Of a DNA stretch of 64,000 nucleotides, positions 1-64,000 are shown one piece after another. This DNA comes from Gemmatimonadaceae bacterium (GTDB lineage Bacteria > Gemmatimonadota > Gemmatimonadetes > Gemmatimonadales > Gemmatimonadaceae). The stretch spans positions 1-64,000 of the forward strand of contig JALHNZ010000012.1 in the NCBI GenBank assembly GCA_022843265.1, in the 5' to 3' direction. The first letter of the stretch is position 1. The number at the start of each line of letters is the position of its first letter. The translations under genes were made by a program, and so were the position numbers. The notes under the pieces were generated by a model, which was not told where the DNA came from, made no database searches, and saw nothing but the letters and a program-made list of their open reading frames with translations.

Positions 1-47
1 GTGCTCTATTGGCGAGGTGCTCCTAGTGCTGGGGGACCTGCGGGCGG

Positions 48-91
48 GAAGGGCACGAAAGCACGAAGGACACGAAGCACTGCAAAACACA
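48..91. repeat. REP-like CACGAA repeat stretch
   Basis: Four short units of the form CACGAA/CACGAAGG follow each other just after GGGAAGGG. The same kind of sequence (AAGGGCACAGGAAGG then GCGAAGAGCGCGAAGGACGCGAAAA) makes the right arm of the large inverted repeat near 61694-61739. I read it as a degenerate member of the same intergenic repeat family. The open frames across it look like chance frames. Confidence 0.5.
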
Positions 92-164
92 TTGAGGAAT
101 GCAGTACTGATTGGTTCGATCGCACTCGCCAGACGCGGAGATCACATCTCAGCGCCCTCCACAG

Positions 165-180
165 TGTTCCACGTGGAACA
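165..180. promoter_or_regulatory. parS: parS centromere site
   Basis: TGTTCCACGTGGAACA is a perfect 16-bp palindrome. It differs from the widely conserved ParB-binding parS consensus (TGTTTCACGTGAAACA) only by one symmetric pair of bases. It lies 105 bases upstream of the parA start, which is the usual place for one of the chromosomal parS copies. ParB would load here and spread along the DNA using its CTPase activity. I found no second copy in the window by eye. Confidence 0.9.
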
Positions 181-284
181 ATCCGAAGCAATAAACCGCA
201 CCCTGAGCACGAAAAACGCCCCAACCTGCCACCGGCACGTTATACTAGAATTACACGCTCTCCTCCCCGCACCCAGACCCATCC

Positions 285-1076
285 GTGGCCCGTATCCTCG
301 CAATCGCCAACCAAAAAGGCGGCGTCGGCAAGACTACCACCGCCGTGAATCTCGCGGCGTCCCTTGCCGTGGCCGAACAGCGCACCCTCCTGCTCGATGG
401 CGACCCACAAGGCAACGCCACCTCCGGCATGGGGCTCAATCGCGACGACATGGTCGGCAAAACCACGTATGAGTTGTTGTTGGGAGAAAAGACGGTGCAA
501 GAGGTGATCCAGCGGGGCGTGCAGTTCAAACACCTCGACGTGATCCCCGCTACGCCCGACCTGGCCGGCGCCGAAGTGGAACTCGTCGACGCCGAAGACC
601 GCGCCCTACGCATCGCCCAGGCGCTCGAGTCAGTGCAAGCGGATTACGACTATATCCTGCTCGACTGCCCACCGTCGCTTGGCCTGATCACGCTCAACAT
701 GCTCGCCGCTGCCGACGCGCTGATCATTCCGCTCCAGTGCGAGTACTATGCCCTCGAAGGCCTCTCCCAACTGCTCGGCACCGTGCAGCGGGTCCAGGAA
801 CACCTGAATCCCAATCTTGAAATCGGCGGCGTGCTGCTCACCATGTTCGACGCCCGACTCAACCTCTCCCGCCAGGTTGTGGCCGACGCCCGCGAACACT
901 TCGGCGACCGCGTGTTTGATACGATTGTGCCGCGCAATATCCGATTGGCCGAAGCCCCATCGTTCGGCAAACCGATCGTGGTCTACGACATCTCGTCGAT
1001 CGGCGCACAATCTTATATGTCTGTCGCCCGCGAACTGCTCGAACGCGATCGCAAAGCCGCCGCTCCCACGTCCTGA
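285..1076 (+). CDS. parA: Chromosome-partitioning ATPase ParA (Soj)
   Basis: 263-residue ParA/Soj-type P-loop ATPase that works with ParB-parS complexes to segregate newly replicated origins. The deviant Walker A KGGVGKTT is at residues 11-18, the LLLDGDPQGN strand follows near 36-45, and the Walker B strand YILLDCPPSLG is near 123-133. Length is typical for chromosomal ParA. The start is GTG at 285. A TATACT hexamer at 241-246 could be its -10 box, but no clear -35 is seen. parB follows after 13 bases, so the two form one operon. An N-terminal helix-turn-helix of the plasmid ParA type is absent, which supports a chromosomal role. Confidence 0.96.
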   Translation: MARILAIANQKGGVGKTTTAVNLAASLAVAEQRTLLLDGDPQGNATSGMGLNRDDMVGKTTYELLLGEKTVQEVIQRGVQFKHLDVIPATPDLAGAEVELVDAEDRALRIAQALESVQADYDYILLDCPPSLGLITLNMLAAADALIIPLQCEYYALEGLSQLLGTVQRVQEHLNPNLEIGGVLLTMFDARLNLSRQVVADAREHFGDRVFDTIVPRNIRLAEAPSFGKPIVVYDISSIGAQSYMSVARELLERDRKAAAPTS

Positions 1077-1089
1077 GAACGACCCGATC

Positions 1090-2046
1090 ATGGCCACTCC
1101 CCCTCCTGAATCCGGCCGACGACTCGGCCGAGGCCTCGACGCGTTGATGGGCGCGCGAAAGCCGGCGCCCATAACCCAATCGGCCGCCACCGAACAATCA
1201 CCGAAAACGGACAGCGCTGCACAGGGGGCACTGCGCTCCATTCCGATCGGCCAGATCCGCGCCAACCCCTATCAGCCCCGTCAGGAGTTCAGGCCCGAAC
1301 AGTTGGCGGATCTTGAGGCCAGTCTCAAGGTGAATGGACTGCTCCAACCCATCACCGTACGCCCGTCGCCTACCGGATCCGGCTTTGAGCTCATCGCCGG
1401 CGAGCGCCGCTACCGAGCCGCCTCACGTCTCGGTTGGACAGAAATCCCGGCCTTGATCAAAGCTGTTGATGATCGCGAAGCGCTCTCCCTCGCCCTCGTT
1501 GAAAATCTGCAGCGTGCTGACCTTGATCCTATAGAAGAGGCGGAAGGCTATCAGCGCTTACAACAGGAGTTCAGCGCCACGCAGCAGCAAGTGGCCGACG
1601 CGGTGGGCAAAGACCGCTCGACGGTCGCCAATGCGCTTCGGCTTTTGCAACTCCCGGCCAGCGTGCGTCGACTCCTGCAAGACGGCCAGCTCACCACCGG
1701 CCACGCCCGCGCTCTGCTCGGACTGACCAACGAACGCGCAATGGCCGACCTCGCCCGCGACACCGTCGCCCAGGGCATGTCGGTACGCGAAGTCGAGCGA
1801 CGAGTCAAAGCCGTTCGCCCCGCAGCCGCTGGTAGTTCGGCGCCGAAAGCCAAACCAGGAACGCCGCCCACCACCAGCGCCGCCGCCGCTGAAACACGAC
1901 GGCTGGAAGAGCTGCTCCGGCGCCGTCTGCAAACGCAGGTTCAAATCGCCGCCACTGGTCGGGATCAGGGCGAGCTCCGGATTGCGTTCACTTCGAACGA
2001 GGATCTGGAGCGCCTGCTCGAGTTGATTGGCGTCTCCTTCGAGTAG
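1090..2046 (+). CDS. parB: Chromosome-partitioning protein ParB
   Basis: 318-residue ParB/Spo0J family protein that binds parS and spreads as a CTP-dependent clamp. The N-terminus has the ParA-contacting RRLGRGLDALMG segment (residues 10-21). The CTP-binding GERRYRA motif is at 104-110, and a helix-turn-helix (QQVADAVGKDRSTVANALRL) lies in the middle for parS recognition. A Pro/Ala-rich linker leads to the C-terminal dimerisation part. I chose ATG 1090 because it gives the canonical N-terminus; the open frame extends upstream inside parA but codes nothing ParB-like. A parS copy lies at 165-180. Confidence 0.95.
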   Translation: MATPPPESGRRLGRGLDALMGARKPAPITQSAATEQSPKTDSAAQGALRSIPIGQIRANPYQPRQEFRPEQLADLEASLKVNGLLQPITVRPSPTGSGFELIAGERRYRAASRLGWTEIPALIKAVDDREALSLALVENLQRADLDPIEEAEGYQRLQQEFSATQQQVADAVGKDRSTVANALRLLQLPASVRRLLQDGQLTTGHARALLGLTNERAMADLARDTVAQGMSVREVERRVKAVRPAAAGSSAPKAKPGTPPTTSAAAAETRRLEELLRRRLQTQVQIAATGRDQGELRIAFTSNEDLERLLELIGVSFE

Positions 2047-2078
2047 TAGTCGATTTTAACGACATACACACACCACCA

Positions 2079-3167
2079 ATGAGTCAGTATAAGGCGATGA
2101 ATGCCTTTCAAGCGTTACTCTCTGGTCATGCCGTCAGCCGCCGAGCGGCCGCGCGCGCCTTGGCAGCTATAACGGCTCTCGCTGCGCTCACCGCGTGCGG
2201 CGGCGACAAGCCGGAAGCGGCGCCGGCCATGAGCGAGTTCCGCGTGGCCCTGCTTACCCCCGGACCCATCTCCGACCAGGCCTGGAACGGCGGCGCCTAC
2301 GATGGCCTGATGGCCATTCGCGATTCGCTCGGTGCCAAAGTCAGCCATATCCAGACCAAAACGCCCGCCGAGTTTGAGGAGAATTTTCGGCAGTACGGCG
2401 CGCAGGGTTACGACATGGTGGTCGGTCATGGCTTCGAATTTCAGGATGCCGCGCTGCGGGTCGCGCCAGCATATCCCAACACCGTCTTTGTCTGTACGTC
2501 CGGCAACGCCACGGCTCCAAATCTGGCGGGCATGAACTTCGCCTTTGAAGAAGCCTCGTATCAGGCTGGGATGATCGCTGGCGCGCTCACCAAGTCGGGC
2601 ATAATCGGTGCGATCGGTGGCACAGAACTGCCGCCGGTTCGCGCCAGCTTTGTGGCCTTTGAGCGTGGCGCCAAGTTCACCAATCCCAACGTCACCGTGC
2701 TCATCTCATATCTCGGCACCTGGGATGATGTGAACGCGGGTAAGGAGCAGGCGCTGGCGCAGATCGCACGCGGCGCAGATATCGTCTTTCAGAACGCAGA
2801 CGCAGCCGGACTTGGCATTCTCGCCGCGGCGCGCGAAAAGAACGTGCTCGCATTTGGTGCCAACTCGAATCAGAACAAAATTGCTCCCGACCACATATTG
2901 GGTTCGATCGTGATTGATTGGCCGCGCGCCTTGCTGCAAGTGGCGCGCGAAGTGCAGTCTGGGGAGTTCAAGAGCACCGTGTATCAATTCGGACTGCGCG
3001 CCAATGTCGTAAAGCTCGTGTTGAACCCGAAACTCGCGTCACGCATACCAGCCAACCTGAAAGCCCGCGTCGATTCCGTTGGCGACGCCATTCGCGAAGG
3101 CCGCTTTCATGAGATGGACGACGTGCTGCGTCCCGCCGACAAACTGCCGGATACAACGCGCCCGTGA
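2079..3167 (+). CDS. BMP/PnrA-family nucleoside-binding lipoprotein
   Basis: 362-residue substrate-binding lipoprotein of the BMP/PnrA/Med family. These proteins capture nucleosides outside the membrane and deliver them to a two-permease ABC transporter. A twin-Arg-containing signal ends in lipobox LTAC with the lipidated Cys at residue 40. The mature part starts FRVALLTPGPISDQAWN, the usual first strand and ligand loop of the family. An alternative start is ATG 2097, which has a closer purine-rich stretch. It heads an operon with nif3-like, ATPase and two permease genes that overlap by 4 bases or lie 7 bases apart. Purine nucleosides are the likely cargo, by family analogy. Confidence 0.88.
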   Translation: MSQYKAMNAFQALLSGHAVSRRAAARALAAITALAALTACGGDKPEAAPAMSEFRVALLTPGPISDQAWNGGAYDGLMAIRDSLGAKVSHIQTKTPAEFEENFRQYGAQGYDMVVGHGFEFQDAALRVAPAYPNTVFVCTSGNATAPNLAGMNFAFEEASYQAGMIAGALTKSGIIGAIGGTELPPVRASFVAFERGAKFTNPNVTVLISYLGTWDDVNAGKEQALAQIARGADIVFQNADAAGLGILAAAREKNVLAFGANSNQNKIAPDHILGSIVIDWPRALLQVAREVQSGEFKSTVYQFGLRANVVKLVLNPKLASRIPANLKARVDSVGDAIREGRFHEMDDVLRPADKLPDTTRP

Positions 3168-3940
3168 ATACACCACTCGCCGATATCGTGGTCGCGCTCG
3201 ACACCGAGCTGCGCACACGTGACATCACCGACTACAGTGGTGCGCACAACGGCTTGCAGGTCGCGAATCGCAGCGGTATCACACGAGTTGCGACTGCCGT
3301 GGACGCATCGCGTGACACGATTCAAGACGCCGCGGCGAGTGGCGCCAACCTGCTCATCGTGCATCACGGATTGTTCTGGGGTGGTGTGCAACCCATCACT
3401 GGCGTGACCTACGAACGATTGCGGTTGCTGCTCGACCACGACATCGCACTCTACAGTTCGCATCTCCCGCTCGACGCTCACCCTGTGCTCGGCAACAATG
3501 TGCAGTTAGCGCAGGCGCTCGGGCTCACGCCATCAGACGAGTTCGCGCAGCACAAAGGGCTGGCCATTGGAGTGCGCGGCACGGCAGACCTTCGCACGGA
3601 AACGCTGATAGAACGTGCGCGCTTCTACGCCGAGTCGTACGGCGGCAGCGTGCGCACATCGCTCCCCGCTGAGCAGCGGGTAACAAAGCACTGGGCGATG
3701 TGCACCGGCGGCGGCGCCAACAGCGACACACTGCGCGAAGCCTACGCGCTTGGCGTCGACACGTTGATCGTTGGTGAAGGACCGCACCACACCGCGGTTG
3801 ACGCCATCGAGAACGATCTCTGTATCATCTACGCCGGCCACTACGCCACCGAAACACTCGGCGTACAAGCGCTCGGCGCGTGGCTTCACACCCAGTTCGC
3901 CCTGCCACACGGATTCATTCTCCGCCCCACGGGGCTGTGA
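3164..3940 (+). CDS. Nif3-like dinuclear metal-centre protein (DUF34)
   Basis: 258-residue member of the Nif3/YbgI (DUF34) family, often labelled GTP cyclohydrolase 1 type 2-like. The molecular role of the family is unsettled. Typical metal-ligand motifs are present: HNGLQV near residue 28, VHHGLFW near 66, a DAHPVLGNN segment, GEGPHHT and GHYATE near the C-terminus. The GTG start overlaps the stop of the binding-protein gene (GTGA), so translation is probably coupled. Its position between the binding protein and the ATPase of a nucleoside transporter is unusual and hints at a nucleotide-related role, which is inference. Confidence 0.88.
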   Translation: MNTPLADIVVALDTELRTRDITDYSGAHNGLQVANRSGITRVATAVDASRDTIQDAAASGANLLIVHHGLFWGGVQPITGVTYERLRLLLDHDIALYSSHLPLDAHPVLGNNVQLAQALGLTPSDEFAQHKGLAIGVRGTADLRTETLIERARFYAESYGGSVRTSLPAEQRVTKHWAMCTGGGANSDTLREAYALGVDTLIVGEGPHHTAVDAIENDLCIIYAGHYATETLGVQALGAWLHTQFALPHGFILRPTGL

Positions 3941-3947
3941 GCCAGGC

Positions 3948-5477
3948 GTGATCCCTGATCACGACAGCAACGCACAGTCAACGCAAGGCGCTTCAGCACC
4001 ACCCGCGCTGGCTCTGCGCAACATCAGCAAATCATTCGGCGACGTGCGCGCATTGCACAACGTCGACCTGTTCATCCGTCCTGGCACGGTGCATGCTTTG
4101 CTCGGCGAAAACGGCGCGGGCAAGACTACGCTGATGCGCATTGCCTTTGGTCTCGCTACGGCCGACGAGGGCACGATACACATCGGCCAGACCCGACTTA
4201 GCGAAGCGGATGCACGCGCACATACGCCGGCCAATGCCATGTCGCTTGGGCTTGGTATGGTGCATCAGCACTTCTCGCTCGTCGCAGCGATGACCGTAGC
4301 CGAAAACATTGCGTTGGGCAATCGCGGCCGATTCACGCCAGCGCAAGTAGCGAACACGGTGCGCGAGATCAGCGAGCGCACCGGCCTGACGCTCGATCCA
4401 CACGCACAGGTGGGCGAGCTCTCGGTGAGCGCGCAACAACGCTGCGAGATTGTCAAAGCGCTTGCCCGCAACGCCCGCGTGCTCATCCTCGATGAACCCA
4501 CCGCCGTACTTGCCCCTGATGAAGCCCGCGCCTTACTGCGCTGGGTGCGTGCATTTGCAAACGAACATCCGGACCACGCCGTGGTGCTCATCACGCACAA
4601 ACTGCGTGACGCACTGGCTATCGCGGATGACGTCACGGTGCTGCGCCGAGGCGAGCTGGTAGCCACGGGTTCCGCACAAAGTCTGACCGAGTCGTCACTC
4701 GCCGATGCCATGCTCGGCCCGCACGACCGTTCCGCGCAACTGACGGAAGAAGTGGTGCCACTCATCAAGCGACACACCGACAGTGTGGGCGCGCACTATG
4801 TGGTGCTGCAGGCAGACGCACTCACGGTTCACGATACGCGCGGTGTACCGCGCGTACGGCAGGCGTCCTTTACCGTGCGTTCCGGCGAAGTGGTTGGCTT
4901 GGCGGCGGTGGAAGGGTCAGGGCAAGCCGAGCTGCTGCGCGCAGTGGCCGGTCTGCTTCCGGTGCACAGCGGCCGTCTGCACCGCCCGGATGACGTGGGC
5001 TTTGTTCCGGAGGATCGGCATCGTGATGCGCTGTTGCTCGACGCATCGCTTACGGAGAATTTCGCGCTGCGCGATGCCGGTGTGCGTCGAGGACGAGTGC
5101 CGTGGAACGAGCTCGCCGAACGAACGAACGTGGTGCTGCGCGACCGAGATGTTCGTGCGTCAAACGCGTCGGTCACGGTGCGCACGCTATCCGGCGGGAA
5201 CCAGCAAAAATTTGTGCTCGCACGCGCGCTCGATGACGCGCCTCCCGCGCTCGTGATCGAAAACCCGACCCGTGGTCTCGACTTTCGTGCCACTGCGGCG
5301 GTTCACACCGCCCTGCACAACGCGCGCGACGCCGGCATTGCCGTGCTCTTCTATAGTAGCGACCTCGACGAAGTGCTCACGGTTGCCGACCGCGTGTTGG
5401 TATTGCACAACGGCCTGCTGCGTGAGGTGCCGCGCGAACGCGACGCGGTGGGTCGCGCCATGCTGGGTGTGTCGTGA
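3948..5477 (+). CDS. Nucleoside ABC transporter ATP-binding protein (tandem NBD)
   Basis: 509-residue sugar/nucleoside-type ABC ATPase with two fused nucleotide-binding domains. The first has Walker A GENGAGKTT (53-61), a signature written LSVSAQQR and Walker B VLILDEPT. The second has a degenerate Walker A (AAVEGSGQAEL), a canonical LSGGNQQKF signature and VIENPTRGLD in place of a normal Walker B. This asymmetry is typical of RbsA/MglA/NupO proteins. GTG 3948 is chosen because it lies 7 bases after the nif3-like stop; the longer frame overlaps that gene. The permease start overlaps its stop (GTGA). Confidence 0.93.
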   Translation: MIPDHDSNAQSTQGASAPPALALRNISKSFGDVRALHNVDLFIRPGTVHALLGENGAGKTTLMRIAFGLATADEGTIHIGQTRLSEADARAHTPANAMSLGLGMVHQHFSLVAAMTVAENIALGNRGRFTPAQVANTVREISERTGLTLDPHAQVGELSVSAQQRCEIVKALARNARVLILDEPTAVLAPDEARALLRWVRAFANEHPDHAVVLITHKLRDALAIADDVTVLRRGELVATGSAQSLTESSLADAMLGPHDRSAQLTEEVVPLIKRHTDSVGAHYVVLQADALTVHDTRGVPRVRQASFTVRSGEVVGLAAVEGSGQAELLRAVAGLLPVHSGRLHRPDDVGFVPEDRHRDALLLDASLTENFALRDAGVRRGRVPWNELAERTNVVLRDRDVRASNASVTVRTLSGGNQQKFVLARALDDAPPALVIENPTRGLDFRATAAVHTALHNARDAGIAVLFYSSDLDEVLTVADRVLVLHNGLLREVPRERDAVGRAMLGVS

Positions 5478-6577
5478 ATAGAGCGCTCGCACCGGTGCTG
5501 GCCGCCATTGCGCGGGTCGCTGTCCTTCTGGCGGTGACGCTTGGTTTGCTCGTGGTGCTGCTCGTCACGAGTGGATACGACGCCGGTGAGGCCATGCAGG
5601 CCATGGTGCGCGGCGCGGCGGGTTCGTGGTACGCCGTCACCTCGGCAACGCTTGTCCGTGCGATACCCCTCGCGCTTGCGGGGCTTGCAGTCGCGATCGC
5701 GTTTCGCGCCGGTCTGCTGAATATTGGCGCCGAAGGTCAGCTCCTGGCCGGCGCCGCGGGTGCGGCCGCTGTTGCCACGCTCGCCGGCAAAACGCCCGGC
5801 GCGTACATGTTGCCGCTTGTGTTGCTGGCCGGCGTGGTGGCGGGTGGTGCGTGGGCCGGCATCGCCTCGTGGTTGCGTCAGCGTTTTGGTGTGCTCGAAG
5901 TGATCAGCACGATCATGCTCAACTTTGTCGCGCTGAATGCGGTGGGCTGGCTTGTGCGCGGTCCGCTGCAGGAACCCACGCGCATTTATCCGCAAACCGA
6001 AGCACTGGTGCCATCGCTGCAGCTCCCGGTGTTGCTGAGCGGATCGCGTCTTCACCTGGGTGTGGTGCTGGCCGTTGTGCTCGCGTTTGTGATGTGGTGG
6101 TGGATGCGGGCAACCGCCGGTGGATTTCGTTTGCGGGCAGTGGGAATGAACGCCGATGCTGCCGCGGTATCCGGGCGAATCAATGTGGCGCGCGTGAGTC
6201 TCTTCGCCTTCCTCGCCAGTGGCGCATTAGCGGGACTGGCGGGTGCCGTTGAGCTCACTGGCGTTACGTACGCCCTCTACGAATCACTCAGCCCCGGCTA
6301 CGGATACACGGCCATCGCGGTGGCGCTGCTGGCGAGATTGCATCCGCTCGGTGTGCTCGGCACCGCCGTCTTGTTTGGTGCGCTGCAAGCGGGCGGCAAT
6401 GCCATGCAGCGCGACGCGGGTGTGCCCATCGCGCTCGTGAACGTGGTGGAGGCTGTGCTCATTCTGCTGGTGATTGCGGCCGATCGCCTGCAAGATGTCC
6501 GGACACGTCGATCAATCACACGAACCGATGATGCGGCGCCTTCGTTGCCCGGCAACGCGGTGAGCGTGCCATCATGA
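5474..6577 (+). CDS. Nucleoside ABC transporter permease 1
   Basis: 367-residue inner-membrane permease of the BPD_transp_2 family (NupP/YufP-like). About nine hydrophobic helices are visible. The family signature VAIAFRAGLLNIGAEGQLLA lies near residues 74-93 and the EAA-like GMNADAAAVSGRINV loop is near 225-239. It forms a heterodimeric channel with the next gene product. The GTG start overlaps the ATPase stop and its own stop overlaps the next start by 4 bases, so all subunits are translationally coupled. The C-terminal 30 residues are hydrophilic. Confidence 0.92.
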   Translation: MNRALAPVLAAIARVAVLLAVTLGLLVVLLVTSGYDAGEAMQAMVRGAAGSWYAVTSATLVRAIPLALAGLAVAIAFRAGLLNIGAEGQLLAGAAGAAAVATLAGKTPGAYMLPLVLLAGVVAGGAWAGIASWLRQRFGVLEVISTIMLNFVALNAVGWLVRGPLQEPTRIYPQTEALVPSLQLPVLLSGSRLHLGVVLAVVLAFVMWWWMRATAGGFRLRAVGMNADAAAVSGRINVARVSLFAFLASGALAGLAGAVELTGVTYALYESLSPGYGYTAIAVALLARLHPLGVLGTAVLFGALQAGGNAMQRDAGVPIALVNVVEAVLILLVIAADRLQDVRTRRSITRTDDAAPSLPGNAVSVPS

Positions 6578-7497
6578 TGGTACCGCTCGAAGATTTTCTC
6601 GCGGCGGCCGTACGCACTGCCACACCGCTCGCGTTTGCGGCGCTTGGTGAATGTGTCACCGAACGCAGCGGTGTGATCAACATCGGGCTGGAAGGATCAA
6701 TCATCTGCGGCGCACTCGCGGCCACGATTGTTGCCGGGGGAGTAGGTGTCACCGGCGGTTTTGCCGCGGGCGCCGCGGCAGGGCTGATCGTCACGCTGAT
6801 CTTCGCGCTGTTCACTGTGTACTTGCGGGCTGACCAGATCATCACCGGTACCGCCATCACATTGCTCTCGCTCGGATTTACGGGACTGGTGTACAAGGCA
6901 TTCTACGGCGCAACGGGAGTTGGTCTCACCATTCCTACGATCGGGGCGGTCGACATTCCGTTGCTGTCGAACATTCCGCTGCTCGGACGCGCGCTGTTCT
7001 CACAGCCCGTGGTTACGTACGCACTGTACGCGATTGTGCCGATTATGACGTGGTGGTTCTGGCGCACGCACACGGGACTGGCGCTGCGCGCCGTGGGAGA
7101 GAGTCCGGATGCAGCGCTTGCCGCTGGAGTTCGTCCGCGTTTGGTGCAGTTGCTCGCCGTGTTGTTCGGCGGCGCGTTTGCCGGCATCGCTGGTGCAACG
7201 CTCGTGCTCGCGCAGTCTGGCACCTTCGTTGAGAACATGAGCGCCGGCAAGGGTTTCATTGCCATTGCGATCGTTGTGCTTGGACGTTGGACTCCACTCG
7301 GCGTCACGGGAGCGGCGTTGTTGTTCGGCGGTGCCAGCGCGTTGCAGTATCTGTTTCAGTCACTCGGCTGGAGCAATGTGCCATATCAGCTGTTTCTCGC
7401 GTTGCCGTATGTGCTCACGCTCGTTGTACTCGCTCGCGCAAGCGGCAGATCGGCGGCACCGGCGGCACTCGCCAGACGCAAACTCACGCTTGGATAG
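6574..7497 (+). CDS. Nucleoside ABC transporter permease 2
   Basis: 307-residue BPD_transp_2 permease (NupQ/YufQ-like), shorter than its partner as in other BMP systems. The conserved ERSGVINIGLEGSIICGA segment is at residues 30-47 and the GESPDAALAAGVRP cytoplasmic loop lies near 176-189. About eight membrane helices are visible. It starts at ATG 6574 (ATGATG) inside the 4-base overlap with permease 1. It is the last transporter gene; selO follows after 27 bases and may share the transcript. Confidence 0.92.
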   Translation: MMVPLEDFLAAAVRTATPLAFAALGECVTERSGVINIGLEGSIICGALAATIVAGGVGVTGGFAAGAAAGLIVTLIFALFTVYLRADQIITGTAITLLSLGFTGLVYKAFYGATGVGLTIPTIGAVDIPLLSNIPLLGRALFSQPVVTYALYAIVPIMTWWFWRTHTGLALRAVGESPDAALAAGVRPRLVQLLAVLFGGAFAGIAGATLVLAQSGTFVENMSAGKGFIAIAIVVLGRWTPLGVTGAALLFGGASALQYLFQSLGWSNVPYQLFLALPYVLTLVVLARASGRSAAPAALARRKLTLG

Positions 7498-7524
7498 ACC
7501 ACTGTTCGTTTTCGCATCGTTGAC

Positions 7525-9123
7525 ATGACTGCTCTCACGTTCGACAATCGATTTGTCACCGAGTTACCGGGTGATCCTGAAACGTCGAATCGTCGGCGAC
7601 AGGTGCTCGGCGCATGCTGGAGTGCGGTGGAGCCCACGCCTGTGGCCGAACCCAGGCTGTTGGCGCACGCGCGCGAAGTGGCCGAGTTAGTTGGTCTCAC
7701 GCCGAACGACGTGGCGTTGCCGGAATTTGCGCGAGTATTTGGTGGCAACGCGTTGTACGCCGGCATGCAACCGTACGCCGCGTGTTACGGTGGCCATCAG
7801 TTCGGCAACTGGGCCGGTCAGTTGGGAGACGGACGTGCGATTACACTCGGCGAAGTAGTCAACGCGCGCGGCGAACGGTGGGAGTTGCAACTCAAGGGCG
7901 CAGGCCCCACACCGTATTCGCGCAGTGCCGATGGTCGCGCCGTGCTACGCTCAAGCGTGCGCGAGTTTCTGTGCAGTGAGGCCATGTTTCACCTGGGTGT
8001 GCCAACCACACGTGCACTGAGTCTCGTGGACACCGGTGAACCCGTCGTGCGTGACATGTTTTACGACGGCAACGCCCAGGCCGAACGCGGCGCGATTGTC
8101 TGTCGCGTCGCACCGAGTTTTATCCGCTTCGGCAACTTTGAAATTCTGGCGGCACGTGACGAACGTGCGCTGCTGAACCAGTTGGTCGACTTCACGATCT
8201 CACGTGACTTTGCGCACCTTACGGGCACCGTCGCCGAGCAACGCGCCGCGTGGTTCCGCGAAGTGTGCGAACGTTCGGCGCGCATGGTGGTGGACTGGAT
8301 GCGCGTAGGATTTGTGCACGGCGTGATGAACACCGACAACATGTCAATTCTCGGACTCACCATTGACTACGGTCCGTATGGTTGGCTCGAAGACTTTGAT
8401 CCCAACTGGACACCCAATACCACAGACGCGGCTGGTCGACGGTATCGCTACGGTCAGCAGCCGGCGATTGTGCAGTGGAATCTTGTGCGTTTGGCCGAGG
8501 CGCTGCGTCCGGTGTTTGATACGCCTGAGCCGCTCGAGGCGGGACTTGATGCGTTTCTCGCGGTGTATGACAGCGCGTACGAGCGCATGATGAGTGCGAA
8601 GTTCGGATTTGCTGAGCGTACGGCGAGCGGAGGCAACGTGACACTCGACGACGCCGAGCAACAACTTATCCGCGAAGCATTCGGCCTCATGAACGCGGCG
8701 CAGGCAGACTACACCCTGTTCTTCCGCGCGCTCGGCCACGTGCCCGACATCATTCCGCCTGACGCAACGATCGTGGGTGTGCTCGGCGACGTCTTCTACC
8801 ACGAAGACGTACTCGTCACGCACAACGAACCGTTCATGCAGTGGCTGCGACGGTGGCACGCGCATGTGCTGTCCACCGGCTCGTCGTCGTCGGCCCGTCG
8901 CGCGCGCATGCACCGCGTGAACCCCAAATTCGTGTTGCGAAACTGGATCGCGCAGGAGGCCATCGACCTCGCGGACCAGGGTGACAATACGCGCATTCAC
9001 GAACTGCTTGAGCTGCTGCGCGCTCCCTACGACGAGCAGCCCGGCAACGAGCGTTTCGCCGCCAAACGTCCTGAGTGGGCGCGGCACAAGGCGGGGTGTT
9101 CGATGCTGTCCTGTAGTTCCTAG
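7525..9123 (+). CDS. selO: Protein adenylyltransferase SelO (YdiU family)
   Basis: 532-residue SelO/YdiU pseudokinase. The family transfers AMP from ATP to Ser, Thr or Tyr of target proteins and is linked to oxidative-stress responses. Visible motifs are [20 protein letters not shown] (ATP-binding Lys and Arg region, about 120-140), [10 protein letters not shown] and [13 protein letters not shown] (metal and catalytic loop, about 270-295). The protein ends MLSCSS, so a Cys occupies the place where eukaryotic SelO carries selenocysteine. Length and C-terminus are complete. Confidence 0.95.
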
Positions 9124-9216
9124 AGTGAGTCGGGATCGCCTTTAGCGCGAAGCGTGCGCACAAGATCCTCGCGCCGTCCATTGTTAATGTGGTCTCATGT
9201 AACTACATTTCCTGTC

Positions 9217-9510
9217 ATGAGAACGGTTGGCATTCGCGAGCTGAAGGCTCATCTGAGCGGCATTCTTCGAGACGTACAGTCGGGTGAAACCGTGCTCGTA
9301 ACTGATCGCGGGCGCGTGATAGCCCGTCTCTCCTCTCCTGCGCTGCAAGAAACAGGAATGACAGCGGTGGAGCTTGGCCTGGCTCGCCTCCAATCGGCGG
9401 GCGCGCTGCGAGTCGCAGAAAATCCGCCGCCGCCGTATGGCGACAGCCCTGTCCGATCGGCTCCCGGTACAGCTCGCATCCTACTGGACGAGGGTCGCGA
9501 CGAGTCATGA
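9217..9510 (+). CDS. Phd/YefM-family antitoxin
   Basis: 97-residue type II antitoxin. The N-terminus MRTVGIRELKAHLSGILRDV is the Phd/YefM DNA-binding and dimerisation fold, followed by GETVLVTDRGRVIARL, the usual second half of that domain. The C-terminal 40 residues, rich in Pro and Arg, would neutralise the toxin. ATG 9217 gives the canonical N-terminus. Its stop overlaps the toxin start (ATGA), as expected for a coupled pair. Upstream, AATGT and ACATT half-sites flank TCATGTAACT and could be the autoregulatory operator. Confidence 0.88.
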   Translation: MRTVGIRELKAHLSGILRDVQSGETVLVTDRGRVIARLSSPALQETGMTAVELGLARLQSAGALRVAENPPPPYGDSPVRSAPGTARILLDEGRDES

Positions 9511-9929
9511 TTGTATATCTCGAATCGAGCGCCGTGCTTTCCTGGCTGCTCGGCGAGCCTGACGCGGACCGCGTCACCCACGTCCTTTCACAAGCCGAAC
9601 GAGTCACCACATCGGCACTCACCTCGGTAGAGTGCGCCCGCGCCCTTGTCCGCGCGCGACACGCGAGGCGGCTGACACCAAGCGAGGAACTGGCGACGCG
9701 CGATATGCTGGAAACAGCCGAGCGCAGTTGGGATGTGCTTTCACTTGGAGACGATGTGTTGCAACGCGCTCGTGCTCCGTTGCGCGCAGATCCCGTGCGA
9801 ACGCTCGACGCATTGCACGTGTGTAGCGCCATGCTGCTACGAGACACCATTGGCCCCTTGGCTTTCGTCTCGCTCGATGTTCGCGTGCGGAGTTGCGCTG
9901 AGCAACAAGGATTTGTGGTTTTGCCATAG
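9507..9929 (+). CDS. PIN-domain toxin (VapC-like)
   Basis: 140-residue PIN-domain ribonuclease, the likely toxin partner of the preceding antitoxin. The first acidic catalytic residue of VapC (normally D in YLD) reads E here (MIVYLESSAVLSWLL), a substitution seen in part of the family. SALTSVECARAL supplies the second acidic residue and LDALHVCSAMLL the third; a final Asp sits in VSLDVRVRSCAEQQGF. Targets are usually initiator tRNA or rRNA, but the target here cannot be read from sequence. Confidence 0.88.
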   Translation: MIVYLESSAVLSWLLGEPDADRVTHVLSQAERVTTSALTSVECARALVRARHARRLTPSEELATRDMLETAERSWDVLSLGDDVLQRARAPLRADPVRTLDALHVCSAMLLRDTIGPLAFVSLDVRVRSCAEQQGFVVLP

Positions 9930-9981
9930 CAACTCTCTTGATCTCTATTGCGGCGATGCGCGCCGTACGCCATCGTCCCGC

Positions 9982-11283
9982 GTGCCCGATCCCACCGCCC
10001 CCGAACCACTCAAACGCGAGCTGACTCGCGTTGCCCTCGCCGCTCTGGCGCTGAACAGCATGATTGGCGCCGGCATCTTTGGTTTGCCAGCCGGCGCCGC
10101 GAAGCTCACGGGGCTCTTCAGCCCTGTGCTGTTTCTCATCTGTGGTCTGCTCATGGCCACGCTGATGCTCAGCTTTGCACAGGCCGCGAGCTACTTCCAG
10201 GGCACGGGCGGACCGCTGCTCTACGCCAACACGGCGTTCGGTCCGTTCGTGGGATTTCAGACCGGGTGGTTGCTGTATGTCGGACGTGCCACCGCACTGG
10301 CCGCAAACGCGAATCTGCTCGCCACGTACCTCGGCAACTACATCACTGCGGTGAACGACGGCGTGGGACGCATGCTGGTGATCCTTGGTATTGGCGTGCT
10401 GTTTGCGTGGCTCAATGTCACCGGTGTCAAACAAGGCATGGGCGCGATTCTCGCCATCAGCGTGCTCAAGTTTGTACCGCTGATTGTATTTGTGCTAATG
10501 GGACTCACCTATGTGCGCCCCGAAATGTTTGCTGGTACAACCATCCCGAGCTTTGGCACGCTCGGTGAAGCGGCGCTGCTTGTGTTTTACGCATTTGTTG
10601 GTTTTGAAGGCGCGCTGGTTCCGGCGGGCGAATCGAAAGATCCGAGACGCGATCTGCCCGTCGCGCTGCTGGCGACCGCCGTTGGCGGCACGCTGCTGTA
10701 CGTGGGCATTCAGGTGGTGAGTGTCGCACTCACCCCGAATCTGGCGACTTCCACACGTCCGCTCGCCGACGCCGCCGCGATTTTCATGGGCTCGTTCGGC
10801 GTGGCCATGATTTCATTTGCGGCCATTGCCTCGAGCCTCGGCAACTTCGCGTCGTCGGTGCTGGCCGCACCACGTATGACCTACGCGCTGGCACGCGAAG
10901 GCTCGCTGCCAGCGATTCTTGGCACGGTGCACCCGCGCTACAAAACGCCGCACATTTCCATTCTGCTGTTTCTTGCGCTTGGCGTGTCGCTCGGTATCGC
11001 CGGCACCTTCACGCAGCTCGCCGTGATGAGTTCACTCGCGCGACTCGTGGGCTACACCACGAGCCTCGCGGCGCTGCCCAAACTGCGTCGCATGTTCGGA
11101 CATGAACCGCAGGCCATGCAGTTGCCCGGTGGCTACCTCATTCCGGGTGCGGGCCTCGCGATCTGTGTTTGGCTCATGCTGCAGGTGCAGTTTGAAGCCG
11201 TCTGGAAAACTGCGGCGCTGATTGCGTTTGGTACCGTGCTGTATCTCGTGGCTCGGGCGACGGCGTCGCGCAAGACTGCGTAG
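9982..11283 (+). CDS. APC-family amino-acid permease
   Basis: 433-residue integral membrane transporter of the APC superfamily with about 12 hydrophobic helices. The first helix has the GAGIFGLPAG motif (substrate/Na-site loop of LeuT-fold carriers), and the FVGFEGALVPAGESKDPRRD segment is the hallmark helix 6 region. The frame is open upstream through the toxin gene, but GTG 9982 gives a normal short cytoplasmic N-terminus (PDPTAPEPLKREL). It follows the toxin by 52 bases without visible functional linkage. Substrate unknown. Confidence 0.88.
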   Translation: MPDPTAPEPLKRELTRVALAALALNSMIGAGIFGLPAGAAKLTGLFSPVLFLICGLLMATLMLSFAQAASYFQGTGGPLLYANTAFGPFVGFQTGWLLYVGRATALAANANLLATYLGNYITAVNDGVGRMLVILGIGVLFAWLNVTGVKQGMGAILAISVLKFVPLIVFVLMGLTYVRPEMFAGTTIPSFGTLGEAALLVFYAFVGFEGALVPAGESKDPRRDLPVALLATAVGGTLLYVGIQVVSVALTPNLATSTRPLADAAAIFMGSFGVAMISFAAIASSLGNFASSVLAAPRMTYALAREGSLPAILGTVHPRYKTPHISILLFLALGVSLGIAGTFTQLAVMSSLARLVGYTTSLAALPKLRRMFGHEPQAMQLPGGYLIPGAGLAICVWLMLQVQFEAVWKTAALIAFGTVLYLVARATASRKTA

Positions 11284-11403
11284 GCCTCTCACGAACCAGC
11301 ATCAACGCCGTTTGCCACGTCAGTTGTAGCAGCGAACACGACAGTCCCATCGTCCTGACTCCAAATCAGCGTAACAGCGATCCCCCAGCGTCCGTGTTCC
11401 GAA

Positions 11404-11784
11404 TCAGCGCAACAGCGACTGCACGAACGCGTAGTCGCTCGGCGCCAGCGAGTATGACGACAGATCGTTCAACGCGATCCAGGCAACGCGTGCATGCTCA
11501 ATCGACTGCGGCTCGCCGTCTATCCGCGCGTCAACAAACGTAATTTCGAACACACTGTCACCATCGCGCTGCACGAACCGCTCCGCGCCAAGTGCGATCA
11601 ATGTCACACCCAGTTCTTCCCGCAGCTCGCGCGCCAGTGCATCGTGATCAGACTCACCCGCTTCGACTTTGCCACCGGGAAACTCCCACTGTCCCGCGTG
11701 GCGTTTTCCTTCGGGACGAAGTCCAAGCAGGTATTGTTCATCACGCACAATCACTGCGGCAAGTACGCGCACCGTTGCTGACAT
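11404..11784 (-). CDS. MutT-like Nudix hydrolase
   Basis: 126-residue Nudix pyrophosphatase, probably an 8-oxo-dGTP sanitiser of the MutT group. The Nudix box GGKVEAGESDHDALARELRE continues into ELGV and fits GX5EX7REUXEEXGU. ATG 11784 is preferred because AGGA lies 7 bases before it; GTG 11790 would add two residues. The gene is divergent from the PEP-mutase-family gene and the two share a 38-base intergenic space, so their promoters must overlap. Substrate assignment rests on size and family only. Confidence 0.87.
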   Translation of the reverse strand: MSATVRVLAAVIVRDEQYLLGLRPEGKRHAGQWEFPGGKVEAGESDHDALARELREELGVTLIALGAERFVQRDGDSVFEITFVDARIDGEPQSIEHARVAWIALNDLSSYSLAPSDYAFVQSLLR

Positions 11785-11822
11785 CAGCACATCCTGACTT
11801 TATAGGGAGCCAATAAACTACC

Positions 11823-12656
11823 ATGACCCAACACGAACTGGCGGCGCAGTTCCGCGCCATGCACGCGGACTCACAGATTCTGATTTTGCCCAACGCCTGG
11901 GATCCCATGAGCGCGCGTCTTGTGGAAGATGCGGGCGCACGCGCGATTGCAACCACCAGCGCTGGTGTATCATGGGCTCTTGGTTTGCCAGACGGACAGG
12001 GCCTCTCGCGTGACGCGATGGCCAGCGCCGTTCGGCGCATCGTGCAGAGTGTTCGCATACCCGTGACCGCGGATATGGAACGTGGTTACGGCAACGGCAC
12101 ACCGGAAGACATTGCGTTGACCGTGCGCGCCGTAGCTGACGCCGGTGCGGTGGGTGTGAACTTCGAAGATTCGCCTGGCACAGACGGCGCCCTACTCAGC
12201 GACGCGTCACTGCAAGCCGAGCGATTTCTTGCGGCGCGCGAAGCCGCGGCAGCCACCGGCGTTGACGTGTTCATCAATGCACGCATTGACACCTACGTCA
12301 AGAAGTTCGGCAACGACACGGAACGGTTCGATGAGACGGTGCGACGCGCGCTTCTCTACATCGCAGCGGGTGCCGACGGCGTGTTCGTTCCGCTCGCCAC
12401 CGAACCAGACGTAATTCGCAGGCTCGCCGCAAGCGTCGTTGCACCGCTCAATGTGATTGGCGGCCCCGGCACGCCTACCATTCCCGAACTGCAGGCGCTC
12501 GGCGTTGCGCGCGTGAGCGTTGGCCCCGGATTGGCGCGCAGCATCATGGCGCATATTCGCAGCGCAACCAAAGAGCTGCTCGGAGCGGGCACGTACAACG
12601 GCATCCACGAACAGATTCCGTCGCCTGAGGCAAACGCACTATTTGCTGCGCGGTAA
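11823..12656 (+). CDS. Isocitrate lyase/PEP mutase-family protein
   Basis: 277-residue TIM-barrel enzyme of the isocitrate lyase/phosphoenolpyruvate mutase superfamily. NAWDPMSARLVEDAGARAIA, TADMERGYGN (metal-binding Asp) and VNFEDSPG are family landmarks. The KKCGH/KRCGH catalytic loop of isocitrate and methylisocitrate lyases is not visible, so those activities are unlikely. Close relatives are annotated only by superfamily; C-C or P-C bond chemistry on an alpha-keto acid is the family theme. ATG 11823 follows AGGGAGCC at spacing of about 9. Confidence 0.85.
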   Translation: MTQHELAAQFRAMHADSQILILPNAWDPMSARLVEDAGARAIATTSAGVSWALGLPDGQGLSRDAMASAVRRIVQSVRIPVTADMERGYGNGTPEDIALTVRAVADAGAVGVNFEDSPGTDGALLSDASLQAERFLAAREAAAATGVDVFINARIDTYVKKFGNDTERFDETVRRALLYIAAGADGVFVPLATEPDVIRRLAASVVAPLNVIGGPGTPTIPELQALGVARVSVGPGLARSIMAHIRSATKELLGAGTYNGIHEQIPSPEANALFAAR

Positions 12657-12709
12657 ACACTGGGCGTGTAGCGAGCACGACCTGCGGGCAATGCGTGCGA
12701 AGGGCGAGA

Positions 12710-13306
12710 TTAACGCGCCACGCAGGCTACCCCCGCCCACAGATCTGTAATCTTCGCGCTTGCAGCACTGGACTCCAGAATCCCCTGGAGTCCACCCGCC
12801 ATGAACTCCATGCCAAGTGTGCTCGGCGCGATTTCCGCCGCGTACACCGCTTCAAGTTCAGCGCGCGTTGAGCCCAGTCCCACATTGCTCATCGTGCGCA
12901 GCGTGTCGTCACGAGCGCGCACCGTCCAGCCGAGAAACTGGTCCTTCTGCAACACGATCTGCAGTCCGTTGTTGAACGACACATACTCAACCGGACCGGC
13001 GCCGCACTCCTCATTGGTGCCGCGCTCCACCACCGCTCCCGCGACCGCAGTGAGCATGTCTATCGCCGACGACGCTGGCATTCCGAAGCTGATGGCTCGC
13101 GTTGAGCCGCTTTCGCTGTTGACCAGCATCAGACCGTCGCCAGCGAGCGCCAACAATGCGCGCGCCATCGGAGGTGCTGAGTCTGTTGCGGAATCCGGAG
13201 CGATAGAGAGAGTGTCGGCCGCGACGTCGGCGCCGTCCGCCGCGGGCTTTTCCGACTGACATCCGACCAGTAACAACGCAAAGACACAACCAGTGAGCAG
13301 TCTCAT
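12710..13306 (-). CDS. Hypothetical lipoprotein
   Basis: 198-residue predicted lipoprotein with no recognised domain. The signal MRLLTGCVFALLLVGCQ ends in lipobox LVGC. It is followed by an Ala/Asp/Ser-rich linker. The globular part contains a segment around GLGSTRAELEAVYAAEI that resembles a repeat found in small secreted proteins. Start 13306 gives the normal signal peptide; the frame continues 10 codons upstream. Four Cys residues after the lipid Cys are absent from the linker but two (EEC, VAC) lie in the folded part. Confidence 0.7.
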   Translation of the reverse strand: MRLLTGCVFALLLVGCQSEKPAADGADVAADTLSIAPDSATDSAPPMARALLALAGDGLMLVNSESGSTRAISFGMPASSAIDMLTAVAGAVVERGTNEECGAGPVEYVSFNNGLQIVLQKDQFLGWTVRARDDTLRTMSNVGLGSTRAELEAVYAAEIAPSTLGMEFMAGGLQGILESSAASAKITDLWAGVACVAR

Positions 13307-13430
13307 GGGGTGAGATGTACCACCGGGCGCTCGCATAGGCCAGCCGCCGTGCTACGCTTACCTTGGCGTGCGCCTCTGCTGCGCACGTTGCAGTTCTCAC
13401 CTGAATCCGTGCTTCGGAGTACAATGGGAT

Positions 13431-15104
13431 ATGCATACTCCCACTTCTCCCCGGTCACATGCATCGCGAGTCGTCACCGCGCTGCGGTGCGTCTCGTCAA
13501 CAGTGATGTGGCCACTCGCGTGCGCGATCGTACTGCCCTCGGCAGTGGCCCTCCCGTTGCCCCTCGCCTTGCCGCTCGCGTCGCTTTATGCGCAGCCCGC
13601 TGCATCGCGTCCCCCGCACTCCGTGATTCCGGTTCCGACCGACGTCAACCTCGACGCCTCGCGCCGATTCACCATCACCGATTCCACCGCGGTGATCATT
13701 GCCAGCGATGCCGACGAAGACGTGGAACGCGTTGGACGTCAGCTAGCGACCATGCTTGGCCCTGGCGCACCACGGACTGCGCGTCGACTGCCCGCACGCC
13801 TCGACGCACCGCGCGGCGCGATCCGGTTGCATCTGAATCCAGATGATGACGACCGCGGCGCTGAAGGCTACAATCTCGAAGTGCGCGCGGAAGGCATTCG
13901 CATTACCGCGCGCGAAGTGGCGGGGCTGTTTTACGGTGTGCAGACGCTGCGTCAACTGATGCCCGCCGCAATTGAACATCGCGCCGCGCTGTCGCGTGGG
14001 CTTTCCGTGCCACTCGGCACCATCACCGATCGACCGCGCTATCGCTGGCGCGGCGCAATGCTGGATGTGGCGCGTCATTTTCTGCCGCTCGAAGACGTCA
14101 AGAAATATGTCGACGTGATGGCGCTCTACAAACTGAATGTGTTGCACCTGCACCTGTCGGATGATCAGGGGTGGCGCATCGAGATTCTGTCGCGTCCGAA
14201 TCTCACGCGTCACGGCGGCAGTTCACAGGTAGGTGGAGGCCCCGGCGGCTTCTACACGCAGGCGCAGTATTCAGAGCTCGTGGAATACGCGCAGGCACGA
14301 CAGATCATGATCGTGCCGGAAATTGATATGCCAGGACACACCAACGCTGCACTGGCGAGTTATCCGGAACTCAACTGCGATGGGGTTGCACCGCCGCTCT
14401 ACACGGGCATTCGTGTTGGCTTCAGCACGCTCTGTGCGAGCAAGGAGTCGACTTACGCCTTTGTCACTGATGTGGTGCGCGAACTCGCGGCGCTGACACC
14501 GGGTCCGTATTTGCATCTTGGCGGAGACGAAGTCGAAAAACTTACGCGTGATGAGTATCTGCGCTTCATTGAGCGCGTGGAAGGCATTGTGCGCGCCGAG
14601 GGTAAGAACATGATTGGCTGGGGTGAGATTGCACCGGCCAATCTTGATCCGAGCACCGTGGTGCAACATTGGCGCAGCGACGCGCGCGCCAGTCGTGACT
14701 CCGCCTATTTGCACGCGGCACGTGGCGGATCAGTGATTCTTTCGCCCGGCAATCGTGTGTACCTCGATATGAAGTACGACGCGAACACAGTGCTCGGCCT
14801 CAAATGGGCTGGACTGATCTCGGTGCAGCACGCGTATTCGTGGGAGCCCGATACGTTTCTGTCGCGCGTGAGCGGCGACGCCGTGCTGGGTGTGGAAGCG
14901 CCGCTCTGGGCCGAGACGTTGGAGAAGCGGAGCGACTACGAGTTTCTGGCGTTTCCAAGACTGATTGCCGTGGCCGAACTCGGATGGAGTCGGGCAAATA
15001 ATCGCAGCTGGGACGGCTTTCGTTTGCGTCTCGCGGAGCACGGTCCGCGGCTGCAGGCGATCGGTGTGAATTTTTATCGGTCGCCGGAGATTCCGTGGCG
15101 GTAG
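13431..15104 (+). CDS. Beta-N-acetylhexosaminidase (GH20)
   Basis: 557-residue secreted glycoside hydrolase family 20 enzyme that removes terminal GlcNAc/GalNAc from chitin fragments or glycoconjugates by substrate-assisted catalysis. A signal peptide covers about the first 45 residues (ending near SLYAQPAA). The GH20b-type small domain precedes the barrel. Barrel motifs HLHLSDDQGWRIEI, EIDMPGHTNAALASYPEL and HLGGDEV (catalytic Asp-Glu pair) are intact. ATG 13431 is chosen because the upstream frame has no signal-like start. It ends at a strong hairpin shared with the convergent M56 gene. Confidence 0.93.
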   Translation: MHTPTSPRSHASRVVTALRCVSSTVMWPLACAIVLPSAVALPLPLALPLASLYAQPAASRPPHSVIPVPTDVNLDASRRFTITDSTAVIIASDADEDVERVGRQLATMLGPGAPRTARRLPARLDAPRGAIRLHLNPDDDDRGAEGYNLEVRAEGIRITAREVAGLFYGVQTLRQLMPAAIEHRAALSRGLSVPLGTITDRPRYRWRGAMLDVARHFLPLEDVKKYVDVMALYKLNVLHLHLSDDQGWRIEILSRPNLTRHGGSSQVGGGPGGFYTQAQYSELVEYAQARQIMIVPEIDMPGHTNAALASYPELNCDGVAPPLYTGIRVGFSTLCASKESTYAFVTDVVRELAALTPGPYLHLGGDEVEKLTRDEYLRFIERVEGIVRAEGKNMIGWGEIAPANLDPSTVVQHWRSDARASRDSAYLHAARGGSVILSPGNRVYLDMKYDANTVLGLKWAGLISVQHAYSWEPDTFLSRVSGDAVLGVEAPLWAETLEKRSDYEFLAFPRLIAVAELGWSRANNRSWDGFRLRLAEHGPRLQAIGVNFYRSPEIPWR

Positions 15105-15124
15105 GGCATATCCGATAAAACAAC

Positions 15125-15160
15125 AAAGAGCGGCGCGCCAGACCAGGCGCGCCGCTCTTT
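15125..15160. terminator. Bidirectional intrinsic terminator
   Basis: A perfect 15-bp stem, AAAGAGCGGCGCGCC (15125-15139) and GGCGCGCCGCTCTTT (15146-15160), encloses a 6-base loop and runs into TTTTTG on the plus strand. On the minus strand the A-rich left flank supplies the U-rich tail. It lies between the convergent GH20 and M56 genes, and can end both transcripts. Confidence 0.93.
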
Positions 15161-15188
15161 TTGTAGTGCTCGTTTGGTTGCCGAACGA

Positions 15189-17081
15189 CTATCGGGCGAT
15201 CGAGAAAACAAAGGGCTGCTGCACGAGCTGCCTCACCTTCTTTCCGCCAACTTCAGCCGGCAGAAATTTGATCTCAGCGAGTGCATTCTTCACGGCGTTG
15301 GTGAACAGTTCGTGATCAGACTTGAGCACCTTGAATGATCGTACGTCGACTTCTCCGGTGGTATCCACCACAAAGCTCGCCAGTACCACGCCCTCGACCT
15401 CAGCCGAACGCAGCATCGGCGGATACACCATGGCGTTCGTTTCGGGGCGCATTGTAGCTGGCTTCTCTGCCTGGAACTCGAAATAGGGCCTTGACGGATC
15501 CGACTGAGTTGGAAGCGCGTTGTCTCGAGCCGCAATCACCTCTTTTACTCGCACACGTTGCGCCTGCATTGCAGCAGCAGAGGGCTCGACTAGCCGTATG
15601 GGAAGAGCCGTGTCTTTCGCCTCTGCCACCTGCGTCTCTCTGTCTCGCCGTGCATTCTTGATTTCGTCAGACGGCACAGCGCGACGCTCACCGAGCTGAA
15701 ACACAAAGGGCTGCTGTACCAACTGCTTCACACGCTGTCCCTTAATCTCTGCCGGCATGTACGCGATATCTGGTACCGCCGTTCTCACAGCATTGGTAAA
15801 CAGTTCGTGATCAGACTTGAGCACCTTGAAGGTGCTCATATCGGGCACGCCCTGTTCATCCACAACAAAGCTCGCCAGTACAACGCCCTCCACCTGCGCC
15901 GATCGCAACATGGGGGGATACACCATGCGACTGCTCCCAGGTTGCATTGACGCCGGCTTCTCTACCTGAAACTCAAAGTACGGCTTCGGCTCCGTCGATG
16001 CGGGGAGTGCAGCCGCCGTTCGCGCACTGTCAAGACGCGTCTCCAACGCCGAAGCTGCTCCGTTGCGCGGCTCAGGTGCCAGCGCATTTCCAGGAATCTT
16101 CGTACCGCACGCCCCCGCAATCGCAAGAACTGCAGCGCCGCCCAATGCAAAACGCACTGTGCGCGATGTTGTTCGTACACCCTGTTGCATGGCCACAATC
16201 CTCCGACTCAAATGGGAACGGGATGCGGCCAGCGAACTCGCCAACCGAAGGTGCGACGCGGGCGCCGCGTGTTGCTGCGTCATGAACAGCAGCAGTTTTG
16301 CATAGACCAGCGGATCACCTCCGTGCTGCAGCGTGCGCACATCGCAGTCGAGCTCGAGTGCGAGACGCAACCGGCGCGACAACCACCATACGCCCGGATT
16401 CCACGGCATCAGCGCGGTCGCCAACGCGGCACTCCACACGTAGCGCGGATCACCCGACTCGCAGTGTTCGCGTTCGTGACGCAACACAAGCGTACGCAGT
16501 GGCGCGTCAAGCGCGAGCACCCATTGCGGCAACACGATGCGCGGATCGCGCACACCAACAGACGCCGGACCAAAGCCTTCGGCCAGTAGCACGTCCTGTT
16601 GGTCAACGGTGGTGCGTGTTGCACTGCGTGTTAAGACATGAATGCGATGAGATGCCAGCAGCAACCGCAGTAGCAGGGCCGCACTCATCACTGCCCACGC
16701 AATGAGCAGGGTAGTCACCAACCACGGCGCACGGTCAACCACTACCAACGTTGCACGCTCCACGACTAATGGAAGCGTGCTGAGTGTTTGCGCGGCGCGT
16801 TCAATCCAGCTGGCCGATGGCGCGTCCAACCCGGCGCTGATGGCTGGGGCCAACGCACTGCCACCAACTGGCGGAATGACAACGCTCGCGGCCTCAGGCC
16901 ACAACAACGGCCGCACAACCGGAACCACCAGCGGCCACACCACGGCGATTGCCAGCGCGCTGGCCCACACTCCGCGCGTGGAACGACTCCGCGACTGCCG
17001 CAAGCGGTCGAGTGCGTACGCCGCCGCACCCACACACAGCGTGAACACGCCGGCCATGACCATCCAGGCGACAAGCATCAC
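15189..17081 (-). CDS. M56 (BlaR1-like) membrane metalloprotease with two TonB-type C-terminal repeats
   Basis: 630-residue protein with an N-terminal BlaR1/MecR1-type M56 protease module of about four membrane helices. The zinc motif HEREH lies in RHEREHCESGDPRYVW. The C-terminal third is a tandem duplication: two copies, about 90 residues each, of a TonB-C-like unit (VYPPMLRSA-VEGVVLASFVVD ... VKQLVQQPFVF), joined by a charged linker. TonB-C repeats in M56 proteins are common in some phyla and may sense cell-wall or envelope ligands. The start overlaps the blaI-like stop by 4 bases. On signal the protease would cleave the BlaI-type repressor. Confidence 0.9.
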   Translation of the reverse strand: MMLVAWMVMAGVFTLCVGAAAYALDRLRQSRSRSTRGVWASALAIAVVWPLVVPVVRPLLWPEAASVVIPPVGGSALAPAISAGLDAPSASWIERAAQTLSTLPLVVERATLVVVDRAPWLVTTLLIAWAVMSAALLLRLLLASHRIHVLTRSATRTTVDQQDVLLAEGFGPASVGVRDPRIVLPQWVLALDAPLRTLVLRHEREHCESGDPRYVWSAALATALMPWNPGVWWLSRRLRLALELDCDVRTLQHGGDPLVYAKLLLFMTQQHAAPASHLRLASSLAASRSHLSRRIVAMQQGVRTTSRTVRFALGGAAVLAIAGACGTKIPGNALAPEPRNGAASALETRLDSARTAAALPASTEPKPYFEFQVEKPASMQPGSSRMVYPPMLRSAQVEGVVLASFVVDEQGVPDMSTFKVLKSDHELFTNAVRTAVPDIAYMPAEIKGQRVKQLVQQPFVFQLGERRAVPSDEIKNARRDRETQVAEAKDTALPIRLVEPSAAAMQAQRVRVKEVIAARDNALPTQSDPSRPYFEFQAEKPATMRPETNAMVYPPMLRSAEVEGVVLASFVVDTTGEVDVRSFKVLKSDHELFTNAVKNALAEIKFLPAEVGGKKVRQLVQQPFVFSIAR

Positions 17082-17488
17082 TCACCGTCCGTTTTGTACG
17101 GTGACTGCTTTTCAGGCGGTGCCGACGCCCGGTTCAGCTTGCGAGCAAGCCGCGCCAATTCATCGGGCGACACATCATGCTGCTCCACAAGCCGCGCAAT
17201 CAGCGCCTCTGGTGACCCACCAAACAGCTGACTCACCAATCGCGACAACGCATTCTGCTGCGCCGCCTGCTGCGCCACGCGCGGATAGTAGCGATGCGCG
17301 CGCCCTTCTTCTTCGCGTGTGACGTACTGTTTGGCCTCAAGATTGCGCAGCACCGTGAGCACGGTGGTGTAGGCCAACGGCACGCCCAGGTGTTCGAGCA
17401 CTTCGGTGACCGTACCGGAGCCGAGCTCCCACAGGACGGCCATGACATCGAGTTCCCGTTCACCGAGCGGTGTGAGATCAACCACCAT
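17078..17488 (-). CDS. BlaI/MecI-family transcriptional repressor
   Basis: 136-residue winged-helix repressor of the Penicillinase_R (BlaI/MecI/CopY) family. LTPLGERELDVMAVLWELGS is the classical N-terminal helix pair, and TTVLTVLRNLEAKQYVTREE covers the recognition helix and wing. The C-terminal half carries the dimerisation region where M56 proteases cleave. It is cotranscribed and coupled with the M56 gene. A TACTAC/GTAGT dyad upstream is the probable autoregulatory operator. No beta-lactamase gene lies beside it, so the regulon is unknown. Confidence 0.92.
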   Translation of the reverse strand: MVVDLTPLGERELDVMAVLWELGSGTVTEVLEHLGVPLAYTTVLTVLRNLEAKQYVTREEEGRAHRYYPRVAQQAAQQNALSRLVSQLFGGSPEALIARLVEQHDVSPDELARLARKLNRASAPPEKQSPYKTDGE

Positions 17489-17521
17489 GGGGGTTTGCCT
17501 CGTGGGCAGGAGGGGCGAGTT

Positions 17522-17538
17522 ACTACCTGCATAGTAGT
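17522..17538. promoter_or_regulatory. Candidate BlaI-type operator
   Basis: ACTAC-N7-GTAGT (flanked as TTACTAC...GTAGTGT) lies 34 bases upstream of the repressor start on the minus strand. BlaI/MecI operators are TACTAC/GTAGTA dyads, so the match is good in sequence. An extra CGTAGTAGA half-site lies at about 17572-17580. The site is also about 140 bases upstream of the divergent SDR gene, which could be co-regulated. Confidence 0.6.
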
Positions 17539-17680
17539 GTGCAACGATCGGTCCGGTTTGTCAACTATGCCCGTAGTAGACAGGAGGTCCGTAAGCGCCG
17601 CTGGCGTCTTGCTCGGCCAGGTAGATAGCCACAGTCAGCGCGCGGCTGGCGCTTTGAGCGGCCGAGGGGTATTCGTGGGC

Positions 17681-18607
17681 ATGCTTACCCAACGTCTCCG
17701 CGCACTCCGCGGCTGTGTGCTCGGCGCCGTCGCACTCCTGAGCCTCGTGTTGCTGACGGCTCGCGTCCATGCACAGGCCGCCCGAGCCGACACGCTGGAT
17801 ATGGTCGGCCGCGTGGCGCTCGTGACCGGTTCCACCGACGGCCTCGGTCGAGAAGTTGCGCGCGCACTTGCCGCGCGAGGCGCGCATGTGATTGTGCACG
17901 GCCGCAACGTGGAACGCGGGCGCGAGCTCGTGCAGGAAATCACCACCCAGCGCGTGGGCAGCGCACGATTTTTTGCCGCCGACTTTGCATCACTCGCGGC
18001 TGTCCGTGCACTCGCTGACAGCGTACTCAAGCACTATCCGCGCGTACACTTGCTCGTGAACAACGCGGGCATTCGTCTGGCGGATCGCACCGAGCGGCAA
18101 ACGAGCGCAGACGGTTACGAACTGCACTTCGCGGTGAATTATCTCTCGGGTTATCTACTCACCGAACTGCTGCTCCCACGTCTGCGCGAAAGTGCACCAT
18201 CGCGCATCGTGTTCGTCGCATCACGCACGCAACAACCGATCGACTTTGCGAACGTGATGCTCGACGGCAACTACACCAGCGGACGCGGCTACGCGCAGAG
18301 CAAGCTGGCGCAGATCATTTACGCGCAGGATCTCGCGGAACGCGTCAAGAGCAGCAGCATCGTAGTGCACGCCGTGCATCCGGCCGGTGTCATGAACACC
18401 AACATGATGCGCTCCATCGGCGCCACACCACGCAGCACGGTTGAACAGGGACTGGCCTCCACACTGCAGGCCATCACCACAACGGTCGCGCCAACCGGCA
18501 CCTACTTTTTTGAATCCACGATCGCCACACCAAACGCCCAGGCAGCAGATACTTCCGCAAGACGCCACCTGCGCGAACTCAGTCAAACACTGACCGGCAC
18601 TCCGTAA
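17681..18607 (+). CDS. Exported or membrane-anchored short-chain dehydrogenase/reductase
   Basis: 308-residue classical SDR with an unusual N-terminal export signal (MLTQRLRALRGCVLGAVALL and following residues, ending ARVHAQA). The Rossmann motif TGSTDGLG, the NNAG motif and the catalytic Ser (FVAS) and Tyr-Lys (YAQSK) are all present, so the fold should be active. The retinol-dehydrogenase-like arrangement (NVMLDGNYTSGRGYAQSKLA) suggests a lipophilic alcohol or ketone substrate. A cytosolic NAD(P)-dependent enzyme with a signal peptide is odd; the segment may be a membrane anchor. GTG 17675 is an alternative start with a better-spaced GAGGGG. Confidence 0.83.
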   Translation: MLTQRLRALRGCVLGAVALLSLVLLTARVHAQAARADTLDMVGRVALVTGSTDGLGREVARALAARGAHVIVHGRNVERGRELVQEITTQRVGSARFFAADFASLAAVRALADSVLKHYPRVHLLVNNAGIRLADRTERQTSADGYELHFAVNYLSGYLLTELLLPRLRESAPSRIVFVASRTQQPIDFANVMLDGNYTSGRGYAQSKLAQIIYAQDLAERVKSSSIVVHAVHPAGVMNTNMMRSIGATPRSTVEQGLASTLQAITTTVAPTGTYFFESTIATPNAQAADTSARRHLRELSQTLTGTP

Positions 18608-18716
18608 ACTCGTCCTCTTCAATCCGTTGCTCTTCGGCGGACGGCCCGTACAAACCCGGCACCGGGATGTCGAGCAAGCGCAGATACACGACCCGCTGCG
18701 CGCGGTGGTGAATGAT
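18583..18716 (-). pseudogene. DinB-family gene remnant (C-terminal fragment)
   Basis: On the minus strand the frame reads IIHHRAQRVVYLRLLDIPVP and then GLYGPSAEEQRIEEDE before a stop at 18583. This is the conserved C-terminus of DinB-type metal-binding helical-bundle proteins (HHR-Q---YLRLL-VPVP--YGPSADE). An in-frame TGA sits immediately upstream (18717-18719) and then the dioxygenase coding end. Only about 44 codons survive and they overlap the SDR 3' end. Confidence 0.72.
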
Positions 18717-18737
18717 TCAGAAAGGATGAGCGATCGA

Positions 18738-19745
18738 TCAGTTCGGCAACGGCTTGAGACCCGCTTCAATAGACGCACGACGCGGCTCGAGAAACGGCGG
18801 CAACGCGAGTGAGTCGCCGAGTGTGCGCGGATCTTCGTCGGCGGAGAAGCCGGGCCCATCGGTGGCGAGCTCGAACAATGTACCGCCCGGTTCGCGGAAG
18901 TAGAGCGACTCAAAGTAGTAGCGCTCAACCAGACCCGAGTTCGGCACACCGAGTGATGTGAGGTGCGCCAACCACGCCTGCTGCGCCGCGTGATCGGTCA
19001 CGCGGAAGGCGACATGATGCACACCGCCGAACCCCTGCACCGCACGCGGCAGGTCCGAACGCGGCAGCACGTGCACTTCCGCCGACGCACCGCCGGGACC
19101 CATGGCGTACACAGAGATTTCCCGCGCGGCGGAATCCGGATCGGCGTAGCGGCCGGCCTCCGTCATGCCCATGACACCAGTCAGAAAGCGCGCGGTTGGT
19201 TCAAGCGAACGCACGTGCAGCACCACCGGGCCAAGTCCCAGAATAGCATGCTCGCGCGGCACCGGCGCCGTTTTCCACCATTCCTGTTCGGCCCGCTCGA
19301 GCTCCGCCGTTGCGGCATCAGCCGGCGCTGGAGCGTTCGCATCAACAATCAGCGCAAACGGCTGTCCTTCGGCGTCAGAAAACCGCAGCGCCGGCCGCCC
19401 CGCACGTGTGGTGCGTCCACGAACGATCATGCGCGCGTCGGCGCGCAGTCTCGCTTCCCACCAGTCGAGCGCGGCGTCCGACGGAATCCGCAGCCCCGTC
19501 TCAGCGACTTCGCCCGTGCCGGGCTGGCGCTTGGGCACGTGGCTCCACTCAAAGAACGTGAGTTCGGTCCCAGGGCGGCCGATTGCGTCACCATAAAAGA
19601 GGTGGTATGCGGACACGTCATCCTGATTGACGGTGCGCTTGACCAGCCGCATACCGAGCACGTCACGCGCCATGCTGAGATTGGCGCCAGCGCGGGCGGT
19701 GACAGCCGTGAGGTGGTGCAAACCGCCGAGGGCGGGAGCGTTCAT
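18738..19745 (-). CDS. Ring-cleaving dioxygenase (MhqA/MhqO-like glyoxalase fold)
   Basis: 335-residue vicinal-oxygen-chelate protein with two glyoxalase/bleomycin-resistance-type halves. The N-terminal LHHLTAVTARAGANLSM supplies the first His. The second half carries GGVHHVAFRVTDH and EPGGTLFELATDGPGF, giving the second His and the Glu of the Fe/Mn site. The group contains MhqO/LinE-like enzymes that open hydroquinone-type rings and are often controlled by MarR-type repressors sensing quinones. An inverted repeat overlaps its start region. No regulator gene is adjacent. Confidence 0.85.
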   Translation of the reverse strand: MNAPALGGLHHLTAVTARAGANLSMARDVLGMRLVKRTVNQDDVSAYHLFYGDAIGRPGTELTFFEWSHVPKRQPGTGEVAETGLRIPSDAALDWWEARLRADARMIVRGRTTRAGRPALRFSDAEGQPFALIVDANAPAPADAATAELERAEQEWWKTAPVPREHAILGLGPVVLHVRSLEPTARFLTGVMGMTEAGRYADPDSAAREISVYAMGPGGASAEVHVLPRSDLPRAVQGFGGVHHVAFRVTDHAAQQAWLAHLTSLGVPNSGLVERYYFESLYFREPGGTLFELATDGPGFSADEDPRTLGDSLALPPFLEPRRASIEAGLKPLPN

Positions 19746-19747
19746 TG

Positions 19748-19772
19748 GATATACTCCGAAAGAGGATATATC
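19748..19772. promoter_or_regulatory. Candidate operator upstream of the ring-cleaving dioxygenase
   Basis: Reading the minus strand, GATATATCCTC-TTTC-GGAGTATATC forms an imperfect dyad ending 3 bases before the start codon. The position inside the leader and the GATATA/TATATC arms suit a MarR- or PadR-type repressor. This is a positional inference; no cognate regulator lies in the window. Confidence 0.4.
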
Positions 19773-19886
19773 ACAGTACTGAGATATTATCTAGCGCGCA
19801 AGGGCTGGCGGTCCTCATGCGTTCACAGTTTGCCGAGTCGCGTGGCTCGCTGGCAATAAGCCATTTACAGGACACCTAGAAAACAC

Positions 19887-20915
19887 TTAACAGCCAGTAA
19901 GGCCACTCTCCCAACGAACTCTCCACGATGTACCCTCACGCTCCAAAAGCGCCAGCGCCGTGCCCGAGCCATCGTCGCGTCCGAGCACCAGCGTGATCCG
20001 ACGGCTTCCCGTCACGCGAAACGCCGCCAACGGCTCGCTGGCGATCACTTCTTCCTCTCTGCCACTCGCTCGCTCGAACCACGCGACGGTCCACTTCTTC
20101 GGACTGGGATCCCCGGTGGACACCACAATCAACATGCGCTCTTCAAGCGGCCGGTCTTCCTGCGGAATGCGTCGCACCAGCACCCCGACCGCAAACCCAT
20201 CGGCCGCCGCCGCGCCAGACGTGCCCGCGCTATCGAGTCCCGGCGCCACGCGATAGGCACGTAGCACCGTAAACGGCAGCCCGCGAAACGCACTGCTGCT
20301 GTCTTCCTGGAGCGACGAAGCCGCGCGCGTCAGCGCCGCCGCCAGCACCGACGAGTCACGAGAGGGGAGCGCTTCAATGGAGTCGAGCGGAATGGCCGAA
20401 ACCCGACCGACCGGAAGGGCCACGAGCCAGCGTGCAGCAATCGGGACGCCGCTCGACGCCTGCACACGCGCCACCGGCCACGTGGCACAGCCGCTGGCGG
20501 TGCTCGCCGTCGCCAAGGCGGCGTCTACCCGAACCACACCTTCACCCACGAGCCCCGCGCGGGAAAACAGCTGCACCGCACCAGCGCCCACGCGGGCGCG
20601 CAAACCCGTGGTGTCGCTCGGCATCGCGTCGGGCGCGATGAGTGGACTGAGCAACGTCGCCAGTTCGCGATCGGCCGGCTCCCCGACAACCGGCAACAAG
20701 AGAATGTCACCTAATGCCGGATCGTACGTCGACTCGAGAGTGGTGAGCTCGATGCTGTCCATCGCGGTGTCTACCACGGCAACCGAATCCACCGCCGGAG
20801 TCTCCTCACGCGCGGCATCGGCACACGCCGCCAGGCTCACCCCGACCAGCAGAACGCGAGTCGCGGAGAAAAATACAGAACGGAGGCTGGACTTCGCGTG
20901 AGTAGGCACGGACAC
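19887..20915 (-). CDS. Hypothetical lipoprotein
   Basis: 342-residue predicted lipoprotein. The signal segment SATRVLLVGVSLAACADA has lipobox LAAC. The mature part begins with an acidic Asp/Ser/Val-rich linker, then a folded region of mixed beta strands (LRARVGAGAVQLFSRAGLVG, WTVAWFERASGREEEVIASE). A terminal Cys (GLTGC) pairs potentially with the single internal SGCATW Cys. No domain recognised. It is divergent from the UMF1 transporter gene with 37 bases between the starts. Confidence 0.72.
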   Translation of the reverse strand: MSVPTHAKSSLRSVFFSATRVLLVGVSLAACADAAREETPAVDSVAVVDTAMDSIELTTLESTYDPALGDILLLPVVGEPADRELATLLSPLIAPDAMPSDTTGLRARVGAGAVQLFSRAGLVGEGVVRVDAALATASTASGCATWPVARVQASSGVPIAARWLVALPVGRVSAIPLDSIEALPSRDSSVLAAALTRAASSLQEDSSSAFRGLPFTVLRAYRVAPGLDSAGTSGAAAADGFAVGVLVRRIPQEDRPLEERMLIVVSTGDPSPKKWTVAWFERASGREEEVIASEPLAAFRVTGSRRITLVLGRDDGSGTALALLEREGTSWRVRWESGLTGC

Positions 20916-20952
20916 TAATCTGCTCGCAACTGCCCCCGTTTGTCAGCGGGTC

Positions 20953-22353
20953 ATGGTCACTGCGCGTTCCTCAAACCCCTCTCCGATGTCTGCTACGCCT
21001 GCGCCAAAGCGACGATTGCTTGAAACGTTGGGACTTCATCGACCAGAGCTGCGCGCGTGGGCCATGTACGATTGGGGCATTTCGGCCGCGCAAACTACGA
21101 TCATGACGGCGGTCTTTCCAATCTTCTTCGTATCGTACGCTGGTGCGGGAATGGCCGATACCAAGGCCACGGAAACGTGGGGCATTGCGAACACCATCGG
21201 CGCCGTACTCATCGCCATACTCGCCCCACTGCTCGGCGCTGTGGCTGATTACAAAGCCGCCAAAAAACGCTTCCTGACGCTGTTCATGATTCTGGGTGTG
21301 GGCGCCACCATGAGCATGTTCTTCATTGGACAGGGTCAGATCATGCTGGCGTCGGTGTTGTTTATTCTCACACTCGCGGGTGCAACCGGCAGCATGACGT
21401 TTTACGAAGCGTTGCTGCCGCACATTGCCTCCAGTGATGAAATCGACCGCGTGTCGACCGCCGGGTACGCGTTCGGGTACGTGGGTGGTGGCCTCCTCCT
21501 CGCACTCAATCTGTTGTGGATTCAACAGCCGGGCATGTTTGGTTTGCCGAGCGGCGAAGGGCTCACTCCGGAACAAGCGTCGCTTCCCGCACGTCTCGCC
21601 TTTGTCAGTGTTGGTGTCTGGTGGCTGCTATTCTCGCTGCCAATCCTGCGACGCGTCCCGGAGCCTCCACGCACGCTTGAAGCCGATGAACAGCCCGGCG
21701 CCAGCGCGTTTCGCATCGCGTTCACGCGTCTTGGCGAAACGGTGCGCGAACTGCGTGGATACAAGCAGGCGTTTCTGATGATGCTGGCGTTTACCATCTA
21801 CAACGATGGCATTCAAACCATCATCAAGATGGCCACGGTGTACGGCGCCGAAATTGGTATTGGCCAGAGCGATCTGATCACGGCCATTCTGCTGGTGCAG
21901 TTCATCGGCATTCCGTGCGCGTTTGCCTTTGGTGCGATCGCCGGAAAAATCGGGGCCAAGCGTTCCGTGTTTATTGGACTCACGGTGTACACCGGCATTT
22001 GCATCTTTGCCTATTTCATGAAGTCTGCGCGCGAGTTCTACATGCTCGCGATTCTGGTTGGCCTCGTACAAGGCGGCACACAGGCCCTCAGCCGTTCCAT
22101 GTTTGCAACGCTTATTCCCAAACACAAAAGCGGGGAATTTTTTGGCTTCTTCTCCGTGTTTGAAAAGTTTGGTGGCATCCTCGGACCGCTCGTTTTTGCC
22201 GTGGTCATCAATCAGTTTCAGTCGAGCCAGCTGGCGATTCTCAGTGTGATTGTCTTCTTCGTTGTTGGTGGAGTGCTGCTGTTGGGTGTTGACATGGAAG
22301 AAGGAGAACGAACCGCCCGTGCGGCTGAGGCCAGTGTTCGCGCCGTGAGCTGA
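20953..22353 (+). CDS. MFS transporter, UMF1 (Atg22-like) family
   Basis: 466-residue major-facilitator transporter with about 12 helices. The N-terminal WAMYDWGISAAQTTIMTAVF segment is the hallmark of the UMF1/Atg22 family (vacuole permease-like). A central cytoplasmic loop (RRVPEPPRTLEADEQPGASA) splits the two six-helix halves. The family is linked to amino-acid efflux in yeast; bacterial substrates are unknown. ATG 20986 is an alternative start 11 codons in. The acyltransferase starts 4 bases after the stop. Confidence 0.9.
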   Translation: MVTARSSNPSPMSATPAPKRRLLETLGLHRPELRAWAMYDWGISAAQTTIMTAVFPIFFVSYAGAGMADTKATETWGIANTIGAVLIAILAPLLGAVADYKAAKKRFLTLFMILGVGATMSMFFIGQGQIMLASVLFILTLAGATGSMTFYEALLPHIASSDEIDRVSTAGYAFGYVGGGLLLALNLLWIQQPGMFGLPSGEGLTPEQASLPARLAFVSVGVWWLLFSLPILRRVPEPPRTLEADEQPGASAFRIAFTRLGETVRELRGYKQAFLMMLAFTIYNDGIQTIIKMATVYGAEIGIGQSDLITAILLVQFIGIPCAFAFGAIAGKIGAKRSVFIGLTVYTGICIFAYFMKSAREFYMLAILVGLVQGGTQALSRSMFATLIPKHKSGEFFGFFSVFEKFGGILGPLVFAVVINQFQSSQLAILSVIVFFVVGGVLLLGVDMEEGERTARAAEASVRAVS

Positions 22354-22356
22354 ACC

Positions 22357-23880
22357 GTGTTGTTATACACGGTCTTTCGCCCGCTCGCGCGCATCGCACT
22401 CGGCTGGTACTACCGATCGGTTGAAGCCATTGGACTGGATCGCATTCCAACGAGCGGGCCGGTCTTCCTGGCCGGCAATCATCCAAATGCGCTCATGGAT
22501 GCGCTCGTGATCGGTGCGCTGGTGCCACGCCCCGTGCGATTGCTGGCCAAGTCCACGCTGTTCAAAAATCCGTTCACAGGCGCGTTGCTGCGGGCGGCCG
22601 GCGTGATACCACTGCACCGCGCCAAAGACCTCGCGCAAACAGACGCCAACAGCATTGATCCGTCGCGCAACGCGGCTTCGTTTCGTGCGGTGGCCGACGC
22701 GCTCTCCAAGGGCGGTGCGGTGGTGATCTTTCCCGAGGGGATCAGTCACGACGCACCACAGCTCGCCCCGCTACGGACCGGTCTCGCACGCATGGCGCTG
22801 GAAGCGCGCGATATGCATGGCGTGAAGGGCATCACGATTGTGCCGGTGGGCCTGGTATTCGAGGCCAAGGAAGCACCGCGCTCGCGTGTGTTGCTGCAGG
22901 TTGGTGACGCGATCAATCTGGACACACTCCGCGAGTCTGACGCCACTGTGGCAGCACTGACTGGGATTATTGATCAGCGTCTGCGTGCAGTCACGCTGAA
23001 CTTTCGCTCGGAAGAAGACGCGACACGCATGATGTCGTTGGCGCAGTCGCTGTTCGCGCTCTTTACGCCGGTCACGCGGATTGGAGCCGAAGCCGATTCG
23101 CTGGCCGATGTGGTGCAGCTCGTACAGCGCATCAACCGCGCCGCGGCGCGCATCACCGGTGAGTTTACGGTCATGCACACGGCGGTGCCTCACAGTGACG
23201 CCATGTCACACGAAGCGAAAGACATCGTGGACGGCACCAGTGCTGCCTCGATGTCGCTCAAGAGCAGACCGACACCGCGCAGCACGGCCGCGTATCGCAT
23301 TGGCTCACGCGACATAGCACTGACCACGCGCATGCAAGCGTTTGAAAAACGTTTGTCGGCACTGAACGTGAAGCTCGCCCGCGAGGAGCTGGCGATTGAA
23401 GACATTCAGATTGATCCGGGCAGTGCAGCGGGCACCCGTTTCGCGTGGCGGGAAGGTGCGCTTGCACTCGTTCGCGGACCGATCGGACTGTGGGGCCGCA
23501 TCAATCATTGGGTACCGATCACGCTGACCCGCACCATGGCGCTTCGCGGGGTGAAGAGCCTGGACCAGCCGGCCATGCGTAGTGTGATCTTTGGTCTCGT
23601 GTTGGTGCTGGGGTTTTACGCCGTGCAAACGGGACTGGTGGCGTGGCTGGCCGGTACATGGTGGGCGCTTGCATACGCGCTATCGCTCGTGCCCTCGGCG
23701 AGCAGTGATTTCCGATTTGGCGACCGTACGCGGAGAGCGCGTGAGCGCATGCGCGCCTACTTCCGATTCAGACGTGACACTGCGCTGCAACGCACCCTGC
23801 GCGCCGAAGCGGAATGGCTTCGCGATGAGGCGCTCGCATTGGAACACGCGTTGCACGAGGGAGAAGCGGTCCCGCGCTGA
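22357..23880 (+). CDS. PlsC-like 1-acyl-glycerol-phosphate acyltransferase domain protein
   Basis: 507-residue membrane-associated acyltransferase. The N-terminal 230 residues hold the PlsC fold: NHPNALMD (NHX4D catalytic motif, residues 43-50), an IPLHRAKD block and FPEG in VVIFPEGISHD. The C-terminal half is long for PlsC and contains a helical segment plus two hydrophobic helices (SVIFGLVLVLGFYAVQTGLV, LAYALSL) and an Arg-rich tail. It probably acylates lysophosphatidate or another glycerolipid. It starts GTG 22357 and is likely cotranscribed with the UMF1 gene. Confidence 0.87.
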   Translation: MLLYTVFRPLARIALGWYYRSVEAIGLDRIPTSGPVFLAGNHPNALMDALVIGALVPRPVRLLAKSTLFKNPFTGALLRAAGVIPLHRAKDLAQTDANSIDPSRNAASFRAVADALSKGGAVVIFPEGISHDAPQLAPLRTGLARMALEARDMHGVKGITIVPVGLVFEAKEAPRSRVLLQVGDAINLDTLRESDATVAALTGIIDQRLRAVTLNFRSEEDATRMMSLAQSLFALFTPVTRIGAEADSLADVVQLVQRINRAAARITGEFTVMHTAVPHSDAMSHEAKDIVDGTSAASMSLKSRPTPRSTAAYRIGSRDIALTTRMQAFEKRLSALNVKLAREELAIEDIQIDPGSAAGTRFAWREGALALVRGPIGLWGRINHWVPITLTRTMALRGVKSLDQPAMRSVIFGLVLVLGFYAVQTGLVAWLAGTWWALAYALSLVPSASSDFRFGDRTRRARERMRAYFRFRRDTALQRTLRAEAEWLRDEALALEHALHEGEAVPR

Positions 23881-23885
23881 CCGTA

Positions 23886-24407
23886 TCAGCGCTCCGGTGA
23901 ACGCTCCGGTGAACGCTCCACCGAACGCGACGGTGGCAAGTACGGTCCACCGAGATCCCAGTGCCAGGCGGCGCGGCGCACACCCGTGCGTGGGTCCTTG
24001 AGCGGCTTGTCTTGCAAACGATCCGCTGGAATTCCAACAAACGCACCGTACGTCAGCAAGAGCTCGCGATCGGTCGACACCAGATGCGCCATCGGTCGAC
24101 CCATCCACACATGAAAGTGTAGCCACATGCCGCCGTCCATGGCGTGGATCATGCCGTCAGTGCGACGCGCGAACTCGCGCAGCGCGAATCGATCGCGTGC
24201 CACCAACGTGCGCGCGACAATGCCGTCAACTTCGTGCGCATTCGGACGAGGCGGCGGAGTACGACCCGGCAACGCCGGCGGCAACTCGTCAGGATTGAAC
24301 GCGGCTCCATGGCTCATGGCATGCAGCCAAATAGAGAACGCGCCGGTCCGCAAGCGATGCTTCCGGATCCGGCGCGTGTACTGACCGATATGGCGAGCCC
24401 GGGGCAC
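23886..24407 (-). CDS. Hypothetical protein (weak DUF4031-like pattern)
   Basis: 173 residues from GTG 24407, or 143 from ATG 24317 (MSHGAAFNPDELPPAL). I do not recognise it firmly. The order GRPMAHLVSTDRELLLTYGAFVGIP followed later by HWDLGGP resembles small DUF4031-type proteins in which MAHL...ELH...HYD recur, but this is only a pattern impression. The C-terminus ends in a tandem SPERSPER encoded by a perfect GCTCCGGTGAAC duplication. It converges on the acyltransferase with 5 bases between the stops and lies 14 bases after the pilin stop. Confidence 0.6.
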   Translation of the reverse strand: MPRARHIGQYTRRIRKHRLRTGAFSIWLHAMSHGAAFNPDELPPALPGRTPPPRPNAHEVDGIVARTLVARDRFALREFARRTDGMIHAMDGGMWLHFHVWMGRPMAHLVSTDRELLLTYGAFVGIPADRLQDKPLKDPRTGVRRAAWHWDLGGPYLPPSRSVERSPERSPER

Positions 24408-24421
24408 GGGCGTTCAGCACA

Positions 24422-24817
24422 TCAGTTGCAGTTCACCACACCTTCGTTGACCGCTGGAGCGACAGGCGCGGCGCTTCCGTAAAAGACTGCGCACGTGAGC
24501 GGATCCGCGGCCGGATGCGTTGCAGTAGCCGACCAGCCACCAACGCTCGCTTCCGTAATCGTGAGCACCACTCCTGGCGAGCCTTCAAACGCCACGTTCG
24601 CCAGGACCGTGGTGTAGGTCTCATTCGAGTAGAAATAATCTTCCTGCTGACTGGACAGGTTTCGCAGGTCGCTCTTCATGGACGAGGCGTAGCTGCGGCC
24701 CTTGGTCTCGTTGAACTTCGGGATCGCGATCGCGGCCAGGATGCCAATGACCACAACTACGATCAGCAACTCGATCAGCGTGAATCCGCGCCGACCCGTC
24801 AACGCGCTTGTGCCCAT
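24422..24817 (-). CDS. Type IV pilin-like protein
   Basis: 131-residue prepilin. The class III signal MGTSALTGRRG|FTLIELLIVVVV has prepilin-peptidase cleavage after Gly11 and the Glu at position +5 needed for assembly. The N-terminal helix continues to about residue 55, then a small beta domain. Two Cys (LTC, and the penultimate NC) form the D-region loop, ending VNCN as in PilA-type major pilins. The assembly genes are not in the window. Confidence 0.9.
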   Translation of the reverse strand: MGTSALTGRRGFTLIELLIVVVVIGILAAIAIPKFNETKGRSYASSMKSDLRNLSSQQEDYFYSNETYTTVLANVAFEGSPGVVLTITEASVGGWSATATHPAADPLTCAVFYGSAAPVAPAVNEGVVNCN

Positions 24818-25057
24818 CGCACCACCTCAGGAAGAGAACCTGCCGAGTCGTGACGGTGCGATGTATGCCCCGCCCATGCCGGCTGCTGCGAGGACTAAGA
24901 GCAAGGGCGGTGCCGCAGTGTGCAAGAAAGCGCAAACCTTTGTTTTACAACGAGTTGGAGTTTTCCACGTACTTCACCTCTGTGATCTGAGCATCGCGAA
25001 GCCCATCCCGTTCTGGCAAAACGCAACACCGCGGCAGCGGCGACCGCCGTGGCGTGA

Positions 25058-28021
25058 TCAGGCTTTGGACGCCAGCCAGTTGTCCCCAACACCGATATCC
25101 ACAACGAGAGGCACGGCCAGCTCCGCGGCGCCTTCCATTTGTTGTTTCACCAGCGCGGACAGGGCCTCTACCTCGCCGGTGGGCACCTCGAACACCAGTT
25201 CGTCGTGCACCTGGAGCAGCATGCGAGCCGCCAGCGGACCGGTGGCCAGAGCCTCATGAATGCGAAGCATGGCGATCTTGATCAGATCGGCCGCCGACCC
25301 CTGAATCGGTGCATTGGCGGCCACGCGTTCTCCGAAGGCTCGCGTATTGAAGTTCCGATCCTTGAGCTCCGGAATGAAACGCCGACGCTTGAATATGGTC
25401 TCCACGTATCCGCGCGCTTTCGCGTCCACCACGCACTGCTCGAGGAATGCTTTGACGCCCGCAAAGCGTTCGAAATATGTCTCGATAAACGCCTTGGCTT
25501 CACCCTGCGAAATCTTGAGCTGACGCGCCAGCGCAAACGCGCCTTGCCCATAGATTGTGGCAAAGTTGATCGTCTTGGCACGCGCTCGCATTTCACTCGT
25601 CACGTCCGCGAGCTCCACACCAAAGATCACGGCCGCCGTTTGTTTGTGAATGTCGCCACCCGCGAGAAACGCCTCAACAAAAGCGGGATCGCCGGAGAGA
25701 TGCGCGAGCAGTCGCAGCTCAATCTGTGAGTAGTCGGCCGCGAGCAACTTGCATCCTTCGCGTGGCACGAAGCCACGACGAATGTCTCGACCCAGTTCGC
25801 GACGGATCGGAATGTTCTGCAGATTTGGATCGCTCGACGAGAGTCGTCCTGTGGCCGCGACGGTCTGATTGTACGACGTGTGCAATCGCTGATCGCGCGG
25901 ATGCACCAGTTTGGGCAGCGTATCGATGTACGTGCCTTCAAGCTTGAACAGCTCGCGGTACTCCATAAGCAGCGTGGGCAACGTATGCCCTTCTTCCGCG
26001 AGCTCCTGCAACACGCTGGCATCGGTACTCGGACCAGTAACCGTTTTTTTCTTGACGGGCAGGCCGAGCTTTTCGAAGAGAATGGTGCGCAGCTGCGGAT
26101 TGGAGTTGATGTTGAACGTCTCGCCCGCGGCCTCGTAGATCTCCTGCTCCACCCGCTCACGCTCGCGCTGAAAGCGTGTTTTGAGTGAGGCGAACCAGCT
26201 CAGATCAATGGCGATGCCTTCCCACTCCATATCGGCGAGCACGCGCACCAGCGGCATCTCAATGTCGTCGAACAACGACTGCATGCCGAGATCCACCAGA
26301 CCGGGCTGCAACACGTTGTACAAGCGCCACGTCACGTCCACATCTTCGCACGAATAGTCACGCGCTGCGTCAACCGGCACGACATCAATGTTGAGTTGAT
26401 GGCGACCCTTGCCACACAACTGTTCGTACGACGTCATCGTATGTCCGAGATGCTCAAACGCCAGCTGATCCAGACCATGAGATCGCCGACTCGGATCCAG
26501 GATGTAGCTGATGAGCATCGTGTCGGCATCAAGCCCTTCGAGCGCGACACCACTGCTGCGCAACACGAGCACATCGTACTTCGCATTTTGTGCCAACTTG
26601 CGCACGCCGGGATCCGCCAGCAACGCGCGAAGCGGCGCCATATCGTGGCTGGTAATCGCGGGCAGGTTGACCGGCGTACTGCCGGACTGCGACAACCTGG
26701 CACCGGCAATCCCCGCGTCACCGGACAGCAGCGACAGATTGCCGGCACCATCGTACGCCTGATGCGCAAATGGCAGGTAATACGCTTCACCGGGCGCCAC
26801 CGCGATCGACAATCCCACCAGTGTGCAGCGCAGCGGATCCACGGCAATAGGCGCGTCCGCATGGCGCACTGTTTCGGTGTCGAACGCGATGCGTCCACTT
26901 TCGCGCGCACGGGCAATCACATGTGCCACACCCTCGAGCGTATCAACGAGTGTGTACGTGGAGTCCGTGCGCACCGGCACACCCGACGCTCCCGTGTGCA
27001 TCGTGACTGTTGGCATCTGCACCGCACTGCCCGAATCCGTGTCTGAAGCCGGCGCAGTCAGCGCGCTCGGCGCGCTCGCAGCAGGTGCCGCCGTCACACC
27101 AGTCGGCGTGGGCAAATCACGCAACAACGAATTGAACTCCAGCTCCTGATACAACAACCGCAGCGCATCAAGATCGGGCGAACTCACGGCCAGTCGCGCC
27201 GGATCAAACTCCACTGGCACATCGGTGCGAATCGTCACCAGCGTTTTTGACAACCGCGCGTTGTCGGCCTGCGTCTGCAACGCTTCACGTGGACGCTTCT
27301 TGGTGATTTCATCCACGTGCGCCAGAATGTTTTCGAGCGCACCGTACGCTTCGATCAACTCGATCGCACCTTTTTCACCAATGCCCTTCACGCCCGGCAC
27401 ATTATCCGACGAGTCACCAACGAGCGCGAGATAGTCCACGACGCGTTCCGGTGCGATCCCGAGTCGCTCGTTCGCGTTCTCCATGCCCACCCACTGCTCA
27501 TCCACCGCTGCCGGACCGCCACGTCCCGGATTCAGCAACCACACATGGGGTTGCAACAGCTGATAAAAATCCTTGTCGCCGGACACAATCACCACATCAA
27601 ATCCCGCTTCCACACCCTGACGCGCGAGCGTGCCAATCACATCGTCGGCTTCATAGCCCTCCACGGCAAGCACCGGCACATCGTACGCGCGCAACAGCTG
27701 CCGCACGCGTTCAATGCCGGTGTCAAAATCTGCCTGCAGATCATCGGCCAGCTTCTCACGGGTGGCCTTGTACGCGGGATACAGCTCGTCACGGAACGAC
27801 GCGCCGGCGTCATGTACCCAGGCAAGGTTCTCTGGTTTGTGCGTGATCAGGAGGCGCTTGAGAAAACTCGCGATGCCCCAGGCAATCGAGGTGTTCTCAC
27901 CGCGACGCGTCACCAGGGGGCGATTGATCAGCGCAAAAAACGCACGATAAATGACCGCGTAGCCGTCGACCAAAAACAGTCGCGGTCTGGACGGCAACGT
28001 CACTTTTGAATTGTCGGGCAC
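25058..28021 (-). CDS. polA: DNA polymerase I
   Basis: 987-residue PolA with three modules. The 5' nuclease (about 1-300) begins LFLVDGYAVIYRAFFAL. The 3'-5' proofreading domain (about 350-560) retains the DXE motif in IAFDTETV and a late YSCEDVDVTWRLY Exo III block, so proofreading is likely active. The polymerase domain has motif A DYSQIELRLLAHLSGD (about 762), motif B RARAKTINFATIYGQG (about 811) and motif C VHDELVFEVP (about 936). An Ala/Pro/Thr-rich linker (about 305-350) makes it longer than E. coli PolA. It fills Okazaki gaps and repair patches. Confidence 0.97.
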   Translation of the reverse strand: MPDNSKVTLPSRPRLFLVDGYAVIYRAFFALINRPLVTRRGENTSIAWGIASFLKRLLITHKPENLAWVHDAGASFRDELYPAYKATREKLADDLQADFDTGIERVRQLLRAYDVPVLAVEGYEADDVIGTLARQGVEAGFDVVIVSGDKDFYQLLQPHVWLLNPGRGGPAAVDEQWVGMENANERLGIAPERVVDYLALVGDSSDNVPGVKGIGEKGAIELIEAYGALENILAHVDEITKKRPREALQTQADNARLSKTLVTIRTDVPVEFDPARLAVSSPDLDALRLLYQELEFNSLLRDLPTPTGVTAAPAASAPSALTAPASDTDSGSAVQMPTVTMHTGASGVPVRTDSTYTLVDTLEGVAHVIARARESGRIAFDTETVRHADAPIAVDPLRCTLVGLSIAVAPGEAYYLPFAHQAYDGAGNLSLLSGDAGIAGARLSQSGSTPVNLPAITSHDMAPLRALLADPGVRKLAQNAKYDVLVLRSSGVALEGLDADTMLISYILDPSRRSHGLDQLAFEHLGHTMTSYEQLCGKGRHQLNIDVVPVDAARDYSCEDVDVTWRLYNVLQPGLVDLGMQSLFDDIEMPLVRVLADMEWEGIAIDLSWFASLKTRFQRERERVEQEIYEAAGETFNINSNPQLRTILFEKLGLPVKKKTVTGPSTDASVLQELAEEGHTLPTLLMEYRELFKLEGTYIDTLPKLVHPRDQRLHTSYNQTVAATGRLSSSDPNLQNIPIRRELGRDIRRGFVPREGCKLLAADYSQIELRLLAHLSGDPAFVEAFLAGGDIHKQTAAVIFGVELADVTSEMRARAKTINFATIYGQGAFALARQLKISQGEAKAFIETYFERFAGVKAFLEQCVVDAKARGYVETIFKRRRFIPELKDRNFNTRAFGERVAANAPIQGSAADLIKIAMLRIHEALATGPLAARMLLQVHDELVFEVPTGEVEALSALVKQQMEGAAELAVPLVVDIGVGDNWLASKA

Positions 28022-28043
28022 GACGGGAAGGAGCGAGCAGGAA

Positions 28044-29459
28044 TCAGGGCATCTCGGCCAAACGGCGCCGGATCGTGGCGGCCAGTTCTACGGACGCACT
28101 TGGCGACAAACGCCACCGTCCGAGACCGGTCTGGTCGAAGAATACCAGCTGGAGACGCCATTGGCGGTATTCCCACACCTGCTGCCGATTCCGCTGCGTC
28201 AAATCGCTGACCTGCGGTTCAAAAATGTTGTCTGGATCCCCCAGCCCAACAAACGCCATGCCCCGATCGGAGAGCCAGCCGACCGGGCCGTCATCCCGGA
28301 ATCGCTGATTGGCGAGACGCAGGCGCGCGAAGTACGCGCTCAGTCCTTCGTGCTCCGATGTGCCCGGCACCGGATCGGTAGACTTCAGAAACTCATTCCA
28401 CGCCTGCGCGCGCTCCGAACCCGTGGTCTTGGACAGCCGCTCAAGCTTGTAATCCGGCGCAAAGAAGCGCAGGTACCTGATCATTTCCTCGAAGCCGGTT
28501 ACTGGCAGATCATCGCCGAGCGTTACCAGCAGTTTGGTACGCGCGGTGTCGGGCTGATCCGCCTGCGATACCTGCAACGTGACTACGCCAACACCGATGT
28601 TCGCGGCCGGCACCAGCACGGTGCCACTCACCAGATCACCACCTCGGCCGAGCAGGACTGTCGAGTCGAGCCACAGTCTGGCGCCACCTTCACCGGTGAC
28701 CTCCGTGCGTACGCGTGTCGCCGTGCGTGTGCCCGACACTTCCAGATAGACCGGGACAAGCGAGTCCACACCAAACGTGACCGTGGCGCGAGGACGGGCC
28801 AGCAGTCGCGGCAGCGAGTCTTGCGACGACCGGGGAATCACTTCGTACACCGGCACGGGTGAGGCCAACCGGCCGGGATCGAAGCGCGGTACCACCAGCG
28901 ACACTTCTTCGGCACTGGAGCGCGGGCTGCCCTCATCACGCACGCCCACATTCAGCGTGTACGTGCCGGGGGCCATGCGAATGTACTGCTGCCAAATCAC
29001 GCTTTCGTCGGTGCGCGACGTTTCGCGAAAAGTGGCCACGCGAACGGTTTCCTTCGCTTCGAGCTGTCGAACCAGGTTCGGTCCGTCGCGGGCTTCGAGT
29101 CGCACGGTGTAGTTGCCCGCGTACTGCTCGCCCTCGCGCGCAAAGGCCACCATGCGCGGCGAAAAGGACAGCGATACCATCACCAGCGTGCTGTCCGAGG
29201 TCCGATCAGGGAGAAACGCCACGCGTCCGACAAACGGAATCGCGCCGCGGGCCGCGATCAATCCCATGCCCCTATACAACTCGGACACATTGACCGGTGT
29301 CAACGCGAGTGCTTCCTCAGCGCGTGGCCCCGATACCGGAGCAGGTCGGCCGTCACTCCCGACCTGCTGTCGACTGGCGCACGCAGAGGCGGAAGCCAGA
29401 ACGCCGAGGAGGAGGGAATGCGCGAGGACACTTCGCTGGACAGACATGCAGCCGGACAC
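28044..29459 (-). CDS. GWxTD domain-containing lipoprotein
   Basis: 471-residue predicted lipoprotein with signal SVLAHSLLLGVLASASACAS (lipobox SACA). The middle has beta-rich segments (VTFGVDSLVPVYLEVSGTRT). The C-terminal third carries the GWxTD region: LRFFAPDYKLERL, a helical block, then GPVGWLSDRGMAFVGLGDPD with the diagnostic GW-S-DRG. GWxTD proteins are found in several soil phyla and their function is unknown. ATG 29447 is an alternative start 4 codons in. It lies 22 bases upstream of polA in the same direction. Confidence 0.86.
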   Translation of the reverse strand: MSGCMSVQRSVLAHSLLLGVLASASACASRQQVGSDGRPAPVSGPRAEEALALTPVNVSELYRGMGLIAARGAIPFVGRVAFLPDRTSDSTLVMVSLSFSPRMVAFAREGEQYAGNYTVRLEARDGPNLVRQLEAKETVRVATFRETSRTDESVIWQQYIRMAPGTYTLNVGVRDEGSPRSSAEEVSLVVPRFDPGRLASPVPVYEVIPRSSQDSLPRLLARPRATVTFGVDSLVPVYLEVSGTRTATRVRTEVTGEGGARLWLDSTVLLGRGGDLVSGTVLVPAANIGVGVVTLQVSQADQPDTARTKLLVTLGDDLPVTGFEEMIRYLRFFAPDYKLERLSKTTGSERAQAWNEFLKSTDPVPGTSEHEGLSAYFARLRLANQRFRDDGPVGWLSDRGMAFVGLGDPDNIFEPQVSDLTQRNRQQVWEYRQWRLQLVFFDQTGLGRWRLSPSASVELAATIRRRLAEMP

Positions 29460-29631
29460 CGGTGAAAAGAGAGCGTCGGTCGAACGGGGGGTCCGACGAC
29501 ACGGATCAGAATCGGATGTGGAGGGGCAGACGAGATAATGTTACCGCTGGCACCCGCAATCTGTGCCATGAAATCCGCGGGAATCGCCGCTTCGGCTTGC
29601 TGGACGGCGCGGCGCGAGTTACGTTCGGCCC

Positions 29632-30612
29632 GTGTCCATTGAGTCATTGGTTGGTCAGACGCTCGCCGGCTATACGCTGCGCGCCAAAGTCGGCGAAGGT
29701 GGCACCTCCACGGTGTACCGCGCTGAACATCCGGAGCACGCGACAGTGGCCGTCAAGGTGCTGCGCGAGAAGCTGCGCCACGATAAAACCGCCGTGCAGC
29801 GCTTTCTTCGCGAAGCGCAGTTCGGCAAGCGCGTCGTGCATCCGAACATTGTGCGCACGATCGATTTCGGACAGGCGGAGAACGAGCGCTACTACCTCGC
29901 CATTGACTGGGCGGCGGGTGAGCTGCTCGAGAAGTACGCCGAGAAGAACGGCCCGCTACCCAGCGCTGAAGTCGCCGAAATCATTCGCCAGCTGTGCGCC
30001 GCCGTACAGGCCGCGCACGACGCAGGCATTGTGCATCGCGATCTCAAGCCCGAGAACGTGATGTACGACCCCACGTCGCATCATGTGATGCTGCTCGATT
30101 TTGGCATCGCGGCCGATACTGACGCGTCGCCCGACCAGCGCCTTACCCGCGCCGGATTTTTTGTGGGCACGCTCATGTACGTGGCGCCCGAAGCACTGTC
30201 GGGCGAGCTCGTCGGGCCCGCCGCCGATCAGTATTCGCTGGCCACGATCGCGTATTTCCTGCTCACGGGCGCTTTGCCGTACGTGGGCAAAACGCCGCGC
30301 GAGCTGTTCTCGCAGCTGCTCACGCAGCCGCCCACATCGTTGAGCAGCGCAAAACCGGGTCTACAGTTTCCGCAGACGGTGGAAACGGTGGTCATGAAGG
30401 CGCTGGCCAAGGCGCCAAAGGATCGCTACCCGGGCGTCACGCAGTTCGCTGCTGCACTCGGCGATGCCGTGGCAAATCCGGGCGAAATGGTGGCCGCTCC
30501 CGCCGCCGCTGCGCCGAAGCCTGCAGGCGCACCCCCAGTTGCCGCTCCAGCTGCCGATGATGAAAAGTCCGGTGGGCTGTTCGGCAAAATGAAGGGATTG
30601 TTCAAGCGCTGA
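29632..30612 (+). CDS. Serine/threonine protein kinase
   Basis: 326-residue Hanks-type kinase. The Gly-rich loop GEGGTSTVYRAEH is at about 20-32, the VAVKVL Lys near 43, the catalytic loop HRDLKPENVMYD near 136-147, DFG near 156 and GTLMYVAPEAL near 180-190. The kinase domain ends near 275. It is followed by an Ala/Pro-rich stretch and a short basic amphipathic tail (GGLFGKMKGLFKR), with no membrane helix or sensor domain. The tail could tether it to the membrane. GTG start; the last base of its stop is the first base of pyrE, so translation is coupled. Confidence 0.92.
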   Translation: MSIESLVGQTLAGYTLRAKVGEGGTSTVYRAEHPEHATVAVKVLREKLRHDKTAVQRFLREAQFGKRVVHPNIVRTIDFGQAENERYYLAIDWAAGELLEKYAEKNGPLPSAEVAEIIRQLCAAVQAAHDAGIVHRDLKPENVMYDPTSHHVMLLDFGIAADTDASPDQRLTRAGFFVGTLMYVAPEALSGELVGPAADQYSLATIAYFLLTGALPYVGKTPRELFSQLLTQPPTSLSSAKPGLQFPQTVETVVMKALAKAPKDRYPGVTQFAAALGDAVANPGEMVAAPAAAAPKPAGAPPVAAPAADDEKSGGLFGKMKGLFKR

Positions 30613-31202
30613 TGCCGGTGGTTGACCTGTCGCTCGCTCGCGAACAACTGCTCTCCCTGCTGGCCGAACGCTCCGCGAAAACCGGGGATTTTGTGCTTGC
30701 CTCGGGGCGTCGCAGTTCGCTGTACGTGGATTGTCGTCTCACCACGATGAGTCCCGAGGGCCAGCGTCTGCTCGGTGTATTGGGATTGGCCGCCATCAGC
30801 GACGCTGGCTGGGCGGCCGACGCCGTAGGTGGACTGACGCTCGGCGCCGATCCGATCGCCTACGCCATGGCGCACGCCAGTTCGTTCGCCCATGAACGCG
30901 GTGAAGGCCCACTGGTTCGGGCCTTTACGGTGCGCAAGCAGCCCAAGCAGCACGGGACGGGCAAGCGGGTGGAAGGGCCATTCGTCGCCGGTGATCAGGT
31001 CGTGGTGGTCGAAGACGTGATCACGACCGGCGGCTCGGCGCTCACGGCGGTTGAAGCGGTGCGCGCGGAAGGCGGCGTGGTACTCGGTGTGCTGGCGGTG
31101 GTCGACCGCGAAGAAGGCGGCCGGGAAGCGCTGGAGTCGGCGGGGCTCGCGGTGCGAAGCCTTGCGACCGCATCTGAACTGGTGGCGCGACTGGCCCGAT
31201 AG
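30612..31202 (+). CDS. pyrE: Orotate phosphoribosyltransferase
   Basis: 196-residue PRT-fold enzyme that makes OMP from orotate and PRPP in pyrimidine synthesis. The PRPP loop VVVVEDVITTGGSA is intact at about 131-144. The N-terminus (LAERSAKTGDFVLASGRRSS) and the VRKQPKQHGTGKRVEG flexible loop with catalytic Lys residues are typical for PyrE. The TGATG overlap with the kinase gene is unusual for pyrE and links a housekeeping enzyme with a regulator at the translation level. Confidence 0.95.
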   Translation: MPVVDLSLAREQLLSLLAERSAKTGDFVLASGRRSSLYVDCRLTTMSPEGQRLLGVLGLAAISDAGWAADAVGGLTLGADPIAYAMAHASSFAHERGEGPLVRAFTVRKQPKQHGTGKRVEGPFVAGDQVVVVEDVITTGGSALTAVEAVRAEGGVVLGVLAVVDREEGGREALESAGLAVRSLATASELVARLAR

Positions 31203-31226
31203 TCGTCATTCGGGGAACGCCGTCGG

Positions 31227-31250
31227 GTCACCGTGAGTGCTCACCGTGAC
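31227..31250. promoter_or_regulatory. Inverted repeat upstream of the chemoreceptor-like gene
   Basis: GTCACCGTGAG-TG-CTCACCGTGAC is a 24-base dyad with 11-bp arms and one internal mismatch, 24 bases upstream of the GTG start at 31274. It could be an operator. It is not followed by a T-run, so it is a poor terminator for pyrE. Confidence 0.4.
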
Positions 31251-31273
31251 GCGCGGCCACAGCCCGGATTGCC

Positions 31274-33010
31274 GTGACCCCCCCTTCAGTCCTTCCGTTT
31301 TCTGCGACGGCCGCCGCGCTCGCTTTGGATGAAGAGCGCGCGAAAGATCTGAACACATTCCGCGTGGCCGAACGCCGGCGCACCTGGAGCACCATTCTTG
31401 TAGCCACGATGCTCATCGTGGGTGTGCAAGTCGGGCTCGTTGATGTGCCCGTGTCGATCATGATTATCGCGTTCGTCGTCTCCGTGTCATGCAATTGGGG
31501 ACTGAGTGCGTTTGCGCTCAACGAACAACGCTACCGCTGGTGGTTCCGCTATCTGTTCGCCGCGTTTGACACGATGCTGATCAGTTTGCTCGTGACCATC
31601 TTTGGCGCGCCGGTGCTCGCCATTCTGTATTTGCTCGCGATCGTACCGTACTCATTCGATCGGGGACGCGCGCTGGGGTTTGTGGTGCTCGCGTGCTCTG
31701 AAGTGGGATTCATTGCCAGCAGCGTGTTGCACGCGCGGCTGTTTCCCGAAAGTACGCCGCCAATGGCGCAGGTTGCACTGGCCGCGATTCTTCTCGCCGT
31801 CGTGTCGCAGCAGATTGTGCCCATTCCCACGAAGCTTATTCGCCGTCTGCGTCGCACACGGGAACGCATGTTTCTGGTGGAGTCGGGTGATCTCACCGCC
31901 CGTGCAGACGCGCGACACACCGACGAACTCGGTTTTCTCGAGCGCAGCTATAACGCCATGCTCGACGAAGTCACGCGGCTCATTGCTTCAGTCCAACAGG
32001 AGAGCGATGAACTGGCCGCCGTAGCGGCGCAGCTTGGTGGTGCGTCGACCGTGTTACAATCGCGCGCGCGCGACGCACACCGCGGTGTGCAGGCGCTGCA
32101 AGACGAACTCGGCGCACAGCGTGTGAGTGTGGCGGAAGGTGCGCGCTCAAGCCGGTCCGCGAGAGAAGCCGCGGTGCTGGCCGTAACGCGCGCTGATCAG
32201 ACCGCACAAGACGCACGCGCCATGGACGTGGCCACCGTGGCCAGTCGCAACGCGATTGAACGCGCCGCGCAAACGCTCGTGCAGGTCGGTGACGGTGTGC
32301 AGGAAGCCGCCACGCAGGTGAGTGCCCTTGTGCCGGCATCGGAACGCGTGGGTGAGTTCGTGACGACAGTATCGCGGATTGCGCGCCAGACAAACTTGCT
32401 GGCGCTGAATGCGGCCATCGAAGCCTCGCGTGCCGGTGAACATGGGCTCGGTTTTGCAGTCGTAGCCGAAGAGATTCGCAAACTCGCCGGTGAAAGTGCT
32501 CGTGCTGCAAAGGCCATTGCGGTCACGGTGCAGGGGGTACGCGAAGAGATTGCGAGCACAGTGGCCACGATGGACGCCACGGCGCGCGAAGTGCACGGTG
32601 TGGGTGGTATTGCCAACGAAGCACGCGGCGCGCTCGATGCGATTCTCGCGGACATCTCACGCATTGCCACGCACGCTGATGACGCGGCGCGTCTTTCCCG
32701 AGCGCAGGCCGACGCGGCCAGCGCCGTGGACTCGGCGTTTCAGAATGTTGACGAACGTGCCGAACGTGCCGTGGCCGATGCACAGCACGCCACAGCCGCC
32801 GTCGTGGCGCAGGGCGGCGCGCTGGATGATCTCGCACGCAGCGCGGCCACGCTGACGGAAACAGCCAATCGTTTGCGACACGCCGTGGCGCGTGTGTCGA
32901 GTGGTGCGTCGTCAAACAAAACAACTCCGATCATGCCGACCGCAGATTCGGCCTCGCGTACGCGTTCGACTACCGCGCCGGTGGCGGGTCGCCGCCCGGT
33001 TGCCGCGTAG
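31274..33010 (+). CDS. Methyl-accepting chemotaxis protein-like transducer
   Basis: 578-residue transducer. The N-terminal half has about six closely spaced hydrophobic helices (residues 35-190) and no large periplasmic domain, so any sensing would be within the membrane or cytoplasmic. A HAMP-like segment ([20 protein letters not shown]) follows. The signalling hairpin tip reads [20 protein letters not shown] with [18 protein letters not shown], the conserved CheA/CheW contact. No che genes lie nearby. The 3' end overlaps the convergent AraC-type gene by 41 bases. GTG start. Confidence 0.88.
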
Positions 33011-33974
33011 GTTCCACCACACGCGACCACATGGGCAGGACAATCAGCGGATGAAAGTGCTGCAGCACATCGAGATGCGGCACGATCAGATCACCTACAA
33101 ACCGCGCGAGCATTCGATCAGCTGTGAACTCGCGCCGAAACTGCACAGCCGTCACGCCGAGCATGGTGTGAATGTGTCGGCCAAAACTCTGTGGCGACGA
33201 GTACTCGAGCGTGTTGGAGACCTGCGTAATGCTCAGTCCGGGGTTCTCGAAAAGCGCAGCCGCACGTACCAGTCGCGCCATGGCGAGATACCGTTTGGGC
33301 GCTGGCAGGCCGGAGCGATAGAAGCGACTCATCAGCGTGCTTGCTGACACGCCCAGTCGTTTGGCAAGCTGACGCACGGTGCCCACTTTCGCAGGCGCGA
33401 TAAAACACGCGTCGAGAAATCGCCGACAATCTTCCGGTGCGGCGCACAGGATGTCGGCGATTTGCAAAATTGCCCGCCGCTCAATGCTGCTGCCACGATG
33501 CGACGTGAACAGCTGTCGCAAATCACGCCACCCGGTGGGATCACGCACGTCGACCAGCGATTGCACGCCGTATTGTCCAAGCGACAGCACCGTGTGCGCC
33601 GATGACGCGCTGCTTTCCGACAACAAGGCCACCGCCGGCACGCCGGGAAACTCGCGCACCATGCGCGCCACCGAAGACGCCGCGCGTGCATTGCAACAGG
33701 CCACCGAGACGATCACGGCCTGCGCCCGACATTCGCGCAGGTCTTGCAACAACTCGTCCATGGTGTCGCGATGCACGGCTACGTAGCAGCCTTCGCCGGC
33801 CGCATCCACCTTGGTGCGCTCGTGCGGCGTGAGCATGGTGACCACGGCCGTGTCGGCCTTGCTGCGCGCGGACGTGACGCGATGCTGCCTGGCCGGACGC
33901 AGGAGTGATGGTGGTGTGATCTTCGAGTCGCGTGTGCTGCGGCGCGGATTGGCGTAGTGAAAATCGTCCGACAT
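32970..33974 (-). CDS. AraC-family regulator with receiver-like N-terminal domain
   Basis: 334-residue regulator. The C-terminal 110 residues are an AraC-type double helix-turn-helix ([20 protein letters not shown], then [20 protein letters not shown] and [14 protein letters not shown]). The first 200 residues alternate strands and helices like a response-regulator fold ([39 protein letters not shown]), without an obvious phospho-acceptor Asp. The protein encoded at 36709-37584 has the same architecture. The stop lies inside the 3' end of the convergent transducer gene. Confidence 0.84.
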
Positions 33975-34160
33975 GATTCACTCGGCGCAGGCGTGAAGTG
34001 GCGAACGTGTGTGCCGACGTGGCATTCGGCACCGCACGTGCAATGAGCGTCGAGAAACACGGTACATCACCTCGTCACGACACCGTCACGTGTGCGGTGC
34101 ACCTGTTCGCGCCGAGCAGCGGAATATTGCCGACGTCCGGGTTTGTTATATTGCGGGAGA

Positions 34161-34590
34161 CCAGTGGGTGGTCGTCGGCCGGACGGTCGCGTCGGGTGTG
34201 CGCAAGTGCATTCGCCGAGGAAAGTCCGGGCTCCACAGGGCAGGTTGCCAGGTAACGCCTGGGCGCACGCGGCGTGAGCTTCGTGTGACGGACAGCGCAA
34301 CAGAAAGTAAACCGCCTCCGCGCAAGCGGCGGTAAGGGTGAAAGGGTGGGGTAAGAGCCCACCGCGGGCGTGGCAACACGTCTGGCACGGCAAACCCCAG
34401 CCGGAGCAAGGCCGAATAAGCGGCGAGAGACGGCCCGTCTCGACCACGGCGTGGCAACACGTCGAGCCGCGGGTAGGCTGCTGGAACGTGCGGGCGACCG
34501 CACGTCGAGAGAAATGACCGTCCGGTGTGTGGCTGGGTATCGCACCACACTGACAGAACCCGGCTTACAGGCCGGCGACTCACCCACTGT
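34161..34590 (+). ncRNA. rnpB: RNase P RNA (bacterial type A)
   Basis: The catalytic RNA that matures tRNA 5' ends. Diagnostic blocks are all present in order: GAGGAAAGTCCGGGCTCCAC, CAGAAAGTAAACCGCC, AAGGGTGAAAGGGTGGGGTA followed by AGAGCCCACCGCG, GGGTAGGCTGCTGGAA, and the 3' ACAGAACCCGGCTTACAG with GCCGGCGACTC. The termini pair as P1: CAGTGGGTG (34162-34170) with CACCCACTG (34581-34589), which sets both ends. Two identical CGTGGCAACACG hairpins with GCAA tetraloops lie inside. TTGCCG (34127-34132) and TATATT (34147-34152) may be its promoter, though the spacing is short. Confidence 0.97.
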
Positions 34591-34621
34591 TTGTTGTGCT
34601 CTCTGGCCCGGATTTTGTGTT

Positions 34622-35584
34622 ATGCGTAGCGGTTTGTTGGCCGTTTTGAGTGTGGTGGTATTGAGTGCCTGCACACGCGGCGTGACGCCGCTGCCGGCGC
34701 CTACTCCGATGCCACCACCGGTGGTAACACCCGCGCCGGCCCCCGCGCCGGTTGTATCGCGCGTTTCGATTGCGACGCGTCATGACACCGCGCGCTACGA
34801 TGTGACCAGCACGGCGCGCATTGTGCGCGACAGCGGCGGGCGTCCGGTTGAAGAGGAAATTATTACGCGTGCGCAGGTCGCATTTGCACTCGAGCGCACC
34901 GGCAGCGCGCGTCCGGGCACGGCGCGAGATCTACGCAGCACGGGCCGCGTTGATGGTTTTACGATCAGTGCGTCGGAGCGGGTGACAGGCGCACGTTCAA
35001 GCGCCATGCAAGGTGCGGCGCAGGGCGCCATGCTCGGTTCGACGGCGGGCGGCCTGTCGCGCGCGCCACTTACCGTACCGTTTGACGCGTCGCTCAATGG
35101 TTTGAACGCCCGTGTCGCGCCGAGGCCGTCGCTGGTGAATGAGTGTGATCGTCAGGAGATGAGCGCGGCGTCACTGGTGCGCGAGTTGTTGCTGCGGTTG
35201 CCGCCGGTGCTTGAAGTGGGCGCGACGTGGAGTGATACGTCGCGCGTGTTCTTGTGTCGCGGTGGTGTGCCGGTGACTGCGCAGACCGTGGCGACGGCGC
35301 ATGTGCGCTCGCTCAGCGCCACGGCCGGCGGTACGCAGGCCGTGGTAGAGCGCGACCTTGTCATTCGCATTGAGGGAGAGCTCGCAACCGCCTGGCGCAC
35401 GGTGGCGATGAGCGGTCGTGGCACCGGCCGGCAGCGTTTTGTGATTGATGCCGAACGCGGGCGCGTGGATTCGCTGCGCAGCGAAAGCGAAACGCGCATT
35501 GATGTGCGGGACTCGGTGCGGCCGGATGCTGGCGAGCAGTCGCTGACGCAGCGTGTGGTGCTGGTGGCGGAGCGGCGGCCGTAA
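34622..35584 (+). CDS. Hypothetical lipoprotein
   Basis: 320-residue predicted lipoprotein beginning 31 bases after RNase P RNA. MRSGLLAVLSVVVLSACTRG has lipobox LSAC. A Pro-rich spacer (PAPTPMPPPVVTPAPAPAP) follows, then a beta-rich body (SIATRHDTARYDVTSTARIV, VERDLVIRIEGELATAWRTV). One Cys pair (NECDRQE, FLCRGG) lies in the body. No domain recognised. The frame is open upstream through rnpB, but ATG 34622 gives the only signal peptide. Confidence 0.78.
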   Translation: MRSGLLAVLSVVVLSACTRGVTPLPAPTPMPPPVVTPAPAPAPVVSRVSIATRHDTARYDVTSTARIVRDSGGRPVEEEIITRAQVAFALERTGSARPGTARDLRSTGRVDGFTISASERVTGARSSAMQGAAQGAMLGSTAGGLSRAPLTVPFDASLNGLNARVAPRPSLVNECDRQEMSAASLVRELLLRLPPVLEVGATWSDTSRVFLCRGGVPVTAQTVATAHVRSLSATAGGTQAVVERDLVIRIEGELATAWRTVAMSGRGTGRQRFVIDAERGRVDSLRSESETRIDVRDSVRPDAGEQSLTQRVVLVAERRP

Positions 35585-35602
35585 CACGCGTGCTGAAAAA
35601 GG

Positions 35603-35625
35603 CAATTGGGCATTTGCCCAATAGC
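35603..35625. repeat. Palindromic repeat, copy 1
   Basis: CAATTGGGCATTTGCCCAATAGC contains ATTGGGCA-TT-TGCCCAAT, with 8-bp arms. It lies just after the lipoprotein stop and 70 bases before the 116-residue ORF. It matches copy 2 at 36400-36422 in 22 of 23 positions. Confidence 0.85.
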
Positions 35626-35695
35626 GCCGAGTGAGAGGGGAGCGGATGTTGGGCACGCCAGAGCTCGCTTCTGTTTACGCTCCTTGAACGCTTCT

Positions 35696-36046
35696 ATGCA
35701 AAATGTTGGTGTAATTCAGAACGGAGTCTCCGTGCTCCGCCGGATCGAGTATTCCGTTTCCGATCCAGAGCCAACAACGGAGACGCTTTTCTTTTTGCGA
35801 GATCTGCGTGGCTTGTCAAATCGGCTGGTAGACTCGACGCTTGAGGAATGGCGCCAGGGATCGATTCGATCGGTACTGTCGCCGCTCGACGTACACCTCG
35901 TTAGTCGCTGCGAAGAGCACGTGTACGAGGATCCCGTTTGGGCGACGGACGAGCAACGTGAGATTGATGCGTTACACCTGAACGAGCTGAAATTATTGCT
36001 CGAGCAATACATCAGGGGCAAAACACTGCCGGTTGAGTGGTGGTGA
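35696..36046 (+). CDS. Hypothetical protein of the palindrome-flanked cassette
   Basis: 116-residue soluble protein that I do not recognise. It is Leu/Glu/Arg-rich with predicted helices (ETLFFLRDLRGLSNRLVDST, DEQREIDALHLNELKLLLEQ) and ends in PVEWW. There is no signal peptide. Start ATG 35696 is used; the frame is open 30 codons upstream but the extra part is Arg/Cys-rich and unlikely. Base use looks more A/T-rich than in flanking genes by eye. The next ORF starts on the last base of its stop (TGATG). Confidence 0.55.
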   Translation: MQNVGVIQNGVSVLRRIEYSVSDPEPTTETLFFLRDLRGLSNRLVDSTLEEWRQGSIRSVLSPLDVHLVSRCEEHVYEDPVWATDEQREIDALHLNELKLLLEQYIRGKTLPVEWW

Positions 36047-36177
36047 TGCCTTTAGCAGAACGTGAGCTGCGGCAACTTTTACATCCGCGCGCAGTACTCG
36101 ACCGCAATGAGCGTTCAGCAAAAGCGGTTTTTCTTGTCGCCGTTTCTCGTAGACACGCTTTCCGCCCTACAGATTAA
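36046..36177 (+). CDS. Small ORF coupled to the 116-residue protein
   Basis: 43 codons from ATG 36046, overlapping the previous stop as TGATG. The product starts MPLAERELRQLLHPRAVLD, continues with a basic/hydrophobic part (AKAVFLVAVSRRHAF) and ends RPTD. No similarity is recognised. The one-base stop/start overlap is the main support for translation. Size and coupling would fit a small accessory or toxin/antidote component, which is only inference. A competing frame (36062-36199) is also open. Confidence 0.35.
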   Translation: MPLAERELRQLLHPRAVLDRNERSAKAVFLVAVSRRHAFRPTD

Positions 36178-36708
36178 CGCCATCGTCCAGCAAGGATAGA
36201 AGAGTCAGAATGCAGGCGCGAGTGCAAACGTCTAGCACAACAGCGTTTCGATTGCTCCCGCCTTCAATGTTAGTCTGCCAAACGACGATCGTCGTATTGC
36301 CGACCATTGAGGTAGACCCTCAGCATTTCTGCATTTGCTAGCACCGATCACCGCGATATGCCACGCGGATGCGCTCTTAGCAGGCGTGCGCGTTCAGGTC
36401 AATTGGGCATATGCCCAATAGCCGTTTCTCGATGACAGAAACACCTTGCGACTCCAACACTGCGCGACGGCGTTCAGCCACACGAATCGATAGTGCGTGA
36501 CGCGGTGCATGAACACCGTTTTCGTCCACTCGAGCACGGAGCGCCTATGTCGCAACGCTGCACACGATGCACCACCACCTACTCCACTGCGGCATGTCTG
36601 TTAGTAAGAATCGTAAGTTCGAACTTGCAATGACGCAATTTAAGAAGCGGCTGTACGAGCGGAGCTGGGCGTTTGCTCAAGTAGGTGCGTGAGCTGTGCG
36701 AAAACGCA
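36178..36708. other. Intergenic stretch without recognised gene
   Basis: No convincing coding frame on either strand. It holds palindrome copy 2 at 36400-36422 and a perfect 14-bp palindrome ACGACGATCGTCGT at 36282-36295. The composition looks less GC-rich than the housekeeping parts. It probably contains the promoter of the regulator gene that follows. Confidence 0.5.
36400..36422. repeat. Palindromic repeat, copy 2
   Basis: CAATTGGGCATATGCCCAATAGC contains the perfect 18-bp palindrome ATTGGGCATATGCCCAAT. It is the near-identical partner of the copy at 35603-35625, 797 bases away, with the two small ORFs between them. No T-run follows, so a terminator role is unlikely; a protein-binding or recombination site is more likely. 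Confidence 0.85.
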
Positions 36709-37584
36709 ATGACTAACACCGCCCATCGCAATCGAACGCCTTTACCCCCTGCTGTGATTGGCGTTGGTGTACAGGGCTCCACGTACATGCAGATCCTGAG
36801 CGCGCTCGACGACCGTTCGTCGTTGCGCTGTGTCCTTACAGGTCCCGAGGCGGTGACTGAGTTGACCCGGACGCCCAACGCGTGCCTCTTAGTCGTGGTG
36901 CCATCCGCGAACGAGAGCTTGCTGTTGGCGGAGTTACTCCGCATTCGAAGGCTGTTTCCCAGCGTTCCGGTTATCGCCCTGTTCGTCAACGACGTCTCGT
37001 CGCATCGCGCCACCCTACAACTTGGCGCGGTCGGAGTGGAAGAGCTCATCGTCGTGCAGCAGCGCGTTTGTCCCGATTCGCTATTGCTGGCCTTGACGCG
37101 TGTGCATGCAACTGGCGTTGCCGTACGGCTTTGGAAGCACTGCAATCTGCGCCTGCCTGAAGCGGCCGTCCCGCTCCTCAAGTGTGCATTGCGGCTGGCA
37201 CACGCGCCACTGACTGCTGTGCAGCTTGCCGCCAACCAAGGATGGCACGAGCGTACACTCCGGAAGTACTGCGTTGAGCATGATCTCCCGAGCCCACAAT
37301 GGATTACGGGTTGGGCACGTCTGCTAATTGCGGGACACTACTTGGAGGATCCGGGACGCACGATTCAAGCAGTGGCGGAAATGCTACGCTTTGCGAGTGC
37401 CAGCGCAATGCGAAACCAACTTCGCCGATATAGCAGCCTCGCGCCCTCGGAGCTGCGAGCTCGTGGCGCGCTTTCCATTCTGACGAACGTGCTTGAGCAG
37501 CAAGTACGGGGACAAATGCCGCCGCGCAGAAATGAGACCTCACAACGACAAGCAACAGGCGTTGACGCAAATGCTGCTCAGTAG
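36709..37584 (+). CDS. AraC-family regulator with receiver-like N-terminal domain (paralogue)
   Basis: 291-residue regulator with the same design as the one at 32970-33974. An alpha/beta N-terminal part contains LRIRRLFPSVPVIALFVNDV and LQLGAVGVEELIVV, which align by eye with [15 protein letters not shown] and [12 protein letters not shown]. It is followed by an AraC-type double helix-turn-helix (LTAVQLAANQGWHERTLRKY; TIQAVAEMLRFASASAMRNQ). The C-terminal tail is longer and polar. ATG 36709 is chosen; ATG 36685 would add 8 residues. It reads toward the Cys-rich gene set that starts 1.5 kb downstream. Confidence 0.75.
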   Translation: MTNTAHRNRTPLPPAVIGVGVQGSTYMQILSALDDRSSLRCVLTGPEAVTELTRTPNACLLVVVPSANESLLLAELLRIRRLFPSVPVIALFVNDVSSHRATLQLGAVGVEELIVVQQRVCPDSLLLALTRVHATGVAVRLWKHCNLRLPEAAVPLLKCALRLAHAPLTAVQLAANQGWHERTLRKYCVEHDLPSPQWITGWARLLIAGHYLEDPGRTIQAVAEMLRFASASAMRNQLRRYSSLAPSELRARGALSILTNVLEQQVRGQMPPRRNETSQRQATGVDANAAQ

Positions 37585-38485
37585 TGGATTGCTGGGTACT
37601 TCGCATGTTATAACGCGATCAGTGTGGATAGCGCCGACCAAAACCTTCCCGCATCTGCTGGCGTGGCACCTACCGGTGATGCGGAACAACTTTTTGTGTG
37701 AACTCAGAGATAGCCTGCGGACAGGTGGTTGCTTACCAGCGTGAGGCGCCAGGACCAGTTGATGGAGCGCACACACGACGATTGGTTTGCTCGCGCATGG
37801 TGCGCCGCTGATTGCACTGCGCGCACGACAGCGCACGGCATATTGTCCCCTGAACGCAAGAATCCACTTCGGTGGCTAATTTCGGCTAGCGATACTTCCC
37901 GGTATGGATTGCCAGACCGGCGGGCCACTCCATCGGATCATTTCTTCTTGAACGCATGGGCGCTGTTGTATGCACTTTGACTCCTGTTAAGCGGCACGTT
38001 TTTCCGAGACGTGTCACAGACTAGTCGCAGGGTGAGATGAGATTGGTATGCAGCTCGGCATCTTTGCTGTGTATCAGCATGGTCTTCCCGCGTAAGCGGC
38101 GCGCCGTGATGACGCTGGTCAGCCCTCTCTCAGCGACTCAGCGTCCGGCGGCGAGTTCGCGCACGGAAGATGCTCGTGTTGAACCAGCGTAAGCACTCTA
38201 GTCTTTTGGGCCGGTTGGCTGCGGCCGACGGCCGAGCAAGTTCTTCTGGGCGCATCGCGCACTCGCTGTACAGCGTAGAGCGGCTATGACCCCTACTGGA
38301 CTGCACGAGTCTAACAAGTACTTCCCGCACCTTCTCCAATCACAGCAACGGATGCTGGCTGTAGGCAGTACCCTATCGGTCGCGAGCATTCTAAACACGT
38401 TTCGCGCGGCGTAGCACACCGAGCCATGCTACCGCGCGCGCTGACGACCACACGTGGTCTGAGGGTGTTCGCGGCGACGAACAAG
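37585..38485. other. About 900 bases without a recognised gene
   Basis: All open frames here are short and of improbable composition. None has a recognised motif or a good ribosome-binding site. I see no tRNA, no transposase remnant and no repeated unit. It may be decayed coding sequence or hold unrecognised small RNA genes. Confidence 0.5.
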
Positions 38486-38887
38486 TCATCCCTGCGGCCC
38501 AACAGACGGCTCAATTTCATCCCATAGCGCCGCGAGTATTGGATCGTCCGGCCTCAGCACTAGCAACCTACAAACTTCTTCCTCGTCTGTGACCTCCTCC
38601 TTCGTCCCATTACCCCAAAGACTTCCCGTCCTCGTGAGCACTTCGTCAGCAGAAGTTTGAGCTGTTGCCGGTTCGCCCGGCAGCAGTTGCGCGAGCGCCG
38701 CCGCCTCCGCAAATGTCGACGGCTCCGATGCGAAGTGCGCAAGGACAAGCGCACGTGGATAAGAAGGCGCGTGCCGAAGAAACGCATCCAGGGCCGCACG
38801 GTTCACGCTCGCGCGAAGGAGACTGAATTCGCCGTCGGTCACCGCATCGGCTGGCGGGGGAGCGTCAGCTTCACCAAGTCCATGCAT
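38486..38887 (-). CDS. Hypothetical acidic protein
   Basis: 133 residues, strongly acidic and Ala/Leu-rich, without signal peptide or membrane helix. Predicted helices include NRAALDAFLRHAPSYPRALV and EEVCRLLVLRPDDPILAALW. I do not recognise a family. It stands alone on the minus strand and is divergent from the thioredoxin-fold gene, 182 bases away. Coding potential is moderate: the frame is intact and amino-acid use is plausible, but no homology supports it. Confidence 0.45.
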   Translation of the reverse strand: MHGLGEADAPPPADAVTDGEFSLLRASVNRAALDAFLRHAPSYPRALVLAHFASEPSTFAEAAALAQLLPGEPATAQTSADEVLTRTGSLWGNGTKEEVTDEEEVCRLLVLRPDDPILAALWDEIEPSVGPQG

Positions 38888-39069
38888 GTTTGCCTCGTTT
38901 AGTTGAAGAGAATGGTGCGCGAGATGGGCCGAATACGTATCGCCGACGGCGTTGAGGTACGCTTTCGCTATTGATCGTGCGCGTCCAAGGCATCACTGTC
39001 TGGTCGATCCCAACTTTGAGTGCATGTGTTGCGTGCGCGGCAGTGTCGTTCCCTCCGAGTCTCTTGTCA

Positions 39070-39606
39070 ATGTTCACAACAACTGAATCCCGGCGCATTC
39101 TAGTGGTAGGAATGATCAGCCTGATCGCGGGCGGTGGCGCTGCGATGGGATGGATCTGGCGTTCCCCGCAGCGAGAGCGTGCACGCGATGAGCGTGCCAT
39201 GCGGGCAGTACTAGGACAACCGGCCTTTCTAGAGACAGATTCGGCCTTTACCGAAGATGGGCGCCGCGTCAGTCTGGTGCAGGAGACGCGCGATGCCATC
39301 GTCGTTGTCGTGGACACGTACTGTCTCGCATGCCGGCTTAACGTGCGTGCATACCACGCCGCACTCGACACAGTGCGCACGCGTGGTCTGAAGATGCGAT
39401 TTCTGTTGAGCAACGATTCTAGCGAGGCTGCTCAGTATGCCCGTTTGCTGCGTGCCCCCGACGCCGTGCTTCGTGTAGATGGCGCAACAATTGATCGGCT
39501 GCGCGTAAGCGCGGTTCCGACCACATTTGCCATCGAACCCGGTGGACGCGTCGGACGTCGTTGGGAGGGCGTCCCACGTTTCGGTGAGCAGCGAGCCGTG
39601 CCGTGA
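39070..39606 (+). CDS. Membrane-anchored thioredoxin-fold protein with CLAC motif
   Basis: 178 residues. One N-terminal helix (RILVVGMISLIAGGGAAMGW) would anchor the protein with the rest outside the cytoplasm. The thioredoxin fold shows the active-site motif CLAC in VVVDTYCLACRLN (about residues 82-85) and the cis-Pro loop VPTTFAIEPGGRV (about 152-164), both needed for thiol-disulfide exchange. The C-terminus is short. It lies 170 bases upstream of a gene for a Cys-rich exported protein and may oxidise or isomerise its disulfides, which is inference. Confidence 0.8.
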   Translation: MFTTTESRRILVVGMISLIAGGGAAMGWIWRSPQRERARDERAMRAVLGQPAFLETDSAFTEDGRRVSLVQETRDAIVVVVDTYCLACRLNVRAYHAALDTVRTRGLKMRFLLSNDSSEAAQYARLLRAPDAVLRVDGATIDRLRVSAVPTTFAIEPGGRVGRRWEGVPRFGEQRAVP

Positions 39607-39747
39607 ATGACCACCTATCACATCAGAAATGTGCGCTGGCCGCGCCGTAGTAACGTCGAGAGGTGCGGCTGCGTTAGCGCATTCCCGAAAACTCGCACTG
39701 CTTCCAGTCCGATCACAGCGGTCTCTACTTCTAACCGGAGAAAAATC

Positions 39748-39780
39748 GTGAAACTACCTTTAACTGGAGTAACTTCGTGA
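39748..39780 (+). CDS. Putative 10-codon leader ORF
   Basis: GTG 39748 to TGA 39780 would encode MKLPLTGVTS. GGAG ends 7 bases before its start. The TGA overlaps the GTG start of the next gene as GTGA, and that gene also has GGAG with a 7-base gap. The two initiation regions (39737-39754 and 39766-39783) are near-identical 18-base repeats with three differences. The arrangement could be a translational-coupling leader or simply a duplicated initiation site. Confidence 0.4.
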   Translation: MKLPLTGVTS

Positions 39781-40235
39781 AACCGATGAAAAGATCGTGG
39801 ATGACCGCGCTGCTCGCTGCACTGTTCGTAGTCGCAGGTGCGACCTCAGTGCTGGCTATGGAGTCTCGCCTGCCAAGGGGAGGCGCGGGGGGCGATGACT
39901 GTGGCGGAGGTGGAGTTGAGCTGGCGGTAAGTGCGACGAATGCGCGCTTCCAGCGTGCCAGCCTGTCGGTTGAGGCACTCGAGGAGGAGATCGAGTGCGA
40001 AGGAGGAGAAGCCCCGGAGGGGGACTTCGGCATTTGCGATGTCTGCGCGTCGTCTATTACGCGGACGAGAAATGGCGCTCAGGTCATCTGCCCGTACAAT
40101 CGTTGCTTTTACATTGGCAGCGGTGCCCCGGGTGGGACGCGTCTGGTGATCTGCGTATATAGATGCCCAAGTGGCAGCGGCTCGGAAGCGGCGCTCTCTT
40201 CGCTGACGACCACCACTTCTACAACCGGCCAGTAG
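39777..40235 (+). CDS. Cys-rich exported protein (NVEALA-like pattern)
   Basis: 152 residues from GTG 39777 (ATG 39786 also possible). The N-terminal signal MKRSWMTALLAALFVVAGAT ends near SVLA. A Gly-rich segment follows, then RASLSVEALEEEIEC. The mature part carries eight Cys, seven of them after the VEAL motif, in patterns CDVC, CPYNRC and CVYRC. The tail is Ser/Thr-rich. The SVEAL-then-Cys layout recalls NVEALA-type peptides of Bacteroidota, but I cannot confirm homology. It is flanked by a thioredoxin-fold gene and two propeller-like genes on the same strand. Confidence 0.72.
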   Translation: MKPMKRSWMTALLAALFVVAGATSVLAMESRLPRGGAGGDDCGGGGVELAVSATNARFQRASLSVEALEEEIECEGGEAPEGDFGICDVCASSITRTRNGAQVICPYNRCFYIGSGAPGGTRLVICVYRCPSGSGSEAALSSLTTTTSTTGQ

Positions 40236-40288
40236 TGTTCCGCGCCGCTGTGATCGGATCGGAACCACAGAATCGAGCAGGCTGGAGA

Positions 40289-41308
40289 ATGCGGCTGCGA
40301 AGGTGGTCACCTCGAGTGCTGGCGCTGCAAACCCTCGTCGCCTTGTGTGCCTGCGAGGATACTGCGGTTGTATTTGTTGCTGAAGGTACACCGAATGGCA
40401 CCGTGATTTGGGAGATGGGTGAAGATCCGCAGCTGGATGCGCGGTTTGAGGTCGGCGTACCGGTCGCGGGAGCGGTATCACCTTCGGGTACGCAGATCGC
40501 CATCCTAGATGCGGTCGCGCCGCACTTACGTTTGCTCGATCGGAACGGTCAACCGCGCGATGCATACCTCGGGGACACATTGACCTCGACGCAGCCGCGT
40601 CCCAGCCTGTCCTCGATCGGGCTGGGCGAAAAGACCGCCCTTGTGGGGGATGCCGCAGCGCGCGCGCTGTTGCTCATAGACTTGACCACACATCACGTAC
40701 AGCTCGCGGACAGCTTAGGCATTCGTCCGTTCGGTGCCTTAGCGTTTACCGATAGCACGTTCGTCGTCTACGGGCCGGATGCCGGCGACGGCGAGAGCGC
40801 GCAGCCCCGTTGGTTTCACTGCGTCTCTTGGTCGACCCGGTCGGGAGAGAGGTCGCGACCGAGGATAAGGAGTAGTGAGGCACTGGCAACGCACTACGAT
40901 AGTGTGCGCACGCAGATGACCGCGAGCCTGAGCAGAGTGGGCGAATCGGCGCTGATGATCCATCGGACCGCCGAAGGCCCTGTTCTAGTGCGTGTCGGCT
41001 GCCTCGACGACAGTGCGAAGGTGGAAAAAGTCGCGGATCTACGATCTTGCGAACCCAGGTCGAAAACTGACGATGCTAGCGCAGTAGTCACCTCTTTCGT
41101 TCTTGAGTCAGGTGTCGCCACCCTCGTACGAGCGCCCCTAGCGGGCACCGAGCGTGCTACAGAATGGACGCATTGCGATGCGGCGGCAACGCGTACACGA
41201 CGGCGGGGAATGTACAAAGCCCTTGCAGCCGATGAACAAACTGTACTCTGGTTGTCAGCCGTGCCGTTCTCAAATGTGCAACTCGTGCGAAACTCCGATC
41301 GACGTTGA
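40289..41308 (+). CDS. Propeller-like lipoprotein of the Cys-rich gene set
   Basis: 339-residue predicted lipoprotein. MRLRRWSPRVLALQTLVALC ends in a lipobox-like LCAC. The body consists of repeated four-strand units (AVSPSGTQIAILDAVAPHLR; LLDRNGQPRDAYLGDTL; ALAFTDSTFVVYGPDAGDGE) as in beta-propellers. Six or more Cys lie in the C-terminal half. ATG 40289 gives the lipoprotein signal. GTG 40235, overlapping the previous stop as TAGTG, is a coupled alternative. Function unknown; it is likely cotranscribed with its neighbours. Confidence 0.7.
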   Translation: MRLRRWSPRVLALQTLVALCACEDTAVVFVAEGTPNGTVIWEMGEDPQLDARFEVGVPVAGAVSPSGTQIAILDAVAPHLRLLDRNGQPRDAYLGDTLTSTQPRPSLSSIGLGEKTALVGDAAARALLLIDLTTHHVQLADSLGIRPFGALAFTDSTFVVYGPDAGDGESAQPRWFHCVSWSTRSGERSRPRIRSSEALATHYDSVRTQMTASLSRVGESALMIHRTAEGPVLVRVGCLDDSAKVEKVADLRSCEPRSKTDDASAVVTSFVLESGVATLVRAPLAGTERATEWTHCDAAATRTRRRGMYKALAADEQTVLWLSAVPFSNVQLVRNSDRR

Positions 41309-41366
41309 GACTCCGTTAAGACTCCGCCGTTGTCGTGGTGCACACAAATTCCCATTTATCCTGTCG

Positions 41367-42509
41367 ATGCTTCTTCGAAGATCTTCTCACGCGTTTGCCT
41401 TCCTAGCTGGAATAAGCGCAGCCGCCACTGCCGTTGAGCCGCTTCTTTCACAGCCACCTGCTGAATGGTCGGTCAACACCAAGCCACTGCTGATCATCCC
41501 CAACGACATTGCAGGCGGTGACGTGTTGGATCGAGTACGTTCTATCACTCGCCGCGCGGACGGGGTCATCGTTGTAGCCAACGGCGGCTCCAAACGAATC
41601 CTGCTCTTCAACGCCAATGGATCGCTGCTTAAGGCGGTCGGCCGTGACGGTAGTGGGCCGGGTGAGTTCCGACAGCTGGCGAGCCTCCGCCTCGCGAAAA
41701 ACGGCGCGATCCACGCCTACGATGGAATCGCACGGGCGGTGCATGTGTTCTCCGGAGACGGCTCTTTTCAGCGGGCGGTGTCTTTGACTTCGGTCAGTGA
41801 GCGCATGCCCTCTGGTCTGAGACCGCTGTACCTCCCGGTCCGCGATGATGTGTTCCTCGCCTTCTCGACGGAACGATTCACCAGCCGCCCGGGATCGGTG
41901 TTCCGACCGATAAGCGTTGTTTATCAGGTCGATGCGAACGGCCCTGTGAGTCTGGGCCGCTACCCATCACTGGAGCAGTTCCAAGGGCGAACGACGGGAG
42001 GTACGGCTCTTGTACCTCTAGGGCGCGATCTTATGGTGGTGGCGTCCGAACAGCACACCTTTATCGGCGACACCGGCAGTGACTCAATCCAAGTATTCAA
42101 CGCCCGAGGCGAGCGGCTGCCTGCAGTTCGCGTACCGACGAGCGCACGTGCGTTGTCTGGAACACAGCGCGACCGCCTTCGTGACAGTGTTGTAAAAATT
42201 GCTGAAGCGTCCAGCCGAGCGACTGCAGAGGACATGCAGCTGGCCCGTGAAGTCCCAATCCCTTTGGTGCGTCCCGCGTTTAGGGAACTGGCCGTAGATG
42301 TGGACGGGCTGCTTTGGATCCAGGAGCACTCTTGGCCGAGCCGATCAAACCGCTGGACAGTGGTTTCGTCTGCCGGTCGCGTTGTCTCCAAAATCAACCT
42401 ACCACTCGGCCTGCGCGTGAAGGAGATCGGCCGTGATTATGTGCTAGGCGTGATGTTTGATGAAGACGGACTGGAATCCATTCATCTTGTACGTCTAGAG
42501 CGGAGATGA
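41367..42509 (+). CDS. Secreted six-bladed beta-propeller-type protein
   Basis: 380 residues with an N-terminal signal (MLLRRSSHAFAFLAGISAAA). The body has NHL/6-bladed propeller features: VNTKPLLIIPNDIAGGDVLD, then RILLFNANGSLLKAVGRDGS followed by GPGEFRQ, the GXXGXGPGEF blade motif, and later VDVDGLLWIQEHSWPSRSNR. The protein at 49871-51061 shares this pattern, including GRRGSGPGEFQQ. ATG 41367 is preferred; the frame is open upstream into the previous gene. A terminator for the opposite strand lies 34 bases downstream. Confidence 0.78.
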   Translation: MLLRRSSHAFAFLAGISAAATAVEPLLSQPPAEWSVNTKPLLIIPNDIAGGDVLDRVRSITRRADGVIVVANGGSKRILLFNANGSLLKAVGRDGSGPGEFRQLASLRLAKNGAIHAYDGIARAVHVFSGDGSFQRAVSLTSVSERMPSGLRPLYLPVRDDVFLAFSTERFTSRPGSVFRPISVVYQVDANGPVSLGRYPSLEQFQGRTTGGTALVPLGRDLMVVASEQHTFIGDTGSDSIQVFNARGERLPAVRVPTSARALSGTQRDRLRDSVVKIAEASSRATAEDMQLAREVPIPLVRPAFRELAVDVDGLLWIQEHSWPSRSNRWTVVSSAGRVVSKINLPLGLRVKEIGRDYVLGVMFDEDGLESIHLVRLERR

Positions 42510-42542
42510 ACAGCACGGCGAACACACCTAACGTGCCAGAGT

Positions 42543-42587
42543 AAAAAAAAGGCCCTCCTCCCGCAAAAAACCGCGAGAGAAGGGCCT
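42543..42587 (-). terminator. Intrinsic terminator of the dnaA-dnaN direction
   Basis: AGGCCCT (42550-42556) pairs with AGGGCCT (42581-42587) and the stem continues imperfectly around an A6 loop. The eight A residues at 42543-42550 give a U-tract on the minus strand, so it ends leftward transcripts coming from dnaN. A near-match DnaA box, TTATCCACC, lies at 42592-42600. Confidence 0.88.
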
Positions 42588-42647
42588 GGCCTTATCCACC
42601 ATGCACAACCGCGCTGGCGGCGCCTTCAGGCGCCCGCACCAGGTCGC

Positions 42648-43760
42648 TTAGTCCATCAAGCGCAGCGGCATCACGAGGCAAAGGTAATCCGCCGGGCTAT
42701 CCCACCCCTGCGGTTCGATCGTGGCCGCACGCTCCGGCGCCTTGAACGTGAGCTTGATCTCGTCCGTGGGCATGAAACGCAAAATCTCGAGCAAGTACGC
42801 GGCGTTAAAGCCAATGTCGAGCGGATCACCGTCGTAGTTGATTGGCAACTCGTCCGCAGCCTCGCCGAGATCTGGCGTTGTGACGGCAAACTTCAGCATA
42901 CCGGCGTTGAACGACAGCTTGATGCGATGCGTCTGATCTGACGCAATCACGCTCATGCGCTTGAGAGCGCCGGCGAGCGCCGCTTTGTCGAGAATGCAGT
43001 GCTTGTCGTTGTCCTTCGGAATGACCTGCTCGTAATTCGGATACGGGCCTTCGATCAAACGCGTGTACACCGCGGTGAACGGCGAACGAAAGCCGAGGTG
43101 GTTGTCGCCGCGCGCGATTTCGAGTTCTTCTTCGGCCGGAAACAACCGACGTACTTGTTCAAGCGCCTTGGGCGGCACAATCAAATCGCTTGGCGGTGCA
43201 CTGCTGCCTGGAATGGGCAGATCCATGCGTGCCAGGCGATGCCCGTTGGTGGCCACCATGCGCATGCGTTCTTCGCGAAGCTCCCACAACACACCGTTCA
43301 GAATCGGACGCGACTCTTCGGTGCTCACGGCAAACGCCGTGTGCGAAATGAGTTGCTGCAACTCACCCGACTTCACACGCCACGCTTCGTTGAACCGTAC
43401 CTGCGGAAACGTGGGGAACTCGTCGCGTGGTAACCCAAGCAACTTGAATCGCGAACGTCCGCATTCAAGCGTGACACGCTGTTCACCCGATGTGGCAATC
43501 TTGACGGGTGCCGGCGGTAACTCGCGCGCGATTTCCGACAACTTGCGCGCCGGAATGGTGATGGCTCCCGCGGCTTCAACATCCGCACTGACTTCCGTGC
43601 TCACGGCAATGTCGAGATCGGTGGCGGACAAGCGAATACCACGGTCGGTTGTTTCGACCAGAAGATTCGCCAGTACGGGAAGCGTGGTTTTGGCGGGCAC
43701 GGCGGCGGTGACCGCCGATAAGCCCTCCAGCAACTTTTCGCGCGAGATCGTGAAGCGCAT
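42648..43760 (-). CDS. dnaN: DNA polymerase III beta sliding clamp
   Basis: 370-residue processivity clamp with three repeated clamp domains. The N-terminus MRFTISREKLLEGLSAVTAA and the C-terminal LCLVMPLRL are canonical. ILNGVLWELREERMRMVATN and VIPKDNDKHC carry conserved central-domain patterns. The clamp-peptide binding pocket residues near the C-terminus (MPLRL) are intact. It lies downstream of dnaA in the same direction, separated by 216 bases that contain origin-like elements. Confidence 0.97.
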   Translation of the reverse strand: MRFTISREKLLEGLSAVTAAVPAKTTLPVLANLLVETTDRGIRLSATDLDIAVSTEVSADVEAAGAITIPARKLSEIARELPPAPVKIATSGEQRVTLECGRSRFKLLGLPRDEFPTFPQVRFNEAWRVKSGELQQLISHTAFAVSTEESRPILNGVLWELREERMRMVATNGHRLARMDLPIPGSSAPPSDLIVPPKALEQVRRLFPAEEELEIARGDNHLGFRSPFTAVYTRLIEGPYPNYEQVIPKDNDKHCILDKAALAGALKRMSVIASDQTHRIKLSFNAGMLKFAVTTPDLGEAADELPINYDGDPLDIGFNAAYLLEILRFMPTDEIKLTFKAPERAATIEPQGWDSPADYLCLVMPLRLMD

Positions 43761-43790
43761 GCCAGACGTTGAAAGAATGGTCAGCCTGCT

Positions 43791-43843
43791 GTTGTTCTTT
43801 AATTAAAGAACAAACTAGTAGTAGCAGTAGAGCATGTGGACTT
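43791..43843 (-). other. Origin-like element: DnaA-box-like site, TAG-triplet run and AT-rich palindrome
   Basis: On the minus strand the order is AAGTCCACA (DnaA-box-like, 43835-43843), TGCT, then CTACTGCTACTACTA (43816-43830), G, and an AT-rich tract with the perfect 22-bp palindrome TTGTTCTTTAATTAAAGAAC-AA (43792-43813). On the plus strand the triplets read TAG TAG TAG CAG TAG. This DnaA-box/triplet/AT-rich order, between dnaA and dnaN, matches the basal unwinding region with DnaA-trios described in B. subtilis. A second site, GAGTCCACA, lies at 43970-43978. Confidence 0.6.
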
Positions 43844-43976
43844 GGGGAGAACGCCCATAACCTACGATAGATGAACGTGATGCGCTACAGCAGCTCATGT
43901 GCGTTCGATGGGGACAGACGGGCTGCGTCCCCGCTCGCCCACAAAGCCAAATGGAAAAACGTGGAAGAGTGTGGAC

Positions 43977-45395
43977 TCACGAGGAGAGCGACCCAGTTGT
44001 CCTCAGGGTTTCCAACATGCTACGCAGGCGTGTCACGCGTTCCGCAAACTCCGGCATCGAAGCCATGTCGTCGGCCACACGATCAAGCGAGTGGATGACG
44101 GTGGAGTGATCGCGCCCGCCAAAGGCATTACCGATTTCGACTAACTGCAGCGCCAGCAGCTCACGGCAGAGGAACATCGCCACCTGGCGTGGCCCCGTGA
44201 GCTGTTTGGTGCGGGTTTTGGAGCGCAGTCCGTCCGGGGTGACACCCCATTCGCGGGCCACGACCTGCTGAATCGTGGCCACCGTGATGCTGGTGGGCGG
44301 TACGTCCGGAAAGTCTGAGGTATTGGCGGAGCTGCGCAGCTTGTCTTTCAGCGCCTCGCGGGCGAGCTCCACGGAGATTTCGCGGTGCTTCAGCGAGGCG
44401 TACGCGAGCAATTTGATGATCGAGCCTTCGAGCTCGCGCACGCTCGATTTCACGTGCTGCGCGATGAACTCAATGACTTCGTCGGGGATCGTGAGCTCAA
44501 GATGGTCGAGGCTCGCTTTCTTCTTCAGGATCGCGATGCGGTGCTCAAGATCCGGCGAATCCACGTTCGCGACCATGCCCCACTCGAACCGCGACACGAG
44601 TCGCGACTCAAGTCCGGGGATCTCTTTTGGCGGCCGATCGGACGTGAGCACGATCTGGCGGCCCGCTTCATAGATCGCGTTGAACGTGTGGAAGAACTCT
44701 TCCTGTGTGGATTCCTTGCCTTTAAGGAACTGCACGTCGTCCACGAGCAGCAGGTCAATTTCGCGGTAGCGACGGCGGAACTCGTGCATCTGGCCGCCCT
44801 GAATGGCGCTCACAAAATCGTTCGTGAACTGCTCGGTGCCCACAAAGGCCAAGCGCAGTGAGGGCGTTTTGCGGACCAGTTCGTGGGCGATCGCCTGCAT
44901 GAGGTGGGTCTTGCCGAGCCCCGTTTCGCCGTAAATGAAGAGCGGGTTGTAGACCTTGCCGGGGGCTTGCGCGGCGGCCTGCGAGGCCGCGGCGGCGACG
45001 TCATTGGACTTGCCGATGACAAACTGCTCGAATGTGTACCTGGGGTTTAGTGGCGCTGATATCGCTGATTTCTGCTGCGATACTGGCGCCAAAGGAGCCG
45101 CTGGCTGCTGGACAAAGATATCCAGCTGGGCCCGCTTCGCCCGCTCTTCCGAGATGCGAAACTGTAGCCGGATGGGGTGTCCCAGGGCGACCGGCGCAAA
45201 GCTCGCCAGCAGCTCGCTGTGCTTGCTTTCGTTCCAATCGGCGGAGAACTGGTCCGGTACCACGACGGTTAGGAGACCGTCCTGGAAGGCCGACGGCTCT
45301 GCCGGTTCAAGCCACGTCCGAAACGTCTGTTCGGGGAGGACCTGTCGCGCGCGCGTGAGCAGGCGCTCCCAGATATCGGACGGGGACAGGGACAT
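43977..45395 (-). CDS. dnaA: Chromosomal replication initiator DnaA
   Basis: 472-residue AAA+ initiator. Domain I (1-90) starts SDIWERLLTRARQVLPEQTF. Walker A GETGLGKTH is at about 154-162, Walker B LLLVDDVQFL near 215, and sensor/box VII motifs follow. Domain IV has the DnaA signature GGRDHSTVIHS near 433-443 that contacts DnaA boxes. It forms ATP-bound filaments that melt the origin. A perfect DnaA box lies in its promoter region, so autoregulation is likely. Confidence 0.98.
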   Translation of the reverse strand: MSLSPSDIWERLLTRARQVLPEQTFRTWLEPAEPSAFQDGLLTVVVPDQFSADWNESKHSELLASFAPVALGHPIRLQFRISEERAKRAQLDIFVQQPAAPLAPVSQQKSAISAPLNPRYTFEQFVIGKSNDVAAAASQAAAQAPGKVYNPLFIYGETGLGKTHLMQAIAHELVRKTPSLRLAFVGTEQFTNDFVSAIQGGQMHEFRRRYREIDLLLVDDVQFLKGKESTQEEFFHTFNAIYEAGRQIVLTSDRPPKEIPGLESRLVSRFEWGMVANVDSPDLEHRIAILKKKASLDHLELTIPDEVIEFIAQHVKSSVRELEGSIIKLLAYASLKHREISVELAREALKDKLRSSANTSDFPDVPPTSITVATIQQVVAREWGVTPDGLRSKTRTKQLTGPRQVAMFLCRELLALQLVEIGNAFGGRDHSTVIHSLDRVADDMASMPEFAERVTRLRSMLETLRTTGSLSS

Positions 45396-45440
45396 GACGG
45401 CGATCGAGGGGTTCGGGCGAAGCGGATGGTTGGGGGAGCG

Positions 45441-45470
45441 AAGCTAGCCCGATGAATGTGGATAAGTCAA
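45441..45470 (-). promoter_or_regulatory. dnaA promoter with embedded DnaA box
   Basis: On the minus strand TTGACT (45465-45470) and TAGCTT (45441-45446) are separated by 18 bases, a plausible sigma-70 promoter 46 bases upstream of dnaA. TTATCCACA (45457-45465), a perfect DnaA box, occupies the spacer and touches the -35 element. DnaA binding there would block its own transcription. Confidence 0.65.
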
Positions 45471-45520
45471 ATCGTGACCGGCTCCTCATCGCGCCCCCTT
45501 CATGCCGCACGTTCAACGGC

Positions 45521-45550
45521 TTGACGCAAGCCCAAGTAAATGGCTATCTT
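45521..45550 (+). promoter_or_regulatory. rpmH promoter
   Basis: TTGACG (45521-45526) and TATCTT (45545-45550) with an 18-base spacer form a sigma-70-type promoter about 55 bases before rpmH. A DnaA-box-like TTATTCACC (45573-45581) and an AT-rich AATATTTTTTA tract (45582-45592) lie between it and the gene. These could form a second part of the origin. Confidence 0.65.
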
Positions 45551-45605
45551 ACGGATCTGTGCCTAGCACCATTTATTCACCAATATTTTTTAGAAAGGCA
45601 AGCAT

Positions 45606-45770
45606 ATGGGCAAGCCCACGTATCGCCCGCGCAATACCAAGCGTCTCCGCAAGCACGGCTTCCGCGCTCGCATGGCAGACAAGTGGGGCCGCGCGACCCT
45701 GAGCCGTCGTCGCCGTAAGGGGCGCAAGCAGCTCACGGTCCAGTTGCCGTCCAAGTACGCAGGCGCCTGA
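45606..45770 (+). CDS. rpmH: 50S ribosomal protein L34
   Basis: 54-residue basic protein beginning [20 protein letters not shown] and continuing [20 protein letters not shown], the classical L34 sequence. A short C-terminal extension ([14 protein letters not shown]) is present. It binds 23S rRNA. ATG 45606 follows AGAAAGG at good spacing. The rnpA frame overlaps its 3' end in the +1 frame. Confidence 0.96.
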
Positions 45771-45867
45771 TTCCCGTCGGCTCCGGCGCGCGCAGCGAGT
45801 TACGCGCGGACCGGAGCTTGAGCGGACACGTCGCGAAGGGAAGCGGGTACGCACCAGTACACTTGAG

Positions 45868-46155
45868 GTGCGTGCCATCGCTTCCCTTCATGCGCTTCCA
45901 CGGGTTGGGATGATCGTTCCCAAACATCGGCATTCATCGGTTGAGCGCAATCTGCTCAAACGTCGTTTGCGAGAACTCCTGCGCGTGGAGCTGCTGCCCG
46001 TGTTGCTCGCTTCCAACTCATCGCTTGATGTTGTGGTGCGCGCGAGCCCGAATGCGTATACCCGCTCGTTCAGCGAGCTGCGCGATGAAATGCTCATGGC
46101 GGCAAAACGATTGCAGCAGATGACGTTTGTCACCCCGCACGATCATGTGCGCTGA
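45868..46155 (+). CDS. rnpA: RNase P protein component (start unresolved)
   Basis: Protein partner of the rnpB RNA. From the first usual start, GTG 45868, 95 residues follow, with [20 protein letters not shown] and [10 protein letters not shown] (RNR-type motif). Conserved N-terminal RnpA sequence is encoded upstream in the same frame: [20 protein letters not shown], then [14 protein letters not shown], from 45769 on. The frame is open from 45703, inside rpmH, but has no ATG, GTG, TTG, CTG or ATH codon before 45868. The real product therefore starts at an unusual codon, by frameshift, or the sequence has an indel. Confidence 0.82.
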
Positions 46156-46459
46156 TCACGCGTTGCCGCCCGCGCCGGTTGAGCACGAGGCGGAGCACGA
46201 CGTTGATCGGGCGGACGTTCCGGTGCCGGCGCAAGGCATCGCGGGCGTGCCACGATTTCTGCTCATTCTGGGCGTGCGACTGTATCAGGTCGCACTCTCG
46301 CCGCTTTTGGGCGGCTCCTGCCGCTATTTTCCGTCTTGTTCCGCGTACGCGATCGAGGCGCTTGAGCGTCACGGTGCGGCTCGCGGCAGTTGGCTTGCCA
46401 TTCGCCGGATCGGACGGTGTCATCCGTTTCGACCTGGTGGATTCGACCCCGTGCCCTGA
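46145..46459 (+). CDS. yidD: Membrane protein insertion efficiency factor YidD
   Basis: 104 residues. The YidD core is clear: [39 protein letters not shown] and [17 protein letters not shown] with three conserved Cys. It is a small membrane-associated helper of YidC-dependent insertion. The N-terminal 35 residues are acidic and not conserved. ATG 46145 overlaps the rnpA 3' end by 11 bases in the standard rnpA-yidD-yidC order. Confidence 0.93.
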
Positions 46460-46538
46460 CACGCAACGGTGGACTCGGCCGTATGGTCGATATCCTCGTC
46501 GCCTGACAGCGTCGCTCTGCTGCCCGTAGAAACACACA

Positions 46539-48335
46539 ATGGAACCACGTCGTCTCGCGCTCGCCGTTATCCTCATGGCGGTCGTCCTTATCGCTACGCC
46601 GATTCTCTTTCCGTCGGTCACACCGGCTGTTTCTGAAAAAGGCGTACCGGTCGACAGCCTGAGCTCGGTCATGAGCGGTGCTGCTGGCATCGAGGGCGAT
46701 GTGTCGCCGCTCGCCGCGCCGCAGCAAGCCACCAACGTTGATGGTGTCACGCAAGGCGCCGCGATTACTGCGCTGCCCGATGGCGATACGCTGCTGCCGC
46801 AACGCGTCATCATTGACACCACCTCCGTTGTCACCCCGCTCGCGACGTATCGCGTGAGCTCGCTGGGTGCGGCGCTGGTGTCGGCAGAAATGCAGACATA
46901 CAAAGCGCTTGATGAAGGCGGACGCAAAACAGAACGGCCCGTGGAGCTCGCGCAGACCGGCGATCGACTGCTCGCCTGGCGCATGGTGTTCCCGGGTGGT
47001 GATACGGTCAACCTCACGCGCACGCCGTTTACGCTCACGCGGTCCACAGCGGAGGGTCGCACGCAGCTGCGCTACAGCGCGCTGGTTGCGCAGCGTAACA
47101 TCGCGATTACGTACAGTTTCTTGCCCGACAGCTTTCGCGTGAACATTGGCGCGACGGTTACGGGTCCGAACAGCGATGGGTATTTGCTGGTGGATCTGCC
47201 ACCGAGTTTCAAGAGTTCGGAAGCGGATTCGGTGGAGGATAGAACGCACATGTCGTATGCGTTCAAGCCGGAAAATCGCAGCGCCGATCTGATCGCATTC
47301 AACAAACTCGATCCTGGTGAACGGGAGATCAAACAGGGTCCGTTTACGTGGGTCGTGGCGAAGAACAAATACTTTTTGATTGGTGTGCTCGCGCCGCTTG
47401 ATGCGCCGGGCTTTGTTGAGCTTGATGTGACGGGTGGTGCGCGCGTGAGCAAACAGGCCACGCGTGCGCAGGGTCATGTCATTGTGAACCTGCGGAACGG
47501 TGCCGCCGCGCTCGAAGTGTACGCCGGTCCGCAGGAGTTCAAGCGCATGGTCGCCATGGGCCGCGAGTTCGAATCGTCGAACCCGTACGGCGGCTTCATG
47601 CAGAAGATCATCCAGCCGTTTGCCACGATGGTGATCAAGACACTGCTCTGGATGAAAGAAAAGGGCGGTTTGTCGTACGGTTGGGTGCTGGTGATTTTTG
47701 GTGTCGCGGTGCGACTCATTTTGTGGCCGGTGAATCAGCGGGCGATGAAAACGTCGCTTGCGATGCAGCAGATTCAGCCCGAGATCCAGGCGGTGCAGGC
47801 CAAGCACAAAGGCGATCCGCAAAAGACCCAGCAGGAAATCATGAAGGTGTATGCGGACCACGGCCTCAATCCGTTGAGCTCGCTCACGGGCTGTTTGCCG
47901 ATGTTCATTCCGCTGCCCGTGTTCTTTGCGCTGTTCTTTGTATTTCAGAATACGATCGAGTTCCGCGGCGTGCCGTTCCTCTGGCTGCCGGATATTTCGC
48001 TCAAGGATCCGTTCTACATTCTGCCGATTCTGGTGGCCGGTACAGCGTTCCTGGTGTCATGGATTGGTCTTAAGAGCACGCCCGATAATCCGCAGGCGCG
48101 TCTGATGACGTACCTGATTCCGGGCATCATGCTGATTTTCTTTGTGAACTTTGCGTCGGGTCTCAACTTGTATTACGCGGTGCAGAATCTCGCGTCGTTG
48201 CCGCAGCAGTGGCTGATTGCGAAGGAGCGTCAGAAAATGAAGATCACGCCGCGGGTGCAAACGCCGCCTAGCGCTGTCGCAAAGGCTGGTAAATCGAAAG
48301 ACGCGGGCAAGTCTGAGCCGAAGCGTCTGAGCTGA
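46539..48335 (+). CDS. yidC: Membrane protein insertase YidC
   Basis: 598-residue Oxa1/YidC insertase that folds and inserts inner-membrane proteins, alone or with SecYEG. An N-terminal helix (LALAVILMAVVLIATPILF) is followed by the large periplasmic beta domain (about 60-355), then the conserved core with five helices: GWVLVIFGVAVRLILWPVNQ, LTGCLPMFIPLPVFFALFFV and YLIPGIMLIFFVNFASGLNL are its landmarks. The C-terminus is short and Lys-rich, suited to ribosome contact. Confidence 0.96.
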   Translation: MEPRRLALAVILMAVVLIATPILFPSVTPAVSEKGVPVDSLSSVMSGAAGIEGDVSPLAAPQQATNVDGVTQGAAITALPDGDTLLPQRVIIDTTSVVTPLATYRVSSLGAALVSAEMQTYKALDEGGRKTERPVELAQTGDRLLAWRMVFPGGDTVNLTRTPFTLTRSTAEGRTQLRYSALVAQRNIAITYSFLPDSFRVNIGATVTGPNSDGYLLVDLPPSFKSSEADSVEDRTHMSYAFKPENRSADLIAFNKLDPGEREIKQGPFTWVVAKNKYFLIGVLAPLDAPGFVELDVTGGARVSKQATRAQGHVIVNLRNGAAALEVYAGPQEFKRMVAMGREFESSNPYGGFMQKIIQPFATMVIKTLLWMKEKGGLSYGWVLVIFGVAVRLILWPVNQRAMKTSLAMQQIQPEIQAVQAKHKGDPQKTQQEIMKVYADHGLNPLSSLTGCLPMFIPLPVFFALFFVFQNTIEFRGVPFLWLPDISLKDPFYILPILVAGTAFLVSWIGLKSTPDNPQARLMTYLIPGIMLIFFVNFASGLNLYYAVQNLASLPQQWLIAKERQKMKITPRVQTPPSAVAKAGKSKDAGKSEPKRLS

Positions 48336-48339
48336 TGTG

Positions 48340-49833
48340 ATGCTGCAGCTGCCGGGCGCCGCGGATACGATTGTGGCGCTGGCAACAGCGCCTGGTCGTG
48401 GTGCGATTGCGTTGGTGCGGGTGAGTGGTCCGCGTGCGATGCAGGTGGTACAGGCGTGTTTGAATTTTGAAACGAGCGCGGCGGGTGTTGGCACTGAGAT
48501 CGGTGCTGATTCCGCCGCGTTTGTTGTGTCCGGGCTTGAGCCGCGCCGAGCGATGCTGCGTGCGGTGCGTCATCCGGTGAGTGGTGATGTGGTGGATCGC
48601 GCGCTGATCACGTGGTTTCCGGCGCCGCATTCGTACACGGGTGACGAAGTTGTTGAGATCAGCACGCACGGTGGTTACGTGGTGCCGGCGGCGGTGATTG
48701 GTGCGTTGCTGGCGGCGGGTGCGCGTGAGGCGTTGCCGGGGGAGTTTACGCGACGCGCGTTGATGGCTGGGAAGATGGATTTGCTGCAGGCCGAGGCGGT
48801 GGCGGATCTGGTGGATGCGCGGTCGTCGGCGCTACATCGTGTTGCGCTGGAGCAGCTGGACGGTGGGTTGTCTCGCCGGTTGCTCGCGCTGCGATCCGAG
48901 TGTTTGCAGCTGGAAGCGCTGTTGGCCTACGACATTGATTTTCCGGAAGAGGACGACGGGCCGATTGATCCGGGGCGCATTGGTGCGGCGGTTAAAGCGG
49001 TGATTGATGCGCTGGATGAGTTGCTGGCCACGGCGCCGGCGGTGCCGATGTTGCGCGAGGGGGCGATAGTGGTGCTCGCGGGTGTTCCGAATGCGGGCAA
49101 GTCGTCGCTGTTTAATGCGCTGATTGGGGAAGCGCGGGCGATTGTGACGGAGGTGCCGGGGACGACGCGTGATGCGCTGGATGTGTTGATTGATTCGCCG
49201 CGCGTGCCGATACGAATTGTGGATACGGCGGGGTTGCGGGAGACGGATGACCGCGTGGAGCGGCTGGGGATTGAGGTGAGTGCGCGGTGGCTGCAGCGCG
49301 CGCATGTGGTGTTGGCGTGCGGCGAGACGGTTGAGGATGTTGAGGCGACGGTGCGTGCGGTGGGTGAGGCGGGTGCGGGTGCGGTGCCGGTGGTGCGGGT
49401 GTTGACGAAGCAGGATTCGGCAGAACGGCAACAGCAACGGCAAACGCAACTGCTTGACGCAGAGAACGCAGAGCACGCAGAGGACGCAGAGAGTTTGGTG
49501 CGACAGCAGGATTTTGTGGTGACTAGTGCAGAGAGTGGATTGGGGTTGGGGAGGGTGTTGGAGGTGGTGCAGGAGATGGTTGCGCGAGAGTATGGGGTGG
49601 TGGCGCCGGATGTGCCTCGGTTAACGCGCGAGCGGCATCATGTGGCGGTGCGAACGGCGCGTGAGGAGTTGGCGGCGTTCGTTGATGCGTGGGATGTGGG
49701 GCGCGGTGTGCCGGCGATTATTGCGGCGGTGCATGTGCGCGCGGCGGTGCACGCGCTCGATGAGCTGATTGGTGCGGTCAGTCTTGATGACGTGCTGGAC
49801 CGGTTGTTTCGCGAGTTTTGTGTGGGGAAGTAG
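48340..49833 (+). CDS. mnmE: tRNA modification GTPase MnmE (TrmE)
   Basis: 497-residue GTPase that, with MnmG, modifies U34 of tRNAs. The N-terminal formyl-THF-binding part starts DTIVALATAPGRGAIALVRV. The G domain shows GVPNAGKSSLFNALIG (G1), PGTTRD (G2), DTAGLRE (G3) and LTKQD (G4, deviating from NKXD). The C-terminus ends FCVGK with the conserved catalytic Cys. A repeat-derived insert (LDAENAEHAEDAES) sits between G4 and the SAESG (G5) region. ATG 48340 or GTG 48337 can start it; yidC stops at 48335. Confidence 0.95.
   Translation: MLQLPGAADTIVALATAPGRGAIALVRVSGPRAMQVVQACLNFETSAAGVGTEIGADSAAFVVSGLEPRRAMLRAVRHPVSGDVVDRALITWFPAPHSYTGDEVVEISTHGGYVVPAAVIGALLAAGAREALPGEFTRRALMAGKMDLLQAEAVADLVDARSSALHRVALEQLDGGLSRRLLALRSECLQLEALLAYDIDFPEEDDGPIDPGRIGAAVKAVIDALDELLATAPAVPMLREGAIVVLAGVPNAGKSSLFNALIGEARAIVTEVPGTTRDALDVLIDSPRVPIRIVDTAGLRETDDRVERLGIEVSARWLQRAHVVLACGETVEDVEATVRAVGEAGAGAVPVVRVLTKQDSAERQQQRQTQLLDAENAEHAEDAESLVRQQDFVVTSAESGLGLGRVLEVVQEMVAREYGVVAPDVPRLTRERHHVAVRTAREELAAFVDAWDVGRGVPAIIAAVHVRAAVHALDELIGAVSLDDVLDRLFREFCVGK
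49456..49492. repeat. GAACGCAGAG-type repeat inserted in frame in mnmE
   Basis: GACGCAGAGAACGCAGAGCA continues with CGCAGAGGACGCAGAGA: four units of ACGCAGAG with slight changes. They add about 12 residues (DAENAEHAEDAE) to a surface loop of the G domain. Such purine-rich units are common intergenic repeats in environmental bacteria and also occur inside genes. Confidence 0.7.
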
Positions 49834-49870
49834 GGCGGGTTGATGCGGCGTGGTTCTGCAGCAGGCTCCA

Positions 49871-51061
49871 CTATTTCGTGAGCGCGAAGTATCCGAGGTG
49901 AACGGCGCCATCGTCGTCTTTCCACGAAAGCGCGATGCGATCCTGCAGCACTTCCACGATGAGTGGCGTGACGGATCGACGGGCGTCAGCTATGCGCGGT
50001 ATTTCAACGCGGCCGAGCAGTGAGCCATCTCGGTCGAGCACGGTCCACCACGCGCTGCGTGCTTCGAGTGGATAGTCTTCAAGCCAGATCCGTCCGGACG
50101 GATCAACTTGCATTTGCAGGAATGCCGGAAGCAAATCAGGTACGGGCTGCATGCGAAACGCTGCGATGCGTTCGTCAACGACGGAGCGCGGCGCGTCCTT
50201 GGGAACGGAAGCTCGCACGCGTCGCTCGAGCAGTTCGTTTGTTACGCGCGTTCGTGGCGCACGCCAGCGAATAACGCGCGTGAGTTTGCCGCTCCCATCG
50301 AGAACGCGTACGCTGGCGTCCTGACTATCGCCGATGTAGATGCGGTCACCCACGACCTCCGTATAAATCGGCGCTTCAAACGCGCTGCTTCGGTACGAAA
50401 GCCACGTGCCAATAGATCGCATCTGACGATCGCTGGCCGAGATTCGGTGGTAGTCGGCAATACGATCGAGAAATCGGGCGCGTTCCTCGGATACTTTGAT
50501 TCGATCATCAACACGCGCGCTTGTGCGGATCAGAATCGAACCGTCGCTAAAGCAGCCCGTTCCCGCTGGTGATCCGTCGGTAGTAATGGTTCGGACAAAC
50601 TTGCCATGCGTGGTGAATACGCTCGCGCGGCGCAAACTGTAGTCGCGGACGATCAGTGAATCACCCGCGGCCTGGCATACGGAGTGTGTCTGCTGAAACT
50701 CGCCCGGTCCGCTTCCGCGTCTGCCGAGCACGTGGAGCAATCGTCCGGCAGCATCAAAAATTTTGACGGCTGAAAAGTCGTTCACAACGATTTGGCCGTC
50801 GCTGAGTCTCAGCGTACGGAGTAATCCATGACGCGGACTGAACTCCGCGCGCTCGTCGTCCTGCAGGCCGCCCAATCGCACCAGCGGCTTCGGAGAAACA
50901 ACGAACGCAACGCGCGACGTCTGGATCGATGCGAGCTCGACTATTTCGACACCCGAGCTGTCGACGCGTGTTTGTGCGCAGGCGTGATGGCGCGGAATGA
51001 GCGAAACGACGCTTGCTGCGAACAGGAGCAGTTGAGTCAGCGCGGACTCTAACGTGATCAT
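49871..51061 (-). CDS. Secreted six-bladed beta-propeller-type protein
   Basis: 396 residues with a hydrophobic N-terminal segment (ALTQLLLFAASVVSLI). Blade motifs include VKIFDAAGRLLHVLGRRGSG followed by PGEFQQ, RASVFTTHGKFVRTITTDGS and VRVLDGSGKLTRVIRWRAP. The family label is 6-bladed beta-propeller; ligand unknown. It resembles the protein at 41367-42509 in blade pattern and in a late LPAFLQMQVDPSGRIWLEDY segment. It converges on mnmE with 37 bases between the stops. Confidence 0.78.
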   Translation of the reverse strand: MITLESALTQLLLFAASVVSLIPRHHACAQTRVDSSGVEIVELASIQTSRVAFVVSPKPLVRLGGLQDDERAEFSPRHGLLRTLRLSDGQIVVNDFSAVKIFDAAGRLLHVLGRRGSGPGEFQQTHSVCQAAGDSLIVRDYSLRRASVFTTHGKFVRTITTDGSPAGTGCFSDGSILIRTSARVDDRIKVSEERARFLDRIADYHRISASDRQMRSIGTWLSYRSSAFEAPIYTEVVGDRIYIGDSQDASVRVLDGSGKLTRVIRWRAPRTRVTNELLERRVRASVPKDAPRSVVDERIAAFRMQPVPDLLPAFLQMQVDPSGRIWLEDYPLEARSAWWTVLDRDGSLLGRVEIPRIADARRSVTPLIVEVLQDRIALSWKDDDGAVHLGYFALTK

Positions 51062-51115
51062 CTCGTAGTCTCCACGGTCCGATGCAGGTAGGGATGCAGC
51101 GCGGGCTGCCTGCTT

Positions 51116-51361
51116 TCAGTTCTGGCGATCCTGTCTCGCTTCACCCAAATATGCCGCCGCTTGCTCCGCGCTCAATCCCTGTCCTGAGGCGTGCAGGGCA
51201 TCCAAAAGCTCTACTGGATTCTGTGCTTCTGCCGCAGCCGTCTCGGCAATCACGCGTCGGAGTACCTCGGCCTCTGATACGCCCCAGCGCGAACCGAGCA
51301 TCCGGAGTCGCTCGATAGTGGCGTGGTCAAGGCTGAAAGTGCGCTTCATGGTCGATTCCAT
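51116..51361 (-). CDS. Small ribbon-helix-helix-type protein
   Basis: 81 residues (or 77 from ATG 51349, MKRTFSL). MKRTFSLDHATIERLRMLGS and RWGVSEAEVLRRVIAET fit a CopG-like ribbon-helix-helix DNA-binding fold. The C-terminal 35 residues are Ala/Gln-rich (GLSAEQAAAYLGEARQDRQN). Such proteins are often antitoxins, but no toxin gene adjoins it. It is divergent from the GH3 gene. Confidence 0.68.
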   Translation of the reverse strand: MESTMKRTFSLDHATIERLRMLGSRWGVSEAEVLRRVIAETAAAEAQNPVELLDALHASGQGLSAEQAAAYLGEARQDRQN

Positions 51362-51497
51362 GGCATGAGACTATCACTTTCTGGCGCTAGTGTCAGCTCG
51401 GCGGCGCTCCCTTGCTGCCCCCAGAGCAGTACGGCAAGTTGGTGGCTCTGCGGTGCGTCAGGATATTTGCACAGCTCGTGGTTACCGGGAGCGTTGT

Positions 51498-54134
51498 ATG
51501 TGGAAGATGTTAGCTGGTCTGGTGATCGCGACGCTTCTGGCAGGCCGTGGAGCTGATGCGCAAGCAACCGCACCGTTGACGGACGCTCCGTGGCGCAATT
51601 CGAGCCTGCCTGTAGACGTGCGCGTGCGTGAACTGCTCAGCCGCATGACGCTTGAACAAAAGTTCTGGCAGCTGTTCATGATTCCCGGCAGCCTTGATAA
51701 TCCAGCGCACGACTATTCGAACGGCGTGTTTGGACTGCAGATCAGCGCGGATACCACGATTCCGCCCACGCAGGCCGCGCGCGCGCACGCCGAACGTGTG
51801 AACAGCATTCAGCGCTACTTCGTGGAGCGCACGCCGCTTGGCATTCCGATCATTCCGTTTGACGAAGCGTTGCACGGACTCATGCGCGAAGGCGCGATCA
51901 CGTTTCCGCACGCGATTGCGATGGCGGCCACGTGGGACAGCGCACTGATCGGCCGTGCGAGTGAGGCCACGGCCCGCGAAACACGCAGTCGTGGCATTCG
52001 GCAGGCGCTGTCACCGGTAGTGAACATTGCGAGTGATGTGCGCTGGGGCCGCGTAGAAGAAACGTACGGCGAAGATCCGTATCTCACGGGTGTGATGGGT
52101 CGGGTGTTTGTGCGCGCGTTCGAACAGGCGGGCATTGTGACCACGCCCAAACATTTTGTGGCCAACGTTGGTGAAGGTGGCCGCGATAGTTATCCCGCCG
52201 AGTTCAGTCAGCGTGTGTTGGAAGAGCGATTCTTTCCACCGTTTCAGAGTTTGATATCGCAGGCGGGTGCACGATCGGTGATGACGGCGTACAACTCGGT
52301 AGATGGACTGCCGGCCACGCAGAACGGGCCGTTGCTCAATGGCACACTGCGGCGCGACTGGGGATTCACAGGCTTCGTGATTTCCGACGCGGCGGCGACT
52401 GGTGGTGCCACGGTGTTGCATTACACCGAAGCGAGCACGGCGACGGCGACCAAGCGCGCGTTTGAAGCCGGCCTCGATGTGGTGTTTCAGTCGGAGTATC
52501 CGCAGCACCGTCCGTACCTCGAGGCGTTCCGGCGCGGGATGGTTTCTGATTCCGTGATGAACGCGGCCGTTTCGCGTGTGCTGCGCGCGAAGTTTGATCT
52601 CGGATTGTTCGAGCAGCCGTATGTGAATCCGGATTCAGCGGCGTACTGGAGTGGACACGCCACGCACCGCGCACTCGCGCGCGAGGTGGCCCGCAAGTCG
52701 ATGGTGCTGCTTCGCAATGCAAAGGGCACGCTGCCGCTATCACGCACCACGCGCCGGATTGCAGTGATCGGTACCGATGCGGTAGAAGGGCGTTTTGGTG
52801 GGTACAGTGGACCCGGCATTCGCACCACGAACATGCTCGATGGCATTCGAGCGGCTGCAGGTACGAACGCAACCGTGCACTACGCACCGGGACCGGGGCG
52901 GTTTGCCGCAACACACATGGTGGTGCCAGAAGAAAATCTCTCGGCGCTGCGCGGCGAATACTTCACCAACATCGCGCTCACCGGCACGCCGTTTCTTGTG
53001 CGCGATGATGCACGCATTGATTTTGGCTGGACGCTGAACTCTCCCGCTCGCGGCATTGCCTTTGACTGGTATTCGGTGCGTTGGACTGGTACGGTCACCG
53101 CACCCGCCGCTGGTGTTGCGCGAATCGGCGTCGAAGGCAACGACGGATACCGGCTGTGGATTGATGACTCGCTGGTAATCGACAACTGGGAGAAACGATC
53201 GTTCGGCGCGCGCATGGCGAACGTGAACTTTGCGGCGAACAGCAAACATTCGGTGCGGTTGGAGTTTTTCGAAAGCGCAGGCAACGCGCGCGTGAAGCTG
53301 GTGTGGAATGCTGGCGTGCGCACACCCGATGATTTGCAGTTAACTATTGACAGTGCCACACACATTGCACGCCAGGCAGACGTGGCCGTGATCGTCGCCG
53401 GTATTGAAGAAGGCGAGTTTCGTGATCGTGCCATGCTCTCGCTGCCGGGAAAACAGGAGGCGCTGATTCGCGAAGTGGCGGCCACTGGTACGCCGGTTGT
53501 CGTTGTGCTCGTGGGCGGCAGCGCGATTACCATGTCGCCGTGGCTCGAGTCAGTGGGCGCGGTGCTGCACGCGTGGTATCCGGGCGAAGAAGGTGGCAAC
53601 GCACTCGCGGACGTACTCTTCGGCGACGAATCACCCGCCGGACGTTTGCCAATCACCTTCCCCGTGAGCGAGGGGCAACTGCCGCTGTCGTACAATCACA
53701 AACCAACCGGCCGAGGTGATGACTATGTGGACCTCACCGGTCAACCACTCTTTCCGTTTGGCTATGGACTGAGTTACACCACGTTTGAGTACTCGGCGCT
53801 GCGAATTTCACCGGACAGCATGAGCGCGAGTGGAACGGCCAGGGTGACGGCCACAGTCACTAATACGGGTGCGCGTGCTGGCGACGAAGTGGTGCAGCTG
53901 TACATTCGCGATGTGTTGGCCACGATGGCGCGACCGATTATTCAGCTGGCGGGATTTACTCGCATTCATCTCGCACCCGGCGAAAAACGTGATGTGTCGT
54001 TCACGCTCACGCGCGAACAGTTGCAGATGCTCGATGTCGACATGCGCTGGGTAGTGGAGCCGGGAGTATTTCGGGTGCTGGTGGGTGCGTCGTCCAAAGA
54101 CATTCGCCTTCGCGGGGAGCTTGTGGTGCGATGA
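51498..54134 (+). CDS. GH3 beta-glycosidase with PA14 domain
   Basis: 878-residue secreted glycoside hydrolase family 3 enzyme. A signal peptide (MWKMLAGLVIATLLAGRGAD) leads into the TIM-barrel domain, with VNIASDVRWGRVEETYGEDP, KHFVANVGEGG and the nucleophile region GFVISDAAATGG. The (alpha/beta)6 domain follows, interrupted at about 515-630 by a PA14 carbohydrate-binding insert (LRGEYFTNIAL, GYRLWIDDSLVIDNWEKRSF). A C-terminal Fn3-like domain ends the protein. Start 51498 has GGGAG 6 bases upstream. It is coupled to the GH29 gene by ATGA overlap. Confidence 0.93.
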   Translation: MWKMLAGLVIATLLAGRGADAQATAPLTDAPWRNSSLPVDVRVRELLSRMTLEQKFWQLFMIPGSLDNPAHDYSNGVFGLQISADTTIPPTQAARAHAERVNSIQRYFVERTPLGIPIIPFDEALHGLMREGAITFPHAIAMAATWDSALIGRASEATARETRSRGIRQALSPVVNIASDVRWGRVEETYGEDPYLTGVMGRVFVRAFEQAGIVTTPKHFVANVGEGGRDSYPAEFSQRVLEERFFPPFQSLISQAGARSVMTAYNSVDGLPATQNGPLLNGTLRRDWGFTGFVISDAAATGGATVLHYTEASTATATKRAFEAGLDVVFQSEYPQHRPYLEAFRRGMVSDSVMNAAVSRVLRAKFDLGLFEQPYVNPDSAAYWSGHATHRALAREVARKSMVLLRNAKGTLPLSRTTRRIAVIGTDAVEGRFGGYSGPGIRTTNMLDGIRAAAGTNATVHYAPGPGRFAATHMVVPEENLSALRGEYFTNIALTGTPFLVRDDARIDFGWTLNSPARGIAFDWYSVRWTGTVTAPAAGVARIGVEGNDGYRLWIDDSLVIDNWEKRSFGARMANVNFAANSKHSVRLEFFESAGNARVKLVWNAGVRTPDDLQLTIDSATHIARQADVAVIVAGIEEGEFRDRAMLSLPGKQEALIREVAATGTPVVVVLVGGSAITMSPWLESVGAVLHAWYPGEEGGNALADVLFGDESPAGRLPITFPVSEGQLPLSYNHKPTGRGDDYVDLTGQPLFPFGYGLSYTTFEYSALRISPDSMSASGTARVTATVTNTGARAGDEVVQLYIRDVLATMARPIIQLAGFTRIHLAPGEKRDVSFTLTREQLQMLDVDMRWVVEPGVFRVLVGASSKDIRLRGELVVR

Positions 54135-55558
54135 GCATTGATCGTCGAACGTTCGTGCGCCTCTCGGCGGCGGCGCTGGCGGGGAGCCCGTTCGCGGGTG
54201 CGCACCTTGTTGAAGCGGCGCGTTCAACTGTGACGCCGGGTGGTAGGCCAACTGCCGGCAACAGCCTGTTCGCAGGTCGCGACACCATCGTGCTCCCGTC
54301 ACGCGCACAGCTCGATTGGCAGCGCGACGAACTGGCCATGTTCATTCACTTCGGCGTGAATACGTTTTCAAACCGCGAGTGGGGTGACGGCAAGGAAAGC
54401 CCGAGTTCGTTCAATCCAACCGCGCTCGACGCGCGGCAGTGGGCGCGGTCGGCACGCGCGGCCGGATTTCGCGCCATGGTGCTCACCGCCAAACATCACG
54501 ACGGCTTCTGTTTGTGGCCCACTGCCACCACACAACATTCCGTGCGCAGTAGTCCGTTTCGGAGCGGAAATGGCGACGTGGTGCGCGAGTTTGTCGACGC
54601 GTGTCGTGCCGAGCAGCTGCGTGTTGGACTGTACTTGTCGCCCTGGGATCGCAACGCGCCAAGCTACGGCGATTCGCCGCGCTACAAAGACATGTACATC
54701 GCGCAACTCACCGAACTGCTCACGCGCTACGGCGCGATTCACGAAGTGTGGTTTGACGGCGCCAACGGCGAAGGCCCGAATGGCAAACGTCAGACGTACG
54801 ACTGGCCGCGTGTGTGGGGCAAAGTGAAAGAGTTGCAGCCGCAGTCGGTCATCTTCTCAGACGCGGGTCCTGATGTACGCTGGATTGGCAACGAACGTGG
54901 TGTCGCCGGCACGACCAACTGGTCTACGGTGAATCCATCAATCGTGCCGTATCCCGGCATGTCGGGTGACGAAGTCATGCGTTCGCTGCAGGACGGTGAT
55001 CGTGACGGCTCGGTGTGGCGGCCCGGTGAAACGGATGTGTCGATTCGTCCAGGGTGGTTTTACCATCCGGCCGAAGACGCACGCGTGAAATCGGTGGATG
55101 ATCTCGTGGAGATCTACTGCACGAGCGTGGGGCGTAACTCGAAGCTCTTGCTCAACGTGCCGCCCACGCCTGAGGGTTTGCTGCACCGCGTGGACGTGCA
55201 GCGGCTCACTGGAATGCGTGAACAACTCGACAGAATGTTTGCGAATGATGTTGTGCGCGGTAGCTCGGCACGCTGGCGCGTGCTGAGCGATACTGCGGCA
55301 GTACACACGGTCCCGTTCGCACGCGAAGAAAGTGTGCGTGTTCTTGACGTGCGTGAAGACATCACGCGCGGTCAGCGAGTTGCCGAGTACGCGATTGAGG
55401 GCCTGGTAGGCGCGCGGTGGCAGCTGCTCACACGAGGCACCACCATTGGCTACCGCAGAATCGATCGTATCCCGCCCGTTTTGGTGAAGGGCCTTCGCGT
55501 GTCGATCAGCGACGCCCGACACCGACCGGAATCAGTGCAGCTGGCAGCGTATTCCTAG
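54131..55558 (+). CDS. Alpha-L-fucosidase (GH29)
   Basis: 475-residue exported GH29-type fucosidase. The N-terminus has a Tat signal (SIDRRTFVRLSAAALAGSPF). The barrel shows MFIHFGVNTFSNREWGDGKE, LTAKHHDGFCLW and the nucleophile-bearing EVWFDGANGEG. Downstream, a beta domain gives LLLNVPPTPEGLLHR. It is translated together with the GH3 enzyme, suggesting joint breakdown of fucosylated glycans. The 3' end abuts an AraC-gene remnant in another frame. Confidence 0.92.
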   Translation: MSIDRRTFVRLSAAALAGSPFAGAHLVEAARSTVTPGGRPTAGNSLFAGRDTIVLPSRAQLDWQRDELAMFIHFGVNTFSNREWGDGKESPSSFNPTALDARQWARSARAAGFRAMVLTAKHHDGFCLWPTATTQHSVRSSPFRSGNGDVVREFVDACRAEQLRVGLYLSPWDRNAPSYGDSPRYKDMYIAQLTELLTRYGAIHEVWFDGANGEGPNGKRQTYDWPRVWGKVKELQPQSVIFSDAGPDVRWIGNERGVAGTTNWSTVNPSIVPYPGMSGDEVMRSLQDGDRDGSVWRPGETDVSIRPGWFYHPAEDARVKSVDDLVEIYCTSVGRNSKLLLNVPPTPEGLLHRVDVQRLTGMREQLDRMFANDVVRGSSARWRVLSDTAAVHTVPFAREESVRVLDVREDITRGQRVAEYAIEGLVGARWQLLTRGTTIGYRRIDRIPPVLVKGLRVSISDARHRPESVQLAAYS

Positions 55559-55659
55559 CCGGATTGGCCGCCGGTTATTCGAGCACCAGTGCATTTGTGG
55601 CAGCGTTTCGCCGCACGGTGGGTGTGACACCCGGACGCGACGTGAAAGGCAAGGAATAA
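55552..55659 (+). pseudogene. AraC-type regulator remnant (C-terminal fragment)
   Basis: In the +1 frame relative to the fucosidase, codons from 55552 read LAGLAAGYSSTSAFVAAFRR and then TVGVTPGRDVKGKE before TAA 55659. This is the second helix-turn-helix of AraC regulators (GYSS-SAF--AFRR--GVTPG). Only about 35 codons remain, with no start and no upstream half. It overlaps the fucosidase end by 7 bases. Confidence 0.78.
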
Positions 55660-55681
55660 CGCACCGGGTGCTGTTGTGCGA

Positions 55682-56269
55682 TTAGCGAGTTGGTGGCGAG
55701 AGGTGAATCACCCGCTCCGCGATCCACGTTCCACTCGTACGCGTGGCGCGTACGATGCCCGAGCCACCGGGTGCTTGCTGCGCCGCCCGCACTGCGGGCG
55801 TAACGCGCGGATCGTCTTCGAAGAGCACGTCATTTACGTAAAAGCCGCGTTTGCCCTTGAACTGCACCACCACGTGCAGGTGCGCGGGTTCAGTGCTGCG
55901 CGGGTACGAGCCGGGGCGAACCGAGTGCACCGTGACGAAACCCGCCGAGTCAGGATACGCCCAGCCGTGCAGCGCACCATGAAATCGCAGGCAACCCGCG
56001 GCGCCAGGAATGGGCGGGTACACGCCCGCGGCGTTTGTGTGATACACGTACACGAGCAAGTCGCGCAGTGCATCGCCATTCGGAGCGAGGAACTGCAATC
56101 GCAGCTGCAAGCGATCGCCCGGTTCCGACTGTGCGGCGAGCGTGAGCGTTGACGGCAGCGTGCGACTCGGCGGCGCGGGCGGTTGGCACGCGGCGTCGTC
56201 GGGCGAGTTCTGGGCGCATGCAACGGCCGGTATCAACGAGAACAGCAGGATGCTGATACTGCGCTTCAT
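55682..56269 (-). CDS. Secreted intradiol dioxygenase-like protein
   Basis: 195 residues with signal peptide (MKRSISILLFSLIPAVACAQ). The fold of protocatechuate/catechol intradiol dioxygenases is suggested by LLVYVYHTNAAGVYPPI, HGWAYPDSAGFVTVHSVRPG and SYPRSTEPAHLHVVVQ. The Tyr, Tyr, His, His ligands of the Fe(III) site can all be assigned (GVY, GSY, HLH). It is exported, unlike the classical cytosolic enzymes, so the substrate may be extracellular aromatics. It is coupled to the YceI gene by a 4-base overlap. Confidence 0.83.
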   Translation of the reverse strand: MKRSISILLFSLIPAVACAQNSPDDAACQPPAPPSRTLPSTLTLAAQSEPGDRLQLRLQFLAPNGDALRDLLVYVYHTNAAGVYPPIPGAAGCLRFHGALHGWAYPDSAGFVTVHSVRPGSYPRSTEPAHLHVVVQFKGKRGFYVNDVLFEDDPRVTPAVRAAQQAPGGSGIVRATRTSGTWIAERVIHLSPPTR

Positions 56270-56946
56270 TGTGCAGCCTCACTGCTCGATACCCGCGCCA
56301 CAATGTCGAACTCCAGATGTATGATGTCGTCGACCAGATCATTGGTCAGTCGTGAGCCGCGAAATGCCACGCCCCATTGCATGCGATCGAGCGTAGCGCG
56401 CGCGGTGGCGTGCAAGCGCGTGGGTTCGTACGACCAGACCGTCGCATCCATACCGAACGGACGCGTGACACCACGCAGGGTGAGCTGACCGTCGAGCCGC
56501 ACCAGATTGCCGCCATGCGAGGTCACGCGCTGGACATCAAACCGCGCGGTTGGATGGTTTGCCACATCGAAAAAATCCGCCGCCAGGAGATGCGTCAGCA
56601 GCTTGCGCCGAGCCGTGGTTTCGGCGAGTGGCATGTCCGTGATCGCGATGCTTCGCATCTCGAGATCAAAGCGCGCACCACGCAACGCCGCGCGCCGCGC
56701 GTCGTAGTCGAGTGAGCCATGCCGCAGTCTCACCAATCCTGCGTGTGCACCGCGACCACCAAACTTGGTGCCGCGCCAGCGCACGACAGAGGCGCTGGTG
56801 TCGACAATCGCCCCACTGGCTTCCACGGCGCTTTCGGATGTCGTCGCCAGCGCGTCGCTGGTCAGCGATGCTTCAGAAACGGGCGGCGGACGAAATGCGG
56901 TGAACGTGACCGCGACAACAACGATCCCTATGACATACCGAATCAT
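56266..56946 (-). CDS. YceI-family protein
   Basis: 226-residue exported YceI-like lipocalin-fold protein, a family that binds isoprenoid or other lipids. MIRYVIGIVVVAVTFTAF is the signal or anchor. The body shows SVVRWRGTKFGGRGAHAGLV, LLTHLLAADFFDVANHPTAR and LTLRGVTRPFGMDATVW, the standard YceI landmarks (K-GGRH, L---DFFD---P, L--G-T). ATG 56946 is preferred because GGAGGA lies just upstream. It precedes and overlaps the dioxygenase-like gene. Confidence 0.9.
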   Translation of the reverse strand: MIRYVIGIVVVAVTFTAFRPPPVSEASLTSDALATTSESAVEASGAIVDTSASVVRWRGTKFGGRGAHAGLVRLRHGSLDYDARRAALRGARFDLEMRSIAITDMPLAETTARRKLLTHLLAADFFDVANHPTARFDVQRVTSHGGNLVRLDGQLTLRGVTRPFGMDATVWSYEPTRLHATARATLDRMQWGVAFRGSRLTNDLVDDIIHLEFDIVARVSSSEAAQ

Positions 56947-57018
56947 GCAATCCTCCAGGGGCAACGGGTGCACACGCTGGTATGGATGCCGCTAACGTCT
57001 CATGCGTTTAGCGCCGCG

Positions 57019-57276
57019 CTATTTCGGCGCCTTAAGCCGCGCCGCGTGCACGAGTCGGATCATTCGGTACAACTGGTCACCGTTAAACGTGAAGTCCTGC
57101 TCCGTGTTCACACGATGCACCAGCACCAGACGATGTTTGGGATATACGCCGAGCATGTGCACGCCAAGTCCCGTGTGATAGAACGCAGCATGTGCATCGC
57201 CAGCGTCGGGCACGAGGACATCCGATGTGAGCGCTGGCGCGATGTCATCGATGTTGAATGACGCGAGCGTTCGATC
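57019..57276 (-). pseudogene. Serine hydrolase (beta-lactamase family) remnant
   Basis: The frame reads LDRTLASFNIDDIAPALTSD, later AFYHTGLGVHMLGVYPKHRL and VLVHRVNTEQDF, ending LYRMIRLVHAARLKAPK. This resembles the C-terminal end of beta-lactamase-type serine hydrolases (HTG-GGH---VYP---LVVVHRV). The catalytic SXXK and YXN regions are missing because the fragment starts where the neighbouring metalloprotease-like gene ends. An ATG lies further upstream (57324) but inside that gene. Confidence 0.65.
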
Positions 57277-58234
57277 AAGCCATCTGCGCCGCGTTTTCCG
57301 GCAGCACATACTGCCCGTCGGCAATCGCCGTCAGTTCCTCGGCCGGCGCACGAACCGCCCAGGCGTACCCATTGGCCACAATTGCTGGCTCTACAATGCG
57401 TGCACCAAGAAAATACCCAGCGCGCTCCGGAATCACGGTACGCTCAATCGTGCGCGCTTCGTCGCTCATGCCGCCGGACAAATAGCGCAAACGCAGTCCG
57501 AGCCCTGCACGATCGAGATCGGCCGTAATCGCCCGCGTGAGCAATGGCTCGAGCTCACGCACCCGCGCGTACTGCTTGCGCGCGTAGCCAAAGTATTCCC
57601 ACGCGGCGTACCCCGGCGAGATCGCGCGCGAGACCTGCACGGCGAGTCCTTCGTTTACGAGCAGTTCGCGCAGTGATGCGAGACGTCCTGTTTCCCAGTA
57701 CGAGTAATAACCACCGGCGTCGTCTACCAGCGCGCGCATTTCACTGCGGCTCATGGGAGACGTATACCGCACAGTGTGCGTGATTTCGTGCGCGAGCCAA
57801 AGGGGCAATAGTTCGGGATCAAGCCCCAGCCCCTGCGTATCCGGATTGGCCACACCGGTGAAATGCTCAAGGCACACAAACGCCACGCCACGTCCGTCCA
57901 CCACAAGTTCACCCGCGTTGGCCGCACCCACGCCCACCATGATCACCACGTCAATATCGCTATCGAGCGCGAGCAGCTCACGCACCTGCGCCACGGTGCG
58001 TTCGGCAATCGACACAATGTCCGTGCGCGCGAGCAAGGCCAGCAGATCGCTGCGATCAGCGAGCACCGTGCTGCGCACCACATCGTCAAAGTGCGGACCG
58101 GCCGGGTCGAGCACGTAGTTGTCCCAGTACGCAGTCAGCAGCGCCCGATGCCGATCAAAGTACGCGCGATACGCGGCGACTCGATCGGGGGCCTGCAGGA
58201 CGGCGAGAAAGTCTGGGAGGAGGTTGACGATCAT
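57275..58234 (-). CDS. Putative zinc metalloprotease (DUF2268-like)
   Basis: 319 residues from ATG 58234 (MIVNLLPDFLAVLQAPDRVA). The motif HEITH in LPLWLAHEITHTVRYTSP suggests a gluzincin-type zinc site. ELLVNEGLAVQVSRAISPG about 50 residues later provides the third-ligand Glu region (NEGLA). This layout matches DUF2268-type predicted Zn-dependent proteases. No signal peptide with the chosen start. Substrate unknown. Its 3' end overlaps the serine-hydrolase remnant by 2 bases. Confidence 0.75.
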   Translation of the reverse strand: MIVNLLPDFLAVLQAPDRVAAYRAYFDRHRALLTAYWDNYVLDPAGPHFDDVVRSTVLADRSDLLALLARTDIVSIAERTVAQVRELLALDSDIDVVIMVGVGAANAGELVVDGRGVAFVCLEHFTGVANPDTQGLGLDPELLPLWLAHEITHTVRYTSPMSRSEMRALVDDAGGYYSYWETGRLASLRELLVNEGLAVQVSRAISPGYAAWEYFGYARKQYARVRELEPLLTRAITADLDRAGLGLRLRYLSGGMSDEARTIERTVIPERAGYFLGARIVEPAIVANGYAWAVRAPAEELTAIADGQYVLPENAAQMA

Positions 58235-58425
58235 CAACGCCCGGAGCGCGGGATGTGCGGCGCAGGAAGACTCGCCGAGTGATTGTGCCGAAATACGCCA
58301 GAGTGGGCGGATAAGGGCGACGGGCCAAGATAGCGCGCACACGCGATTGCAGGCAAGCGCGAATCTTCCATCGGTCCTGTTATGTCACCGGGCGGTTGTG
58401 CCGACACTCCTTGACAAGAGACGGC

Positions 58426-59109
58426 ATGGAGCCGACTTCGTCGCTCGATCTCGCAATGACCACACTGCAACTCATTGATCTTACCTGCCCTGTATGCACG
58501 ACGCAGTTCCGCTCACAAGCGGTGCTGGCAACCAACGCATTCGGCGGCAAACGGACGGATTTTCACGAGCGCGCGGCCGGCATGCAGCCGCTGCCGTATT
58601 TCGTGCATCTGTGCTGCACCTGCGGCTACGCGGGTGTGGACCGTGATTTCGATCACGAGGTCGATCTGAGCGCAGAAACACGCGAGAAGGTGTGGTTCAC
58701 CCTGCCGTCGTCACTGGCGCGCGAAGGACCACGTGGCTCGCTCAAATACGAGCACGCCGCGCTTGTGGCGTCGTGGCAAGGGTGCGAGCCGCGTTACCTC
58801 GGCGATCTGTATCTGCGCGCTGCCTGGTGCTGCGTAGACGAGCAGGACCACGAAGCCGAGCGTTTTTATCGTCGTCACGCCGCCTGGCAGTTTGCCGAAG
58901 CGCTGCGGTTGTACGATGGCGTGGATCGTTCCGAGCGTGCGGTGATCACGTATCTGATTGGCGAGCTCTGGCGTCGTGTTGGCGACGAAGATATGGCCAG
59001 CTCATGGTTTGATCGCGTGCCGCTGGAGATTGTCGAGCCGTCTACGCAGGAGTGGGTGCTGGACGTGACGCGTCAGCAGCGGCAGACGCCGCGTGAGTGG
59101 TTCGGGTAA
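58426..59109 (+). CDS. DUF2225-family protein
   Basis: 227 residues from ATG 58426 (ATG 58456 also possible). The N-terminus holds a Cys-based metal site: LTCPVCTTQF and LCCTCGYAG, the hallmark of DUF2225. The rest is a TPR-like helical region (DLYLRAAWCCVDEQDHEAER; AVITYLIGELWRRVGDEDMA), with a conserved GELWRR-G segment. Function unknown in the family; a scaffold or signalling role is often supposed. TTGACA at 58411 cannot serve the earlier start. Confidence 0.85.
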   Translation: MEPTSSLDLAMTTLQLIDLTCPVCTTQFRSQAVLATNAFGGKRTDFHERAAGMQPLPYFVHLCCTCGYAGVDRDFDHEVDLSAETREKVWFTLPSSLAREGPRGSLKYEHAALVASWQGCEPRYLGDLYLRAAWCCVDEQDHEAERFYRRHAAWQFAEALRLYDGVDRSERAVITYLIGELWRRVGDEDMASSWFDRVPLEIVEPSTQEWVLDVTRQQRQTPREWFG

Positions 59110-59127
59110 GACAAAAGCTTCGCGTCG

Positions 59128-59787
59128 TTACCGCGTCCCAAACAAGCGATCACCCGCGTCACCCAACCCCGGCAGGATATAACCGTTCTCATTGAGCTCG
59201 CGATCAAGCGACGCGGTGAGCACGGACACATCAGGATGCGCCGCGGCCAACCGCCGCACGCCTTCGGGCGCCGCTACGAGACACAACAACCGAATGCGAT
59301 GCGCCCCCGCGCGCTTGAGTGACGTGACCGCCGCCGCCGCGCTGCCGCCGGTGGCCAGCATCGGATCCAACAGCAGGAAATCACGCGCCTCCGCGTCGCC
59401 CGGCACCTTGAAGTAGTAGTCCACCGGCTCGAGCGTATCGTGATCGCGATACATCCCGATGTGCCCCACGCGCGCCGACGGCATGAGCCGCAGAATGCCC
59501 TCCACCATGCCGAGTCCGGCGCGAAGAATGGGCACCAGCACCAGCTTCTTGCCCGCCACCGTCCAGCCCATGGTGGATTCAAGCGGCGTGTCCACCGGCG
59601 CCGGCTCAACAGCGAGATCCTTGGTGGCTTCGTACGCCATCAGCATGGCGATTTCGTCCACCAGCTCCTTGAACGTTTTCGTGGACGTTTCGCGGTCACG
59701 CAGCAACGTGATTTTGTGACGCACAAGCGGGTGATCCACGATCGTGAGCGTGGGGAACTCGGGATGCGTGATCGCGACAGACGACAT
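59128..59787 (-). CDS. upp: Uracil phosphoribosyltransferase
   Basis: 219-residue pyrimidine salvage enzyme forming UMP from uracil and PRPP. The PRPP site [13 protein letters not shown] is at about 137-149, the uracil loop [19 protein letters not shown] is at the C-terminus, and [14 protein letters not shown] is central. ATG 59787 gives the usual Upp N-terminus ([20 protein letters not shown]). Together with the nucleoside transporter elsewhere in the window it supports salvage of external pyrimidines. Confidence 0.96.
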
Positions 59788-59894
59788 GGGCACAACTCGG
59801 CTCGGGGAATACCAGCGGCGCGACACCTGCGCGGACTAACTCCGTCGCGCCGAAGCTAGCGGTTGGCGGAGTGCAGACGCTAGCTTTGCCCTCC

Positions 59895-60074
59895 ATGAAG
59901 GAATATCAAGCCGTAATTGTGCGCTTCGGCAAGCGCGTGCGCGACGACGAAGACGCACTCACCGATCTGCTCAACGAGCGTAGTCGCTCGGGGTGGACTC
60001 CGGAGCTGATCACGCAGGATGCCATGCGACTGACTGTGGTGTTTGCGCGTGAGGCGCCGGACCCCGAGGCCTAG
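59895..60074 (+). CDS. Small DUF4177-like protein
   Basis: 59 residues (MKEYQAVIVRFGKRVRDDED through a C-terminal EAPDPEA). The LTDLLNERSRSGWTPELITQ segment has the pattern of DUF4177-type proteins (LLNELG-EGWELV). No signal. The next gene starts 6 bases after its stop, so they are probably cotranscribed. It is divergent from upp by about 107 bases. Confidence 0.66.
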   Translation: MKEYQAVIVRFGKRVRDDEDALTDLLNERSRSGWTPELITQDAMRLTVVFAREAPDPEA

Positions 60075-60080
60075 TTCGCG

Positions 60081-61463
60081 TTGCTCGCCGCGCTGCGCGC
60101 GTTTGGACGGAACGCGACGTCGTTCCAGCTGCTCGAGCGCGACTTTCTGGTGTGGCGGGATGTTGACGCGAGCAAGACAAGCGAGGTCGTGACCACGACG
60201 CTCCGCGACGCGCCAATCGCCGCGGTCGGTTACGTCGACACCGGCCCCGCCTGGGTGGCCGGCGGCGAGCCTGTCGCTCGGGAAGACGATGTACATATCG
60301 TCGCCGAACGTTTCCTCGAAGCCGCGCGACGCGCCGGAAAACGGGCGGCGTTTTTCGCAACCGAAGGACGGCTGGTGACGTCGCCGCGATTTGAGCGATT
60401 GCTGCTTGGCGAACAACCCGTGTGGGACCCGGCCGCATGGCCCGACACGGTGCGCGCGTCGCGCTCGCTGCGGTCGCAGATCAAACGCGCGGCTGGCAAA
60501 CGGGTCGCTGTGCGACGTGTGCACGCCGCAGACGTAGCGGCGGGCACCACGCTGCGCGATGAACTCGACCGGCTGATCCGGCGCTGGCAAGCCACGCGGG
60601 CCATGGCGCCGATGGGATTTCTGGTGCGTGTAGAACCGTTCACACACGCCGACGAGCGACGGCTGTTTGTGGCCGAACGAGACGGGCAGCTGGTGGCGCT
60701 GCTCTCCATGGCACCCGTATACGCACGCAACGGCTGGTTGTTTGAAGACCTGCTTCGTGATCCTGCCGCCCCCAATGGCACCACTGAACTGCTGGTCGAC
60801 GCGGGCATGCGCGACATCGCGAACGATGGCTCGCGATGGGCGACGCTCGGACTCGCTCCCCTCGCTGGCCCTGTCACGCCGCTGCTCGCGCGCGTCCGCA
60901 CGTTGAGCACGCCGTTTTTCAACTTCGCCGGATTGCAGGCGTTCAAAGCCAAGCTGCGCCCACATACGTGGGAGCCGATCTGGTTGGCGTATCCAGCGGG
61001 CACGGCATGGTGGCGTGCGCTGCTCGACGCACTCACGGCGTTTGCGGGCGGTTCACTGTTGCGGTTTGCGTGGGAAACGCTGCGCCGAGGACCGCGCCCT
61101 GTGCTCGTGGCGATGACGGCGCTGCTTGTGCCGTGGACCATCACACTGGGCCTGCTCGATACCGCGCGATGGTTTCCGGAGCCTTGGATGCAGCGTGCGT
61201 GGGTCACGTTTGACGCACTGCTGTGCGTGGCACTCGTGATGCTGATTTCGCGCTGGCGTGGCTGGCTCGGTACGCTGGTTGCAATGGCCGTCACGGCTGA
61301 CGCGCTGACGACACTGGTGCAAGCCATCACGTGGTATGGTCCACGCGCTGCTACCATCACCGACTGGTTGTTGATCGCGATGGTGTGCACGGCACCCATG
61401 CTTGCCGCGGTGGTGCTATGGGGCACAGTAGCCAGACATCGCGTGAGCGAAGCACGAGTGTAA
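60081..61463 (+). CDS. MprF-like lysyltransferase-domain membrane protein (DUF2156)
   Basis: 460 residues from TTG 60081. The N-terminal 310 residues match the GNAT-type synthase domain of MprF (DUF2156): RAGKRAAFFATEGRLV, LRSQIKRAAGKRVAVRRVHA, NGTTELLVDAGMRDIANDGS and FFNFAGLQAFKAKLRPHTWE. The C-terminal 140 residues hold about four membrane helices. The order (synthase then membrane part) is reversed relative to classical MprF and lacks its flippase. It may aminoacylate or otherwise modify a membrane lipid. Confidence 0.78.
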   Translation: MLAALRAFGRNATSFQLLERDFLVWRDVDASKTSEVVTTTLRDAPIAAVGYVDTGPAWVAGGEPVAREDDVHIVAERFLEAARRAGKRAAFFATEGRLVTSPRFERLLLGEQPVWDPAAWPDTVRASRSLRSQIKRAAGKRVAVRRVHAADVAAGTTLRDELDRLIRRWQATRAMAPMGFLVRVEPFTHADERRLFVAERDGQLVALLSMAPVYARNGWLFEDLLRDPAAPNGTTELLVDAGMRDIANDGSRWATLGLAPLAGPVTPLLARVRTLSTPFFNFAGLQAFKAKLRPHTWEPIWLAYPAGTAWWRALLDALTAFAGGSLLRFAWETLRRGPRPVLVAMTALLVPWTITLGLLDTARWFPEPWMQRAWVTFDALLCVALVMLISRWRGWLGTLVAMAVTADALTTLVQAITWYGPRAATITDWLLIAMVCTAPMLAAVVLWGTVARHRVSEARV

Positions 61464-61787
61464 CTGCCGCGTATCGCGTTGGGTACGCGAGTTGACGCGC
61501 GTCTTACGGCGAGCTCGGGTCAGCGACGTGGCAGTTCCAGAACATCTCGTTGCGATCCAACGAGCGTTCGGGAGGGTGCTTGTAGTTTTCGCGTCTTTCG
61601 CGCTCTTCGCGCCTTCCTGTGCCCTTCACGTTCGGTTAGTACAAAGTCCGCCGCACGATCCGAAGTGGACGGCACACGTTGTACCAAGTGCAGGTGAAGG
61701 GCACAGGAAGGCGCGAAGAGCGCGAAGGACGCGAAAACTGCAACAGATTGTAGGGGCTTGAAGCAAGCCACTCAATCATCGCGGGTG
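61464..61787. other. Intergenic region with large inverted repeat
   Basis: 324 bases between the convergent MprF-like and ClC genes. Apart from the inverted repeat at 61584-61739, it contains a short CGTTGCGATCCAACG hairpin at about 61549-61563. No coding frame is convincing. Confidence 0.6.
61584..61739. repeat. Large inverted repeat with 46-bp arms
   Basis: The left arm (61584-61629) begins AGTTTTCGCGTCTTTCGCGC and the right arm (61694-61739) ends GCGCGAAGGACGCGAAAACT; they are reverse complements with a single mismatch. The 64-base loop holds an inner partial dyad (TTAGTACAA and TTGTACCAA). The arms consist of the GCGAAG-type repeat seen at 48-91. Read from either strand, the RNA would form a very stable hairpin. 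It could serve as a bidirectional terminator or be a REPIN-like mobile unit. Confidence 0.88.
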
Positions 61788-63782
61788 CTACCGCTGATGC
61801 GTGCCCGACGGCAGCTCGTACGGCACTTCGTGCGGCACACCCGTCGCAACAGGGGCAGCTGCGGGCCGCTCCAGCAACATCGCGCGTTCTACGACGCGAG
61901 TCAGGTGTGCACGCGTGATCAACCCGAGCAGTTGTCCACTCGGTACCGCCACTACCGGTAACGCGGCAAGGTCGCGGGCGCCCATGCGACGCATCACATC
62001 ATCAAGCGGCGTGTCGAGCGTAACAGCCGGAGTGGATACGGCGAGGTCTGCAACCAACAGCATGGGAAGCGCATCGGCTTGACGCGATGCGCTGGCTAAT
62101 GCACCAACCGGAAGAATGCCCGCGAGTTTGCCGTTTGCGTCAACGACGGGAAACATGGGCTGCGCCGCAAACGCCACACGCGCCAGCACCGTCTCCACAC
62201 GCTCATGTTCGCGCACGACGAGCGGTGCCATGTCACACGCGTCACGCACATGCAAACGCGACAAGACATCACGCTCGTTTTCATGACGCAGCACAATACC
62301 GCGCCGGCGCAGCCAGCCGCTGTACAAATCGTCTTTTTCGTACCGGCGTGCAATCACCAGCGCGAGTCCGGTCACCAGCAGCAGTGGCGGCATGAGTGCG
62401 TAATCGTCGGTGAGTTCAAACACGAGCAGCACGGCGGTGATTGGTGCACCCGTGGCGGCACCAACTACTCCGCCCATGGCCACAAATGCCCACGCCGCGG
62501 GCGTGATCTGCAGTGATGGCATCGCCCACGCGAGTGCACCCGCCAGCGCGCTGCCCGTGGCCGCACCAACGTAGAGCGCTGGTGCAAACAGTCCACCCGA
62601 ACCGCCGCTGCCCAGCGTGAGTGACGTTGCAATGATTTTCGCAAACACCAGCGCGAGCACAATCCACCACGCCGTGCCGGAAAACACTTCGGCCGGAATC
62701 GACAAATGGCCGGGACCAAGCAGCAGTCCACCCGATGCGTACACCAGCAAGCCGACGGCGCCGCCGCCAATTGCCGCGCGCAGTCCCGGATGTTTCACGC
62801 GCTCACGCATGGCTTTGCCAATGCCAAAGTACGAGCGCACAAACAGTACGGTGACCAATCCACACGCCACACCAAGCAGCGGTGGCAATGCGAGCAGCTC
62901 AAACCACGAGCGCGACGGATGCAGCACCGGAATCGGAAACGCCGGATGCACACCGAACACGGCCTGTGAGACAACAGCCGCGGTGACGCTGCTCACAACC
63001 ACAGTGGGAAACGCACGCACATGCAAACCGCCGAGCAACTCTTCAAGCGCAAAAAATGCGCCCGCCAGCGGTGCATTAAAGGCCGCTGAAATCCCGGCGG
63101 CCGTACCAGCACTCACCAGCAATCGTGTACGGTCACGCGAAAACCGAAACACGCGCGAGAGATACGAACCGAGTCCGCCACCCACGACGGCGGCCGGTCC
63201 TTCGCTGCCCACCGATCCACCCGCGCCGAGCGTGATCGCGCTGGCCAGACTGCGCGCGCCCAACGCCTTCATTGGCATGTGCCCACCGTCCTGCGCAACA
63301 CGCCGTTTCAGATCAGGCACGTTGATGCCATCCTCGCCCGGCGCAAACCGTCGCATCACGGCCACGGCGGCCATGAAGCCGAGCGCGGTGATCACCGGGC
63401 GATACACCGGATTTTTTAATGCCTCGACGTTTTGCCCGGGCAGCGACACAAACAGCCAGTAGCTCGCGTCGATCAGCTTGTAGAACACCACGATGCCAAG
63501 CGCCGCGCCAATGCCGATGATCACGGCAAACACCAGCAGCAGCGCATTTTCGCTCACGGCCGTGGTGCTCACCCAGTCAATCAGATCATCCCAGCCACTG
63601 AGCGCTGTTCGGCGCGGACCAAAGGTGACGCGACGCGTCTGCCGCCGAGTTTGTACCAGTACTGAGCGAATCGTGTACGCCGAACGCTGGCCCCACGGTC
63701 CAAGGGCCTCAAGTCGTCGCAGCAGACGATTCAGGATGCGGTCGCTTGCGCGGGGACGAGGCGGCTTCGTCGTCCGGTTCAT
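61788..63782 (-). CDS. ClC-type chloride channel/transporter with CBS domains
   Basis: 664 residues. About 11-12 hydrophobic segments form the ClC core, with the anion-selectivity motifs GSVGSEGPAAVVG (gating Glu present), GSGGSGGLFAPALYVG and the inner GVVGAATGAPITAVLLVFEL. The cytoplasmic C-terminus has two CBS domains (about 520-640; VFPVVDANGKLAGI-like and LPVVAVPSGQLLGLITRAHL) that may bind adenine nucleotides. The gating Glu suggests a Cl-/H+ exchanger rather than a channel. ATG 63782 is preferred over 63821. Confidence 0.93.
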   Translation of the reverse strand: MNRTTKPPRPRASDRILNRLLRRLEALGPWGQRSAYTIRSVLVQTRRQTRRVTFGPRRTALSGWDDLIDWVSTTAVSENALLLVFAVIIGIGAALGIVVFYKLIDASYWLFVSLPGQNVEALKNPVYRPVITALGFMAAVAVMRRFAPGEDGINVPDLKRRVAQDGGHMPMKALGARSLASAITLGAGGSVGSEGPAAVVGGGLGSYLSRVFRFSRDRTRLLVSAGTAAGISAAFNAPLAGAFFALEELLGGLHVRAFPTVVVSSVTAAVVSQAVFGVHPAFPIPVLHPSRSWFELLALPPLLGVACGLVTVLFVRSYFGIGKAMRERVKHPGLRAAIGGGAVGLLVYASGGLLLGPGHLSIPAEVFSGTAWWIVLALVFAKIIATSLTLGSGGSGGLFAPALYVGAATGSALAGALAWAMPSLQITPAAWAFVAMGGVVGAATGAPITAVLLVFELTDDYALMPPLLLVTGLALVIARRYEKDDLYSGWLRRRGIVLRHENERDVLSRLHVRDACDMAPLVVREHERVETVLARVAFAAQPMFPVVDANGKLAGILPVGALASASRQADALPMLLVADLAVSTPAVTLDTPLDDVMRRMGARDLAALPVVAVPSGQLLGLITRAHLTRVVERAMLLERPAAAPVATGVPHEVPYELPSGTHQR

Positions 63783-63935
63783 GTTCGCAATGTAGAGCGC
63801 GTTCCCGCTGAATGGGTGCAAAGCTCGCGCATTGCTCGCATCTTGTAGTGTAGGAGTGCGTGCTGCTCACACATTGCCTGTGACGCGGCACGCGCGTTCG
63901 ATGCAGTCTCACCCACCGACCATACTGAGCGGCTC

Positions 63936-64000
63936 ATGTTCTTGTCTGCACGTCGCACTTTCCTGGCGCTTGCCACACTTGTGAGCGGAGGCTGCATGCC
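63936..64000 (+). CDS. Partial lipoprotein gene at the window edge
   Basis: ATG 63936 opens a frame to the end of the window. It encodes MFLSARRTFLALATLVSGGC, a lipoprotein signal with lipobox SGGC, then MP. Only the signal is visible, so the function cannot be named. It is divergent from the ClC gene. Confidence 0.6.
   Translation, partial: MFLSARRTFLALATLVSGGCM

Follow-up and report, generated by a model that had tools for sequence, protein, structure and literature searches.

A putative variant, carried on an inserted cassette, of a recurrent gene set for exported disulfide-rich peptides in the Gemmatimonadota

The genes of the NVEALA peptides of Bacteroidota have been reported near 6-bladed propellers. 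Some small disulfide-containing peptides are known to depend on enzymes of the DsbA family: in staphylococci, the DsbA-family protein TmcD oxidises the antimicrobial peptide TMcin (PMC13252029), and the Escherichia coli enterotoxin STII uses Sec, DsbA and MacAB-TolC (PMC5985334). We considered a locus of a Gemmatimonadaceae bacterium, contained in a stretch of 64,000 nucleotides that we call the window (positions 1 to 64,000 of contig JALHNZ010000012.1, to which all coordinates below refer). In our reading, to which we assign a probability of roughly two in three, the window contains one variant representative of a module that comprises a regulator, a membrane-anchored thiol oxidoreductase, a Sec-exported disulfide-rich peptide and a propeller, acting as proposed below. 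The gene set recurs throughout the Gemmatimonadota and has apparently not been described before.

An earlier, sequence-only reading had singled out four co-directional genes, and we found the four ORFs (P0001 to P0004) on the plus strand, with gaps of 170 nt between P0001 and P0002 and of 58 nt between P0003 and P0004; depending on the choice of start, P0003 shares 73 nt with P0002 or starts shortly past its end. The product of P0001 (39070..39606), announced as a membrane-anchored thioredoxin-fold protein with a CLAC motif, indeed combines a membrane anchor at the N-terminus with CLAC and the cis-Pro motif VPT, and can be described as TlpA/ResA/DsbE-like: it matches the DsbE family TIGR00385 weakly (E 1e-3, far below the cut-off) and PF00578 at E 0.14, and it groups with TlpA-like proteins of other genera in an iterated profile. 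Its AlphaFold model, computed without alignment, was of low confidence and too poor for a fold search. The relatives of P0001 in other genera lie mostly in a conserved rpe-tsaD neighbourhood, outside modules, and P0001 is therefore unusable as a module marker.

P0002 (39777..40235, plus strand) is the disulfide-rich candidate of the window. It starts with a GTG that has a ribosome-binding site (an alternative ATG lies at 39786) and encodes a 152-aa protein that carries a Sec signal peptide and whose mature cysteines are even in number; the eight cysteines and the SVEAL after the signal that had been noted earlier are all present, the latter within the motif SLSVEALEEE, and one CxxC occurs among the cysteines. 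No Pfam or NCBIfam family matched P0002, and a single-sequence search of 395 genomes of the phylum returned no credible homologue, the weak matches being rejected as other reading frames or unrelated proteins. The likeness to the NVEALA peptides of Bacteroidota, also suggested earlier, found no support in the sequences: the NVEALA family PF14055 has no match in P0002 at E < 1, none in the host genome and none in the 395 genomes of the phylum, the control Bacteroides ihuae does match, and membership of P0002 in this family was rejected on these grounds. A VEAL-type motif between the signal and the cysteine-rich part, present in P0002, was not seen in the module peptides that we read, and no mention of NVEALA was found in the literature searched.

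Two propellers had been expected downstream, and one of them is well founded. P0004 (41367..42509 from an ATG start, plus strand, about 1.1 kb downstream of P0002) encodes an exported 6-bladed beta-propeller of the DUF5128 type, which matches PF17170 above the cut-off (E 7e-7, 29.1 bits against a gathering score of 22.9) and NHL structures in phmmer searches, and which belongs to a family with about eight members in the host genome (eight matches at E <= 1e-10). The similarity of P0003 (40289..41308, plus strand; alternative starts at 40163, ATG, and at 40235, a GTG overlapping the P0002 stop) to the profile of the P0004 family is marginal (hmmsearch 2e-6 on a one-sequence target, hhalign E 1e-3 with a probability of 20%), it has no Pfam or NCBIfam match, and its single-sequence AlphaFold model (pLDDT 33) is too poor for a fold search; we describe it as an exported, perhaps distantly propeller-like protein, plausibly a lipoprotein (MRLRRWSPRVLALQTLVALCAC).

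These genes belong to a cassette of about 7 kb (35.6-42.6 kb; 35575..42649, no strand assigned), flanked by the gene that follows RNase P (34709-35584) and by dnaN (42648-43760, minus strand). Using blastn of the window region 30-46 kb against three congeners (L099, L100 and L101), we found that the flanks align (34147-34597 and 42649-45564) and that the interior has no alignment; the cassette is missing at the corresponding site in all three, where the gap is about 40-640 bp when both sides are covered. The window copy is thus inserted as a cassette. Its genes show low codon adaptation, terminal repeats were sought at its ends without success, and PADLOC gave no match to defence-system families. 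The cassette extends upstream of the four genes to a regulator that the earlier reading had missed, an AraC/XylS-type HTH protein (36685..37584, plus strand; PF12833 HTH_18, E 1.4e-8). In a phmmer search of 13,103 ORFs, this regulator matched regulators linked to modules or propellers (L166, 7e-7; L147, 2e-5; L148, 3e-5; L124, 3e-4) and also a genus-conserved paralogue at 32970; related AraC-type regulators adjoin modules elsewhere, frequently and not universally.

The distribution of the gene set was then considered across the phylum, using as seeds DsbA-like proteins from propeller loci with small cysteine-rich exported peptides. With seeds so chosen from peptide-bearing loci and a heuristic peptide detector, a cysteine-rich exported peptide was found within 1 kb of 25 of the 42 DsbA genes in the first 40 loci, against 0 of 154 control genes (Fisher 1e-20), and a propeller within 1.5 kb of 22 of the 42, against 0 of 154 (Fisher 7e-18). 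A sample of lower- and mid-ranked DsbA genes gave 15/20 for the peptide and 12/20 for the propeller, and over all fetched loci a peptide stood beside 44 of 65 DsbA genes and a recognised partner beside 53 of 65, the modules spanning five GTDB-style families. Peptides had already been seen at six loci (L102, L110, L117, L126, L129 and L130) picked solely by similarity to P0004, before any search with DsbA. A genome-wide scan with the DsbA profile gave mostly generic DsbA genes from other phyla and served as a negative control: among these loci there was one peptide match, in the sole Gemmatimonadaceae locus. It weighs against the module reading that DsbA-like proteins and propellers are widely encoded in the phylum, that the seeds came from peptide-bearing loci and that the peptide detector is heuristic. 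The check set beforehand, which was to look in further genomes for cysteine-rich proteins encoded beside a propeller or a thioredoxin, came out strongly positive for the gene arrangement, with clean controls, and negative for homologues of P0002 itself. The host genome has at least three more copies of peptide and DsbA (L144, L280 and L281), and the order DsbA-peptide-propeller, which is that of the window, occurs once in L140 and twice in L172. Over all fetched loci, propellers are commoner than the other kinds of partner; a carboxypeptidase-regulatory/TonB-plug protein, an outer-membrane barrel or a MacB-type permease can stand in their place. In a propeller tree, module-linked propellers are clustered beyond chance (19 changes against 30 when shuffled); P0004 lies outside them, and its closest relative (L125) has no peptide gene next to it.

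The approximately 57 module peptides are 59-96 aa long, nearly all mutually dissimilar, and those scanned match no Pfam or NCBIfam precursor family. The number of mature cysteines is even in 50 of the 57 (p = 2e-9), an excess that is expected if all the peptides are disulfide-bonded. Among four related copies, identity falls to 33-36% in the mature peptide, with the cysteine framework kept, compared with about 66% for the DsbA and about 62% for the propeller. The module enzymes, one per peptide module, are membrane-anchored proteins of the PF01323/PF13462 fold with a CPFC/CPYC-type site, a cis-Pro and a second invariant cysteine pair (C117 and C161 in A3), and they match solved DsbA and BdbD structures in profile searches. 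Beside P0002 no DsbA-family oxidoreductase was detected with the A1/A3 profiles, of which A3 matches six other places in the host genome and none in the window; the TlpA-like P0001 occupies the gene position held by DsbA-like genes in other modules. Judged from its sequence, the window holds what looks like a variant copy, with a TlpA/ResA-like enzyme instead of DsbA and a longer cysteine-rich protein; no second module of TlpA type was found. These departures, together with the lack of a P0002 homologue, the place of the closest P0004 relative and the unproven fold of P0003, speak against the module reading for this copy.

Gene linkage, co-orientation, the even-cysteine rule, the fast divergence of the peptides and the insertion of the copy in the window are direct observations, and the most likely chemistry to accompany them is that the oxidoreductase folds the exported peptide and that the propeller binds it, displays it or passes it on. 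The peptide would reach the periplasm via Sec and lose its signal, the module's own periplasmic oxidoreductase would make or proof-read its disulfides, and a propeller or outer-membrane partner would bind it for display, export or perception, a dedicated transcription regulator presumably being part of the module. Since TlpA/ResA-type proteins usually reduce, the step in the window may be disulfide proof-reading, not oxidation. The envelope system proposed earlier thus holds in its gene arrangement, which recurs; substrate, redox partner and receptor are roles that P0002, P0001 and the propellers may fill.

The biological role may be sought in several directions. The one that fares best, possible and still short of probable, is competition, the product being a bacteriocin- or defensin-like toxin that is aimed at neighbouring bacteria and disulfide-bonded by the module enzyme; it would leave the cell by an outer-membrane or MacB-type route, and the propeller would confer immunity or serve for docking. 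Hypervariable, even-cysteine, Sec-exported peptides, sometimes in tandem (three in L139, two in L192), whose mature part diverges faster than their partners, are consistent with this, as are the cassette insertion, a peptide and propeller pair flanked by two identical transposase genes (L110), the MacB/FtsX permease that adjoins three modules, and the TMcin (PMC13252029) and STII (PMC5985334) precedents; in most modules, however, neither an immunity gene nor a protease or dedicated exporter can be recognised, and several modules occur per genome without obvious immunity variety. A role as pheromone or envelope signal, in which the peptide binds to the propeller or an outer-membrane protein and feeds back on the adjacent AraC- or LuxR-type regulator, is rather unlikely: many modules have an adjoining regulator gene (LuxR-type in L172) and peptide diversity would fit strain-specific recognition, but neither a sensor kinase nor an anti-sigma pair was seen, and the regulators appear cytoplasmic, where the peptide would have no obvious way of reaching them. 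Slightly less likely again is an unreleased structural or binding subunit, docked on its partner for adhesion or ligand capture; the partners have surface or periplasmic binding folds, of which propellers are the most numerous, but a structural part would not usually diverge so fast or come in so many unrelated sequences. Least probable is that poorly adapted genes, gained in the window as one patch by horizontal transfer, only mimic a module, with P0002 an unrelated exported protein, since the absence of P0002 homologues, TlpA in place of DsbA and the unproven fold of P0003 are set against a regulator, a thioredoxin fold, an even-cysteine exported protein and a propeller in one insertion, in an order known from modules elsewhere.

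A wider proposal can be made, at somewhat less than even odds: the Gemmatimonadota may possess a large class of secreted mini-proteins, so far undescribed, that are hypervariable, contain several disulfides and serve competition or kin recognition, each being encoded together with an oxidoreductase and a regulator of its own and with a surface or propeller partner; the window would then show that a TlpA-type enzyme can take over from the usual one. Such peptides, which stand beside about two thirds of the sampled module-type DsbA genes and occur in five families of a single phylum abundant in soil, escape homology searches, since hardly any two resemble each other; they can be found through gene linkage and the even-cysteine rule. 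The class would be a source of numerous natural scaffolds rich in disulfides, together with the enzymes matched to fold them, and the role of exported beta-propellers encoded beside small cysteine-rich proteins becomes testable.

Compared with described systems, P0002 resembles the NVEALA peptides in being small, exported and cysteine-containing and in the VEAL-type motif that follows its signal, but PF14055 is not matched in P0002, its host or the phylum genomes searched, and the other module peptides, as far as read, have no such motif. The Gram-positive TMcin cluster likewise encodes a dedicated DsbA-family enzyme with a disulfide-containing peptide (PMC13252029), whereas TMcin, a bacteriocin that spans the membrane, has a single disulfide, and its cluster comes with a leader protease and an exporter and lacks a propeller or outer-membrane partner. 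STII is also a small Sec-exported peptide oxidised by DsbA (PMC5985334), and MacB-type permease genes stand beside three modules; it relies, however, on the general DsbA and a general pump, and we claim no sequence relation. Finally, the module enzymes share with DsbA and BdbD (PF01323, PF13462) the fold, the CPFC/CPYC-type site and the cis-Pro, and differ in being membrane-anchored and encoded one per module, with a second invariant cysteine pair, the window enzyme being TlpA-like.

The four co-directional genes proposed at 39070-42509 by the sequence-only reading are all found on the + strand by ORF calling. The first, P0001 (39070-39606, +), is indeed a membrane-anchored thioredoxin-fold protein with a CLAC motif and a VPT cis-Pro; its best curated family match is DsbE (E 1e-3), and in an iterated profile it clusters with TlpA-like proteins from other genera. 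P0002 (39777-40235, +) carries the signal peptide, eight cysteines and SVEAL motif described (within SLSVEAL), together with a Gly-rich stretch, and gave no match in domain and family profile searches. The parallel drawn with NVEALA peptides (PF14055, Bacteroidota) found no support at sequence level, membership being ruled out by profile for P0002, the host genome and 395 phylum genomes. Of the two propellers announced one stands: P0004 (41367-42509, +) is a 6-bladed propeller of DUF5128 type by family profile match, whereas P0003, an exported and probably lipid-anchored protein, shows only marginal similarity to the P0004-family profile. The host genome encodes about eight propellers of this family, P0004 included; another member of the family lies in the window outside the four-gene set (49871-51061, -), and seven are arrayed on one strand in host locus L094 (G000:C6:84000-98000). 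In host locus L093 (G000:C62, 4284-6566), a 760 aa membrane ORF that looks BlaR1-like on inspection is also hit by the propeller profile and is a possible sensor-propeller fusion.

A single-sequence search for P0002 across Gemmatimonadota found no credible homologue among 395 genomes, but the gene arrangement does recur around DsbA genes, as a module of Cys-rich exported peptide, DsbA-like enzyme, propeller or outer-membrane partner and regulator. Propeller loci were gathered solely by similarity to P0004 and then scanned for small exported Cys-rich ORFs, which were present in several of them; in two (L117 and L130) a DsbA-like membrane-anchored thioredoxin adjoins this ORF. Three DsbA proteins from peptide-bearing propeller loci were aligned as the query for a phylum search, and neighbourhoods were retrieved for the 40 best usable matches. 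Using a hand-made peptide rule (signal, at least 5 Cys and a ribosome-binding site), and with seeds from peptide-bearing loci but mostly different genomes tested later, we found that 25 of 42 DsbA genes (>100 bits; 40 best loci) had a co-oriented peptide gene no more than 1 kb away and 22 of the 42 a propeller within 1.5 kb, against 0/154 for both among control genes of similar size from the same and other loci. The neighbourhood that the earlier reading had wanted looked for in other genomes is present there as an arrangement of genes, not through homologues of P0002. Of 20 further matches (rank ~60-150), 15 had a peptide and 12 a propeller within 1.6 kb. Searched against 84,980 species genomes, the module-DsbA alignment returned mostly generic DsbA genes from other phyla; among 87 of these generic-scan genes, the sole peptide was in the one Gemmatimonadaceae locus bearing a module.

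Over all loci, a peptide was detected automatically at 44/65 module-type DsbA genes (a relaxed scan adds two, in L147 and L281) and a recognised partner gene at 53/65. In most cases the partner is a propeller; the others are carboxypeptidase-regulatory/TonB-plug proteins, outer-membrane barrels or MacB-type permeases. MacB/FtsX-type permeases directly adjoin the DsbA gene in L139 (6655-9066), L158 (7921-10545) and L162 (3251-5695). The peptide lies directly upstream of DsbA in 30 of 36 close pairs; in L140 and L172 it lies directly downstream and ahead of the propeller, which is the order of the window. Besides the active site, an alignment of module DsbA proteins (A3) has a second invariant cysteine pair, C117 and C161. 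Decayed DsbA-like frames beside propellers, after remnants of outer-membrane-receptor-like genes, occur in L114 (7302-7817) and L127 (7166-8122), suggesting module loss. In L110 (G129:C1:3142500-3156000, 4714-8916), a Cys-rich peptide and a propeller are flanked by two identical transposase genes, in a composite-transposon-like layout.

Grouped by shared 3-mers, the 57 module peptides compared (59-96 aa) form 55 clusters, which makes nearly every peptide unlike the rest. Cysteine counts after residue 24, mostly 6 or 8, are even in 50/57 peptides (chance expectation half; p = 2e-9) and in 48/55 when counted per cluster (p = 7e-9). Among four related copies, mature peptide identity falls to 33-36%, against ~66% for DsbA and ~62% for the propeller, and the cysteines are retained despite this divergence.

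P0001-P0004 lie inside a block at ~35.6-42.6 kb whose codon adaptation is poor. In three congeners both flanks align (the RNase P and dnaN sides) and nothing matches the interior; the block is therefore an insertion. An AraC-HTH gene (36685-37584, +) lies in this block too, and its product matched, by similarity among 13,103 ORFs, a genus-conserved paralogue and proteins of L166, L147, L148, L124 and L156; apart from the paralogue, all are regulators adjoining modules or a propeller, and an iterated profile recovered more such regulators than the single-sequence search. The paralogue, also AraC-HTH (32970-33974, -), adjoins RNase P and is kept in the three congeners. The window has an even-Cys exported protein, a thioredoxin-fold gene, a propeller, a regulator, the module order and a cassette, but neither a DsbA-type enzyme nor the typical peptide length, and the closest relative of P0004 stands alone. 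We therefore consider the window gene set a probable variant of the module (roughly 0.7). Elsewhere in the host genome the module DsbA profile finds six genes: those on contigs C46, C11 and C39 have peptides, that on C2 adjoins propellers, and those on C5 and C25, used as internal controls, have neither.

In the mechanism we propose, Sec would export the Cys-rich peptide, the dedicated module enzyme would form or proof-read its disulfides, and the propeller or outer-membrane partner would bind it. This combination of parts was not found in the literature searched (open-licence papers); by analogy, each putative step is individually matched by a known precedent. In the TMcin clusters of staphylococci, the DsbA-family enzyme TmcD oxidises its peptide (PMC13252029). 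Enterotoxin STII takes the Sec route for export, is oxidised by DsbA and is released via MacAB-TolC (PMC5985334).
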